From a virus: a stretch of DNA of 48,231 nt. The notes under the pieces are model-generated. The model made no database searches and was not told the origin of the DNA. It was given only the letters and a program-made list of their open reading frames with translations. The DNA is taken from positions 1 through 48,231 of the IMG/VR virus record IMGVR_UViG_3300028859_000030; one strand, written 5' to 3'. Positions 1-48,231 of the stretch are shown in pieces (within the stretch, counting starts at the first letter, position 1; every line of letters begins with the position of its first letter). A program made the position numbers and the translations under genes.

Positions 1-53
1 TTTCAAAATCTTTAAATGGTTTCATTAATTTATTTAGTCGCATATTATATTTA

Positions 54-83
54 TTGACTTTTATTAGAAATATAATGTATAAT
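54..83 (+). promoter_or_regulatory. sigma70-type promoter, leaderless arrangement
   Basis: A -35 box TTGACT (54-59) lies 18 nt from a -10 box TATAAT (78-83). Only six bases separate the -10 box from the ATG at 90, so transcription should start at or next to the start codon. No ribosome binding site precedes the ATG. Confidence 0.6.
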
Positions 84-89
84 AAAAAC

Positions 90-635
90 ATGAAGAATTA
101 TACAAATATTATGCTCGATCTCGAGACCTGTGGAACTATTCCAAATGCGAAAGTATTATCAATTTCTGCGGTAGCATTTGATCCGTTTGATTATACAGCA
201 GATTTATCAGATAATCCAACCTTAGATTTATTGCTGTCTTTAGACGATCAGGAGAATCGTTATGAAGATCCCGCAACTCTAGAGTGGTGGGCCAAGCAAG
301 ATCCATCGGTTATTGAAAAGATTTTCAGCGATACCGGACGGGTATCAGTTGAACATGCACTAGCCCAGTTAACCAAATTTGTATGGAATAAGGACCGACT
401 TTGGGCACAAGGAATCGCAGTTGATTTTCCAATGCTTGATAATTTATATCGAGAACACAGCAAGAATATTCCTTGGCAGTATTGGCGTGTAACAGATAGC
501 AGAACATTACGTGCATTGACGACTACACAAGAATATCCGGCTAGTCATGACTCGCTCGACGATTGCCGTCAGCAAATTAGAGCAGTCACAGAAGCATTGC
601 ATAAATTGGGTGTTGAAGAATTTTCCCGCAAGTAA
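90..635 (+). CDS. DEDD-family 3'-5' exonuclease (ExoX/DnaQ-like)
   Basis: This 181-aa protein has an RNase H-like exonuclease layout. Exo I is the MLDLETCG segment near residue 10, with the metal-binding Asp and Glu. Exo II is the region around WAQGIAVDFPMLDNLY. Exo III is HDSLDDCRQQI near the C terminus, with a DEDDh-style His and Asp. Phage enzymes of this type trim single-stranded or mismatched DNA during replication and recombination. An in-frame TTG at 54 would extend the frame, but it coincides with the -35 box of a good promoter, so I chose the ATG at 90. The gene converges on a minus-strand gene, with a shared palindromic terminator between them. A second DEDD exonuclease lies at 16.7 kb. 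The family assignment is firm; the substrate is not known. Confidence 0.85.
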   Translation: MKNYTNIMLDLETCGTIPNAKVLSISAVAFDPFDYTADLSDNPTLDLLLSLDDQENRYEDPATLEWWAKQDPSVIEKIFSDTGRVSVEHALAQLTKFVWNKDRLWAQGIAVDFPMLDNLYREHSKNIPWQYWRVTDSRTLRALTTTQEYPASHDSLDDCRQQIRAVTEALHKLGVEEFSRK

Positions 636-654
636 TTTGCTATATAAGACAAGT

Positions 655-676
655 GAAGGAGCCAATTGGCTCCTTC
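655..676. terminator. bidirectional hairpin terminator
   Basis: A perfect 22-bp palindrome centred on CCAATTGG lies between two convergent genes, ending two bases before the stop codon of the minus-strand gene. It can form a hairpin in transcripts from either strand. Confidence 0.65.
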
Positions 677-677
677 C

Positions 678-1400
678 TTAGTCTGTGACTTTAATTCCGT
701 TTGGCCCTAGATTTCCGCTAACGCCTATTTTTGATAACTCTAAGGTATTAGGATGATTGCCGAAATATCTGAACAATAGGTGCTCAATATCTTTATATTG
801 TCCAATTTCTAATGCACTACTAAATTCTTCTAACATTAGATTATACCGATAAAAGACCAACGCTGTTCGATCAGCCGGCCAACTCCACAATCTCGACATA
901 AACTGAAAATTTAACCCACCGGTAACCTGTGCTGGAAATTGGCTATTTCTTCGGGCGGCAAACATATATTTGTTCCTATGTTCAAACGTTTCCACTGAGA
1001 ACCCGTCGGATAAAAAATACCTTCCACTCAATTTAAATACTCGATCAATATTTTCTAATAATTTCGGCCGGCTAACTACAAAATCTAAGGTCTTACCAGT
1101 TACAAGTAATTCTGTATACGATTTTACAACATCCCAATTATCGGTTGATTTATAAATTTGTTGAACCTGGATATCGGTATTATAATTAATAAGTCCTAAT
1201 AGATACGGTTTAAGAATTGCAGATTCTTCTTCTGTAATACTGCTTTCCCCACTGCTTTCGGAAAGAATAATTTGCGCATCGGGAATTTTATCTTTCACAC
1301 TTTTTAATGTATTAATAGTTTGCTCTAATCGTTGTTCGGCAGAATAGACACCATGCTTGGTATGCAATGCGCTACCGATTAAAAATAAAGTTTTGATCAT
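678..1400 (-). CDS. hypothetical protein, possibly glycosyltransferase-related
   Basis: This 240-aa protein begins MIKTLFLIGSALHTKHGV and continues with a segment resembling the first beta-alpha units of a nucleotide-sugar transferase (ERLEQTINTLKSVKDKIPDAQIILSESSG). I see no unambiguous DXD motif. The gene lies one base downstream of another minus-strand gene (1402-2241), so the two probably form an operon. That neighbour looks like a protein usually found beside glycosyltransferases, and a clear GT-A glycosyltransferase starts at 47.5 kb. A role in sugar transfer, either to phage DNA or to the host surface, is an inference from weak similarity. Confidence 0.5.
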   Translation of the reverse strand: MIKTLFLIGSALHTKHGVYSAEQRLEQTINTLKSVKDKIPDAQIILSESSGESSITEEESAILKPYLLGLINYNTDIQVQQIYKSTDNWDVVKSYTELLVTGKTLDFVVSRPKLLENIDRVFKLSGRYFLSDGFSVETFEHRNKYMFAARRNSQFPAQVTGGLNFQFMSRLWSWPADRTALVFYRYNLMLEEFSSALEIGQYKDIEHLLFRYFGNHPNTLELSKIGVSGNLGPNGIKVTD

Positions 1401-1401
1401 A

Positions 1402-2241
1402 TTACTCCAAATTGAAAAGATATGGATTAGCCTGCGCCAATCGATTTCTATAAAAAATATAATGTTCTAATAATTCATGGCGCCCACCGGAGATTGCCGC
1501 GGTTTTTATGTCGGACAACGAGCGCAGTTCATCTAAGATATGAGGCGGCAATTTTGTTTTATTTAGTAATTCATCCCGTGTATAACGGTAATGTTCTACC
1601 TTTATATTATGATTTGTATTAATAAAGACACTAAACAGCCGTTCTACGACAAAGGTAAAATAAGGGAGTGCGGCGTTAGGTCCATAATGAGCGGCGGTTT
1701 TAAACATCATATCGTAATCGGCTGAATCCGTTTTTACCATATCGATAAAAAACTTTAAAAAATCAATATACTGTTTCCAAAATATTTTATTTCCAACAAA
1801 ATAATTACAAAGCGCGAATGTCTCTGAATCCATCCAAAGTTTATTTAAATCTACAGATATGTGCATCTTATTAAGATTTCGTTGAATCAAATCTTTTAGT
1901 CCGGGATGACAATTCTCGCCTTGAGTAATTACACTAGGAGATAGACTTTCATTAATCGGAGTTGGATTAATAAAATAGACATCGGCTCGATTCGGATCTA
2001 TTTCGATAAAATCGATAAATTGCTGGCCAGTAATATTAGTCTTTGCTTCAAACTTTGGACTAACAAATCCCCATAGATCTAATCCGTGCTGTAATGCATA
2101 TGTCTGTCCTGGTTCAAAAGATTGGTATTCACATAATTCGGGATGCAAATTTTCTAAATTATTATAGGGAACAAACGGCAATTTAACTTTTTCCAGTTGT
2201 TCCTTTAGATAACATATTTGATATACTTGTATTTTGCTCAT
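1402..2241 (-). CDS. glycosyltransferase-associated protein of unknown function
   Basis: This 279-aa protein begins MSKIQVYQICYLKEQL. It carries YALQHGLDLWGFVSPKF, TGQQFIDFIE and DVYFINPTPIN segments, then an aromatic-rich middle and FTFVVERLFSVF towards the end. That order recalls a family of uncharacterised bacterial proteins that I associate with glycosyltransferase clusters, but I cannot name a Pfam family with certainty. It is the first gene of a two-gene minus-strand unit. A TATAAT box lies five bases upstream of its ATG, which would give a leaderless mRNA, although the -35 box is poor. Function remains open. Confidence 0.6.
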   Translation of the reverse strand: MSKIQVYQICYLKEQLEKVKLPFVPYNNLENLHPELCEYQSFEPGQTYALQHGLDLWGFVSPKFEAKTNITGQQFIDFIEIDPNRADVYFINPTPINESLSPSVITQGENCHPGLKDLIQRNLNKMHISVDLNKLWMDSETFALCNYFVGNKIFWKQYIDFLKFFIDMVKTDSADYDMMFKTAAHYGPNAALPYFTFVVERLFSVFINTNHNIKVEHYRYTRDELLNKTKLPPHILDELRSLSDIKTAAISGGRHELLEHYIFYRNRLAQANPYLFNLE

Positions 2242-2274
2242 GTAATATTATAGCACATTGAAATAAATACTTAT
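2242..2274. promoter_or_regulatory. compact divergent promoter region
   Basis: Only 33 bp separate two divergent genes. On the minus strand a TATAAT box lies 5 nt before the ATG at 2241. On the plus strand a T4-late-like TAAATA box (2264-2269) lies 5 nt before the ATG at 2275. Neither start has an obvious Shine-Dalgarno sequence. Confidence 0.55.
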
Positions 2275-2985
2275 ATGAAAATTGCAGAATTATTATTTGA
2301 GGGTGGTAATGCCTTTGTTGGCGACTTAGCTGTAATTCGTATTGCTAGAGCCCAAGTAAAACCTACGGTCGCTTTTCTAGAGGGTATTACCGGTCTCTCG
2401 CTTTTGAATAACATGCTCGGATCAACGGGTATTAAAGAAACGAGTGGAGATATCGATCTAGCAGTTGATAGGTCGGAAATAACTAAAGATGAATTATTAG
2501 TTACTATCAGACAATGGACAGATGCTCATAATATGACGGCCGTTATGCCTGCAAAAAAATTAGGCAGTAGTGTAACGATGCGTTGCCCGATCTCTGGCAA
2601 CCCGAAAAATGGTTTCGTTCAGGTAGATTTAATGTTTGTATCCGACATTGAATTTGCGAGATGGGCAATTCGTGCGAATCCTGATAGTAAATATAAAAAT
2701 CTAGTAAAGAATAAGCTATTATATAATCTTGCAAAGTCGATGAATTTACGATATCAAGAGCAGGAAGGATTAACTACTCTTGACACAAAGAAACTTCTTA
2801 AAAATGGCAATAATCCAGATTTCATTGCGAAAAAATTATTGAATGCTAAAGCAACGAGAAAAGATATTGAGTCAGTTGAAAGTATAATGGCTGCATTGAA
2901 AAATGATCCTAAAAAAGAGGAAAAACTTCGATTTGCTTATCCTGCGGTATTGGCAGAAGTCGGAGTTGATTTGAGATCGATATGA
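2275..2985 (+). CDS. nucleotidyltransferase-fold protein
   Basis: This 236-aa protein has the signature of the polymerase-beta/MNT-like nucleotidyltransferase fold. A Gly-Ser pair (LGSTGIKETSGDIDLAVD, around residues 47-65) precedes the first two acidic residues, and a third acidic residue comes in VQVDLMF around residue 117. The C-terminal half is helical and lysine-rich. Phages carry such proteins, but their substrates are mostly unknown; RNA, protein or small-molecule nucleotidylation are all possible. The gene starts five bases after a TAAATA box. It overlaps the following ART-like gene by four bases (ATGA), so the two are probably translated together. Confidence 0.65.
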   Translation: MKIAELLFEGGNAFVGDLAVIRIARAQVKPTVAFLEGITGLSLLNNMLGSTGIKETSGDIDLAVDRSEITKDELLVTIRQWTDAHNMTAVMPAKKLGSSVTMRCPISGNPKNGFVQVDLMFVSDIEFARWAIRANPDSKYKNLVKNKLLYNLAKSMNLRYQEQEGLTTLDTKKLLKNGNNPDFIAKKLLNAKATRKDIESVESIMAALKNDPKKEEKLRFAYPAVLAEVGVDLRSI

Positions 2986-3569
2986 AAATATGCGAAATTG
3001 AGAACTCAACTCCTCTGGAACGATTGGAGATGGCAGAAATGGTAGCAAATAATATTCAAGACAATTGTTCTACGGCTATCAAGTCATTTAATGTATGTCA
3101 GAATCTTTTGTTTTCCGGAATTTATAACCACACCGAATTTTCATTTACCAGCCACTCGCCGGAACATAGAACGCCCAGAGGTATGTCAAAAGAGCAACAA
3201 CTCTATCTTGATTCATGCCTAAGAATAATGGGGTTTACTGCATTACGAAGTAATAGTATGTTTTGCATTGCCGATTATATGCAAGCTAAAAATTTTGGAG
3301 AATTGTATATAATTTTTCCTTGTGATGGATTCTCGTTTACATGGAGTAAGAAACGAAAATATATGTCCTGGATTAATACCCCGCATGGTCCTTTACTTGC
3401 TAGCAGAGCTGATGCGTCGGCAACAATTTCTATTTTTGGATTAAAGAATAAAAATTTTGTCAATGCGGTTAACTCGGGGAATGAAATATTAATACATGGT
3501 GACTATTATGCGTTGAAAGTATATACAGATGGCGCCGCACGGGTTTTGAAAAAATTAGGTATATTCTAG
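2982..3569 (+). CDS. ADP-ribosyltransferase-like phage protein, copy 1
   Basis: This 195-aa protein is a paralogue of the gene at 39976-40539. Shared blocks are LRIMGFTALRSNSMFC (LSAAGFKALRSNSIFC in the other copy), a hydrophobic strand with FPCDGFSFTWS, and a C-terminal SGNEILIHGDYYALK. The order (Arg/His-containing strand, Ser-x-Ser strand, then a loop with an invariant Glu) resembles an ADP-ribosyltransferase fold. That reading is by eye and not proven. Similar proteins occur in T4-like cyanophages, to my recollection, as hypothetical proteins. The start overlaps the upstream nucleotidyltransferase-like gene, which suggests a linked function. Confidence 0.55.
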   Translation: MKICEIENSTPLERLEMAEMVANNIQDNCSTAIKSFNVCQNLLFSGIYNHTEFSFTSHSPEHRTPRGMSKEQQLYLDSCLRIMGFTALRSNSMFCIADYMQAKNFGELYIIFPCDGFSFTWSKKRKYMSWINTPHGPLLASRADASATISIFGLKNKNFVNAVNSGNEILIHGDYYALKVYTDGAARVLKKLGIF

Positions 3570-3570
3570 G

Positions 3571-3576
3571 TAAATA
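3571..3576 (+). promoter_or_regulatory. T4-late-like TAAATA box, leaderless
   Basis: TAAATA is followed by five bases and then the ATG at 3582. The same spacing is seen before the genes starting at 2275, 23488 and 43171. This is consistent with a late promoter whose transcript starts at the start codon. Confidence 0.5.
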
Positions 3577-3581
3577 CTAAT

Positions 3582-5084
3582 ATGCGATACTTTGAATTGT
3601 TTGAATCGAGTCGAGGAATTTTTGTAAGAACCCAGGAAGCCGCAGCGGGCAAAACTATTACGGTTTCAAATAAGGAAGGAGAAGTTTTAACGGCAATCGG
3701 AAATTATCTTCTTCCCGAGACTGGATTGTTTTATGCAAATGATGATGTTTCCAGCCTTCCGGCTAAAGCAAGATTGCTGCCTTTAGGCGAGCAGAAAAAA
3801 TTATTAAAGACCGGGCAGCAAAAAGTAATGGATGCATTGGAACAATATAAAATCACCGCAAAAATTTTACCCGCCAATTGGCATATTACGAATACTGCGG
3901 GAAGAGCGGCAATGATTACTCTCTGGACAAATAGCCGTAATCAAAAAGTTGCGTTTGTAAAACTATTTGTATCCAAGAGTCCGAGTGCAATCCCATTTTA
4001 TTGGAGCAATAGCAATTTCGCTCGAGATACCGGGTTTGCATTATCAAATGATGCTCAACAAAAATCTGAATTAAATCTTAAACCATTAACCGTTGTTGGG
4101 GTCGATGCGAGATTTACAATTGACGATCTATTGGAACAAATTGACGAAAATATTATAACCCATACCGAACTTCCTTTAGAAGTAATTGAGCAGGTGCCCA
4201 AACTTCTTAAGAATATTCAAGTCGGGTTTTCAAGTCCTATTGCAAATGCAGCCCAGTATATTAGTTCATATGAAGTTGATTTAGGTGAAACCGGGGCTCC
4301 GATTGCATTAATGACCGGTCATTTTATATCCGGCGCATACCAACAAGTTGAGGAACAATTATTGAAGCCAATGGGATCAAGCTGGGCAAAGATTAAAACC
4401 TGCTCTTTTCCGATGGCAGGCAACGAACAGTTGGTAGATAGTTATTTAAACATTGACGCTGATACAAAATTAGGTATTAGTTCAAAAAATTCTAAAGGCG
4501 GCGCCGCTGCTAGCATTACAAGTTTATCCTCGGTAATTGAAAAAAATCCTGAAAGATTTAAAGATCTTGTTAAAAAGAAAAAATACAAATATCTATTTAA
4601 TGTAATTAATCTTTTAAAGAATAAATCCGCAATTGATGGTCCACTTGAATTAGGTGTTATGTATGGAATTATTGACGCCGCTGATTTGATTAAAATTAAG
4701 GCGGCCATTGATGATCCCAATCTTGTTAAAACCGACGTAACTAAAAAGCTGCAAAAATTGTTGGCCAATAAAATTTATAACCCAGTTACCACAAGTCCTA
4801 ATTATACTGTCGGGTTGCATCTTCTTACGGTAGTTGCTCATTTAGTAACTGCTCACCTTAATGAGCAAGAAGATTTAGTTACCGAATTTTTCAAAGCTAT
4901 CTTAGCTAGGTCAAATATGATTCAGGTAATGACCAAAATAAGTAAGACCGGAACCGGGGCAGCATTCACAGATTTCAATGTTATCTGGCCACCAGTATTT
5001 CAGGGAAAGGTCCAATTTCAGTCCCAAAAAGCGTATTCAGCGAGTGCAAGGCCAAACGGACGAATATGTTTTAAAATTCACTAA
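3582..5084 (+). CDS. 500-aa phage protein of unknown function
   Basis: I do not recognise this protein securely. It has no signal peptide or membrane segment and looks globular. A central stretch (about residues 290-315) contains DADTKLGISSKNSKGGAAAS. This recalls the Lys-containing strand of some PD-(D/E)XK nucleases, but the other catalytic positions are not obvious. Its neighbours upstream are the nucleotidyltransferase-like and ART-like genes, in the same direction. A strong terminator overlaps its stop codon, so it ends its transcription unit. Nuclease or structural roles are both possible. Confidence 0.6.
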   Translation: MRYFELFESSRGIFVRTQEAAAGKTITVSNKEGEVLTAIGNYLLPETGLFYANDDVSSLPAKARLLPLGEQKKLLKTGQQKVMDALEQYKITAKILPANWHITNTAGRAAMITLWTNSRNQKVAFVKLFVSKSPSAIPFYWSNSNFARDTGFALSNDAQQKSELNLKPLTVVGVDARFTIDDLLEQIDENIITHTELPLEVIEQVPKLLKNIQVGFSSPIANAAQYISSYEVDLGETGAPIALMTGHFISGAYQQVEEQLLKPMGSSWAKIKTCSFPMAGNEQLVDSYLNIDADTKLGISSKNSKGGAAASITSLSSVIEKNPERFKDLVKKKKYKYLFNVINLLKNKSAIDGPLELGVMYGIIDAADLIKIKAAIDDPNLVKTDVTKKLQKLLANKIYNPVTTSPNYTVGLHLLTVVAHLVTAHLNEQEDLVTEFFKAILARSNMIQVMTKISKTGTGAAFTDFNVIWPPVFQGKVQFQSQKAYSASARPNGRICFKIH

Positions 5085-5119
5085 CGAAAAGCCCACCTAT
5101 CTAGGTGGGCTTTTCGTTA
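5082..5119. terminator. bidirectional intrinsic terminator
   Basis: A perfect 18-bp inverted repeat (5082-5099 and 5102-5119, separated by TC) overlaps the stop codon of the 500-aa gene. The stem is GC-rich at its apex and flanked by A and T runs, so it would work in both directions against the minus-strand cluster that follows. The remaining 84 bp up to the next gene show nothing. Confidence 0.85.
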
Positions 5120-5203
5120 ACTGGTTGTTCAATATTATCAATTTTCTATTTTAATTTTCAAATCGTCAGGTCATATTTTCCTCATTCCAAAATTAAAACT
5201 TTT

Positions 5204-5635
5204 TTATCCAATAGGAAATAAATGTGGGATAATCGGCTGCTTCGGACGATTACGTTGCAAAAATAAATTATGAGTAGCAAACGGTGTAACAATTGAGGCA
5301 TCCGTAGCTAACCACACTCTAGCGAGCCTACGATGCCCATGCCGATTTAGATATCGTGCGGCAAAATAATCAACGCCGACCATTCCGCCTTCAAATCCTA
5401 TCAGTGCCGCAGTATGATTTGTAATCTTGCTGGGCAAAAAATCTTCACGGTCGTGATCGTTTCCCGTTAGCATGTATCGAGTAGAAAATGTATCTAGCCC
5501 TCGAGCAGTAATGTCAGCCCCAAGTAAAATCTTTTCAGATCGATCAAGATTTGGTGTGGGGACCGATGGCAGTTCTTGCGCTGCAAGTGACATAGCCGCT
5601 AGCGAAAGTGCCAGAATACCAATGTGTGCTCTCAT
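5204..5635 (-). CDS. small secreted protein resembling an acidobacterial family
   Basis: The ATG at 5635 follows an AGGGG-type ribosome binding site and gives 143 aa. The first 20 or so residues form a signal peptide (MRAHIGILALSLAAMSLA, then an A-Q-E junction). The mature part is rich in small residues, with ADITARGLDTFSTRYML, an LPSKITNH block and a GGMVGVDYFAARYL segment that may be membrane-associated. I recall similar small proteins in Acidobacteriota, where they are uncharacterised. The gene is richer in GC than most of the window and the product looks like a host protein picked up by the phage. Its start is two bases from the stop of the upstream gene at 5637, so translation is probably coupled. 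Confidence 0.6.
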   Translation of the reverse strand: MRAHIGILALSLAAMSLAAQELPSVPTPNLDRSEKILLGADITARGLDTFSTRYMLTGNDHDREDFLPSKITNHTAALIGFEGGMVGVDYFAARYLNRHGHRRLARVWLATDASIVTPFATHNLFLQRNRPKQPIIPHLFPIG

Positions 5636-5636
5636 A

Positions 5637-5858
5637 TTACCCCTTCTTTTTCGGCGTCGAATCAAACTGGATTTCTGCGATTCGAATTTGCGGTTCGTTT
5701 GCACTATTAACGAACGCAGTGATTTTCAGCCACTTATTGTCCGTGAATACAATAACATTTTCACAATCTCCCGATCGAACAATTTCCAGGTGCCTAACGT
5801 TCGAGGTAATAAATGTGGTGATTGAATGTGGTCCTTCTGCAATAATCGGATCTGTCAT
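5637..5858 (-). CDS. small hypothetical protein
   Basis: This 73-aa protein (MTDPIIAEGPHSITTF...) has alternating hydrophobic strands and no recognisable motif. It ends in a lysine-rich tail. It sits directly upstream of the secreted-protein gene and downstream of the 107-aa gene on the same strand, so all three probably share a transcript from the promoter at 6217-6245. Confidence 0.6.
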   Translation of the reverse strand: MTDPIIAEGPHSITTFITSNVRHLEIVRSGDCENVIVFTDNKWLKITAFVNSANEPQIRIAEIQFDSTPKKKG

Positions 5859-5873
5859 ATGTTCCTTTCTGAG

Positions 5874-6197
5874 TTAGCAAAGGTAATTCGCACCGTACAA
5901 ATTAACTGCGGTTCCCCAGCCGAAATTGGCATCAAAAATATTTCCGCGCACATGCTTTGCCGCAGCGGCCCAGCTAGCGGCCCTGTAGATGTCGCCGGCT
6001 TGCTTGTCAATGAAGCAATAAACGCTTCTGCTGCCTTGGTCACTTTTAATGACCTTAAAAAACTTCCCGCCATTAGAAATTTCGATAATGGACGGCGTGA
6101 GATTCTTGAAGTTTTCGGCATAATATTTGTTCGTTTCGTCTTGAATCTTGGCAACAAAACCAACCACCTGAGCAGCAACCTTTTCGTTAGCTTTCAT
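5874..6197 (-). CDS. conserved phage hypothetical protein
   Basis: The open frame extends further upstream, but the start is set by the GTGAGGGAATGG ribosome binding site and the promoter at 6217-6245, giving ATG at 6197 and 107 aa. The N terminus is helical (MKANEKVAAQVVGFVAKIQDE). The C-terminal half holds RSVYCFIDKQAGDIYRAASW and HVRGNIFDANFG blocks, which I have seen in small uncharacterised proteins of many phages. No enzyme motif is visible. Confidence 0.75.
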   Translation of the reverse strand: MKANEKVAAQVVGFVAKIQDETNKYYAENFKNLTPSIIEISNGGKFFKVIKSDQGSRSVYCFIDKQAGDIYRAASWAAAAKHVRGNIFDANFGWGTAVNLYGANYLC

Positions 6198-6216
6198 CCA
6201 TTCCCTCACTGAAATA

Positions 6217-6245
6217 AGTGTATCAAAAATCAGATCACTTGTCAA
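6217..6245 (-). promoter_or_regulatory. sigma70-type promoter with TATTTCAGTGAGG leader
   Basis: Read on the minus strand, the -35 box is TTGACA and the -10 box TACACT, with a 17-nt spacer. The -10 box is followed directly by TATTTCAGTGAGG, which includes the ribosome binding site. The same leader follows the promoters at 6575-6603 and 6787-6815. Confidence 0.8.
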
Positions 6246-6252
6246 CCGAAAA

Positions 6253-6552
6253 TTACAATTGATTTTTATATTTCTGCTTTCCCATCCACCATTCGTCGGA
6301 AACGGAGTCATACAACGGATGACGATAATCATCCTCATCCCATTCGCCGCCGCACAAATATTCGCTTTCGGTATTGCCCGCACGATCCGGCCCCTCGCCG
6401 TTTTCGCTATAGCCGTACGAATCAAATCCTTCGTCGTCATCGTAGCATTCAGGATTAATACCGTTACCGCGTCCTCCGCCATTTTTTGCCCACCAATTTT
6501 GATCCTTGGCATACCAACGGCTTACGGTCGGACTGTATTTTCCTACGCTCAT
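6253..6552 (-). CDS. acidic tryptophan/tyrosine-rich phage protein
   Basis: This 99-aa protein (MSVGKYSPTVSRWYAKDQ...) is strongly acidic, with NGINPECYDDDEGFDSYGY and SEYLCGGEWDEDDYRHPLYDSVSDEWW segments. I recall similar small acidic proteins in many phages as hypothetical. It has no membrane segment or enzyme motif. Its acidic, aromatic character would suit a DNA-mimic or protein-binding role, but that is speculation. It has its own promoter and precedes the operon at 5204-6197. Confidence 0.75.
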   Translation of the reverse strand: MSVGKYSPTVSRWYAKDQNWWAKNGGGRGNGINPECYDDDEGFDSYGYSENGEGPDRAGNTESEYLCGGEWDEDDYRHPLYDSVSDEWWMGKQKYKNQL

Positions 6553-6574
6553 ATCTTATTTCCTCACTGAAATA

Positions 6575-6603
6575 AGTATAGCAAAGTTCGGTACCGAATG
6601 CAA
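6575..6603 (-). promoter_or_regulatory. sigma70-type promoter with TATTTCAGTGAGG leader
   Basis: On the minus strand a -35 box TTGCAT is followed by a 17-nt spacer and -10 box TATACT, then the conserved leader TATTTCAGTGAGG and the ATG at 6552. The spacer contains the palindrome TTCGGTACCGAA, a possible operator. Confidence 0.75.
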
Positions 6604-6637
6604 GCGAAAAATGATCGGAAAACACAAAAAATGATCT

Positions 6638-6762
6638 GTTGAAAATAAAGGACTTATATTGCCCCAAAATGCCACCAATTTTTTCGACAATATAATGCTA
6701 CTCCAGAGGCTAATTGGGGCCCTGCTGGGGTAAAATCAGGAAATCGGTCCTTTAAAATCAAC
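6638..6762. repeat. dispersed intergenic repeat, copy 1
   Basis: This roughly 125-bp element lies between two divergent promoters. One end reads GTTGAAAATAAAGGACTTA and is followed by CCCCAAAATGCC. The middle has ATTGGGGCCCTGCTGGGG. The other end, read in reverse, is GTTGATTTTAAAGGACCGAT, so the element is itself an imperfect inverted repeat. A second copy lies in the opposite orientation at 10823-10947, with the same blocks in the same order. No reading frame crosses it. It may be a regulatory, replication or termination element. Confidence 0.7.
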
Positions 6763-6786
6763 ACTTTACCGATGTAAAAATTGCAG

Positions 6787-6815
6787 TTGACATCGTGATC
6801 GTCATTTGCTATAAT
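6787..6815 (+). promoter_or_regulatory. consensus sigma70-type promoter
   Basis: TTGACA, a 17-nt spacer and TATAAT match the bacterial consensus exactly. The -10 box is followed by the leader TATTTCAGTGAGGAG, which supplies the ribosome binding site for the ATG at 6838. Confidence 0.88.
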
Positions 6816-6837
6816 TATTTCAGTGAGGAGAACAACT

Positions 6838-7086
6838 ATGCCGGATCAATCAGTTGCCCCGAAAAAGTTCATCATTCAGATTCCCATGTATCGTGGGAAA
6901 GGGCGAAATAAGTCCTTTGTTTGCAACTGGTATGTGACTGGCTTCTCATGGCGCAATATGTCCGACGCAGAACCCAACAAAATTCAGTATGGCGCGGATC
7001 GTTCTAGAGCTATTTCGATGGGGAAAATCACTGCGCAAGACCGGCTCTCGCAGTTTAGGCTTATCGGGGAAGTGGTTCCCGAATAA
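6838..7086 (+). CDS. small hypothetical phage protein
   Basis: This 82-aa protein starts at the ATG after GTGAGGAGAACAACT; an in-frame GTG at 6823 lies inside the ribosome binding site and is rejected. The sequence (MPDQSVAPKKFIIQIPMYRGKGRNKSF...) alternates basic and hydrophobic residues, with a WYVTGFSWRNM core. I do not recognise a family. Its own consensus promoter, and the divergent promoter that it shares with the 6253 gene across the repeat element, suggest early expression. Confidence 0.7.
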   Translation: MPDQSVAPKKFIIQIPMYRGKGRNKSFVCNWYVTGFSWRNMSDAEPNKIQYGADRSRAISMGKITAQDRLSQFRLIGEVVPE

Positions 7087-7093
7087 ATTTTGG

Positions 7094-7122
7094 TTGACAA
7101 TGTATTCGAATTTTGCTATAAT
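7094..7122 (+). promoter_or_regulatory. consensus sigma70-type promoter
   Basis: TTGACA (7094-7099), a 17-nt spacer and TATAAT (7117-7122) form a full-consensus promoter upstream of a 47-aa reading frame. The leader GGTTTAGTGAATGAG is a looser version of the leader seen at 6575, 6217 and 6787. Confidence 0.85.
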
Positions 7123-7149
7123 TGGTTTAGTGAATGAGAAAGAGGTTTC

Positions 7150-7293
7150 ATGAGAAATCGATTGCTCTGGTGTTCGCAGGTGTTGGTGCTTACCTCAGCG
7201 TGCGCACTATTAACACACTTTCCCATTACCGCGATGTGTTGCGTAATTACATCTGCCGTAATTGGATTTTTTTCTGTAATTTTTGGTAGGTAA
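7150..7293 (+). CDS. 47-aa small membrane protein
   Basis: This short frame follows a GAGAAAGAGG ribosome binding site and its own consensus promoter. The product (MRNRLLWCSQVLVLTSACA...) is almost entirely hydrophobic, with two likely membrane segments (about residues 5-22 and 25-43) and three cysteines. Its position behind a strong promoter makes it likely to be a real early gene, perhaps acting on the host envelope. No homologue comes to mind. Confidence 0.6.
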   Translation: MRNRLLWCSQVLVLTSACALLTHFPITAMCCVITSAVIGFFSVIFGR

Positions 7294-7296
7294 CGG

Positions 7297-7376
7297 TTGA
7301 CAAGTAAATCCAAGTTTGCTATACTGATTATGTTGATGAGATAAACGTAACGGAAATGACGACTGATCATTCCGTT
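7297..7376 (+). promoter_or_regulatory. consensus promoter plus leader hairpin
   Basis: TTGACA (7297-7302), a 17-nt spacer and TATACT (7320-7325) drive the H1-like gene. The roughly 100-nt leader contains a 10-bp bulged hairpin (7349-7359 with 7367-7376, AACGGAAATGA against TCATTCCGTT). The start codon at 7436 follows AAAGGACAAATTCAATT. Confidence 0.75.
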
Positions 7377-7435
7377 ATAAAAGTTAACCCGGTGACTGCA
7401 AAGCAGCGCCCCAACCGAAAAGGACAAATTCAATT

Positions 7436-8080
7436 ATGAGTAATGTAGACACAAAGCTGTTCACTGTTGCCGGTACTTCACTTTCTAACGGTTCCTACAA
7501 GGCGCGTTTCGCGCAGGACGTTGCTGGACGTGTTAAGATGCTGGAGCGTTATGGCGACACCGATGTTGTACTGGTCGAGCTGCCCAATCCTATGACCAAG
7601 ACTGATGCCATTGCATTCCTGCAGGAAGCGAAGCCCGTGGGCGTTAATCTCGAAGCACTTGCCTCCAAGGAAACTTCATTGGTTGTGCGTAGCACTCCTC
7701 GCGCTACCAAGGCAACGAAGACCGATGAAGAGAAGGCTGCTGCGAAGCTCGCCAAGGAAACGGCAAAGGCCGCGAAGGTATTTGAGCGTGCCGCGGCAAA
7801 GGCAGCGAAGGAGCTCGCCCGTGCTAATGCAAAGATTGTGAAGGATGCCGAGAAGGCAACGAAGGCGGCCGCAAAGGCTGCTGCGAAGCCGGTTGCTCCC
7901 GTACTTCCGACGCCGGTCAAGCCGGTAGGTCCTGAGCCCATTGAGAAGCGTCCGGTTGCCGCCGACTCGCTGGTTACTACCATTGTCAATTCCGCTCGCA
8001 AGGGTCATTCGATCCGCGCCAAGGCGCAATCTGCACTAACCTCCACTCCCCAGGTTGCAACCGTCAACGACGTAGCCTAA
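7436..8080 (+). CDS. histone H1-like Lys/Ala-rich protein
   Basis: This 214-aa protein has two parts. Residues 1-85 form a small alpha/beta domain (LFTVAGTSLSNGSYKARFAQD, VVLVELPNPMTKTDAIAFLQE). Residues 86-150 are a low-complexity run of Ala, Lys and Glu/Arg (repeated KAAK and AAAKA units), like the tail of histone H1 or bacterial nucleoid proteins. A Pro-rich linker and a basic C terminus follow. The tail should bind nucleic acid. Codon use is noticeably GC-richer than neighbours, which would suit high expression. It has its own promoter, a structured leader and a strong terminator, so it is monocistronic. DNA compaction or masking is an inference. Confidence 0.7.
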   Translation: MSNVDTKLFTVAGTSLSNGSYKARFAQDVAGRVKMLERYGDTDVVLVELPNPMTKTDAIAFLQEAKPVGVNLEALASKETSLVVRSTPRATKATKTDEEKAAAKLAKETAKAAKVFERAAAKAAKELARANAKIVKDAEKATKAAAKAAAKPVAPVLPTPVKPVGPEPIEKRPVAADSLVTTIVNSARKGHSIRAKAQSALTSTPQVATVNDVA

Positions 8081-8096
8081 TTCGAAAATCAATTAA

Positions 8097-8130
8097 AATA
8101 ACGGGCTGACAGATTCAGCCCGTTATTTTT
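8097..8130 (+). terminator. intrinsic terminator
   Basis: A 13-bp perfect stem (AATAACGGGCTGA against its complement), a 5-nt loop and a run of T immediately after give a textbook terminator behind the H1-like gene. Confidence 0.92.
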
Positions 8131-8153
8131 ATGGTAATTCAAGGAAAAATCAT

Positions 8154-8369
8154 ATGAAGCTATTTTGGGGATTGATTGAAACCGCATCGCCGCATCGTCA
8201 TACGTTTGATAAAGATAAATGGAAACTTGTTTCGGAATTTAAATCTGTAAGAATATATCGCGATTCACTGTATAACGAACGGTCAGATGGGCATGTATTG
8301 CTCTACACGAATACCTGTCTTACCTGTGGGGATTTTCTAGAAAAGCAATTAGTTCAAATACCGGAATAG
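8154..8369 (+). CDS. small protein with a CxxC pair
   Basis: This 71-aa protein (MKLFWGLIETASPHRHTF...) starts after an AAGGAAAAATCAT ribosome binding site. Its C-terminal third contains a CLTCGDF motif. With the His residues near the N terminus (HRH), this could form a single zinc site. It is followed 12 bp later by another zinc-ribbon protein, and both precede thyX. Function unknown. Confidence 0.6.
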   Translation: MKLFWGLIETASPHRHTFDKDKWKLVSEFKSVRIYRDSLYNERSDGHVLLYTNTCLTCGDFLEKQLVQIPE

Positions 8370-8381
8370 AAGGCCATTTAA

Positions 8382-8606
8382 ATGGATAGACGATTTGTTA
8401 TGCAATGCGGCGCCTGTGGCGCACATCTTTATCGGAACTGTTGCAGTGGGTATGATCCGTACGACCGTTGTCCGGCTTGCAGCAAATTTTTGAATACCGG
8501 AAGTCGTTCGTTATCTCTTGTGCGTACTGAGCAATACGTATCTACATCGGTATGGTATAATCCAGGCACATGGTTTTCTGGTAAATGGGTACCAATTGTG
8601 AACTAA
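8382..8606 (+). CDS. small zinc-ribbon protein
   Basis: This 74-aa protein has two CxxC-type knuckles, CGACGAHLYRNCC and RCPACSKF, spaced as in a rubredoxin-like zinc ribbon (about residues 9-35). The C terminus is aromatic (WYNPGTWFSGKWVP). Such proteins often act as RNA-, DNA- or protein-binding adaptors. It lies between the CxxC protein and thyX in a tight same-strand run. Confidence 0.65.
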   Translation: MDRRFVMQCGACGAHLYRNCCSGYDPYDRCPACSKFLNTGSRSLSLVRTEQYVSTSVWYNPGTWFSGKWVPIVN

Positions 8607-8617
8607 GGACATTATAT

Positions 8618-9397
8618 ATGAGAATCATTAAACCCGTTGTTATCGTCGAAGACGACCTCGAAATGCTGTTGCCTAATGGAATGACATTGGCGCAACACAT
8701 GTTAAAGAAAATTGAAATGTTTTCCAGAAAGTGTTATAAATCAGAAGGTCGAATGACCGATGATTCCTATCTCACATTTCCCGGTAGACTTTTCAATACA
8801 AATCGGCATACCGGAATTGCCGAGCATCGAATGATTTCGTCGACATTCATTACAGATCGAGGAGTCTCCCACGAAGGCGTGCGTCACAGAATGGCGGCCT
8901 ACCTGCAGGAAAGTACAAGGTACGTTGATTATGCAAAAGAAGGCGAGTTAAATAAAGGTGCATCATATATTTTGCCACCGTGGGTTAATGAATATTCCTC
9001 AGATAACAATGATGATTGGGCAGAATTTGTTAGTGATACACGAGCCGATGATTCCCGATACGCAAAATGGCGGACTCGTGGGTGGACCCCAGAAAAGGCT
9101 CGGTATTGGCTTCCTCAAGGCGTGAAGACAGAATATGCTGCAAGTCTAAATTTAGGTAGCTGGTGGAATTTTTTCTATAAACGAACACCGGAAACTGCAC
9201 ATCCTTCAATGCGGCAGGTTGCAATTCCATTGCATCAATATTTTGTAAAACATCTTCCGCAATTTTTTGAAAAGTTAACGAATTATGTAGTAGTCGACGA
9301 TAGATTTTTGCACAAGGGACAATGGTATCCGATGGCGAAATTAGTTGTTAATCCGTATTACGACCAGGTTGAATTCGAAGAAGTATATTCAGAATAA
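8618..9397 (+). CDS. thyX: flavin-dependent thymidylate synthase ThyX
   Basis: This 259-aa protein contains the ThyX signature RHRX7S (Arg89-His90-Arg91 to Ser99, in HEGVRHRMAAYLQESTRY), which binds dUMP and FAD. ThyX methylates dUMP to dTMP using methylene-tetrahydrofolate and reduced flavin, and supplies thymidine for phage DNA synthesis. The C-terminal domain (ETAHPSMRQVAIPLHQYFVKHLP) fits the family. The start is the ATG after TAAGGACATTATAT; the longer frame from 8585 overlaps the zinc-ribbon gene. Length is typical. The following omega-like gene is 12 bp away in the same direction. Confidence 0.95.
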   Translation: MRIIKPVVIVEDDLEMLLPNGMTLAQHMLKKIEMFSRKCYKSEGRMTDDSYLTFPGRLFNTNRHTGIAEHRMISSTFITDRGVSHEGVRHRMAAYLQESTRYVDYAKEGELNKGASYILPPWVNEYSSDNNDDWAEFVSDTRADDSRYAKWRTRGWTPEKARYWLPQGVKTEYAASLNLGSWWNFFYKRTPETAHPSMRQVAIPLHQYFVKHLPQFFEKLTNYVVVDDRFLHKGQWYPMAKLVVNPYYDQVEFEEVYSE

Positions 9398-9409
9398 CAA
9401 AAGGAAAAA

Positions 9410-9700
9410 ATGTTAAACGAAAAAGAAAAAATCAAAACAATCCAATCACATTTAGAAAAGGTTGGTAGTAGATATCTGCTGGCAACAATGGTAATGGCCC
9501 GAACAAATCAGCTTATCAACGGAGCGTCGATTAAGCATGGACTTTCAAAAGAATTTAATCCGGGCCGAGAAGAAATACCTTTTTGCCGGCTACCAAAGAT
9601 TGCATTGGAAGAAATTCGAACCGGTAAATTAACGTGGAAGCATGTTTCAAATGAAAACGGGGCTCCGCCCGAGATCGAATCACCGGTATTTCACGAGTAG
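9410..9700 (+). CDS. RNA polymerase omega subunit-like protein
   Basis: This 96-aa protein matches the omega (RpoZ) pattern. An N-terminal helix is followed by KVGSRYLLATMVMARTNQLINGA (residues 17-39, like the NRF-LV-AA-RARQ-GG helix of omega), and then LPKIALEEIRTGKLTW (61-76), like the family's T-IAL-EI--G. Omega helps fold and stabilise beta-prime. A phage copy could replace the host subunit or modify the polymerase. It is shorter at the C terminus than many cellular omegas and has a longer loop (GLSKEFNPGREE) in the middle. It lies between thyX and a phosphoesterase. The assignment is by motif only. Confidence 0.7.
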   Translation: MLNEKEKIKTIQSHLEKVGSRYLLATMVMARTNQLINGASIKHGLSKEFNPGREEIPFCRLPKIALEEIRTGKLTWKHVSNENGAPPEIESPVFHE

Positions 9701-9748
9701 AAACTATCGGAAATATTTCCGTTAACATTTATACCGAGAGGAAAAAGT

Positions 9749-10360
9749 ATGCTGCTAATTGGTGACGTACATGGAAAATTTAAGGAATGCAAAAAGATTG
9801 TAACGGAAAATCCCGGCAAGACAATTATTCAGGTGGGGGATTTTGGTGTCGGTTTTCCAGGGCAATCTACGCTTCCAACTTTCCCTGAAAATTTTTATTT
9901 TATTCGCGGAAATCATGATAACCCCGCAGTAGCAAGAGCACACCCCAATTATCTGGGTGATTATGGTGTTAAAATTATCGATGATCGAAAAGTATTTTAC
10001 TTGTCTGGCGCTTGGAGTATCGATCAAAGATTTCGCCGATCGGGATTAACCTGGTGGTACGATGAAGAGCTTTCGATTAAGGAACTCGAAGATGCATTTG
10101 AACTTTATATCAATGAACGACCAGAAATTGTGCTCTCACATGATTGCCCCACGAAAGTAGCAGCGCACATTTTACTTCGGCATTCATTGTATGGCAATCC
10201 GGAAGTTTATCCGACTCGAACAGGGCAAGCACTGTCCGCAATGTTTTCGGCATATCAGCCGAAATATTGGAATTTTGGGCATTACCATGCCGACTGGGAA
10301 AAGACAATTGAAGGCACAGAGTTTCAATGTCTAAATGAACTTTCGATTTCAGAACTGTAA
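9749..10360 (+). CDS. calcineurin-like metallophosphoesterase
   Basis: This 203-aa protein has all the metal-binding motifs in order: GDVHG (residues 5-9), GDFG, GNHD, SHD and GHYH near the C terminus. These bind a di-metal centre for phosphoester hydrolysis. Phage members of the family act as phosphodiesterases or protein/nucleotide phosphatases. The substrate cannot be told from sequence. The ribosome binding site is GAGAGGAAAAAGT. It is the last gene of the thyX run; a new promoter follows. Confidence 0.9.
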   Translation: MLLIGDVHGKFKECKKIVTENPGKTIIQVGDFGVGFPGQSTLPTFPENFYFIRGNHDNPAVARAHPNYLGDYGVKIIDDRKVFYLSGAWSIDQRFRRSGLTWWYDEELSIKELEDAFELYINERPEIVLSHDCPTKVAAHILLRHSLYGNPEVYPTRTGQALSAMFSAYQPKYWNFGHYHADWEKTIEGTEFQCLNELSISEL

Positions 10361-10389
10361 ACAGTTTATAGCAAAGACTTTATATTCGG

Positions 10390-10418
10390 TTGACATTTAG
10401 ACTGATATTTGTTATACT
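10390..10418 (+). promoter_or_regulatory. sigma70-type promoter
   Basis: TTGACA, a 17-nt spacer and TATACT lie 20 bp upstream of a small membrane-protein gene. The leader TATTTAAGTAAGGAG resembles the TATTTCAGTGAGG leader elsewhere in the window. Confidence 0.85.
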
Positions 10419-10438
10419 TATTTAAGTAAGGAGATCAA

Positions 10439-10633
10439 ATGAATTTAATTTTAGGTGCAATTGTTTGGATTGTATTCGGAGGAATTGCGCTTGTGTCCTT
10501 TGGTTTTTTGATGTTTTTGATTAGCCAATTGGCCGGATGTTTTCATTGGACTCCCGAACAACGAGCAGCTAATTTTGCTGGCATTGTTGCTGGATTTGTT
10601 CTTTATAAAACCTTAAGAAATCGGAGAAAATAA
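10439..10633 (+). CDS. small membrane protein, two helices
   Basis: This 64-aa protein has a hydrophobic N-terminal segment (about residues 3-30, including IVWIVFGGIALVSFGFLMFL) and a second, weaker one (AANFAGIVAGFVLYKTL, about 43-58), ending in a basic RNRRK. It should sit in the inner membrane. It has its own promoter and an AAGGAG ribosome binding site. Its stop overlaps the ATG of the next gene (TAATG), so the two are coupled. Confidence 0.7.
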   Translation: MNLILGAIVWIVFGGIALVSFGFLMFLISQLAGCFHWTPEQRAANFAGIVAGFVLYKTLRNRRK

Positions 10634-10818
10634 TGTCGAAGCGTAAAAAGGATGTTTTCAGTGCTGTTGCTCAAGTGAAATCGAATGCCCGAGATCGTAT
10701 TGGTACACCTAAGGCTTCGTTTGCAATCACACCAAAGCATGAAAAACCCGCTCGTTATAAGACTTCTATGCGAGATCTTATTGCCAAGGCCAACGATGAG
10801 GACCACGATACCGATTAA
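10633..10818 (+). CDS. small basic hypothetical protein
   Basis: This 61-aa protein (MSKRKKDVFSAVAQVKSNARDRIG...) is lysine/arginine-rich except for an acidic DEDHDTD tail. It overlaps the stop of the membrane-protein gene by one base. The N-terminal basic helix could bind nucleic acid, but no family is recognised. Confidence 0.6.
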   Translation: MSKRKKDVFSAVAQVKSNARDRIGTPKASFAITPKHEKPARYKTSMRDLIAKANDEDHDTD

Positions 10819-10822
10819 GTCA

Positions 10823-10947
10823 TTGATTTAAAAGGGTCGATATATTATAATTCCCCCACCAGGGCCCCAATATGGGCCCGTTGTGGTCTGGTATGGCGGA
10901 ATTGAATCAGGGCATACTGGGGTGATTTAAGTCCTTTGTTTTCAACC
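10823..10947. repeat. dispersed intergenic repeat, copy 2 (inverted)
   Basis: This is the reverse-complement copy of the element at 6638-6762. It starts TTGATTTAAAAGGGTCGAT, contains CAGGGCCCCAAT in the middle and ends CCTTTGTTTTCAACC. It occupies most of the gap between 10818 and the promoter at 10960. Like copy 1, it lies immediately upstream of a near-consensus sigma70-type promoter. Confidence 0.7.
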
Positions 10948-10959
10948 AGTAATTTTCTC

Positions 10960-10988
10960 TTGACAAACTAACCGAAAGTTGATATACT
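10960..10988 (+). promoter_or_regulatory. sigma70-type promoter, leaderless arrangement
   Basis: TTGACA (10960-10965), a 17-nt spacer and TATACT (10983-10988) lie exactly six bases before the ATG at 10995. Transcription is expected to begin at the start codon. No ribosome binding site precedes it. Confidence 0.85.
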
Positions 10989-10994
10989 TTAAGC

Positions 10995-12314
10995 ATGGTT
11001 GAGATGAATCACAATGCGATGGTAGCACTAGTCACCCTTAAGAATGCGGGATTTGAATCCTACTTCGCGGGTGGTTGCGTGCGAGATTCACTGTTGAATC
11101 TTCCGGTTCATGATTGGGATCTGGCCACGAGTGCAACTCCTGATCAGGTCACCGAATTGTTTTCTACCTCGAAATTGGTTGGTAAGAATTTTGGCGTTTC
11201 GGTTGTTAATGTGAATGGTGAGCAGTTCGAAGTTGCAACCTTCCGCGAGGATGGTGCGTATTCTGACAATCGCCGCCCGGATTCTGTTAAGTTTACAACG
11301 GATCCTAGGGAAGATGTTAAGCGCCGTGATTTTACAGTCAATGCACTTCTGATGGACGAATCGGGCAAGGTATTTGACTTTGTTAATGGCCTTGCCGACC
11401 TCGAAAATAAGGTTTTGCGCACGGTCGGCAATCCTAGCGATCGGTTTCAAGAAGATGCTTTGCGCCTGCTGCGAGCCGTTCGATTTGCAGCTCGTTTGGG
11501 GTTCATGCTTGATCCGCTTACCGTGTCCGCAATGACATTGCGTTCGAAGGATGTTACGACTTTGCCCGCTGATCGTGTTGCTGGTGAACTGGCAAAGATT
11601 CTTACTGGCGGTAATGTACAGGTAGCTTTTCAGACAATGGACACCACCGGTTTGCTAGTTCATTTTATGCCGGAACTGTGCAATATGCATGGGGTTACGC
11701 AGAATTCAATGTGGCATCCGGAAGGCGATGTGTGGCAGCATACAATGAAGATGCTTTCTATGCTCGAATCCGGCTGCTCTCTTACGTTGGCGCTTGCAAC
11801 CTTGCTTCACGATGTAGGGAAGCCGGTCACAGCAAAGACAAATGAAAAGACCGGACATAATCAGTTTCACGGGCATGAGCACGTTGGGGCTCGTATGGCT
11901 GAACGGCTGCTTCGTGATTTTCGGTTTTCAAATGAAGTTGTCGGCACGGTGTCGTCTTTGGTTGAAAATCATATGCGGTTTTTTAACACGGAAAAGATGT
12001 CGTTGTCAAAGATGAAGCGGTTTGTTCGTATGGAAAATTTTTCTGAACTGCTTGAACTTAACCGGGTTGACAGCCTTGGTAGTAATGGCGATCTCACCGC
12101 AAACAATTTTTGCCGTGGGTTTCGCGACAACATGAAGGATGAACTTCATCCCGTTCGTTTGCTCACCGGAAACGATTTGCTTGCTATGGGATTTAAGGCA
12201 GGCCCGGTATTCAAGACTTTGCTAGAAGCGGTCGAAACTGCTCAACTCGAAGGCGTAGTTACTACAAGGGAAGAAGCGGTAGCGTTGGTTACCGCTTCTT
12301 CCGGAAAGGTATAA
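10995..12314 (+). CDS. cca: tRNA nucleotidyltransferase / CCA-adding enzyme with HD domain
   Basis: This 439-aa protein follows the bacterial class II layout. The nucleotidyltransferase head has GGCVRD (about residues 26-31) and DWDLAT (about 40-45, carrying the catalytic Asp pair), then RRDFTVNALLMD. EDALRLLRAVRFAARLGF marks the neck. An HD phosphohydrolase domain begins near residue 250, with LLHDVGKP around 268-275. Such enzymes add or repair the 3' CCA of tRNAs, or polyadenylate RNA. This matters here because the phage tmRNA at 15.3-15.7 kb does not encode CCA. Codon use is somewhat GC-richer than neighbours. The gene appears to be leaderless. Poly(A) polymerase activity cannot be excluded from sequence. 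Confidence 0.93.
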   Translation: MVEMNHNAMVALVTLKNAGFESYFAGGCVRDSLLNLPVHDWDLATSATPDQVTELFSTSKLVGKNFGVSVVNVNGEQFEVATFREDGAYSDNRRPDSVKFTTDPREDVKRRDFTVNALLMDESGKVFDFVNGLADLENKVLRTVGNPSDRFQEDALRLLRAVRFAARLGFMLDPLTVSAMTLRSKDVTTLPADRVAGELAKILTGGNVQVAFQTMDTTGLLVHFMPELCNMHGVTQNSMWHPEGDVWQHTMKMLSMLESGCSLTLALATLLHDVGKPVTAKTNEKTGHNQFHGHEHVGARMAERLLRDFRFSNEVVGTVSSLVENHMRFFNTEKMSLSKMKRFVRMENFSELLELNRVDSLGSNGDLTANNFCRGFRDNMKDELHPVRLLTGNDLLAMGFKAGPVFKTLLEAVETAQLEGVVTTREEAVALVTASSGKV

Positions 12315-12317
12315 TCT

Positions 12318-12518
12318 GTGGCTGAAACCTACAAAATCGTTCGGTATTATGCTGATTCCAATAAGCGGAAACGAACCATGTATCGAGGATATACTTTGGA
12401 GCAAGCACAAGAATGGTGCAAGCGTGAAGATACTAGTTCGGCGACCACGCAAACCCCGTCTGGTAAGGAGGCAACTCGCCGAATGGGTCCGTGGTTTGAA
12501 GGATATGAAAAGGAATAA
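12318..12518 (+). CDS. conserved small phage protein
   Basis: This 66-aa protein starts at GTG three bases after the cca stop, so it probably shares that transcript. The sequence (AETYKIVRYYADSNKRK..., GYTLEQAQEWCKREDTSS, RRMGPWFEGYEKE) matches a widespread small hypothetical protein of phages and actinobacteria that I recognise by its R-YY, TLEEAQ-HC---TSS and GPWFDGY blocks. Function is unknown. Confidence 0.75.
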   Translation: MAETYKIVRYYADSNKRKRTMYRGYTLEQAQEWCKREDTSSATTQTPSGKEATRRMGPWFEGYEKE

Positions 12519-12554
12519 ATGCCTCATTACTGAGGCAGAAATGGATGTGTTTGA

Positions 12555-12839
12555 ATGAGTCATTACGGTAAAAATATGAAGGTTAAAAAGACCGTTGTTG
12601 TTTCGTGTTTCGGAAAAAATTACGTAACATCGAAAGGCCTGGGATCAGTATTAGCGGACCAGGCGGCCTCCCGAGTTCTTGAGCGGATTCGATTTAACGT
12701 GCAACTATATGGAACGCCGAATTACTCGAACCGCCACGAAAACTTTTTAGCTCTTTGGAGAAAGAATCATGCGCGTGTTCGCGCCAAGTTTTATCGTCGT
12801 GCATTACCTATTTTGAAGAAATTGTTTGAAGAGGAATAA
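12555..12839 (+). CDS. small basic hypothetical protein
   Basis: This 94-aa protein (MSHYGKNMKVKKTVVVSCFG...) is strongly basic, with an Arg/His-rich second half (NRHENFLALWRKNHARVRAKFYRRALPILKKL). A nucleic-acid-binding role would fit the charge, but no family is recognised. The ATG could also be taken at codon 8 (MKVKK). Its stop codon directly precedes the ATG of the next gene. Confidence 0.6.
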   Translation: MSHYGKNMKVKKTVVVSCFGKNYVTSKGLGSVLADQAASRVLERIRFNVQLYGTPNYSNRHENFLALWRKNHARVRAKFYRRALPILKKLFEEE

Positions 12840-13046
12840 ATGCCTGATTTTTACGAACTAACAGGAACGAAGAATAAAAACCCACTATATCGAATTGTAG
12901 TTCAGTCTAGATATTCGGACGACGAATCTTCGGCCTTCGGTAGGAGGATAGTAGTTCAGTATTATCGATTTTATGGGAAGAATTCTCTTAAGGAAGCCGA
13001 AGAGTTTATTCGAGATCGTAATTTGATTGAACGATTTTCTCTATAA
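12840..13046 (+). CDS. small protein of the 'EAE...LSE' family, member 1
   Basis: This 68-aa protein ends SLKEAEEFIRDRNLIERFSL. The same C-terminal pattern (K/E-EA-E, six to eight residues, then L-I-E/K-L-S-E) closes at least five other small proteins between 13.4 and 16.7 kb. The body is strand-rich with aromatic residues (YRIVVQSRYSDDES, IVVQYYRFYGKN), like a compact single domain. It begins directly after the upstream stop, so translation is coupled. Confidence 0.6.
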   Translation: MPDFYELTGTKNKNPLYRIVVQSRYSDDESSAFGRRIVVQYYRFYGKNSLKEAEEFIRDRNLIERFSL

Positions 13047-13060
13047 TTTTGGGATGTTGC

Positions 13061-13089
13061 TTGACTTTTCATGCTAAATAGTTTACACT
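13061..13089 (+). promoter_or_regulatory. sigma70-type promoter
   Basis: TTGACT, a 17-nt spacer and TACACT precede the gene at 13125. The ribosome binding site CAGGAAGCAGGACATT follows. Confidence 0.75.
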
Positions 13090-13124
13090 GGTAATGTGAG
13101 TAAAATCACAGGAAGCAGGACATT

Positions 13125-13415
13125 ATGAACTGGATGAACGAAATTGATTCTGAAATCGCTATTAAAATTCGTGAAGCAGGTAATCATGTAATTGTTGTAC
13201 CTGCGCAAAACAGTTCTGCGCCCATTGATACCTTCGATGTTTATAATGGCGCAACAAATGAATTTATCGCAATTGATGTACCCGAGCAAACAGCCCGCGA
13301 GCTTTCCGCAATCTGGAATGGTCTATTAGATAATGGCGAGCAAGTTTCCAATATTCGAAAAATTAATCTTGCGTGGTTAACTGGTGTTCCTGCGGGAAAG
13401 CGATATGCAAGGTAA
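13125..13415 (+). CDS. small hypothetical protein
   Basis: This 96-aa protein (MNWMNEIDSEIAIKIREAGN...) has alternating strands and helices and no known motif. It has its own promoter and a GGA ribosome binding site. Its 3' end overlaps the start of the next small frame by 11 bases in a different frame. Confidence 0.6.
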   Translation: MNWMNEIDSEIAIKIREAGNHVIVVPAQNSSAPIDTFDVYNGATNEFIAIDVPEQTARELSAIWNGLLDNGEQVSNIRKINLAWLTGVPAGKRYAR

Positions 13416-13645
13416 GAAGAAAATTTCTTTAAACTTTGCATTTGGTAAGATTTGTAGGCCGCCTATCTGGGATGGGTATCGCGCCGCATTTAAATTGTTG
13501 CCGAAGGAAAATGAAAAATATCCTGTGGAAATTAAACATTATGATATAAAAACCGGTATGCTTATTGCCCCCGGTGACATATGCAATATATGATTCATTG
13601 AAAGAAGCCGAATCAGCGATTTTAATCGAAAGCTTATCAGAATAA
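13405..13645 (+). pseudogene. 'EAE...LSE' family member broken by a +1 frameshift
   Basis: From the ATG at 13405 the frame runs 62 codons (MQGKKKISLNFAFGKICRPP...) and stops at 13593. In the next frame the sequence continues without a gap as YAIYDSLKEAESAILIESLSE and stops at 13645, giving the family's C-terminal signature. Removing one C from the run of five at 13567-13572 joins the two frames. This is either a real inactivating or programmed frameshift or a homopolymer sequencing error. If joined, the protein would be about 79 aa, the usual size of the family. Confidence 0.6.
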
Positions 13646-13656
13646 GAAAGGATATT

Positions 13657-13824
13657 ATGAAGCAGAAGACATCTGAATTTGAAACGACCAAGGCCGCCCT
13701 TGATTTTATTGATTCTCTCAGAAAAGAAAAAGTTGCCGGATATCTAAATTTGTCAAAAAATAAAGATGGCAGTTATGCCTGGTTGGTGACGTACACTCCC
13801 AAGAAAGGTATGAAATTTGAATAG
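13657..13824 (+). CDS. 55-aa hypothetical protein
   Basis: This small frame follows a GAAAGGATATT ribosome binding site. The product (MKQKTSEFETTKAALDFIDSL...) has an N-terminal helix and a C-terminal strand pair (GYLNLSKNKDGSYAWLVTYTPKK). The form resembles a beta-alpha single domain of the size seen in neighbouring small genes. No family is recognised. Confidence 0.5.
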   Translation: MKQKTSEFETTKAALDFIDSLRKEKVAGYLNLSKNKDGSYAWLVTYTPKKGMKFE

Positions 13825-14044
13825 GTGTGATAAATCCGAGGTGAATTACCACTTCATTGTGAAAACTTCCTTGAAGATCGTTAAAGATGATCGGGTAGAT
13901 AATAAATGGAACGTTATTAAAACCTACGATTTTTCAAATAGTCGAAATCCATGCGACGAGTGTATTCCTCCTACGGTTATTCATTCGTGCTCTACAAAAA
14001 AGGAAGCAGAAGATTGGTTATTGCTCGAAAGATTAAGTATGTAG
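13817..14044 (+). CDS. small protein of the 'EAE...LSE' family, member 3
   Basis: This 75-aa frame starts at TTG 13817, overlapping the previous stop; a GTG at about 13841 is an alternative. The C terminus STKKEAEDWLLLERLSM carries the family signature. A CDECIPP segment gives one CxxC pair. A hairpin follows 8 bp after the stop. The start is uncertain. Confidence 0.55.
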   Translation: MNRCDKSEVNYHFIVKTSLKIVKDDRVDNKWNVIKTYDFSNSRNPCDECIPPTVIHSCSTKKEAEDWLLLERLSM

Positions 14045-14315
14045 TAATAAGTCCGAATCCTTTCTGATTCGGTGGTGGAGGCGGCGCATGTTGATTATCG
14101 CTTCGTGCGCCCCCAATTTTAAATATGAAAAATAATATGATTTTATGCAGTTGATTTAAAAGAATTAAGATGGTATCGAGCTCGAGGATAGAAATCGATA
14201 TCCTGAATGGAGTATCACCGATTGCAAATATTCTTAAATTAGACTTATTTAAGGTGTATCATATTTGTAAGGCGCAAATACCAACGTTCGATATCTTCTT
14301 AATATTAGGAGTGAT
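14045..14315 (+). other. 271-bp gap with two hairpins and no clear gene
   Basis: Right after the preceding stop lies a 7-bp hairpin (CCGAATC against GATTCGG, 14053-14072). A second stem (GGCGCA 14083-14088 with TGCGCC 14106-14111) is followed by CCCAATTTT, and may be a terminator. A weak promoter-like pair (TTAAAT, 17 nt, TATCAT) lies near 14235-14265. No reading frame longer than about 15 codons with a plausible ribosome binding site is present. Confidence 0.45.
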
Positions 14316-14597
14316 ATGCGACAATTTTTAATCGATTTTCTGAAAGCAGTAGAAGCCGATATTCCGCCGCCGGCGCGTTGCCATCATGTATTGACCTACG
14401 CTAGATATGGTAGTAATGACACCGGTTGGGAAGATAAGCTCGCTCTTCAAATTAATGATGCCGGAGATTTTAAGTGCTTTTTCCTAGAGGATTCCGACTT
14501 GTTAGATATACCTAAATTAATAATCGAAATTAAAGAGAGTTTGAATTCATCAGACACCGGCCAATTAGGTGTTAGTATTGGGCAATATGTAAAATAA
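14316..14597 (+). CDS. small hypothetical protein
   Basis: This 93-aa protein (MRQFLIDFLKAVEADIPPPARCHH...) starts after TTAGGAGTGAT, a good ribosome binding site. It has an N-terminal helix, a strand-rich centre (WEDKLALQINDAGDFKCFFLED) and a C-terminal helix. No family is recognised. A promoter for the following GIY-YIG gene begins five bases after its stop. Confidence 0.65.
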   Translation: MRQFLIDFLKAVEADIPPPARCHHVLTYARYGSNDTGWEDKLALQINDAGDFKCFFLEDSDLLDIPKLIIEIKESLNSSDTGQLGVSIGQYVK

Positions 14598-14601
14598 GTT
14601 G

Positions 14602-14630
14602 TTGCTATATTTTTATTATTGTTGTATACT
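14602..14630 (+). promoter_or_regulatory. sigma70-type promoter upstream of GIY-YIG gene and tmRNA
   Basis: TTGCTA, a 17-nt spacer and TATACT precede a short leader with TTGAGGAAATAAAA before the GTG at 14652. No other good promoter is visible before the tmRNA, so it may also drive that gene. Confidence 0.65.
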
Positions 14631-14651
14631 ATAAATATTGAGGAAATAAAA

Positions 14652-15311
14652 GTGAATATTAAGGTTAATTGGAATTCGATTGATTCGCTGAAAGGTAAAG
14701 TTCGATATTTAAAATCTAGAATTCGAGCGTTAGAAAAGAATGGTCTAGGAGCGGAGAATATCGTTAGGCAGGGTCCAAAATTCGAAGCATATAATTCTAT
14801 ATGGAATTCCGATATTAGCTCGATTTATGAAGATTTAGAATTATCAAACGAAAAGAAATATTTTGTGTATGCTCACTTGAATCCATTGTTTGATCTTGAT
14901 TTAGAAAAAGCAAAAGACGCGTTTGCCGCTAGCCTGGGTATGGAGTATGTTCCTTTTTATATAGGAAAAGGAGTAAATGATCGTGATAAAAATTCGCGGC
15001 GAAATGAAACACATCGAAAAATTTTGCAATCTATAAATTCGTTAAATGAAAAGCATATAGTATTTCGAGTTAAAGGAAGTTTAACTGAAGCAGAAGCATT
15101 TCAAGCTGAATCTAAATTAATCGATATTTTTGGACTTTTAACTAATGGTGGTTTATTAACTAATTTGGATGAAGGGCATCATGCAATACTCAGAAAAAGA
15201 TTATATCGGGATCATCTTAAGACATTGTGTACTAATTCAGTCGGTTATGCAAAAGTAATGAAAGAATTGTATTCGAAACCAATTATGATCAACGAAAAAA
15301 AATTTGCATAA
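14652..15311 (+). CDS. GIY-YIG nuclease, LEM-3-like
   Basis: The start is the GTG after TTGAGGAAATAAAA; the longer frame from TTG 14619 lies inside the promoter. The 219-aa protein has a helical N-terminal third (residues 1-70). The GIY-YIG core follows: YFVYAHL stands for the GIY strand, FYIGKG for YIG, with a catalytic-type Arg and His in DRDKNSRRNETHRKIL. LTEAEAFQAESKLIDIFG supplies the metal-binding Glu. The NLDEGHH close is typical of LEM-3-like domains. Its stop codon abuts the tmRNA acceptor piece. It could be a mobile or homing nuclease linked to the tmRNA locus, or a DNA-processing enzyme. Confidence 0.8.
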   Translation: MNIKVNWNSIDSLKGKVRYLKSRIRALEKNGLGAENIVRQGPKFEAYNSIWNSDISSIYEDLELSNEKKYFVYAHLNPLFDLDLEKAKDAFAASLGMEYVPFYIGKGVNDRDKNSRRNETHRKILQSINSLNEKHIVFRVKGSLTEAEAFQAESKLIDIFGLLTNGGLLTNLDEGHHAILRKRLYRDHLKTLCTNSVGYAKVMKELYSKPIMINEKKFA

Positions 15312-15373
15312 GTTAGAGTCGTACGAAGCATGAATTTCTTTATGCGGACCGGAGTTCAACTCTCCGCGCGTCC
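15312..15373 (+). ncRNA. ssrA: permuted tmRNA, acceptor piece
   Basis: The 3' half of a two-piece tmRNA is encoded first. A T arm is clear: CGGAG (15350-15354), loop TTCAACT, CTCCG (15362-15366). It runs directly into the acceptor 3' strand CGCGTCC (15367-15373), followed by A at the discriminator position; CCA is not encoded. Upstream, CATGA, TTTC and TTTAT (15329-15343) pair in order with TCATG, GAAA and ATAAA (15466-15481) of the coding piece, forming the long P2 helix that joins the two halves. The exact 5' end is uncertain. Confidence 0.88.
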
Positions 15374-15443
15374 AAAAGAATACTGAACTAGTTAGATAGT
15401 TTCGTATTAGATGGATGTGGTGTTACACCCCAGTATTCTACTA
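15374..15443 (+). other. intervening segment of the permuted tmRNA gene
   Basis: This roughly 70-nt spacer joins the acceptor 3' end to the coding 5' end and should be removed on maturation. AGAATACTG (15377-15385) and CAGTATTCT (15431-15439) form a 9-bp helix that stacks as an extension of the acceptor stem, as expected for a precursor processed by tRNA-type nucleases. Confidence 0.8.
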
Positions 15444-15666
15444 GGGCGCGTCACGGTTTCGACGGATAAATGAAAGTCATGTGGACGGCTTGGGTCTTTG
15501 TTATTTTCGCCCATAATTGAAAAATGATATGTATAATTGCCGATTCAATCGTCAATGGCGCGACCAAGATTTTTACGTACCCTGTAAAAATTAGCAATCG
15601 CGAGCTCGCACTAGCCTAAAAACTGTGCGCCGTAGGGTGACCCCGCCTATGTAAAAGAAACGGGGT
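15444..15666 (+). ncRNA. ssrA: permuted tmRNA, coding piece with tag frame
   Basis: The piece starts GGGCGCG (15444-15450), which pairs with the acceptor strand CGCGTCC over seven base pairs, including one G-U. The canonical tmRNA D-like start TCACGGTTTCGACGG follows. The likely tag frame ends with codons for S-N-R-E-L-A-L-A at 15593-15616 and the stop TAA at 15617. The run AAAAATT just upstream resembles the A-rich approach to the resume codon in E. coli. The exact resume codon is uncertain. A stem ACCCCG/CGGGGT (15640-15666) closes the piece. It acts in trans-translation: it charges with alanine, frees stalled ribosomes and tags the protein for proteolysis. Confidence 0.88.
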
Positions 15667-15677
15667 ATACAAATTGT

Positions 15678-15839
15678 ATGAATACTGAATATACATATGA
15701 AATTTTGCCACCTATATTAATATGCGATAGATGGCTAGTTTATCGCTTAGATTATCGAGGGCTCGCCCAATTTTTACGAGTATTTGATACTGAAATCGAA
15801 GCTAAAAATTATATTTTGATAGAAAAATTATCCGAATGA
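15678..15839 (+). CDS. small protein of the 'EAE...LSE' family, member 4
   Basis: This 53-aa frame (MNTEYTYEILPPILICDRWL...) starts 11 bases after the tmRNA coding piece. It ends TEIEAKNYILIEKLSE, the family signature. Its stop overlaps the next start as ATGA, so the two are translationally coupled. The ribosome binding site is weak. Confidence 0.6.
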   Translation: MNTEYTYEILPPILICDRWLVYRLDYRGLAQFLRVFDTEIEAKNYILIEKLSE

Positions 15840-16072
15840 ATCTTGATACCAAATTAATAATTGAGATGTGCAAAAATTTTACGTTTTCCGAGATACAGCC
15901 ATTGCCGAAATTAATTAGAGAATATCGAATAGAAGAGCTGGGTAATTGGTATGGAATTCAAACTCGATTTCATTCAATATTGCGGGGCGGCTGGTATTAT
16001 CTTAGCCCAGAGTTATATACAACGAAGGAAGAAGCGGAAGCTGCATTACTAATTTTAAAATTGTCCGAATAA
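15836..16072 (+). CDS. small protein of the 'EAE...LSE' family, member 5
   Basis: This 78-aa protein (MNLDTKLIIEMCKNFTFSEI...) has an aromatic core (NWYGIQTRFHSILRGGWYYLSPELYTT) and the C terminus KEEAEAALLILKLSE. The core pattern (a WY/F strand, a turn, a second strand, then the helix with the signature) is shared with members 6 and 7. It overlaps the upstream stop by four bases. Confidence 0.65.
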   Translation: MNLDTKLIIEMCKNFTFSEIQPLPKLIREYRIEELGNWYGIQTRFHSILRGGWYYLSPELYTTKEEAEAALLILKLSE

Positions 16073-16093
16073 TAAAACAGATTGGATTCACAA

Positions 16094-16345
16094 ATGAATG
16101 AAACAAAATATCAAATTGGAGATCGGGTTGTAGTATACGGCAATATTTTTGATAGGTTTTCCGCTCGCACGCGAGAAGAGTGCATAGTAATGGCGTGTAC
16201 TAATACCAACCGTTGTTATAAAATACGAAGTTGCCGTATGCATAGAGTATTCTTTTTCCCGTTAGAACGATGGATAGACACGGTAGATATTTATGGCCGA
16301 ATTGCCACGGTGAGCGATCAACTAGATGATCGACTATCAGAATGA
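16094..16345 (+). CDS. small protein, LSE C terminus
   Basis: The ATG at 16094 gives 83 aa (MNETKYQIGDRVVVYGNIFDR...); an in-frame TTG lies at 16082. The product begins like a small SH3-like barrel (YQIGDRVVVYG) and ends VSDQLDDRLSE. Only the last three residues match the neighbouring family, so membership is doubtful. Its stop overlaps the next ATG (ATGA). Confidence 0.6.
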   Translation: MNETKYQIGDRVVVYGNIFDRFSARTREECIVMACTNTNRCYKIRSCRMHRVFFFPLERWIDTVDIYGRIATVSDQLDDRLSE

Positions 16346-16497
16346 AATATAAGATAGAAAGTTATAAAACTATAACCGGGCTAATTAGATGGTGTATACG
16401 TCCTTATTTTAATGGACAATGGTATGTACGATCTGGCCCGTTTGCATCTGAAGCAGAAGCCAATTCTGCATTATTGATTATGAAATTATCCGAGTAA
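16342..16497 (+). CDS. small protein of the 'EAE...LSE' family, member 6
   Basis: This 51-aa protein (MKYKIESYKTITGLIRWCIR...) has the aromatic strand GQWYVRSGPF and the C terminus SEAEANSALLIMKLSE. The last 30 or so bases of the gene are nearly identical to the end of the next member (TCTGCATTATTGATTATGAA in both), so the two arose by recent duplication. The start overlaps the upstream stop, and the next start is two bases beyond its own stop. Confidence 0.65.
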   Translation: MKYKIESYKTITGLIRWCIRPYFNGQWYVRSGPFASEAEANSALLIMKLSE

Positions 16498-16499
16498 TT

Positions 16500-16694
16500 A
16501 TGCCAAAACTTCAATCAACCTGGTATCTATCAGATGCCGTTGTTAACGCATATCCTACTAGAATATATCCAGCCGAAGGCAATACATTTGGTATTCAAGT
16601 TAACATGCTTGAAGATTGGTTTTGGTTGAAGGATCGATATATTACTGCTCACGAAGCCAAGTCTGCATTATTGATTATGAAATTATCTGAATAA
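16500..16694 (+). CDS. small protein of the 'EAE...LSE' family, member 7
   Basis: This 64-aa protein (MPKLQSTWYLSDAVVNAYPT...) has an aromatic strand (DWFWLKDRYITA) and ends HEAKSALLIMKLSE. It shares near-identical 3' DNA with member 6. It closes the tandem array before the exonuclease gene at 16705. Confidence 0.65.
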   Translation: MPKLQSTWYLSDAVVNAYPTRIYPAEGNTFGIQVNMLEDWFWLKDRYITAHEAKSALLIMKLSE

Positions 16695-16704
16695 GAAAGA
16701 TGTA

Positions 16705-17277
16705 ATGACAAAGAATTTATCATCACAAAAAATTAGTTTTATGGATTTAGAAATGTTATGCTGGCCGGATGGAAAATGCCCATTGGGCCAATCGAAGCAT
16801 ATCATTCAAGTCGGTATATGTGAAATTGACTCATACGATTTGAAAATTACTCGAACAGCTAATTATTATATTCGTCCGAATTATAAAGATTTTGAAGTAT
16901 CTGAGTATTGTACTAACCTCACCGGAATAACAAAAGAATTATTATTAAAAGAAGGGAGACGATTTTCGGATGTTATGAATACCATTCGAAATGAATTTTC
17001 TCCGCGAGGAAAAGTTTCTTACGCATGGGGATCGGACAATGATGCTATCATTGAGCAATGTTTAAAAGATAATATTGAAAATCCTTGGGGTAATACCGGT
17101 ATTTGGGATTTGGGTGTTATTTTTCGAAGTAACTATTCGATCAAGAAAAAATTGACGTTAGCAAATGCGTTAAAATATCTTCATTTAACATTCGAAGGAA
17201 AACCGCATAGCGCAGTAACGGATGCTATTAATTTAGGAAGGCTGCATATTGAAATGATTCGAAAGATTCGAGGATAA
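16705..17277 (+). CDS. DEDDh 3'-5' exonuclease (DnaQ/KapD-like)
   Basis: This 190-aa protein has Exo I in FMDLEMLCW (about residues 12-20), an HIIQVGICEID strand, a TNLTGITKELL segment typical of the DnaQ/ERI-1 group, Exo II around WGSDNDAIIEQC, and Exo III as HSAVTDAINLGRLH, giving the DEDDh class. Relatives trim RNA or DNA 3' ends. The ribosome binding site is AAGAAAGATGTA. The stop lies just before the next ATG (TAATATG). It is not closely similar to the exonuclease at 90-635, so the two are not recent duplicates. Confidence 0.85.
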   Translation: MTKNLSSQKISFMDLEMLCWPDGKCPLGQSKHIIQVGICEIDSYDLKITRTANYYIRPNYKDFEVSEYCTNLTGITKELLLKEGRRFSDVMNTIRNEFSPRGKVSYAWGSDNDAIIEQCLKDNIENPWGNTGIWDLGVIFRSNYSIKKKLTLANALKYLHLTFEGKPHSAVTDAINLGRLHIEMIRKIRG

Positions 17278-17278
17278 T

Positions 17279-17713
17279 ATGAAAATAGAATTAGATAGGG
17301 AAGAAATTGAAACTCTTCTAAATTTATTATCGCCGTTCTCTAATCCGGATAGTTGGGATGATGAAAAGTTAACTCATCTTGAAAATCGAATTAAACACCA
17401 ATTGTCGAGGTTGTTTGCATTTTCAATGAGATATTCATCAAAGATATTCTTTCCTGGTGAATGGTCGATTGAATTACTACAGCAGTATATTTTAAGTAAT
17501 TCGGATAAACCTATTTTTATATTTTGCGAGAACCGCGGTATTTTACCCAGTATAATTCAAGAGAATTTAAAGGTGTGGGCGGTCTTTATTTCGGCGAATT
17601 TTTTGGAAAGTAATAGGAATGACCGTATGACATTTTCAAATGGGAATACCGTTATTTTTGCTGATCCAGAAAAAGAATTGCGTGGGTACAATTTTGATGT
17701 GATATTTTTGTAA
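17279..17713 (+). CDS. hypothetical protein, possible P-loop-like fragment
   Basis: This 144-aa protein has a helical N-terminal half (MKIELDREEIETLLNLLSPF...). The C-terminal half has KPIFIFCENRGI, VWAVFISANF and NGNTVIFADPEKELRGYNFDVIFL. The last segment resembles the motif leading to Walker B in terminase-like or helicase-like ATPases, but the protein ends there and no Walker A is visible. Either the resemblance is chance or it is a non-catalytic remnant. It immediately follows the exonuclease gene, so they are probably co-transcribed. Confidence 0.5.
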   Translation: MKIELDREEIETLLNLLSPFSNPDSWDDEKLTHLENRIKHQLSRLFAFSMRYSSKIFFPGEWSIELLQQYILSNSDKPIFIFCENRGILPSIIQENLKVWAVFISANFLESNRNDRMTFSNGNTVIFADPEKELRGYNFDVIFL

Positions 17714-17744
17714 CTGTATGCTATAATAAATTACTAGGAGATAT

Positions 17745-18293
17745 ATGAATATTATTTCAAAAGAAATTCGAATAGATTACGGCCACCGAGTGGCAAGACA
17801 CCAAAATGCAGAAGGCGGACCAGGGAAATGTTCATCCTGTCACGGGCATTCGGGTGTGATTATTGCAGAAATGGTGGGTGAGTTATTCGGTAGCGGCCCG
17901 CAAACTGAAATGGTTCTTGATTATGGAATTCTTAAAAATTTAATGATGACCCATATTGATGCAATGTGCGATCATGCCATGATTATTTCCTTACAAGATG
18001 CGAAGTATGTTGGTCTGGCATATGAAGAGTCCTTGCCCTCAGCTAAGGGCATTATCTTTTCTGATTGGGTAAATAAAATTACGGAAACTGTTCGACAACA
18101 TTCGTTTTGGTCAGGAAAAACTGCATTTGGTAAAACATATATTATTAATGAGTTTCCTACGGCGGAATCTTTGGCAGAACATTTTTTCTATATACTAGCG
18201 CCGCAAATTTTAGAAGCCACAAATAAACAGGCATACCTTACCGGTGTTACTTTTAAGGAAACGCCAACTTCTGTTGCAATTTATCGTCCATAG
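17745..18293 (+). CDS. queD: 6-carboxy-tetrahydropterin synthase QueD
   Basis: This 182-aa protein has the zinc ligands His14 (YGHRV) and His33/His35 (CHGHSG), with adjacent Cys residues for catalysis. LDYGILKNLM, CDHAMI and FPTAESLAEHFF follow, and the close is FKETPTSVAIY with the substrate-binding Glu. QueD converts dihydroneopterin triphosphate to 6-carboxy-tetrahydropterin, the second step towards preQ0 and queuosine. In phages preQ0 derivatives can modify DNA against restriction. The partner genes are not in this window. The ribosome binding site is ACTAGGAGATAT, and a terminator follows. Confidence 0.93.
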   Translation: MNIISKEIRIDYGHRVARHQNAEGGPGKCSSCHGHSGVIIAEMVGELFGSGPQTEMVLDYGILKNLMMTHIDAMCDHAMIISLQDAKYVGLAYEESLPSAKGIIFSDWVNKITETVRQHSFWSGKTAFGKTYIINEFPTAESLAEHFFYILAPQILEATNKQAYLTGVTFKETPTSVAIYRP

Positions 18294-18320
18294 AAATTAA
18301 TCTTTTAAACGCGGGTAGTT

Positions 18321-18353
18321 AGAAACGGCCAATCTTAGTGATTGGTCGTTTCT
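18321..18353 (+). terminator. intrinsic terminator after queD
   Basis: AGAAACGGCCAATC pairs with GATTGGTCGTTTCT (14 bp with one G-U) around a TTAGT loop, followed by CTTTGT. It separates the metabolic genes from the tail-fibre block. Confidence 0.75.
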
Positions 18354-18407
18354 CTTTGTAAAAAATATTCATTAACGTGAGCCGCCACATTTATGCGGCA
18401 GGCCACA

Positions 18408-18469
18408 CAACTCGCTTATATCTACTAACTCTAGTTATTGGTTTTACATTTGCGAGTTGGATATAAATA
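18408..18469 (+). promoter_or_regulatory. late-type promoter and stem upstream of fibre genes
   Basis: TATAAATA (18462-18469) matches the T4 late consensus exactly and is followed by AAGAGAGGAATCTTA and the ATG at 18486. Just upstream, CAACTCGC (18408-18415) and GCGAGTTG (18452-18459) form an 8-bp inverted repeat that brackets a 36-bp AT-rich segment. Confidence 0.6.
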
Positions 18470-18485
18470 TAAGAGAGGAATCTTA

Positions 18486-19136
18486 ATGGCTATCAAGCAA
18501 AATTCTAGAATTCAAATTCGTTCGGGCCTTCAGCAGAATTTGCCGCAATTGGCGAAAGGTGAACTTTGCTGGGCTGTAGATACTCAACGATTATTTGTTG
18601 GAAATGGAACCATCGTCGACGGCGCCCCATATTCTGGCAACACCGAAATTGTTACTGTTCCTAATTCAACGGAAACTAGTTCCGGCTCAGGTCTTCCGAT
18701 TGCCGGAGTTCCGTCCGGCTCAGTTGATGGAAGCAATAATGTTTTTCATCTTCCATCCACGCCGATGGGAAATACATTAATTGTATGGAAAAATTTTCCA
18801 TTAATACCTGGGGTAGGATATTCTATCGCCGGAAGCACAATTACTTTTACAGAAGCTCCGCAGCCGGACGATAATTTATATTTTTTTTATTGGCAGTATT
18901 TAATATCTACTGGAAGTTCAACCGTATATGGAAATACTACGGTATCCGGCATTATAAATGGTGTCAACTTAATTTTTAATTTGGCATCTTTACCGTCAAC
19001 GCCGGATTCACTTATTTTGACGTTAGGCGGGGTAGTCTTATCACAAAATGACGATTACACGTTATCGGGAACTACTATTACTATGTTTACAGCACCGCAA
19101 ACAAATTCTATATTGAAGGCTTATTATGTTAGCTAA
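18486..19136 (+). CDS. tail fibre / adhesin N-terminal-type protein
   Basis: This 216-aa protein begins with RIQIRSGLQQNLPQLAKGELCWAVDTQRLFVGNGT, the attachment module at the N terminus of many phage fibre and tropism proteins. Two related beta-rich repeats follow (SGSVDGSNNVFHLPSTPMGNTL... and VSGIINGVNLIFNLASLPSTPDSL...), each ending with a strand such as YFFYWQYL or LKAYYVS. It probably joins the phage baseplate to a distal fibre. Its 3' end overlaps the next gene by 11 bases. The start is the ATG after AAGAGAGGAATCTTA. Confidence 0.75.
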   Translation: MAIKQNSRIQIRSGLQQNLPQLAKGELCWAVDTQRLFVGNGTIVDGAPYSGNTEIVTVPNSTETSSGSGLPIAGVPSGSVDGSNNVFHLPSTPMGNTLIVWKNFPLIPGVGYSIAGSTITFTEAPQPDDNLYFFYWQYLISTGSSTVYGNTTVSGIINGVNLIFNLASLPSTPDSLILTLGGVVLSQNDDYTLSGTTITMFTAPQTNSILKAYYVS

Positions 19137-22100
19137 AAAATTATTATTCTTATTTTTATGTTTATTGCCCATTAATTTAATTGCCCAAAATATAACAACC
19201 GTTAACATCCATAATGGGGGAACCGGAGCAAATACCGCCGCAGGAGCTTGGGCAAATCTTTTTACTGGCGCCGGCATTGCGGCTAACTGTCCTGTATTAG
19301 CAACCGCATCTAATGGAGCAATTACTTGCTCTAGTTTTACAGGATTGCCGTCTGGATGGACCGCAACAGGCAGTGGTAGTTCGCAGGTTGTAACAGCTCC
19401 TGGTACCTTCGCGGTAGGCACTCCGATCGCACCGTCGATTACCCTGGACGGGTCCACTGGTAATGGCACATTCTCAGGCACCGTCACGGCTGGCGCTGTG
19501 AACAGTATTGTCTCTTCCTGCTCTTATGCTGGGGCGACCGCCGATGTGCAGATTACGGCGGCTCTCGCGGACATCTCTAGCGGCGGCACAGTGGATGCGC
19601 GATGCTACGGAGCATTAACAATCTATATTGCGGCGCAGGTGCATGTTGCTCCGGGTAGCATGTCAGGGCCTTCCCAAACGTTGCTCTTTGATCCTGCCAC
19701 CAATGTACTTCCTTCGACAAACTCCACGAACATGTTCCTAAAGGGACCGAACGGAACGATCAAGGGCCTTCATACTACTTTTCCTAGCACAGCAGCTTAT
19801 ACCGGGAAGGAAATCACAATCAACGAAAACTCTATTGATGGTGCCACGGGGGGAGTTGAGGACTTCAACTTCAATGTGAGTGCGGAGTCTGCCGAAGGGC
19901 AGCCGGGCGGTTATGGCATTTATGTATCTTCAACCGCCTCGTATTATGGCATTGCCTTCATTCCATTCAAGCACATCCGCTGCTACGGAGGTTATCGCTG
20001 CATTTATATATCGGCTTCTTCTAACGGGTGGGTGAACGATAATATATTCGAAGATGTGCAGGCTACCGGAAGCGGGGCTGGAATCGAACTAAATGCCACG
20101 GGCAATCCTACTCTAGGCAATGCGATTAATAATACGTTTTTTGGCTATACCTATGAAAATCCGAGCGGAATTGGTGGTGTCGGAATTCTGTACTCAGGCA
20201 CAAGTTTTATACAAAATAGCTTCATCGGCGGAGGCGCTTCTATAGACGGCACCGGCGCTGTATTTCAAAACACAAACACCTTTGCAGCTTCGATTGGAAG
20301 CTTAAGTTACTTCAGCCCGATATGGGGAAACGTCAGTAATAATAGTTTCGCTTCTGGTACAGCCACGAATGGAACGGCGACGACTTCTTTTCAGACTAAC
20401 TCTTCTCTGCTCAATAATGGGGTTACTTCCGCTGGAGAGAATCTAACTGGCTACGGTTTCGGGGTAAACGGTGCTGGTGGAAACTATTACCAGCAGGGCG
20501 CAGCATTCGGTGCTTATCTCAAAACCTTCAACACAGCAGGTTTCAAGTGGTACTGCATGTACGGGTCCAATAATCCATCTCTCTGTGCGACGCTTGATCC
20601 AAGCGGAAATTTTCTAGTTCCAGGATCGATGTCTTCTCCGGCGATTATTCCTACTAACATCACTCCCAGCACGTCTCCGGTCTGCGCCAACGGCACAGGC
20701 GGGGCGCTTACAACGACGGGGTGCGCAGGCGGTAGCGGCAGCTATCTTCCCCTCACTGGCGGCACGCTGACCGGCGCACTCAGCGGCACCAGCGCATCGT
20801 TCTCAGGCAACGTCGCGGCTGGCGCTGTGAATGGAGTTTATTCTGTGGCACAGTTTCCCGGCGCAGATGTGGGTGCAAAGATCAATGCCTGCCTTGCCGC
20901 GCTGCCGTCTGGAAAAGGAACATGCGATACACGCGGACTTGGCACAGGCGTCTTCCCAATGGCGCAGATTACTATAGGGAACGGCCAGAAGTTACAATGC
21001 GACTTTGGGCAGGAATTTCAGCCGACGACCGCCGCTGAAACGATGGTGATTCAGAACAACAATTCTATCATCACCGGATGTTGGTTTGACGCCTCAAATC
21101 AAGCGGCATTCTCTGGCGAAGTCATAAGCTATACTGACAATTACCGCGATGGAAGTCAGACAACCTTAGAGCACTCGAAACTCACCGCCTATCCCGTCAG
21201 AACGGGCACTGCGATCTATATATCTGCAACGAACGCGGCTACGCAGTCGATTTACACGGTCGCGTTCAACGATGTGACGATTGAGGGCTTTCAATACGGT
21301 CGATACCTCACAGCCACAACGACAGGTTTCATCAACTCGGTAAGCTTTAATGGGGTGCAGGATTCATATTCGATCATCGGCACGGAAATCAATCCGACAT
21401 CGACGGGACTGATAGCACGAAATAACTTTATCGCGGACAATTTTCAGGCCCTGATCCCCGGCGATATTGGAATCCAAATCGATGGAGCGGGCACCTGGCA
21501 GCAGAATTATTGGACCAACCTCTCTATCTGGGACACGAACAACGGGATCGTCATCAACAACACGACGACTAATGCAGGAAACTTCTTTTTCGGATCATTT
21601 GATGGGTATGCTGTAACCGACCCAACAGGTACTAACACCTTTTGCAATCAATACAATGGAGTTTGCAAATATGGAAATACAATCACGCTGGAAGCAAGCT
21701 CTATCCGCTCGTTTGGTAGCGTCGGGGGCGCTAATCTCTATGCAGGTGGCGTGCTTCCGTTCGCGTCTCAATCTGAGGCAATGGCGGGCTTCAACGCCTC
21801 CACGGGAAACGGAGAGGCAGACTGGTACACGGGACTCTATACCGGGGCGTCTTCTTATGCCCATCAGTGGTGGGCTCCGAATAGCAGCGGAACTGCATGG
21901 CAGTCGCTTATGACGCTGAACGATTCGGGGACCCTGACTCCAATCGGAGGTTTGAGCACTCCGATCCTAACTGTAGGCTCGATTACATCTCCGGCAGCCA
22001 CATCAGCCACAGATTCCGCCTCGCTTGGACCAGAACTGACCACCAGCGGAACATGCAGCGGCACCGGCTGGACAGGGACTTATCCCAACTACGTTGCACC

Positions 22101-23076
22101 TGGAACGACCGCACCGCTGACTTGCACAGGATTTACGAGTGGAAGTTTTTACCAGATTTCGGCAGGAATAACAGGCAACACGGGCAGTGGGACGGTAACA
22201 GTCGCAATCGGGACAGCACAGACGTATACCAGCAGCACGGCGGCAAGCAGCACACTCACATTCAGTCCGAAGGCGAATGGAACTTCGCTTACCTACACGC
22301 CGACTGCGGCTTTTAACGGGACGATAGCGATCAGCGCAAAGAAGATCAACCCCATCACAACCTTTTCGTACACGGGGAAAGACTCGACTGGCGCAGTATC
22401 GACTACCATGCTGTATCAAGGCTTGGCTTCTTTGCACAACATTTTCGAGGGCGGGGGCGGAACATATAACACGACCGGCAGCTACAACTCCGCGCAGGGG
22501 TACAATGCCCTCTACTCCAACACGACCGGCAACTACAACTCCGCGCAGGGGTACAATGTCCTCTACTCCAACACGACCGGCAACTACAACTCCGCGCAGG
22601 GTTACCAGGCTGGTCAATTTATCAGCGACGGTTCGACAGCCAACGCAACCTCTTCAAACAGCGTCTACCTAGGCGCTAACACGGAGGCAAAGGCCAGCGG
22701 CGACACGAATGAAAATGTGATTGGCAACGGAGCAGTTGGGAACGGCAGCAACACCTCAACGGTGGGCAACACTGCAACGGTGGGAACCTGGTTGAACGGC
22801 ACTCAGCACATCACAGCAACAGCGCCCATAACCTCAGCGGGAACTATCGCGGCCTACTCCACCAATGCGGGTGGCGAGATCACCGGCCTGAGCGCGGCAA
22901 CATCCGTGACTATCACCTTTGCCAATTCTGGATGGACAAATGCGGCGTTTTGCACGGCGAACGCGAGTACAACGCTGGCAACCAACGTCTACAACAGCGC
23001 ACAAAGCAACACGGCGGTGACGTTCACCTTCCCATCACTGACCGGCAACCTCTTCTATCACTGCGAAGGAAACTAA
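19126..23076 (+). CDS. large GC-rich tail fibre with signal peptide and beta-helix modules
   Basis: This 1316-aa protein starts with a lipoprotein/Sec-like signal sequence (MLAKKLLFLFLCLLPINLIAQ), unusual for a phage fibre. It then carries glycine/alanine/threonine-rich repeats. Two right-handed beta-helix (pectate-lyase-like) modules have matching leaders (YAGATADVQITAALADISSG and FPGADVGAKINACLAALPSG). A carbohydrate-binding-like beta domain comes near residue 960. Three 17-residue repeats (NTTGNYNSAQGYNALYS) of the trimeric adhesin type follow, then a C-terminal knob. The gene is far richer in GC than its neighbours, and the modules recall acidobacterial proteins. It overlaps the upstream attachment-module gene. 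Confidence 0.75.
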   Translation: MLAKKLLFLFLCLLPINLIAQNITTVNIHNGGTGANTAAGAWANLFTGAGIAANCPVLATASNGAITCSSFTGLPSGWTATGSGSSQVVTAPGTFAVGTPIAPSITLDGSTGNGTFSGTVTAGAVNSIVSSCSYAGATADVQITAALADISSGGTVDARCYGALTIYIAAQVHVAPGSMSGPSQTLLFDPATNVLPSTNSTNMFLKGPNGTIKGLHTTFPSTAAYTGKEITINENSIDGATGGVEDFNFNVSAESAEGQPGGYGIYVSSTASYYGIAFIPFKHIRCYGGYRCIYISASSNGWVNDNIFEDVQATGSGAGIELNATGNPTLGNAINNTFFGYTYENPSGIGGVGILYSGTSFIQNSFIGGGASIDGTGAVFQNTNTFAASIGSLSYFSPIWGNVSNNSFASGTATNGTATTSFQTNSSLLNNGVTSAGENLTGYGFGVNGAGGNYYQQGAAFGAYLKTFNTAGFKWYCMYGSNNPSLCATLDPSGNFLVPGSMSSPAIIPTNITPSTSPVCANGTGGALTTTGCAGGSGSYLPLTGGTLTGALSGTSASFSGNVAAGAVNGVYSVAQFPGADVGAKINACLAALPSGKGTCDTRGLGTGVFPMAQITIGNGQKLQCDFGQEFQPTTAAETMVIQNNNSIITGCWFDASNQAAFSGEVISYTDNYRDGSQTTLEHSKLTAYPVRTGTAIYISATNAATQSIYTVAFNDVTIEGFQYGRYLTATTTGFINSVSFNGVQDSYSIIGTEINPTSTGLIARNNFIADNFQALIPGDIGIQIDGAGTWQQNYWTNLSIWDTNNGIVINNTTTNAGNFFFGSFDGYAVTDPTGTNTFCNQYNGVCKYGNTITLEASSIRSFGSVGGANLYAGGVLPFASQSEAMAGFNASTGNGEADWYTGLYTGASSYAHQWWAPNSSGTAWQSLMTLNDSGTLTPIGGLSTPILTVGSITSPAATSATDSASLGPELTTSGTCSGTGWTGTYPNYVAPGTTAPLTCTGFTSGSFYQISAGITGNTGSGTVTVAIGTAQTYTSSTAASSTLTFSPKANGTSLTYTPTAAFNGTIAISAKKINPITTFSYTGKDSTGAVSTTMLYQGLASLHNIFEGGGGTYNTTGSYNSAQGYNALYSNTTGNYNSAQGYNVLYSNTTGNYNSAQGYQAGQFISDGSTANATSSNSVYLGANTEAKASGDTNENVIGNGAVGNGSNTSTVGNTATVGTWLNGTQHITATAPITSAGTIAAYSTNAGGEITGLSAATSVTITFANSGWTNAAFCTANASTTLATNVYNSAQSNTAVTFTFPSLTGNLFYHCEGN
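22468..22617 (+). repeat. 51-bp tandem repeat in the fibre gene
   Basis: Three nearly identical 51-bp units start at about 22469, 22520 and 22571, coding for NTTG-(S/N)-YNSAQGY-N-(A/V)-LYS. Such exact DNA repeats allow slippage that changes fibre length. The unit pattern matches trimeric head/stalk repeats of adhesins. Confidence 0.85.
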
Positions 23077-23084
23077 GGAGCATC

Positions 23085-23456
23085 ATGGCAGACAGAATCA
23101 CAACTATGCAGAGCAACTCGGATGGGAGCTACGACTTCGGCTTCCTGTTTGATAACGGCGCGGGAATCACCGGGGAGACGGATGTTAATGTTCTCGCTCC
23201 AATCGGCACCCCAGCGGTCTACGCCAGCGACGGAATTACGATCCTGACGGCGGCTGTCCCTGCGGAGAGCGGTTCTCACCCATCCAATTACTGGGCAAGC
23301 ATGGTGTCGGGGGCTGAGGTCCAGTCAAGCAGTCATCATATCTGGATCAAGAACGTGGAGATCAGCTACATCTGGAGCACAGGTAGGTCCATAATGAAAC
23401 TTCCTCCCCCATCCTTGTTTTTAGACCAAATAGGTAACTACATTAACAGGCTCTAA
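23085..23456 (+). CDS. small protein downstream of the GC-rich fibre
   Basis: This 123-aa protein (MADRITTMQSNSDGSYDFGF...) starts after AAGGAGCATC. The first 100 residues or so are encoded in GC-rich DNA like the fibre gene, whereas the last 20 (KLPPPSLFLDQIGNYINRL) are in AT-rich phage-like DNA. The gene therefore spans the edge of the GC-rich block, and the C-terminal tail may have been fused on. The product could be a fibre chaperone or a virion protein. I recognise no family. Confidence 0.6.
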   Translation: MADRITTMQSNSDGSYDFGFLFDNGAGITGETDVNVLAPIGTPAVYASDGITILTAAVPAESGSHPSNYWASMVSGAEVQSSSHHIWIKNVEISYIWSTGRSIMKLPPPSLFLDQIGNYINRL

Positions 23457-23476
23457 ATCTACTATTTTTCAAAGCA

Positions 23477-23482
23477 TAAATA
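23477..23482 (+). promoter_or_regulatory. T4-late-like TAAATA box, leaderless
   Basis: TAAATA lies five bases before the ATG of the 2440-aa structural gene, the same spacing as at 2275, 3582 and 43171. There is no Shine-Dalgarno sequence in the short interval. Confidence 0.55.
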
Positions 23483-23487
23483 TACTT

Positions 23488-26400
23488 ATGCCAATATCAA
23501 AAACAATAGATTTTTTACCGCCATATTTACGAACGCGTCCGAATAAAAGATTTCTAGATAGCACGTTAGATGTGCTAACTTCCCCACCACAACTATCTAG
23601 ATTTAATGGTTATATCGGAAGACAATGGAAAAATGGCACATTGCTAGACGGCTCTTACCTATTAGAGTCAACCGCGCCTAGGCAGAATTATCAATTAGAA
23701 TCAGCGTTTGTTACGACAGACGACCAAAATAACATAACCAATATTTCTAATTTTATTGATGTACTTAATGCTACCTCAAACAAAGATGGCATCGTATCTG
23801 ACTGGGCTCGAATATTAACTTCCGGAATGTATAGTTGGAAGGGATTTGTCGACATCGACAAATTAATAAATTATCAAAATTATTATTGGCTGTATCAACC
23901 GGTAGATAATATTCAATCCGTTAATGCATGGTACTGGAATAATAGCATAGAAATTAATGATTCTATTAATAATGTGCAGGGCCATATTTCTTATATAACA
24001 TCAGATAATATAACATTATTAGACGGCATGATTGTATCAATTGCTAACGTAAGTTATATTGTTGAAGGTGTTGGAAAAGAAATTGTTTTAATTCCGTTAA
24101 CAAACATTCTAACTCCTTCGTTTGCCGCCGATCAAAATAATCCTCCTGATTATTTGACAATAAACCGTTCTGCTCCAGATCTTAATTTATGGAGTCGCTC
24201 AAACTTATGGGTACATAAAGATACAGTCAATGCTATAATATCAGCGCTGTCCTTGGAAAATACTCCCCAGAGTTTCATAGCAGCAAATCGGCCAATAATT
24301 GAATTTATACCTTTAGTTTTATTTGATCAGGGAAGAATTGGTCTATCACCAGTTACATACGTCGATTTTTACACACCTAATGCTTTTTCAATTGTACAAG
24401 GTGCAGCTAGTTTTTCATATAATGGTACATCACTAAAATCTGGTGATAGTGTAATTTTTGCCGGCGACAAAAACAGCAACGTACGAGCAACACTTTATAC
24501 CGTTAATTTTATTGATCCAAATAATACAAATAACTTTGTAATTCATCTTTCCCCATCGCAAGTCGCGGTCGAGAATAATTGTACATTGGTTACAAGCAGC
24601 AATGAGACAATAATATTTGACGGATCAAATTGGGCTGTATCCTCGCAGAATAAAACCGGTATTAATCAGGCGCCGTTATTTGATGTGTTTGATCTGAATG
24701 GTAATAGTCTTGCTAATGTTTCATTTTATCCAGATTCAGATTTTGCCGGCAGCAGTCTTTTTTCATATGAAATTGGAGTAGGATTAAATGATTCTGTATT
24801 GGGATTTCCGCTGTCATATGGTCCAATTGGCAATCTAAACGATGTTATTTTTACAAATAATTATGTATCTGATACTTTTTCCTATCTAACTACAGGAACC
24901 AATCCGCAAAGCATTATTATAGGAAGAGCGCACCAAATTGATTCGATTTCCCATGATGAATCAATATATGATGCGTGGCAATATGTTAACGGTGATAGGC
25001 AATTATATCAAAATACTGTCGCTTTTGGATCGAATATTATTCGAATGGTTGGAACATTATTAAATGGATTGTCACCACAGATTTTTGTAGATGGCACCAA
25101 ACTATCAGCCGATCAATTTACCGTTGTCCAACTCGGTGAAAAAATTGTTGTTACCATTAAATTTGATCTAATCTCTGTAAATAGTGTTGTTTTTCTTAAA
25201 ATTCAAAGTGCAACACCAATAACAAATGCTTGGTACGACGTTCCTTCGGCATTTAGCAATAATCCTCTAGGCCAAAGTTTGCCTGTATTAACAATGAGTA
25301 ATATTAGAGATCATGCTACTACAAGCCAGGTTAACGCAAATGATTCTAGCCGCATAATAGACTTACAGCTTAATTCTTATCAGGGCGTTGCTGGAAGTAT
25401 GCTATATCAAGAATCATTACCAATTTTGCCAGCCCTATTATTAACAAACCCCCAGTTTGATATAGATCAGGCTATTAGATCAGCGGGTGAAGACTATATT
25501 TCCTTTAAACAAAAATTAATTAATACGTTTTCCCAGATTTCAAATGCGCAAAATTTATCATCGAAACAGGTGGTTGATACCGCATTACAGACTATTGCCT
25601 CGATTTACACATCTGGCCAACCCTGGGCTTCAAGCGATATGTGTTACTGGGGCGGGAAGCAAACGTCGATAACAGTTTCTAATGTTAGAGCTGTTACATT
25701 TAATTTAACACAAGTTTATAATTGGAATGCTTCAAATTATCAATCGTTACAGGTTTACATAAATGGAACCCAACTTACGTATGGAATTGATTATAAAACT
25801 ACAGATAATATACTAACTATATTACGAACATTAAACCTAAAAGATTTAATTAATATATATGAGATTTCCAACACTAGTGGATCTTTCATACCGGCAACTC
25901 CAACTAAGTTAGGTCTTGCTGCGGCATTCATTCCGCAAATGTATATCGATTATACATATCAAACTCCTAGAAAAGTTATTCAAGGTCATGACGGAAGCAT
26001 AACAGAATGCTTCAATGATTATCGTGATAATTTACTTTTGGATTATGAATTACGTGTATATAATAATCTTAAGGTTAACAATCAACAGTGGGTTGATATT
26101 ATAGAAACCCGGGTTCATCAAACAAGTAAATTTGCAACCGGCGTTTATTCTGAAGCCGAACAATTAAATATTTCGCAAAGAATGTTTTATGAATGGACGG
26201 CACAATATAATATCAGTTCAGATAATAATTTCTACGACGAGAATAATCTATTTACCTGGAACTGGAATTCAAGTCTTGATAAATTTGGGCAACCATTATT
26301 AGGATACTGGAGGGGAATTTATGATTGGTTCTATAATTCCGAGAATGTAAATACTCGTCCATGGGAAATGCTTAATCTGTCGATTAAGCCGTCATGGTGG

Positions 26401-29400
26401 GATGCAACATATGGTCCAGCACCATATACCGGCGAAAATAATGTAATGTGGAATGATATTGCAAATGGTATTATTCGTAATCCAAATGGCATTTCCCTTA
26501 GTAGTTATGGAACCAGAGTGGGAATGCTGGATGTTATTCCCGTGAACGAAAATGGTATTTTATTGAATCCTAATGAGGCAGTAGTAGGAACATTTAATAA
26601 TAGCTCCTCACCCGATGGATTTATTTATGGAGACTGCGGCCCAGTAGAAACTGCTTGGAAACGAAGTAGCATATATCCGTTTTCAAGATTACGCGCATTA
26701 ATTCTTCAAAATCCTTTATTCATGCTAGGTACCACGTGGGATATGAATAATTATACCCCAACGAACGGGGCATATCAATTTAAATTTCAAAATAATTTTT
26801 TCGCTTCAAATAATCAGATAATAATTAATAGCGTCGATGCAACCCCTGTTAATAGCATCGTTAATTATTCAGTAGAATATATTCGACGCAATGGGCAGGA
26901 TCCTTCTATATTAAGAACAACATTAAATTCTACATTTGTAGAATTAGCTTACAGTATGGCAGGATTTACCGATGTTCAAAATTTATCGGTATTTGCTTCG
27001 CCGAACAACCCAGCAGATGTCGGGGCCGAGGAAATGATCCCGGATGCCGATTACTCCTTGTTCCTTAATACTAGCACCCCGGTAGGTACAATCAATTATA
27101 GTGGGGTAATTATCTCAATTGCCGGCAATAATACGGGGTATAAAATAACTGGATACAATCGTAATAATCCATACTTTACCATTTATGCCGCTGCCACCAC
27201 CGCGGCGTCGATTCCGTTGGGAGTTGGAAATAATAACTTTACATATCCTGCTATTTTCAGTAGTAAAACAACAATTATACCTTATAATACAACATTGCCG
27301 GATCAGCAATCGGTTATTAATTTTCTTGCAGGATATGGTCAATTTTTATTAACAAATGGAATTTCATTTAATGTAAACATCGATCAAGATAAAATCGACT
27401 GGTCAAATGCGGCTCTGCAATTTGTTAAATGGAGTCTAGTTAATTGGGGAAGCAATGATCTATCATTAGTTCTTAATCCTAGTTCTGCAATAATTGAATA
27501 CACAGCAACGTCCGGAACTTTATATGATTTATCGGATCCACTGTCTAGTCTAGTTCTCGATGTAAATGGTAATTCTGTTGATCCTAAATATTTCGATGTA
27601 TATAGAACTGGGAATACAGTATCTATAACAAATCAAGACGGCAGCGTATTTGCGTGCATCGCTGCAAATATTGTTAACTATGAACACCGATTTGTTATTA
27701 ATAATGTTTCAGAATTTAATGATATAATTTACGACCCCGTCACTGGATCGCGACAAAATAGACTCTTAATATCTGGGCAGAAAACAGCCAACTGGACTGG
27801 CTCTCTAGATATTCCTGGCTTTATTTTAACAACAAATCAAGTTGATTCCTGGATTCCAAATAAAGATTATCTATTGGGTGCAGTGGTTAAATGGAAAAAT
27901 TTTAATTACATCGCGAACTCTGACATTATAGGAGCTGCTTCTTTCCAATATAGTCAATTTAAGCGTATTTCTACAACTTTTACAAATCAATTACTACCAA
28001 ACCTATCACTTAAAGCTGTTGATTTAAGTAATGCATACAATATTAATTATCGACCATATTTAACAGACTTAGTGACACTAAGAAATAACACTATTGGGTA
28101 CGTCGAGCGAGACTGGCTATCTTCATTGGGCATCGATCCAGCCGGGCAAACAAATTTTTATCGAGGATGGATTAAAGAAAAAGGCACGGTAAATGCGCTG
28201 AACAGTTACGGACGCGGGTCTACCTCGAAGTTTAACACCCAGGTTTCATTAAATGAAGAATACGCAATGAAAGTCGGTGAATACGGTGCCACAGCTAGAA
28301 CCGGATATGGTGACGTGAGTCTTCCACCCTCAACCAATACACAAAATCCATTGGTTATATCGTTTGTCTCTACTCCAGATATCAACGATACCTCAACAAT
28401 TCAAGTTACTCCATTTAATCTATATGAAAAATCTACTAACTGGCAGAATGATTTTATTCAAAATTATGGTAATCTTAAATTAACCAATCCTAAATTCATT
28501 GACGGCGGGCCAATATTACCAGAAAATATTATTTCTCAGGCCTATCAAAAAATTCCAGAATTTATCGAATCAGATGAAGCATCATTATTCTTTGCAAATA
28601 TTTCGACAATGATGCAAAGCACCTCACAAGATAATATATTAAAAATCGCTGAAAATCAGGGTTCATTTTGGATCGAGTCTAATACACTTGCCGATGGACC
28701 AAATCAATGGGATGTTATAACTTTTACCGGAGCAAACACAAAAATAAACTCTATAACCCAACTAACATCTAATTCTATTAGTTTTGGAATTTCGACGGAT
28801 ATCGGAGTAGTTAAAAATGATGTTATTATTATTGATCATTCTGATACTAATTCAAATATTTCCATCAGAGGAACTTTTAAAATTTTAGATTACTATATTG
28901 CACCTACTGCAAATAGCTATGCAAATCTAACGATTGTAGGTAATTTTGCAAATTCAAATATCTCAAATATTAGTTACGTTCCGGCGTGGGATGAATTGTC
29001 AATATGGACTAACCGAAGTCTAAGAGGAAAATCTATAGCCGAAAGTAATATATCAGCGGTTGACGATCATATATATGTTACAACCGATTCTTTTGGTGAA
29101 GCAGCATATACACTAATTACCCCATATGCCACCGAAATAGCATATGAGGATGTAATTAATCAAGATTTAGTTGCCTCTTTATTCTATGATTCTGCTTCAC
29201 AAATGATATGGTCCGGAAAACCATCATCGGCTGATGGTTTTGGAGAAGTAGAAATACGAGTGTTATCACAAACAATTACTTCAAATAATATTGCTCTACC
29301 TGCGTTAGATTCTAAAATATATGCAATTGAGCCGTTAAATCCGACAACCTTTAATTTGGGCCGAAAAGTTATATGCCATCAAGGAATAGGAGCAATCTCA

Positions 29401-30810
29401 GCAACAACAAGATACAATAATATTCTTACTAATATTGGACAGGTATATATTACTCAATTAAACGACTTAAATGTACCAATTGTCACTCAAATTTTAAGCG
29501 GCGATGGTGTTACCATGCCAACTTTAAATAATTCAAATTTTGGTTATAATTTTGCAATGAGTGATAATAATTGGTTATATGTCTCAATTCAATCTATGAC
29601 CGCTGCGGGATTTGCCGGTATAGCAGTATATTCACTGCAAACGGTTCCGTTACTTTCATATTCAGTTCTTTCAACGACAAGTAATTCAATTACAGTTAAT
29701 AACAGCATTCTAGATGAATATAGCATAAAAATTGTTTTAAATTATCCTAATGCTATTCCAAATATTCTAGTACCCGGAATTGATTATAGTATATCTTCGG
29801 GTAATGTGATTAATATAATTAATCCAAATATAATAATTTCTGATTCGGATATTGTTTCAGTATCTGGCTTAACCAAATATTATAAATTTCAAGGCAGTTT
29901 AATTGATCCGACGGGACAAAATTCTGGGTTTGGGACATCGATGGCGTGCGACGCAGCAGGAGAAATAATAGCTGTCGGCGTACCACAATTTAATAGTAAT
30001 TTTGGTGGAATTATAATTTTTAATAGAGTTATTGAAAAAACTTATAAAGCCGCAGCTACGGCCAACATAACAACAATAAATCCATTTTCATCTATTTCTT
30101 CAATAACTGTTAATGGACAATTATTATCACCTTCGAAATACTCATATCCGAGTGATAATCCTACTAATATTAGTTTTTCTCCTAATTTATTAGCGGGGAG
30201 TGTCATTCAAATCGAAGGATTTTGCTTCGCACTTTCACAATTTATACAGCCGCCAAATGGTACAGATTACTATTTTGGGATGTCATTAGACGTACAGAAT
30301 AATCAGTTAATAGTAGGCAGCCCTGGTAGTAACAATAATACAGGAGCAATTTATTTGTACTCACTTGATACTCAACTAGCATCTACAAAAAGTATTCCTC
30401 TGTCAGATTTAGTATTGAATACACCGTCATTTAATGTAAATGATTGGGTTATCACTCGATCTGGAACTGATGCATTAACTTTGGTTAATGATATTAATTC
30501 TTTATCTAATTATTCGGGGATTACAGCATCTATAGCTAATAATAATTTGATTTTATTTATAGATCAAACATTACAATCCACCGGTATAACTAATTTTCCA
30601 TATACCTGGACAAATACCGAAATTACTTTTACTCCGCCTGCAATTACCGGAAATATTTTTCGAGATCGCCCGCCAACATCAATTTTTCAAGCATTGTGGA
30701 GTCTTAAGAACTCCGGCGGCGACCTTGGGAATATTTCGCCAATTATCCCCCCTGGTATTCATCACTTCTCTCCGATGACAACGACTGCACCGTTAAGAGG
30801 CATTATTTAA
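23488..30810 (+). CDS. giant tail/baseplate structural protein (T4-like cyanophage type)
   Basis: This 2440-aa protein opens with IDFLPPYLRTRPNKRFLDSTLDVLTSPPQLSRFNGYIGRQWKNG, then PRQNYQLESAFVTTDDQNNITNISNFIDVLN and DIDKLINYQNYYWL. These blocks match, to my recollection, the very large structural proteins of T4-like marine phages. The middle has aromatic-rich domains (FNDYRDNLLLDYELRVYNNLK, VMWNDIANGIIRNP, WKRSSIYPFSRLRALILQNP). The second half has beta-propeller-like repeats (QGSLIDPTGQNSGFGTSMACDAAGEIIAVGVPQ and FGMSLDVQNNQLIVGSPG). It has no signal peptide. In the relatives I remember, this and the next gene are one polypeptide; here they are separate. Confidence 0.8.
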   Translation: MPISKTIDFLPPYLRTRPNKRFLDSTLDVLTSPPQLSRFNGYIGRQWKNGTLLDGSYLLESTAPRQNYQLESAFVTTDDQNNITNISNFIDVLNATSNKDGIVSDWARILTSGMYSWKGFVDIDKLINYQNYYWLYQPVDNIQSVNAWYWNNSIEINDSINNVQGHISYITSDNITLLDGMIVSIANVSYIVEGVGKEIVLIPLTNILTPSFAADQNNPPDYLTINRSAPDLNLWSRSNLWVHKDTVNAIISALSLENTPQSFIAANRPIIEFIPLVLFDQGRIGLSPVTYVDFYTPNAFSIVQGAASFSYNGTSLKSGDSVIFAGDKNSNVRATLYTVNFIDPNNTNNFVIHLSPSQVAVENNCTLVTSSNETIIFDGSNWAVSSQNKTGINQAPLFDVFDLNGNSLANVSFYPDSDFAGSSLFSYEIGVGLNDSVLGFPLSYGPIGNLNDVIFTNNYVSDTFSYLTTGTNPQSIIIGRAHQIDSISHDESIYDAWQYVNGDRQLYQNTVAFGSNIIRMVGTLLNGLSPQIFVDGTKLSADQFTVVQLGEKIVVTIKFDLISVNSVVFLKIQSATPITNAWYDVPSAFSNNPLGQSLPVLTMSNIRDHATTSQVNANDSSRIIDLQLNSYQGVAGSMLYQESLPILPALLLTNPQFDIDQAIRSAGEDYISFKQKLINTFSQISNAQNLSSKQVVDTALQTIASIYTSGQPWASSDMCYWGGKQTSITVSNVRAVTFNLTQVYNWNASNYQSLQVYINGTQLTYGIDYKTTDNILTILRTLNLKDLINIYEISNTSGSFIPATPTKLGLAAAFIPQMYIDYTYQTPRKVIQGHDGSITECFNDYRDNLLLDYELRVYNNLKVNNQQWVDIIETRVHQTSKFATGVYSEAEQLNISQRMFYEWTAQYNISSDNNFYDENNLFTWNWNSSLDKFGQPLLGYWRGIYDWFYNSENVNTRPWEMLNLSIKPSWWDATYGPAPYTGENNVMWNDIANGIIRNPNGISLSSYGTRVGMLDVIPVNENGILLNPNEAVVGTFNNSSSPDGFIYGDCGPVETAWKRSSIYPFSRLRALILQNPLFMLGTTWDMNNYTPTNGAYQFKFQNNFFASNNQIIINSVDATPVNSIVNYSVEYIRRNGQDPSILRTTLNSTFVELAYSMAGFTDVQNLSVFASPNNPADVGAEEMIPDADYSLFLNTSTPVGTINYSGVIISIAGNNTGYKITGYNRNNPYFTIYAAATTAASIPLGVGNNNFTYPAIFSSKTTIIPYNTTLPDQQSVINFLAGYGQFLLTNGISFNVNIDQDKIDWSNAALQFVKWSLVNWGSNDLSLVLNPSSAIIEYTATSGTLYDLSDPLSSLVLDVNGNSVDPKYFDVYRTGNTVSITNQDGSVFACIAANIVNYEHRFVINNVSEFNDIIYDPVTGSRQNRLLISGQKTANWTGSLDIPGFILTTNQVDSWIPNKDYLLGAVVKWKNFNYIANSDIIGAASFQYSQFKRISTTFTNQLLPNLSLKAVDLSNAYNINYRPYLTDLVTLRNNTIGYVERDWLSSLGIDPAGQTNFYRGWIKEKGTVNALNSYGRGSTSKFNTQVSLNEEYAMKVGEYGATARTGYGDVSLPPSTNTQNPLVISFVSTPDINDTSTIQVTPFNLYEKSTNWQNDFIQNYGNLKLTNPKFIDGGPILPENIISQAYQKIPEFIESDEASLFFANISTMMQSTSQDNILKIAENQGSFWIESNTLADGPNQWDVITFTGANTKINSITQLTSNSISFGISTDIGVVKNDVIIIDHSDTNSNISIRGTFKILDYYIAPTANSYANLTIVGNFANSNISNISYVPAWDELSIWTNRSLRGKSIAESNISAVDDHIYVTTDSFGEAAYTLITPYATEIAYEDVINQDLVASLFYDSASQMIWSGKPSSADGFGEVEIRVLSQTITSNNIALPALDSKIYAIEPLNPTTFNLGRKVICHQGIGAISATTRYNNILTNIGQVYITQLNDLNVPIVTQILSGDGVTMPTLNNSNFGYNFAMSDNNWLYVSIQSMTAAGFAGIAVYSLQTVPLLSYSVLSTTSNSITVNNSILDEYSIKIVLNYPNAIPNILVPGIDYSISSGNVINIINPNIIISDSDIVSVSGLTKYYKFQGSLIDPTGQNSGFGTSMACDAAGEIIAVGVPQFNSNFGGIIIFNRVIEKTYKAAATANITTINPFSSISSITVNGQLLSPSKYSYPSDNPTNISFSPNLLAGSVIQIEGFCFALSQFIQPPNGTDYYFGMSLDVQNNQLIVGSPGSNNNTGAIYLYSLDTQLASTKSIPLSDLVLNTPSFNVNDWVITRSGTDALTLVNDINSLSNYSGITASIANNNLILFIDQTLQSTGITNFPYTWTNTEITFTPPAITGNIFRDRPPTSIFQALWSLKNSGGDLGNISPIIPPGIHHFSPMTTTAPLRGII

Positions 30811-30815
30811 ATCGT

Positions 30816-30848
30816 GAACTGCCATGTCCGTTAGAGATATGGCAATTC
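30816..30848 (+). terminator. hairpin after the giant structural gene
   Basis: GAACTGCCATGTC (30816-30828) pairs with GATATGGCAATTC (30836-30848) over 13 bp, with two G-U pairs. No strong T run follows, so it could be a weak terminator or a processing site. A TAAATA box (30867-30872) follows, before the next gene. Confidence 0.45.
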
Positions 30849-30889
30849 AAGCTCAATAATTGGGGATAAATAAGAAGAGGGAGTAATCT

Positions 30890-33800
30890 GTGATAAGTCA
30901 AAGCGTATTCAGTAAATTCGTATTGGTTGATTCTATTGTTCCGTCGGACTCTGTATTTCAGCAAGTGGGACAAAACACCAAATGGTTAGGACCCGATCTT
31001 ATTGGCACCGTTAAAACTATAAACAATCAATCCGTGCCAAACCCCGAAGATTCTTTTTTGGACGGTACATACTTTGATGGGTTACAAAATAAGTTTATAG
31101 AATTAACAACTGAATCCGCTCAAAATATTACAATTTATCAGGTATTAACAACGAAAAGAACCTGGGTAGATTCTACACAGGATATAATTCAGCTTACCCC
31201 TGTTAACAATATTATTCTAGAAAAAAGTGTTCAGCCGAATCTAATATATGCTGGAAATATCGAAAACATTTTTATTACCGATTCGGCAAATCCCGAAGAA
31301 ACAATAAAAATTTTTAATAATACAAATTTATCGCATGGTTGGACTGTCGAAACTTCACAAGAGCTGCCTATTGACCCGGCTAGCATAAGCAGAGCTTGGA
31401 TTTATGACTCTGTTACCAAAATTAAATTAGTTGATCTAGAAGTAGTCGACCTATCATCTGGCATATTACCAGGTACACTTGATGAAAATTTAGATTATAT
31501 ATGTGACAATGATCCAGCAATTTATAATATTCCAAATTGGATGCCTGGAGCATTGTATAACATTAGCGATCGTGTGCTTTACGGTGGATTACTTTATCAA
31601 GCCCTGCACGCTGGAAAAAGTGGAAGCGTTTTTAACAGTAAGTTATGGACATTAATTGAATCTAAAAACACCTTTACTAGCCCGGGTAATGAAAAATGGG
31701 GAAACGCTCAACTAGGAAAAACCTGGTTCAAGACACAAAATCTTAAGACAGTAAATGCACAATTAGGCACGATTTCACAACGGGCATCTGATTGGAATCA
31801 ATGGTTCCCAAACTCCCAAATCGAAGTATATGAGTGGGTATCTAGCGCTGTTCCACCCGCAGCATATTCAAGTTCGGATGCAAACGGATATATAACCGAC
31901 CCCAATTGTCCATATACATTTGACGCAGCATCTAATGCTCCCTATGGATTCTGGGTATATGATAAAACTCTGCCCGGTACAAGACATGATATGTCTACTG
32001 ATCAATTAATATCTGCCTTGGCAAATATTCCAAATTCTGGAATTCCTATGTTAACGGCTATCGATACTAATGCCGTCGCTGTGTGGAATATTAACCAATT
32101 TATATCTGCAAACACCGTTATTTTACATATAGATTATGTTCTAGAATCTGCCGATAATCAACCCCACAATGAATTTGCGTTAATTAGTAACGATGGTACA
32201 AAGTCATGGTATCACACTCCAATCTATCAAAAATTTATCGATAGTTTAACTGGAGTTACCTCATTCGACCTTCTAGTACCCGACATTACATTACCTAGTA
32301 GTCAGCAAACCGGAATCTTAGAAAACCCGGTTCAATCAATTTTTGTTAATCGAGTAACAGCACTAGACATTTATTATTCTGTTATTAATTCACAATTAGC
32401 AAATTTAGCAGTGACATCTAGCGCAATTATATCTGCATTAAGCGCGAGCGATCCATTACCTATTTCGGGTTTTTCTCAACAACTGTCGAATAGAACTATT
32501 CTTAATCAACTAGACATTACTCTTTTTCCTGAAAATTACCGAATTTTATTAACCGAAGATTCTACTCTTAATAATTATTGGTCAATAGTAGCCGTATCAA
32601 ATGGTGAGTGGCAAATCGTACAAACGCAATTATATGATCTTAGTAAGAACTGGAAATATATTGATTGGTATTCCCCAGATTATATTTCGACTCAGCCAAC
32701 TTACAGCCTAAATTCAATCGGTGATCTTCCTCAAATTACCTATAAACTTAATGACGTTGTTCAAATTAATGGGGAAAACGGTAATAGTAGCATATATCTA
32801 GCAACCGCAAATTCTTTAGATTCAAATATACTTGAACTAGAACCTATTTTAATTCACAATGGCTCTATTCAATTTTTACCAAATCTTTATGATTTTATTT
32901 CTTCTGGCATTGGGTTTGATGTGTCTTCCTTTGACGCGGAACCATTTGATAATGATCCATATCTCGAAATTAGAATGATAACCAGCATTCTTAACGACAT
33001 GATTTTAGTTGGAAACGATGATCTTACTAAGGCTGCCGATCGGGCATTTTATGCGGTTATCCAATATATTATGTCTGAAAATAAAAATCTTGATTGGTTA
33101 TTTAAAACTAGTTTCGTATCTGTGAATTATACAAATCGTAGTCTTAATATTCAAGGAAATTATGAGCCAGACAATCAATCAACAATAGAAAATTTTATTC
33201 AAGAGACTACTCCATTCCATACTCGAATACGTCAATTCAATGATACATACACATCTGACGATTATGCAAATATAGGAATATCAGATTTTGATTTACCTGC
33301 ACAATACGATAATAATTATGCAAATATTGTTCTAGAATATACTAATAACGTACGACCAAATGGTCTGTTACAACTAAGCCAGTTTTCAAATATAACCGGC
33401 GTCTTCGCAGACGCAACCTCTTTTTATGTTACAAGTAATGGGTTACCAAATTATGCAACTAACTTTCCTCAGGTAGATGATGAAACCGCGGTAGAACCGC
33501 AAAATTGGTCCTTTGGCTTTCCACAAAGTATTCAAACCGCCAATACTACATTTACCACTATTATTAATGTTAACGGGCCAGAGGCATTAGCTACAAATGG
33601 AATTCCATTTTATAGCTCCAACAGTGGTGAAAACGAAACACTCTATCAACTAGGAAATATAGCAAATCAACAAACATTAACAATAAATTCGGTATGGGAA
33701 GCAATACAAGATGGTCTAGACCCCGGTGCCGGTTATCCAAATGAAAATGGTGTTTTTCAATATTTTTCGGATCCGTATTTGTTATACACTAAAAATTCTT

Positions 33801-35869
33801 CTTCTCATAGCCCAATAATAGGATATGCATGGGACGGTAGTCCAATTTATGGCCCATACGGATTTGCAAATGCCAATGGCACCGGGGGAATAATTAAAAA
33901 TACTAGTAGTTATGAGTTGTCATTAATCCCTAGATTAGATGCGAGTGGGCAACCTATTGTTAACGGCTTGCAGTTAGCAATTTATTCGGCGCCTTCCGGC
34001 AAATATATTCAAGATTTTAATTATGTTGCTAATTTAGGTACATTAGACGAAAATAATGGTCGTCAATGTGTTACCCCGGAATATCCAAACGGAATTTATG
34101 CATATTTTATTACAGTTGATAACAATAATGTACCAACTTATCCATACGTACTGGGACCAAATTATAACGGAATACCGTTTAATACCGCGTATACCTATAT
34201 AAATGGTAATAATATTCCTGTATATTCCAACGGAAATATAACTATTCCCTTCCTTCCTGTAATAGATACCGTTAACGGGTTTATTAGAACCCCAGACGGA
34301 TCTGTTAGTTCGGATCCAGTAACCTTACAATTACCAGTTTATTCAGCATGGAACAATAATTACATTAACAATAGTAGTCTTATTAGGTCAATAGATACGA
34401 CATTGCGCTTTGATCGTGTAAGTTCTTCCATCGAATATCTAGATGCGAATGTTTCTTATCCTGTTAGCTCGGTCTTATATGATACCGCCAATAGCGCTTT
34501 CGTTGAAGGTGCAATTTTTTCAGTTGCTAATGTTGAGCTAGTTAACTCCGGACAGCATTATAAAGTATTTGACCTATTAAACTTGGAAGGAGGAACATAT
34601 TCAAATAGTGCAACTATATTAGTTACATCGATTGATAGTTCACATAATAATTCTATATCAACTTTTTCATTAGTACCCGCAGAAGACGAATATTATACTT
34701 CTTTTCCGTCCAACATCGCAAATGTGTTAACGACTGATATTACCGTGAATTCTATTGGTTACGGCGCGACATTTAGTGTTAATTTCCAAAGAAATATAGC
34801 AAATAATAATTCTATTGCTGAATCAACGGCAATGAATAGAATTACAGCATTATATGAACCAACAAATAATATGTTTGCAAATCAGGCGCGACTATTAATG
34901 AATAACGTGGAGTATCCAGGTGTTTTTGTTAATGGCGGAGACATGGTTCAAACGTACTCAATTCCAACCGGATCTCTATATGATATAGATGACGATTCTG
35001 AGTTTACATCTCTTAATGTTGCATGGCATCCAAATCTTATAACTAATACAGGATTATCTATGGTCAATGCTAGGTTTGGAAATTCGTCCGGGTATTTTGG
35101 GGGCGCATCATCCCAGTATATAACGGCAAATCAAGCAAGTCCTGATATAAATGATTTAGGAAATACTTCCAATATTTTTACTATTGAATTTTTCTGTAAC
35201 TTTTCAAATATCAATTCAAATATTATGACGTTGATTGATACCCGGTTAAATAATTCTAGTAATAATGGGATGGTTATTTATAAAAATAGTGCAAATTATA
35301 TTTGCTTTGGTGAAAACACAAGTAATGCATTCATATCTAGTCTTCTCCCAGTAACTATCAATGACTGGACTTATATTACTGTACAGGGCAACGGCAATAA
35401 TCTTTATATATATTTTAATGGAATGTTAAACGAATCTGTCGCAAATATTGGGTTACCAATTTTTTCGGATTCAAGTCTAACTATAGGAGCTGAAATTTCA
35501 GGTGCAAATATTTTTTCTGGATACCTCGATGAATTACGATGGACGACAGGCATTACTAGATATACGCCGGGAACAATAATAATTCCTATTCCAAATCAGC
35601 CATTCCCTAGAAATTTAGCAGGAGATCCATATTTTAATTTACCATACACTCCAATAATTTATGGATTTGAATCGTTAAATAACGAGGCTAGTCCAACTAT
35701 TACTTTCGAAGCGGTTAATTCAGTAACATATATTAACGATTTATCCTGGAATCAAAAACAATTAGAGTTAGTCAATTATGGGTCGAATCTTAAAATAGAT
35801 TCTTCTCTATTAAATACTAATATACAACCACAAAACAGCTTAATAATGGCATTAACTTTGAATCAATAA
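30890..35869 (+). CDS. large tail structural protein with YHYH-like and LamG domains (N-terminal part)
   Basis: This 1659-aa protein starts at GTG after AAGAGGGAG. It has an N-terminal beta region, PNWMPGALYNISDRVLYGGLLYQALHAG (a carbohydrate-binding-like WxxxxxYxxGdxVxYxGxxYxA module), and SENKNLDWLFKTSFVSVNY with DFDLPAQYD, as in T4-like cyanophage proteins. A YHYH-type segment (GYAWDGSPIYGPYGF, about residue 980) precedes a LamG-type jelly roll (FTIEFFCNFSN ... GYLDELRWTTGITRYTPG, about residues 1410-1560). It ends in the first strands of a second LamG domain. The rest of that domain continues in another frame, so this is probably the front part of one protein interrupted by a frameshift near 35821-35866. 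Confidence 0.75.
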   Translation: MISQSVFSKFVLVDSIVPSDSVFQQVGQNTKWLGPDLIGTVKTINNQSVPNPEDSFLDGTYFDGLQNKFIELTTESAQNITIYQVLTTKRTWVDSTQDIIQLTPVNNIILEKSVQPNLIYAGNIENIFITDSANPEETIKIFNNTNLSHGWTVETSQELPIDPASISRAWIYDSVTKIKLVDLEVVDLSSGILPGTLDENLDYICDNDPAIYNIPNWMPGALYNISDRVLYGGLLYQALHAGKSGSVFNSKLWTLIESKNTFTSPGNEKWGNAQLGKTWFKTQNLKTVNAQLGTISQRASDWNQWFPNSQIEVYEWVSSAVPPAAYSSSDANGYITDPNCPYTFDAASNAPYGFWVYDKTLPGTRHDMSTDQLISALANIPNSGIPMLTAIDTNAVAVWNINQFISANTVILHIDYVLESADNQPHNEFALISNDGTKSWYHTPIYQKFIDSLTGVTSFDLLVPDITLPSSQQTGILENPVQSIFVNRVTALDIYYSVINSQLANLAVTSSAIISALSASDPLPISGFSQQLSNRTILNQLDITLFPENYRILLTEDSTLNNYWSIVAVSNGEWQIVQTQLYDLSKNWKYIDWYSPDYISTQPTYSLNSIGDLPQITYKLNDVVQINGENGNSSIYLATANSLDSNILELEPILIHNGSIQFLPNLYDFISSGIGFDVSSFDAEPFDNDPYLEIRMITSILNDMILVGNDDLTKAADRAFYAVIQYIMSENKNLDWLFKTSFVSVNYTNRSLNIQGNYEPDNQSTIENFIQETTPFHTRIRQFNDTYTSDDYANIGISDFDLPAQYDNNYANIVLEYTNNVRPNGLLQLSQFSNITGVFADATSFYVTSNGLPNYATNFPQVDDETAVEPQNWSFGFPQSIQTANTTFTTIINVNGPEALATNGIPFYSSNSGENETLYQLGNIANQQTLTINSVWEAIQDGLDPGAGYPNENGVFQYFSDPYLLYTKNSSSHSPIIGYAWDGSPIYGPYGFANANGTGGIIKNTSSYELSLIPRLDASGQPIVNGLQLAIYSAPSGKYIQDFNYVANLGTLDENNGRQCVTPEYPNGIYAYFITVDNNNVPTYPYVLGPNYNGIPFNTAYTYINGNNIPVYSNGNITIPFLPVIDTVNGFIRTPDGSVSSDPVTLQLPVYSAWNNNYINNSSLIRSIDTTLRFDRVSSSIEYLDANVSYPVSSVLYDTANSAFVEGAIFSVANVELVNSGQHYKVFDLLNLEGGTYSNSATILVTSIDSSHNNSISTFSLVPAEDEYYTSFPSNIANVLTTDITVNSIGYGATFSVNFQRNIANNNSIAESTAMNRITALYEPTNNMFANQARLLMNNVEYPGVFVNGGDMVQTYSIPTGSLYDIDDDSEFTSLNVAWHPNLITNTGLSMVNARFGNSSGYFGGASSQYITANQASPDINDLGNTSNIFTIEFFCNFSNINSNIMTLIDTRLNNSSNNGMVIYKNSANYICFGENTSNAFISSLLPVTINDWTYITVQGNGNNLYIYFNGMLNESVANIGLPIFSDSSLTIGAEISGANIFSGYLDELRWTTGITRYTPGTIIIPIPNQPFPRNLAGDPYFNLPYTPIIYGFESLNNEASPTITFEAVNSVTYINDLSWNQKQLELVNYGSNLKIDSSLLNTNIQPQNSLIMALTLNQ

Positions 35870-35877
35870 GAGGAACA

Positions 35878-37494
35878 GTGGGCAACGGATACGCAAGAGC
35901 GATAGGCGATAGCGATTATAATTTTGGTTATCAAGATTTCACGATAGAATTTTTCGTCGAGACCTTTAGCCACATTGGGGCGCAAACATTATTCGAAATT
36001 ACTAATAATGAATCCTCGGCTACCGATTTATACAAAAAAACTAGATTCGTTACATTATTGGAAAATGGAAATATTAATACATATGCCCTTCAAAGTAGCT
36101 GGCCAATAATTCTTTCGAGCGGCAACAATTTTTTCCAATTACCAGGAGCCGAAGCCAGTAATATTAAAATATTTTATAACGGCACATTATTAGCTACCGA
36201 TCAATATACTTTTATTAATGGAAATGTAACATTGTCTAGCGATGTAATCGTATCTGGAACTGTTCTAGTAGAGGCCTGCGAGATATTATTTTCAATACTA
36301 GGGAATCAAGTTTCTGAAACTACTACCCATTTTGTTAGTGTTGAACGTAAAGACAGCAAATGTTATTTATTCTTAGACGGAGTATTACAAGGTAACGCTG
36401 CTACCGCATTAATTAGTATTCCCGATCAATTAATAACAAATTCGATACCCCCGTATCAGGTACTTAATCGGACCAATGGTCCGGCGCTATTAACTATTGG
36501 CGCCAACAAAAATGGGGAAAATCCATTATTAGGAAAATTCGGTGATATTCGAGTAACAAAAGGGGTTGCGCGGCATGTAGTAACTTTAAACGAGCAAAAT
36601 TCTATTTATAGTCTATCAACGGATACTACTTTAGGTACCCGAGCGCAAGATATTAATATTTACGGTGGAGGATTTGTAGATAGCATGACTAGTCATGCTC
36701 CCGAAGAACGAATAGAGGGACAAATTTTTGATACTCTAGAGATCGATGTTTTTCAAAATGCAAACTGTTCATATTTAAGTTCAAATATATCAAATATCTC
36801 TGCTCCAATTTCTAATATAGCTAATCCTTATTTTAACGCAAATGCCTTATTATTAGGCTATAGAATTTTCAAAGATAGCATTTCGATTGGCCCATTCGAT
36901 TCTTATCAATTTACTACAGCAAATTCCTTTATCTATAAAGTGCCATGGAGTACATTAGATAATGACTCAGCTACTATACAAATCGATGGAATAAGTCTTC
37001 CATCGGCTAGCTGGTCCATTAAAAATAATAATTTAGTTTTGCCGTCTGATATACCGGCAAATAGTAATGTAGTTATTACTTTAACTGGCGACGTTACGTA
37101 TTATAGCCTAGGAGCAAATGCGGTATCCACATTAACTGCCAATCTTAATTCAACTGATTCAACTATATCTGTTCAAAATACCAATCAATTTATAACTCCC
37201 GTATTAGCGGCTAATCTTCGAGGGCAAGTTTTTATAAATGGCGAATGTATAACTTATCTATATATTAATCGAACAAGTAATATTTTATCGGGATTAATGC
37301 GCGGCACTTCCGGCACAGGTATACCAAATGTTCATTTAGCTAATTCACAAATCGTGGTGGCATCGTTCACCCAACAAGTTACCGCGAATCCGGGTTCAAC
37401 CTCGTGGTATGATTCGGCTAATGTTCCATTAGCTAATTCAAATTCTGCAATTTCGACATTTTTGCTTTCACAAGGTGCATTTATCCCGGCATAA
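35878..37494 (+). CDS. LamG-containing tail structural protein (C-terminal part)
   Basis: The annotated start is GTG after AAGAGGAACA (538 aa), but the frame is open back to 35821 and reads NNGINFESIRGTVGNG before the GTG. That is the expected start of a LamG domain parallel to the one in the upstream gene. The domain follows as YQDFTIEFFVETFS ... FGDIRVTKGVARHVV. The C-terminal part is beta-rich with FINGECITYLYINRTSNILSGLMRGTSGTG, a phage structural motif. It is either translated separately from the GTG or joined to the upstream frame by a -1 shift. Confidence 0.7.
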   Translation: MGNGYARAIGDSDYNFGYQDFTIEFFVETFSHIGAQTLFEITNNESSATDLYKKTRFVTLLENGNINTYALQSSWPIILSSGNNFFQLPGAEASNIKIFYNGTLLATDQYTFINGNVTLSSDVIVSGTVLVEACEILFSILGNQVSETTTHFVSVERKDSKCYLFLDGVLQGNAATALISIPDQLITNSIPPYQVLNRTNGPALLTIGANKNGENPLLGKFGDIRVTKGVARHVVTLNEQNSIYSLSTDTTLGTRAQDINIYGGGFVDSMTSHAPEERIEGQIFDTLEIDVFQNANCSYLSSNISNISAPISNIANPYFNANALLLGYRIFKDSISIGPFDSYQFTTANSFIYKVPWSTLDNDSATIQIDGISLPSASWSIKNNNLVLPSDIPANSNVVITLTGDVTYYSLGANAVSTLTANLNSTDSTISVQNTNQFITPVLAANLRGQVFINGECITYLYINRTSNILSGLMRGTSGTGIPNVHLANSQIVVASFTQQVTANPGSTSWYDSANVPLANSNSAISTFLLSQGAFIPA

Positions 37495-37501
37495 ATATAT
37501 G

Positions 37502-37627
37502 ATGAAGCCAAATGAAATTCCGATTATTACTGCGGTTGAACACCTTAAGATAATTATAATCGAAAAAAAAGACAACGGCAATATAATACTAACAAATAGT
37601 AAAATATGCATTAACCAGAGAGTATAA
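37502..37627 (+). CDS. 41-aa hypothetical protein
   Basis: A short frame fills the gap between two structural genes (MKPNEIPIITAVEHLKIIII..., ending CINQRV). It starts four bases after a TAAATA box (37492-37497); an alternative ATG lies one codon upstream. Its stop abuts the next ATG (TAAATG), so it could couple translation. No family is recognised. Confidence 0.5.
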   Translation: MKPNEIPIITAVEHLKIIIIEKKDNGNIILTNSKICINQRV

Positions 37628-38236
37628 ATGGAAAACGAAAATATTATTTTAAGCGGTCATCTTAAAATTATCGACCCAATAACCAAAGAAATTTTAGTTG
37701 ACAAGTCAAATTCTATTAACTTTGAAACAATGTCTGTCGCTATTGTACAAAGTCTCATAAGTGGGCCGCTTAATGCTTCTACCTATAGTCAAACTGGATT
37801 TGTGTATTCATTAGCGTTCGGCAATGGCGGAACAACGGTTAGCAGTTCGGGTATTATAACCTATAATCCTCCAAACACTATTGGCACAGCCGCAGCATTA
37901 TATAATCAAACGTATAGCAAAATAATAAACAATAATTTTTCAGCCGATACCGATTCAACAGATAATAATATTACGTACGACCATGTTCCCGGGAAAGCAT
38001 ATACAGATATGGTAATATCATGTATGTTAAATTACGGTGAGCCGGCTAATCAAATAGCATTTGATAATTCAAATAATATTAATAGCCAATATGCATTTGA
38101 CGAAATGGGAATCGTTAGTAGTTCCGGGCAATTGTTAACACATGTAATCTTTACCCCCGTTTTAAAAAGCGCTAATCGTCTGCTTAACATAACTTATACG
38201 ATTCGTATATCAACACTATCTTCACTCGCGGCATAA
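37628..38236 (+). CDS. tail/baseplate-associated structural protein
   Basis: This 202-aa protein (MENENIILSGHLKIIDPITKEILVDK...) resembles, from memory, a conserved protein in the structural block of T4-like marine phages. The resemblance covers a SLAFGNGGTTV segment, then TYDHVPGKAYTDMVISCMLNYGEPANQIAFD, YAFDEMGIVSSSGQLLTHVIFTPVLKSANRLLNITYTIRI. It is soluble and beta-rich. It lies between the giant structural gene and a tail-fibre gene, which fits a baseplate-fibre connector. Confidence 0.7.
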   Translation: MENENIILSGHLKIIDPITKEILVDKSNSINFETMSVAIVQSLISGPLNASTYSQTGFVYSLAFGNGGTTVSSSGIITYNPPNTIGTAAALYNQTYSKIINNNFSADTDSTDNNITYDHVPGKAYTDMVISCMLNYGEPANQIAFDNSNNINSQYAFDEMGIVSSSGQLLTHVIFTPVLKSANRLLNITYTIRISTLSSLAA

Positions 38237-38245
38237 GGAATACTA

Positions 38246-39976
38246 ATGGGATATAAAGTAAATTTAACTAATGGAAATATTTTAACAAACGTCCCCGATT
38301 CTCAAATGGTATCTGCTTATGGCGGCCTTACTCTTATCGGAAAAAAATATCCAGGTTTCGGTACGGTCTTAAATGAAGATTTAGTTAGAATAACTGAAAA
38401 TTTTGCAAACTCTACCCCTCCCCCAAATCCATTCATAGGACAATTTTGGTTCGATAGCGTTTCTAATATCATTAAGTTCTGGAATGGAACAATTTTCAAA
38501 CCAATAAGTGTTATTACTACCGGCGCGGTAGCCCCATTAAATCCATTAGAAGGTGACGAATGGTTTGACACCGTACATAAACAACTTTTTGTATGGGATA
38601 TAACTCTTAATCAATGGATTTTAATTGGGCCTCCGGGAAGTGAAGGCACCGGGCTAGAAGGATTTGTGGTAACTGCATTAGCGTCTAATAGTAATATTAT
38701 CTATCTAGAATTATATGCTAATGATAATCTTATTGCTATTGTCTCTTCAGATAATCTCATTAGTCCAGGTATAGCAGGGTTTGGAAATATTAGACCCGGC
38801 ATAAATTTTGTCACTTCACCGACGCACGGTATTACCGGCAGCGGAATTTATAACGTCAACGATATATCAATTGGCGACAATGACCAACTTCGCATGTCTA
38901 TTGATGTTAATGACAATACAGTACTATCGGTTAACAATGGCAATGTTCTTTATGCTACTAATGGAAACACGTTGGTTGCAGGAGAATTAGCAAATATAAC
39001 TGGTACCGTGTATATAAATAATTTAGTTGTAGCTAATTCGCTTTATAGTACTGTACCTGGCAGTAATAATCAAGTATTGTTTAATCAAAATGGTATTTTA
39101 TCCGCTACTGCTAATCTAACATTAGATAGCACGGGTGAGAATGTAATAATTCCAAATACTTTAAATGTTGAAAATATTGAAGTTTACGATACTGTTGATA
39201 TAGCAGGCAATGTAAATTCAACCGGTGCAAATATAATTGGTCCGTTAACGGTAGCAAATTCGGCTGCTATTAGTGAATCATTATTAATTTCAGAAAATCT
39301 TTCTGTATTGGGTACTGCTATACTAGGCGGGCTGATTACAGGAGCGGAAACGGCAAGTTATGTAACAATACAGCCCGGCGCGACCGCACCAAAAGCTCTT
39401 GTAGTTCAAACTTTTGGCGGCAGCACTAATCTATTAACAATTGATTCGGTTGGTGACACCACTGTTAATGGCACTCTTACGGTACAAAATCAACTTTCAG
39501 TAGATGGTGTTTCAACTCTAGACGCACTAGTTACTGCGCAAAGTGATTTACACATTCAAGGAACTACGGTAATTAATCAAGGAGGTGCGGGCCAAATATC
39601 ATTACCTACGGCAGCGCCACCTTCTGTAGGATCTCCGCTTATAAATGCAGGCTCGGCATTAGCAGCATGGGGTAACTACAATCTTAATTCATTTTTAACT
39701 CATGCTCTTAGCGGCAATGGATATCAATATTTTCCGGGTGGCCTAATCTTGCAATGGGGTACGACTCCGTCACTTGTGGATAATACTACACAAAATTTTC
39801 CCTTTACTACCCCATTTACCCATGCTTGTTTTGGAATGGTTGCTACCGATAACGGGCCGCGTGTAACACTAGGAGTACCCCAACCAATGGCGGCAGCGCC
39901 AACAGATTCCGATCATTTTAATATAATTTGCGGTGGTAGTGGGGAAACTGCGTTCTGGATAGCAATAGGATATTAA
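38246..39976 (+). CDS. tail fibre protein
   Basis: This 576-aa protein begins YKVNLTNGNILTNVPDSQMVSAYGGLTLIGKKYPGFGTVLNEDLVRITENFANSTPPPNPFIGQFWFDS, a module I know from fibre-like proteins of T4-like cyanophages. Next comes a WNGTIFKPISV ... GDEWFDTVHKQLFVWD repeat. The centre consists of coil-rich beta repeats with NSAAISESLLISENLSV and related units. The C-terminal 110 residues (YQYFPGGLILQWGTT ... ACFGMVATDN) form a receptor-tip domain like that of T4-type short fibres. The ribosome binding site is AAGGAATACTA. The stop overlaps the next ATG. Confidence 0.8.
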   Translation: MGYKVNLTNGNILTNVPDSQMVSAYGGLTLIGKKYPGFGTVLNEDLVRITENFANSTPPPNPFIGQFWFDSVSNIIKFWNGTIFKPISVITTGAVAPLNPLEGDEWFDTVHKQLFVWDITLNQWILIGPPGSEGTGLEGFVVTALASNSNIIYLELYANDNLIAIVSSDNLISPGIAGFGNIRPGINFVTSPTHGITGSGIYNVNDISIGDNDQLRMSIDVNDNTVLSVNNGNVLYATNGNTLVAGELANITGTVYINNLVVANSLYSTVPGSNNQVLFNQNGILSATANLTLDSTGENVIIPNTLNVENIEVYDTVDIAGNVNSTGANIIGPLTVANSAAISESLLISENLSVLGTAILGGLITGAETASYVTIQPGATAPKALVVQTFGGSTNLLTIDSVGDTTVNGTLTVQNQLSVDGVSTLDALVTAQSDLHIQGTTVINQGGAGQISLPTAAPPSVGSPLINAGSALAAWGNYNLNSFLTHALSGNGYQYFPGGLILQWGTTPSLVDNTTQNFPFTTPFTHACFGMVATDNGPRVTLGVPQPMAAAPTDSDHFNIICGGSGETAFWIAIGY

Positions 39977-40539
39977 TGAGAGAATTTGAAATTACTCCAG
40001 ACCTCAATAATATTAAAAAATTTATCAGCAAATCTTGCTCTCAAATTGTTGATTTCTACAAATCTTCGGGTGAATTTCTTTATCACGGATCACACCGATT
40101 AGAAAATATGTTTATTATTTCTAAGGTTGCCGATAGGCACCCAATGTCATTTTCTATTAAACAACAAAAAATATTTGATGAAAAATTATCAGCAGCAGGA
40201 TTTAAGGCTCTACGATCGAATAGTATTTTCTGCACAAATAAAAGATCTGTGGCAAATAGATATGGAAAAATTTTCATAACCTTCCCATTCAATAACTTCG
40301 AGTTCACATGGTCAGAAACGATGCAAGATTTATATACGAATTATGATCAGGGCAAATATTCAAAATACGCACCTAAAATTATAGACATGGATCCCAACGA
40401 GTTTACTTCGTTATATTCATTTAGGCAGGATAATTTGTTAAAGGCAACTACATCAGGTAATGAAATACTAATTACTGGAAAATGTATGTTCTTGGCGGAA
40501 GAAAAATTCAATGCACTTATCAAGGAATTAATAGCTTGA
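39976..40539 (+). CDS. ADP-ribosyltransferase-like phage protein, copy 2
   Basis: This 187-aa paralogue of 2982-3569 has EFLYHGSHRLENMF (a candidate ART motif I), FDEKLSAAGFKALRSNSIFCTNK (a Ser-x-Ser strand), KIFITFPFNNFEFTWSE, and TSGNEILITGKCMFL, where the Glu could be catalytic. The arrangement H/R, S-x-S, E fits an ART fold, but this is a motif-level reading. The gene sits immediately after the fibre gene (TAATG overlap). It may therefore be packaged, or made late and act on host proteins. Confidence 0.55.
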   Translation: MREFEITPDLNNIKKFISKSCSQIVDFYKSSGEFLYHGSHRLENMFIISKVADRHPMSFSIKQQKIFDEKLSAAGFKALRSNSIFCTNKRSVANRYGKIFITFPFNNFEFTWSETMQDLYTNYDQGKYSKYAPKIIDMDPNEFTSLYSFRQDNLLKATTSGNEILITGKCMFLAEEKFNALIKELIA

Positions 40540-40564
40540 CATTCGGCATAAAATCAATTATAAT
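40536..40564 (+). promoter_or_regulatory. consensus sigma70-type promoter, leaderless arrangement
   Basis: TTGACA (40536-40541), a 17-nt spacer and TATAAT (40559-40564) lie exactly six bases before the ATG at 40571. The -35 box overlaps the stop of the upstream gene. The same six-base gap is seen at 90 and 10995. Confidence 0.85.
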
Positions 40565-40570
40565 CAAACG

Positions 40571-41872
40571 ATGATAAGATATATTAATTCGTTGTGCGGG
40601 GCCGGCAAAACATATTTTGCTGTTAACTTATCTAAAGAACTCGTTAATAACAAAAAACGAGTGCTTTTCGTAACCCCCTCAACCGATTTGCAATACGAAA
40701 TTGCTAAACGATTGGGAAATACCCCATATAAAATTATCAATTATATGGAAAATGACAGTATGGGTGTTACTAAGGCAATCAATGCATATCTAACAATACC
40801 ATTACGATGCGAAGTCCTTATTATTACACATGCGGCATTTAAGAATATTTTGAATTTTCCGAATAAAAAAAATTGGACTGTTTTTGTTGATGAAGAAATA
40901 GAACCAACTGACTTCATTACTTTTGATTCGGACGATGCATCAAGTTATGAATTCGGTAATGACCTAATGGCAGATATTGAAAAAATTAGTACCTGCAAAA
41001 TAAATGCCGGTGGGTACACGTCTATTAAGCGAAAACGTCTCTCAAAAGAAGATCAGCGATTTTTAAAAACTCTTTGCTTTCGCGACGATTTTATTTACCC
41101 GCCATTCCAAAAATTTATTCAATTGATATTGAATCCCAATATGAAAATATATGCGGATACTGCATCATTGACAGCTTTTAAATTTGGTAATTACGAAGCC
41201 GAAATGTGGGCTGAATTAAATACCAACATATTTGAAGGTTTTGAAAACATTTATTTAATGGGCGCAGAAATTCAACGTAGTAAAATCATAGCCTATTTTA
41301 AGTTAAAAGGCATTGCAATTGAAGAGTTTGTAATTCCTAAAAGATTTGATAAGCACGATCAACCTATTACTATCAAATGGATGACCGAAAAAATTAGTCT
41401 ATGGAGTAAAAATTACTACAACTCAAAAAATCTTATAGAACCAACTCTTACCAATTTCGAATTATTCGATCTATTAGTTGGAAATTCAATTGGTGATAAC
41501 GAAATTTTGTTACAGAATAATAAAGGTAATAAATTTACCCATATTAAAAATCCTATTTTTATGCCGTTTGAAGTTAAGGGATTAAACACCTATGTTGGTA
41601 CACATAATTACGGAGAATCTGGTGCTTATAGGTGGCCACCCGCGTACCAGAAAAAAATGGTAGATCTCGGATTCGATGCTGACGAAATTTTAATGCATCA
41701 TACGCTATCTCACTCATATCAAGGTCTTTTACGTAGTTCCTTAAGAACCGGAGCATATAATAACAATATTGTATATCTACCAACTAAGGCTATGGCTCAA
41801 AATATGAGAAATTTATTTTTTCCCAATGCTACAGTTGAACAGATAGAAGAAGCAAATTATTTTTTCAAATAA
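40571..41872 (+). CDS. SF2-like helicase / P-loop ATPase
   Basis: This 433-aa protein has Walker A at its extreme N terminus (YINSLCGAGKTYFAVNL, about residues 4-20), then VLFVTPSTDLQYEIAKRL (motif Ia-like) and VLIITHAAFKNIL. The Walker B/DEAD-type box is TVFVDEEIEP (about residues 108-117). The C-terminal domain has HHTLSHSYQGLLRSSLRTG, a possible motif VI with two Arg residues. The layout fits a phage SF2 helicase, and the substrate is unknown. It is apparently leaderless from a full-consensus promoter. A structured RNA gene with its own promoter follows. Confidence 0.75.
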   Translation: MIRYINSLCGAGKTYFAVNLSKELVNNKKRVLFVTPSTDLQYEIAKRLGNTPYKIINYMENDSMGVTKAINAYLTIPLRCEVLIITHAAFKNILNFPNKKNWTVFVDEEIEPTDFITFDSDDASSYEFGNDLMADIEKISTCKINAGGYTSIKRKRLSKEDQRFLKTLCFRDDFIYPPFQKFIQLILNPNMKIYADTASLTAFKFGNYEAEMWAELNTNIFEGFENIYLMGAEIQRSKIIAYFKLKGIAIEEFVIPKRFDKHDQPITIKWMTEKISLWSKNYYNSKNLIEPTLTNFELFDLLVGNSIGDNEILLQNNKGNKFTHIKNPIFMPFEVKGLNTYVGTHNYGESGAYRWPPAYQKKMVDLGFDADEILMHHTLSHSYQGLLRSSLRTGAYNNNIVYLPTKAMAQNMRNLFFPNATVEQIEEANYFFK

Positions 41873-41885
41873 AATAAAAAATGTC

Positions 41886-41914
41886 TTGACAAGTTAACGT
41901 ATCAATGTTATATT
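41886..41914 (+). promoter_or_regulatory. sigma70-type promoter for a structured RNA
   Basis: TTGACA (41886-41891), a 17-nt spacer and TATATT (41909-41914) follow the helicase gene by 13 bp and face a 690-bp region without a long reading frame. Confidence 0.8.
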
Positions 41915-41919
41915 GTATA

Positions 41920-42368
41920 TTAATCATGGAAAATACTTATGGAGTAGCAAATATGGAGCAATACCTACAATTTAGATCAAAGGTTATTGGCCTTAAACAC
42001 CCAGCAACTCCTAGTGTCCAATGTCGTTGGTAGAGTACTACCTGGAGGGTCCCCCCATCAATATAGCTATCATGGCTTGAGAAAAGTGACAAAGACAGAC
42101 AGGTAAAGGCGAGAGCGTAATGCTCCTAATCCTGATATAGTTATTTCAAATTGCTAAACTCATTTGAAATAATTGCGTTGTGTTTTTCAGATCAATCATA
42201 GACCGCACGGTCTTATTTCAGTACAGCATAACCGCTGAAATTCCTATGAAGCCCCGGAAGCCCAAAATGAAGAGCCGGATCTTAATGATATAGCGGGATA
42301 GGAAGGATTGGAGTTTAGTTTGGAAGTTGTTCCAAAGAGACGGGAGGCGCCCCAAGCGTCTTTGTCTT
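41920..42368 (+). ncRNA. putative large structured non-coding RNA
   Basis: A strong promoter upstream and a terminator-like stem (AGACG 42338-42342 with CGTCT 42357-42361, then TTGTCTTT) frame about 450 nt. Stable local stems include TTATTTCAAAT/ATTTGAAATAA (42141-42172), AGACC/GGTCT near 42201, ATTTCAG/CTGAAAT (42216-42242), TTTGGAA-GTTG-TTCCAAA (42319-42335), GGTAG/CTACC near 42030 and GAGC/GCTC near 42114. The only frame near the start is 35 codons (41926-42033), with an internal ATG after GGAG. I could not match it to RNase P RNA, a group I or II intron, or tmRNA. Large phage RNAs such as GOLLD or ROOL are possible relatives. Confidence 0.6.
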
Positions 42369-42395
42369 TAAAATAACCATAATTTTATTTTTAAT

Positions 42396-42583
42396 TCATC
42401 AAAAATATTTAAAATTTTCGCTTTTCGGACTTGTGGAGAGCACATAGCGAAAGCGCCAGTAAGCGAAGCCAGTGAACGACAGTGAAAAATTTTAATAATA
42501 TTTGATGAGATGTTTCACTGTCGTTCACTGGCTTCGCATATCGCTTTCGCTTGGTGTTGTCATCCACCACTCGGAAAAGCAAA
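42396..42583. repeat. two interlocked inverted repeats
   Basis: Arm A (42396-42418) is complementary to A' (42486-42508) at 20 of 23 positions. Arm B (42463-42487) is perfectly complementary to B' (42513-42537) over 25 bp. It extends outward through AGCGAAAGCG (42446-42455) with CGCTTTCGCT (42542-42551) and loosely to the edges near 42419 and 42583. The order A-B-A'-B' means that the two hairpins exclude each other or form a pseudoknot. No frame uses this DNA. It could be a mobile hairpin element, an origin or packaging site, or a regulatory switch. Confidence 0.8.
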
Positions 42584-42599
42584 ACAAGGAAATATATTT

Positions 42600-43115
42600 A
42601 TGAAATATGTATCATATTATCAAGATGAAATTATTAAATTAAATGAATTGCAAAAACAATTATTTTTAATATTTTTTGATATATCAATGAATTTTTGGAA
42701 TATGATAATTGACTTCGACAATTCAATTAATGAAATAGATAAAAATTTTTGGATTGATACAATTAATGAAATTAAACTGTATTGCGATTGGCAAGATATT
42801 CCCAATTATATTTTTATGTCAATTATAGAACAATATTATAGTTTAAAAGAAAAGGGAATAATTTCTTATAGCAAAACCGAAAATTTTCGTATAGGAATTT
42901 TACGAGATGACATAATTGATTTTTTTAATGACACTGATCTATTATTTCAGTTAAATCCAAATACGATTTCAATTGCTATTCTTTTAAAAGACAACGAATG
43001 GATTTTTCGACAACGAATTTTAAAAGACGCCGCTTATTACAAATCACGTAATAGACAAAAGAAAATATTTTCCAATAAAAAATTAGCTGCGAAAAATTTA
43101 ATAATCGGTAAATAA
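42600..43115 (+). CDS. hypothetical protein next to the inverted repeats
   Basis: The start is the ATG after CAAGGAAATATATTT (171 aa); the longer frame from 42510 runs through the inverted repeat and is rejected. The product (MKYVSYYQDEIIKLNELQKQ...) is helical and very rich in Ile, Asn, Asp and Lys, with a basic C terminus (YKSRNRQKKIFSNKKLAAKN). Its AT-rich codon use exceeds that of neighbours. A basic tail and a position beside a large palindrome would suit a DNA-binding protein acting on it, but no family is recognised. Confidence 0.6.
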   Translation: MKYVSYYQDEIIKLNELQKQLFLIFFDISMNFWNMIIDFDNSINEIDKNFWIDTINEIKLYCDWQDIPNYIFMSIIEQYYSLKEKGIISYSKTENFRIGILRDDIIDFFNDTDLLFQLNPNTISIAILLKDNEWIFRQRILKDAAYYKSRNRQKKIFSNKKLAAKNLIIGK

Positions 43116-43159
43116 TTCGATAAAATAGTTAACTATTTTCTTATTTCGGTATGTTCAGC

Positions 43160-43165
43160 TAAATA
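43160..43165 (+). promoter_or_regulatory. T4-late-like TAAATA box, leaderless
   Basis: TAAATA lies five bases before the ATG at 43171, the same geometry as at 2275, 3582 and 23488. Confidence 0.5.
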
Positions 43166-43170
43166 TTGAT

Positions 43171-43623
43171 ATGGAAAAAATAGACATAGGACATTGGGAA
43201 TTTCCATTTAATTTTGATCCAACTGAATGGATTGGCTTTGTGTATAAAATTACATGTATAGATACCAATCGCAAATATATCGGCAAGAAATTCTTTTTTA
43301 TGACAACCCGAAAAAAAATTAAAAACAGAACAAATAGAAAAAAAGTAATAAATGAATCGAATTGGAAAAAATATACCGGTAGTTGTAAGACATTAAATGA
43401 AGAAATTACCTTAAGAGGAAAAGACAAATTTCGATTTGAAATTTTATCCCTGCATGAATCGAGATCGAGCTTGGCTTGGAGAGAAGTAGAATTAATTGTA
43501 ACAAATGATGCACTAAGAAAAAAAATGCCAGATGGCACACCAGAATTTTGGAATGGATTATGCCCACCTATTAAATTTATAGTTAAGCAAGAAACTGAGA
43601 AGGAATTACAATATCGAATTTAA
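43171..43623 (+). CDS. GIY-YIG nuclease, Seg-like
   Basis: This 150-aa protein has WIGFVYKITCIDTNRKYIGKKFF (about residues 20-42), where VYKI and KYIG stand for the two GIY-YIG strands. NWKKYTGSCKTLNEEI and a Glu in LAWREVELIVTND could be the metal ligand. It lacks the extended DNA-binding tail of T4 I-TevI. Similar single-domain proteins are common in T4-like phages, some of them homing endonucleases. It lies close to the inverted repeats and structured RNA, so mobility of that locus is possible but unproven. Confidence 0.78.
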   Translation: MEKIDIGHWEFPFNFDPTEWIGFVYKITCIDTNRKYIGKKFFFMTTRKKIKNRTNRKKVINESNWKKYTGSCKTLNEEITLRGKDKFRFEILSLHESRSSLAWREVELIVTNDALRKKMPDGTPEFWNGLCPPIKFIVKQETEKELQYRI

Positions 43624-43646
43624 ATCTAATTAGCACGGGGTGAATA

Positions 43647-44237
43647 ATGCCTAACTCTTCTATCTTTTTCAATCAAATTCACTCTAATTATCGAAAATTG
43701 GCAAAAGAATGCCATCCAGATTTACATCCAACTGATCCGCTAGCCGCAGAAAAATTTAATTTGCTGAATCTTGAATATAACAAATGTCTTAATACAATTT
43801 TTCAGATTAAAATTGCGATATCTTTACAAGATTCTATATTAGGATGTGAACGATATTTTATGTCCAATGATGGTAATCGAACCTTTCGATTATCAATACC
43901 TGCCGGTATTAAAACTGGAGAATCGTTATGTTTTCGAAATATTCAGCTAGAGGAAGATCGATTTTCTATTTTGCAAGCAAAAATTAAGGTAGAAATGCCC
44001 AATGATTTTATTGTAATAGCCGATAAATTAATTCAAAAAATTCGAGTATCTTTTTGGAAGAGTATAGTAGGCGGGGAAATAACAATAATTGGACCCGATG
44101 GCGTACGATTCCGAATTTCGATACCGAAAAGATGTAAATCAAAAACAATTTATCGAATACCCGATGCTGGTTTATTCAATCGAAAAACAAAACTGCGAGG
44201 AGATCTTTTTATTCAGTTAGTTTCGTTTTTCTCTTGA
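43647..44237 (+). CDS. DnaJ/CbpA-like co-chaperone, truncated J domain
   Basis: This 196-aa protein starts with the helix II-HPD-helix III part of a J domain (NYRKLAKECHPDLHPTDPLAAEKFNLLNLEYN, about residues 14-45). It keeps the HPD triad that triggers DnaK, but helix I is nearly absent. A DnaJ C-terminal substrate-binding region follows without a zinc finger: SLQDSILGCERYF, FRLSIPAGIKTGE, then KIRVSFWKSIVGGEITIIGPDG and KSKTIYRIPDAGLF. It lies just upstream of the ClpA-like gene, with that gene's promoter overlapping its 3' end. A role with host DnaK in protein folding or remodelling is inferred. Confidence 0.8.
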   Translation: MPNSSIFFNQIHSNYRKLAKECHPDLHPTDPLAAEKFNLLNLEYNKCLNTIFQIKIAISLQDSILGCERYFMSNDGNRTFRLSIPAGIKTGESLCFRNIQLEEDRFSILQAKIKVEMPNDFIVIADKLIQKIRVSFWKSIVGGEITIIGPDGVRFRISIPKRCKSKTIYRIPDAGLFNRKTKLRGDLFIQLVSFFS

Positions 44238-44263
44238 CTTACGTATGAATAATGTTTTATACT
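44234..44263 (+). promoter_or_regulatory. sigma70-type promoter for the ClpA-like gene
   Basis: TTGACT, an 18-nt spacer and TATACT precede GAAAGGGACATT and the ATG at 44283. The -35 box overlaps the stop of the DnaJ-like gene. Confidence 0.7.
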
Positions 44264-44282
44264 TATAAATGAAAGGGACATT

Positions 44283-46544
44283 ATGCCAACTGCTACTTCG
44301 AACGGATCGCCGTTAATTAAGAATCTTATTGATATTAGTTTTCAGCTTGCTATTAATTTAGATCAAACAACTATTACTCTCGAACATATTCTTTATGCAA
44401 GTTTGTCGTATTCATCTGTCCGGAAGTATCTCGAAAATCAGGGAGTTTCGGTTAGTTTGATGGCTGAGGCCATCAAAAAGTTTATCGAAGCACAAACTCC
44501 TAGACTTCAAAATAAAATTGCCAGTAACGAGCCGAATATTATGACTGGGCAAATTACAGCCTCGGTGCAAAAAGTTTTAGTTTCGGCTTACTCCGAAGCC
44601 ACAAAATATGGCAGAGAAGTAACTTTTGGTGATATTTTTCGTAAGTTATATAACGAAAAGGAGTCGTATGCTAGTTATTTTCTAGAGAAATACGGCATTA
44701 CTTCCAAAATTATTGACGGACTAGATCAATTAACAACGTCTGATACACAGTCAACTACCGCATTAGCTGAATTTTGTGTGAATTTAAATGAAAAAGTTAA
44801 AGGTACTACCGATGTGCTAATTGGCCGGGAAATTGAATTGTTTGACATTGCACATGCACTGTCGAAGAAGAAAAAGAATAATGTACTTGTGGTTGGGGAA
44901 CCTGGAGTAGGTAAATCGGAATTAATTGAAGGATTAGCTCGTAATATTAATGCGGGTATTGTACCCAGTACTTTAAAAGATAAGATTATTTATAGTCTAG
45001 ATGTTGGATCGGTTTTAGCCGGTTGCCATTTCCGAGGAGATTTTGAGGAAAAGATTAAGAATGTCTTAGCCGCATTAGTTAATGAAAAAAATGCCATTCT
45101 TTTTATAGATGAGGCTCAACAGATTAATTCCGGAGGCGGCTCAAATGATTCCGGTGTTGCCTTTTCAGCAATGTTGAAACCTGAACTTAGTCGCGGTAAT
45201 ATTAAAGTTATTGCAGCAACTACATGGGATGGATATACCCAGACATTTAAGAAAGATACCGCTCTTATGCGTAGGTTTCGATTGCTTGCTCTAAAGGAAC
45301 CGAGTAAAGCAGAAACTATTTTAATTCTTCAAGGAGTTAAGAACAGTTTTAATAAATTCCATAAATGCCGTATTCAGGACGATGCAATCGAAGCCGCAGT
45401 CGAATTATCCGTTCGTTATCAGCCAGATCGGCAGCTTCCAGATAAAGCAATTGATCTGATCGATTCTGCTTGCGCCCGTAAAACGGTTGCTAAAGATAAG
45501 AATAAGCGTATTACAAAATTGGATATTATTCGAGAGATCGAAACTAGTACCGGCATTTTGGTTAAGACGACTGATCAGAATAACGCGGCCGATATTCTTA
45601 ATATTCGAGAGACCCTAAATTCAAAAATTTTCCATCAGACACATGCAATTGATAAAATTGCCGAGTCCCTAATTATTTCACAAGCCGGGTTGCGAGATCC
45701 ATCTAAACCCATTGGTAGTTTTTTACTAACCGGCCCTAGCGGCGTAGGTAAATCTTACACCGCAAAGCAACTTGCATCGTATATGAATATGCATTTACTT
45801 CGTTACGATATGAGTGAATATCAGGCAGATCACGCAATGGCGACATTAATCGGTGCGCCCCCTGGATATAAAGGATATGGGGATGGGGATGCAGGAGAAG
45901 GCAAACTTATCAACGATTTAATGAAGCATCCAAATTCGGTTATTCTTTTCGACGAAATCGAAAAAGCAAATCCAAATTTATACACCTTGCTTCTTCAGAT
46001 GATGGATGAAGGTACTATTTCAAGTGCCAGTGGAAAAACAGCCGATTGCAAAAATACAATTATTATTATGAGTAGTAATGTAGGCAGTCGAGAAAAGAGT
46101 AAGATTAATTTAGGTTTTATTCCGGACTCAAATGGCATGAGTGCAGTTACAAAGGCTATTAATAATGTTTTCCTCACTGAAATCCGAGGACGCATTACAG
46201 CTATGATTGAATATAATAGTTTGGACGATCTTAGTTATCGTAAAATCGCACAAACAAAAATTGCAGAAATCGCTGCGCTTACCGATAAAAATTTAACTAT
46301 TATTGCGACTGAAAATCTTATCAGCCATGTGCTCGAGCTAAATAAGAGTAATGAATATGGGGCAAGAAAGATTTCTGGTATTATTGATTCTTTAATTAGA
46401 TATCCACTTAGCGTTAAACTATTAAACGGAATCATTCCAAACGGAGCGACTGTTAATTTAGATTGGGTGGGTAATAATCTTGTAATTGGAACAGCAATTA
46501 ATACTTTTCCTATTTCCATTAAGAAACCGGTACAGGAGAAATAA
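44283..46544 (+). CDS. ClpA-like AAA+ unfoldase
   Basis: This 753-aa protein has a Clp N domain (residues 1-150, with TTITLEHILYASL) and AAA-1 with Walker A GEPGVGKS (about 205-212) and Walker B ILFIDEAQQ (about 272-280). There is no long coiled middle domain, so it is ClpA-like rather than ClpB-like. AAA-2 has GPSGVGKS (about 483-490) and ILFDEIEKANPNLYTLLLQMMDEG (about 551-574). Near residue 609, NLGFIPDSN aligns with the ClpA loop that carries the IGL/IGF tripeptide for docking to ClpP. An unfoldase working with host ClpP is therefore plausible. The length matches ClpA (about 750 aa). The following 55-aa gene starts two bases after its stop. Confidence 0.92.
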   Translation: MPTATSNGSPLIKNLIDISFQLAINLDQTTITLEHILYASLSYSSVRKYLENQGVSVSLMAEAIKKFIEAQTPRLQNKIASNEPNIMTGQITASVQKVLVSAYSEATKYGREVTFGDIFRKLYNEKESYASYFLEKYGITSKIIDGLDQLTTSDTQSTTALAEFCVNLNEKVKGTTDVLIGREIELFDIAHALSKKKKNNVLVVGEPGVGKSELIEGLARNINAGIVPSTLKDKIIYSLDVGSVLAGCHFRGDFEEKIKNVLAALVNEKNAILFIDEAQQINSGGGSNDSGVAFSAMLKPELSRGNIKVIAATTWDGYTQTFKKDTALMRRFRLLALKEPSKAETILILQGVKNSFNKFHKCRIQDDAIEAAVELSVRYQPDRQLPDKAIDLIDSACARKTVAKDKNKRITKLDIIREIETSTGILVKTTDQNNAADILNIRETLNSKIFHQTHAIDKIAESLIISQAGLRDPSKPIGSFLLTGPSGVGKSYTAKQLASYMNMHLLRYDMSEYQADHAMATLIGAPPGYKGYGDGDAGEGKLINDLMKHPNSVILFDEIEKANPNLYTLLLQMMDEGTISSASGKTADCKNTIIIMSSNVGSREKSKINLGFIPDSNGMSAVTKAINNVFLTEIRGRITAMIEYNSLDDLSYRKIAQTKIAEIAALTDKNLTIIATENLISHVLELNKSNEYGARKISGIIDSLIRYPLSVKLLNGIIPNGATVNLDWVGNNLVIGTAINTFPISIKKPVQEK

Positions 46545-46545
46545 C

Positions 46546-46713
46546 ATGGCAAAAATTTTAGATGAAAACATTACAATTACTTTATCGACCATACTTCGTG
46601 ATAATGATAACGATCCTCACGAAATGATTTCGGATGATCAGATCGAAACATTGCAGGCCGCGGTAGAGGGACTATTAGAAGATGCAACTATATTGGTAGA
46701 AGTTAGTCGATGA
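46546..46713 (+). CDS. small acidic hypothetical protein
   Basis: This 55-aa protein starts after CAGGAGAAATAAC, immediately behind the ClpA-like stop. The sequence (MAKILDENITITLSTILRDN...) is acidic, with a DNDNDPHEMISDDQIETLQAAVEGLLEDA helix. Its position suggests co-expression with the ClpA-like gene, perhaps as an adaptor, but no family is recognised. Its stop overlaps the next start (ATGA). Confidence 0.6.
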   Translation: MAKILDENITITLSTILRDNDNDPHEMISDDQIETLQAAVEGLLEDATILVEVSR

Positions 46714-47135
46714 CAGATTTTGGAATTGTAATGGTTTCGGGATTAGATTTTCGCGGCGGCGTTGGTAATGAAAGTAAAAAACCAACTCATATATCTGAAC
46801 CCGTTAAAGCTGCTGGCCTTTCTCTAAAAGCCGGTGGTTTTCAAACTATGCAAATTCAGACTACTAATTTTACCGGGAACATTGTAATTGAAGCAAGTTT
46901 ATCCAGGGATTCTTCTTCCGGTCCCTGGGTAAGTATTCCTTTGACAAATACAATTACCGGTGATTCAGACGAGCAACTAGTATTTTATAACAATTTATCA
47001 GTTGTTGGCACACCGAATTTTATTTCAAATAATACAAATACCTTTTACACAATTACTGGCCAATATGCCTGGCTACGCGCAAATGTTTCAAATATTTCCG
47101 ACGGCATTCTATCGTCAATAAAATTATCTTATTAG
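46710..47135 (+). CDS. beta-rich hypothetical structural protein
   Basis: This 141-aa protein (MTDFGIVMVSGLDFRGGVGN...) is composed of strands rich in Thr, Asn and Ser (FQTMQIQTTNFTGNIVIEASLSRD, TNTFYTITGQYAWLRANVSNIS). It looks like a single beta-sandwich of the sort found in virion decoration or baseplate proteins. It overlaps the upstream 55-aa gene by four bases. Confidence 0.65.
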   Translation: MTDFGIVMVSGLDFRGGVGNESKKPTHISEPVKAAGLSLKAGGFQTMQIQTTNFTGNIVIEASLSRDSSSGPWVSIPLTNTITGDSDEQLVFYNNLSVVGTPNFISNNTNTFYTITGQYAWLRANVSNISDGILSSIKLSY

Positions 47136-47144
47136 GAAAATTAT

Positions 47145-47408
47145 ATGTGTGATTGTAATAAAGATACCTGCGCAAGTGGGTTCTGCGAAAAATCGAATGA
47201 AACCTCGTTAATTCGATCTCTAACCGATCTTCTTAATACATTTTCAATTGATAACTCAACTAACACTCCTGATTTTATTCTGGCTAATTATCTATTGGAT
47301 TGTTTATCGGCGTATGATACAGCAACTAGATGGAACGCTAGCTGGCATTCTATTTCGGGAGTTCCTGATGCTGAGAGAGAAAATGGGCCGAAGCTAAGAA
47401 AATTTTAA
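47145..47408 (+). CDS. small protein with Cys-rich N terminus
   Basis: This 87-aa protein starts MCDCNKDTCASGFCEK, giving four Cys in the first 15 residues and a likely metal site. The rest is a helical domain (IRSLTDLLNTFSID..., DFILANYLLDCLSAYDTATRW). I recall such DFILA-YL--CL-A-D-A---R helices in small phage proteins, without known function. The ribosome binding site is AGGAAAATTAT. Confidence 0.65.
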   Translation: MCDCNKDTCASGFCEKSNETSLIRSLTDLLNTFSIDNSTNTPDFILANYLLDCLSAYDTATRWNASWHSISGVPDAERENGPKLRKF

Positions 47409-47473
47409 ATGAAAGATATGACTGGGGTTTAAATCGCGATTAAGAACAAATTCTAGATTTACAAAGGATTAGA

Positions 47474-48231
47474 ATGAATATTACGCAAGAACAAGCTGAA
47501 GCTCTTAGAAAAATGCATTTGCAAATTGCACTGCCATGCTATGCCGGCATGATGTTCACAGAAACCGCGACATCATTAATTAAATTTTTCATGTATGCGC
47601 AAAAAATTGGATTACCGTTGTCACTAGACACTATGATTAACGAAAGCCTAATTCCGCGCGGTCGTAATCATCTCGTTGCGAAGTTTTTAGAGAATTCTGT
47701 AGCAACCCATCTGCTTTTTATTGATTCAGATATTGGATTTGAGCCAGAATATATTTTTAAGCTTCTGCTGTACGATAAAGATATTGTTGGCGGATTATAT
47801 AGCAAGAAAAATCTCCCTACCGATTTTGTTGTTAATGTATCTCCTGAAAATGTAGCCGCGGATGGTAAATTACAATCAGTTGATGGATTAATTCCTGTCA
47901 GTCGTTTGGGTACGGGGTTCATGCTTATTAAACGGGAAGTTTTTAATAAGATGATGGTATCTTATCCACACACAAAGTTTACTAATAATATCGGACTAGA
48001 TCCAAAGTTCAATCCATTCTGCTATGCGTTATTTGATTGCTCTATTAGCCCTGATACAAAAGAATATCTTTCCGAGGATTGGCTTTTCTGTTGTCGTTAC
48101 AGAGCAATTGGCGGCGAAATTTTTGCTGACCCATCTATACGACTAAATCATTGCGGCACTTTTGTTTTCCCGGGAGATCCAACTAATTTATATAAATCTA
48201 TGGGTCTTTCTCTAGAGGCAAACCCACAATT
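47474..48231 (+). CDS. GT-A glycosyltransferase, truncated by the window end
   Basis: The frame starts at the ATG after ACAAAGGATTAGA and runs off the end of the window (252 codons seen). It has IALPCYAGMMFTETATSLIKF, SLIPRGRNHLVAKFL, and THLLFIDSDIGFEPEYIFKLL with the metal-binding D-S-D. DKDIVGGLYSKK and SEDWLFCCRYRAIGGEIFADPSIRLNHCG follow, the usual end of the catalytic domain. In phages these transfer sugars to DNA bases or to surface glycans. The start may be set by the weak AAAGGATT site. The length seen is nearly a full domain. Confidence 0.85.
   Translation, partial: MNITQEQAEALRKMHLQIALPCYAGMMFTETATSLIKFFMYAQKIGLPLSLDTMINESLIPRGRNHLVAKFLENSVATHLLFIDSDIGFEPEYIFKLLLYDKDIVGGLYSKKNLPTDFVVNVSPENVAADGKLQSVDGLIPVSRLGTGFMLIKREVFNKMMVSYPHTKFTNNIGLDPKFNPFCYALFDCSISPDTKEYLSEDWLFCCRYRAIGGEIFADPSIRLNHCGTFVFPGDPTNLYKSMGLSLEANPQ

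Follow-up and report, generated by a model that had tools for sequence, protein, structure and literature searches.

Organization of the permuted tmRNA gene

The stretch of viral DNA analysed here (the window, 48,231 nucleotides) encodes a circularly permuted tmRNA in two pieces, the gene of which is preceded by a GIY-YIG-like endonuclease ORF and followed by genes for an RNase_T-type exonuclease and a QueD-like protein (Table 1). All the elements named in the initial annotation, from the T arm and acceptor strand at the start to the tag at the end, were found base by base in the sequence and in the permuted order. The seven acceptor base pairs are complete (CGCGTCC with GGGCGCG at 15444-15450, 7/7) and pair 3-70 is G-U. 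The three blocks of P2 are all complementary: CAUGA (15329-15333) with UCAUG (15477-15481), UUUC (15335-15338) with GAAA (15472-15475), and UUUAU (15339-15343) with AUAAA (15466-15470). An extra outer helix (5-7 bp) is formed by about 15316-15322 and 15485-15491. No templated CCA follows the discriminator A15374, the bases at this place being AAA. A 9-bp helix closes the spacer (AGAATACTG at 15377-15385 with CAGTATTCT at 15431-15439), and the removal of this spacer by tRNA-processing enzymes is expected. The coding piece then runs GGGCGCG-UCAC-GGUUUCGACGG, P2 5' strand, resume region, tag and a stem-loop (15641-15665) that would mark where the mature RNA ends. The tag is an open frame of 26 codons (15539-15616, then TAA) with GCC as resume codon; it contains an internal KIFTY motif and terminates in ELALA, thus -ALA versus the canonical -LAA.

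Table 1. Features of the permuted tmRNA locus and its surroundings (window positions)
Feature	Position	Strand	Evidence or remark
CCA-adding enzyme (tRNA nucleotidyltransferase)	10995..12314	+	phrog_2244 E 1.7e-75; PF01743 E 2.2e-36
Small ORF	13657..13824	+	local gene order
GIY-YIG-like endonuclease ORF	14619..15311	+	phrog_314 E 3.6e-5; Pfam LEM-3_GIY-YIG E 8.9e-4, below cut-off
Permuted (two-piece) tmRNA gene	15312-15666	+	sequence, ARAGORN, Rfam RF04321
tmRNA acceptor piece	15312..15374	+	sequence; RF04321 15317-15619; ARAGORN 3' tRNA domain
P2 3' strand, in acceptor piece	about 15316-15343	+	then CGGAC
T arm CGGAG-TTCAACT-CTCCG	15350-15366	+	sequence
Acceptor 3' strand CGCGTCC	15367-15373	+	then discriminator A15374
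Intervening spacer, about 70 nt	15375..15443	+	RNAfold of precursor
tmRNA coding piece	15444..15666	+	GGGCGCG, GGTTTCGACGG, P2 5' strand, tag, 3' stem-loop
P2 5' strand	15466-15491	+	coding piece
Tag frame ADSIVNGATKIFTYPVKISNRELALA, then stop	15539..15619	+	ARAGORN; synonymous bias vs L169
3' stem-loop CCCCG / CGGGG	15641-15645 / 15661-15665	+	coding piece
RNase_T-type exonuclease	16705..17277	+	PF00929; synteny
QueD-like 6-pyruvoyl-tetrahydropterin synthase	17745..18293	+	phrog_2389, PF01242; synteny with G045

ARAGORN calls the locus a permuted tmRNA and made no such call on 200 dinucleotide-shuffled windows. The covariance-model check proposed in the initial annotation came out only in part: the alpha_tmRNA, beta_tmRNA and cyano_tmRNA models named there (RF01849, RF01850, RF01851) stay below their cut-offs, and RF04321 (tmRNA_permuted) alone reaches its gathering score, with an end-to-end match (model positions 1-213) of 60.3 bits (E 2.6e-9) against a curated cut-off of 47 bits. 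Within the class this is a low value, almost every other phage record reaching 66-148 bits, and it is by itself no proof of permutation, because three standard tmRNAs from bacterial genomes obtain 60-65 bits with the same model. The permutation is established by the order of the pieces, the ARAGORN call and the lack of a second T arm, as neither a GTTCRA T-loop nor a CGCGTCC strand occurs between the tag and position 16100. The P2 duplex (-20.1 kcal/mol) was equalled by 2 of 1000 shuffles. When non-cognate P2 strands from 20 phage tmRNAs were combined, 37 of 38 such pairs did less well than the cognate strands of the window. Cofolded by themselves, the two pieces have an unremarkable energy (z = -1.3).

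Phage genome and conservation of the locus

The window is 100% identical to positions 39899-88129 of an IMG/VR contig of 105,056 bases (G001). A 60.6-kb contig matches it perfectly over the tmRNA region, and an 81-kb contig over a tail-gene segment; the identity of the tmRNA region in three assemblies has no bearing either way on its age. Genes for T4-like baseplate, clamp-loader, recombination and DNA polymerase proteins, recognised from sequence, are present on G001 and make the phage origin of the tmRNA, as claimed earlier, secure. Its baseplate wedge protein gp6 shares 31-34% identity with those of RaK2, Munch, Atu_ph07 and Phosso. Together with the T4-type replication genes, this places the phage, outside any formal taxonomy, among the Rak2-like jumbo phages of the T4 superfamily, as judged from sequence. 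There are no tRNA genes across the 105 kb of G001. No SmpB was found on this contig or among 50 phage records, a good part of which are fragments, and the host SmpB must therefore serve.

Two true relatives with a tmRNA were recovered in pattern scans of IMG/VR: locus L170 on a contig of 359,890 bases (G045), which harbors homologs of 58 G001 ORFs at about 33-71% identity, and locus L169 on a 16-kb contig (G046). They share with the window a common gene block consisting of a phosphoesterase (G045 only), small ORFs, the tmRNA, the RNase_T exonuclease and QueD (G045; no significant match for QueD was found in G046). The exonuclease is the conserved downstream neighbour of the tmRNA, with 52% amino acid identity in both relatives. 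The permuted order of the pieces, the tag plan ([KE]I.TY) and G3-U70 are likewise common to the three. Their acceptor stems differ (GGGCGCG/CGCGUCC in the window, GGGAAUG/CAUUUCC in L169, GUGGGUG/CACCUAC in L170), with compensatory changes at pairs 2, 4, 5 and 6, and the 3' stem-loops covary by eye (CCCCG/CGGGG, CCCCG/CGGGG and GCCUUG/CAAGGC). In contrast to the window, both relatives have a templated CCA and a 24-nt spacer, and their contigs harbor neither a CCA-adding enzyme nor a GIY-YIG-like gene at the site.

In a manual alignment of 23 codons, the codon changes between the tags of the window and of L169 are synonymous in 8 cases and non-synonymous in 6, and all gaps are in frame. The same number of random substitutions would produce 12.7 non-synonymous changes on average, and six or fewer were obtained in none of 20,000 simulations. 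This bias indicates that the tag frame is under selection at the protein level. Synteny, compensatory changes in the acceptor stem and mainly synonymous changes in the tag argue for a retained gene, probably functional, and not for a recent capture or debris. Since the tmRNA is syntenic in two diverged relatives, it is an old resident of this jumbo-phage lineage. The tmRNA is therefore informative on the history of the phage, as the initial annotation proposed, but in a different sense than was meant there, pointing away from a recent capture from a host. Phage tmRNAs are treated as occasional cargo; here, the gene keeps its place between phages whose proteins are about 50% identical and shows both compensatory and synonymous changes, which argues that ribosome rescue matters to the phage itself.

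Loss of the templated CCA

Within the lineage, only the tmRNA of the window is devoid of a templated CCA, and its spacer has 70 nt versus 24 nt in L169 and L170. The gene of a CCA-adding enzyme lies 3 kb upstream of the tmRNA. No such enzyme is encoded on the G045 and G046 contigs, although the 360 kb of G045 harbor about 50 tRNAs. The loss of the templated CCA and the gain of the enzyme form a single correlated event in which either change may have come first, and this pairing suggests one possible reason why some phages carry such an enzyme. Both changes, with the GIY-YIG-like gene inserted next to the tmRNA, look unreported. The nearest cellular relatives of the enzyme found in a pattern-limited scan share about 40-45% identity and belong to PVC and other, mixed phyla. 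None of 12 genomes with related enzymes has a permuted tmRNA above the cut-off; enzyme and tmRNA were therefore probably not acquired jointly from them. Two broader statements were considered and rejected: the tmRNA of the window is not the only one lacking CCA, which is missing from another 8-9, most of them cyanophage-like, and a CCA-adding enzyme does not imply the absence of CCA, as Tunturi_5 and Phosso have both.

The GIY-YIG-like ORF, a weak domain match, ends 1 nt upstream of the tmRNA. No homolog of it was found in the sister phages that carry L169 and L170, and the stretch that contains it is absent from both. In G045 and G046, the tmRNA is directly preceded by an ORF that the small ORF at 13657..13824 resembles by eye; in the window, about 1.5 kb with the GIY-YIG-like gene lie between this small ORF and the tmRNA. 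The GIY-YIG-like gene may have homed to its place beside the tmRNA.

Comparison with other permuted tmRNAs

Phage-borne permuted tmRNAs are already known, and dozens more are present in IMG/VR. Published cases include Methylophilales phage Melnitz, and 53 two-piece structures, 50 of them aquatic, were reported in INPHARED (PMC9004378); the tmRNA database of 2025 lists 79 unique phage tmRNAs of all forms (PMC11915505). As in Melnitz and the pelagimyophages (PMC9004378), the permuted tmRNA of the window has no integration-site signature and presumably relies on host SmpB. Those phages have marine hosts, an ssrA of alphaproteobacterial type and a glutamine riboswitch, whereas the window belongs to a jumbo phage of the T4 superfamily, with a 26-aa tag, an untemplated CCA and no alpha_tmRNA match.

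Our IMG/VR scans gave 176 permuted calls by ARAGORN (111 distinct), a pattern-selected and redundant set that is no census. All 68 distinct tRNA-like domains of permuted phage tmRNAs, a set selected to have 6 or more acceptor pairs, retain G3-U70; 54 of them encode ACCA, and the cyanophage-like ones do not. A motif [KNE][VIL][LIFYRA][ATSP][FY], similar to KVLAF or KIFTY, is present in 16 of the 24 examined phage tags of at least 20 aa (shuffled tags: mean 0.24, maximum 3); as it was defined on the same tags, many of which are related, the figure measures non-randomness and not independent origins. The codons of the motif vary synonymously. For comparison, 299 Pseudomonadota genomes yielded 30 permuted tmRNAs, 28 of which have a readable tag. 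The motif occurs in none of these 28 tags, which have 10-13 aa and are mostly of the form ANDN...AA; the alphaproteobacterial permuted tmRNA (RF01849) differs from the window in these tags and resembles it in piece order and tRNA-like domain. Cyanobacterial tags contain a related NIVxF segment. The motif of long phage tags looks unreported, and no report of it or of this jumbo lineage was found among open-licence papers. It is conceivable, and we propose it only tentatively, that large phages share a class of permuted tmRNAs whose long tags carry a second, internal signal ([K/N/E]-[V/I/L]-x-[A/T/S/P]-[F/Y], for example KVLAFP or KIFTYP), giving rescued chains a phage-specific fate beyond the C-terminal degron. 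If so, this fate could involve another protease or an adaptor. The long tags with a shared motif offer a handle on whether phages redirect incomplete proteins during infection. At six IMG/VR loci (L014, L025, L042, L026, L002 and L003), the phage tag terminates in -FAV or -ALV and not in -LAA, and such termini look like weakened degrons.

Two known phages have unannotated permuted tmRNAs. That of the isolate Tunturi_5, a phage of Tunturiibacter, lies at 157899-158195 on the minus strand of PP885688.1 (L081:2900-3196; 86.4 bits). It received no ARAGORN call and is not mentioned in the text of the paper on this phage (PMC11924767). Like the window, Tunturi_5 has a long tag, read by eye as AKNSPVVRGTAKVLSFARKFVPAVSSTRAFAMAA (34 aa, with KVLSF), and a CCA-adding enzyme (47% identical); unlike it, its CCA is templated and its host belongs to the Acidobacteriota. 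The CCA-adding enzyme of the window is closest to that of Tunturi_5, a tentative hint of a link to Acidobacteriota, but only five G001 proteins have homologs in this phage. Tunturi_5 provides a culturable system for a permuted phage tmRNA. In Sinorhizobium phage Phosso, a permuted tmRNA of alpha type (L082:2054-2743, minus strand; 108-113 bits) reaches RF01849, unlike that of the window; the roughly 360-nt insertion in its spacer has no Rfam match, group I introns having been looked for.

Proposed function and alternative explanations

We consider it probable, at roughly 80%, that the locus is a working phage gene for a two-piece tmRNA that is processed, charged and used for tagging via host SmpB. 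From what is known of the family, host tRNA-processing enzymes would excise the spacer from a single precursor transcript, and the resulting acceptor and coding pieces would stay joined through the acceptor stem and P2. As CCA is not templated, it would be added enzymatically, by the CCA-adding enzyme of the phage or that of the host, and AlaRS would charge the RNA via G3-U70. In the infected cell, host SmpB would then bring the tmRNA to ribosomes that have stalled on broken mRNA, where the nascent chain would gain the 26-residue tag ending in ELALA and be released, probably marked for proteolysis. The internal KIFTY motif, common to the long tags of other phages, may act beyond what a cellular tag of 10-13 residues does. 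The low score within the class, the lost CCA, the larger spacer, the endonuclease-like neighbour and the -ALA end are points against a working gene.

Some of these points would fit a processed RNA that binds SmpB or ribosomes and mainly competes with the host tmRNA, dampening host trans-translation. The -ALA terminus and the lack of a phage SmpB, which makes competition for host SmpB necessary, are in line with such a decoy, and a precedent exists in the tag-less tmRNA of phage DS6A, reported to dampen host trans-translation when expressed in E. coli (cited in PMC11915505). A decoy needs no tag, however, and here the tag is open, in frame and synonymously biased, with G3-U70 and the resume region kept, which makes this explanation unlikely. 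Early decay would also fit the lost CCA, the enlarged spacer and the endonuclease-like insertion: the gene could have been functional in the ancestor shared with L169 and L170 and failing since the insertion 1 nt upstream of it, as the lowest-scoring member of the class, with its CCA lost and its spacer grown from 24 to 70 nt. Such a relic is hardly probable, given that the acceptor stem, T stem, P2, resume codon, 26-codon frame and stop are all intact and that the gain of a CCA-adding enzyme renders the CCA loss harmless. Finally, the RF04321 scores of standard tmRNAs could speak for a chance resemblance, or for a standard tmRNA or tRNA misread as permuted. The probability of this is negligible: none of the 200 shuffles was called, the downstream T arm is absent, and the same permuted order in two diverged relatives, with synteny and compensatory changes, refutes it.

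Other features of the phage genomes

A tail-fibre-like ORF (window 19126-23076) has about 54% GC in a genome of 36% GC and no relatives in the phage and plasmid collections; it is likely a recent import. Of two host-like proteins of the window, neither has relatives in plasmids, one has none in bacterial genomes, and the tail protein has none in phages. A non-coding stretch at window 42379-42620 forms a long imperfect inverted repeat (about 71% self-complementary), and a related repeat of 230 bases occurs at window 6564-6792 and, inversely oriented, at G001 31190-31418. About ten paralogs of phrog_11975 type are present in this single phage (window 2982-3569 and 39976-40539; G001 35366-39294 and 90997-98436), with the plan L-Y-R-G ... 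L-R-x-N-S-I-F-C ... F-P-x-x-G-F. They have no match in Pfam, and the set looks like an expanded ADP-ribosyltransferase-like family. A SegE GIY-YIG gene, a DnaJ-like protein and a ClpA/ClpB-like double AAA+ unfoldase lie in a row at window 43171-46544, a phage chaperone or unfoldase set that is kept in G045. Moreover, an HNH-like ORF (100552-101745) interrupts the DNA polymerase B gene at G001 98798-102941. Finally, G045 harbors at 24352-25279 predicted tRNAs with anticodons CTA (two) and TTA, candidate suppressors for TAG and TAA.
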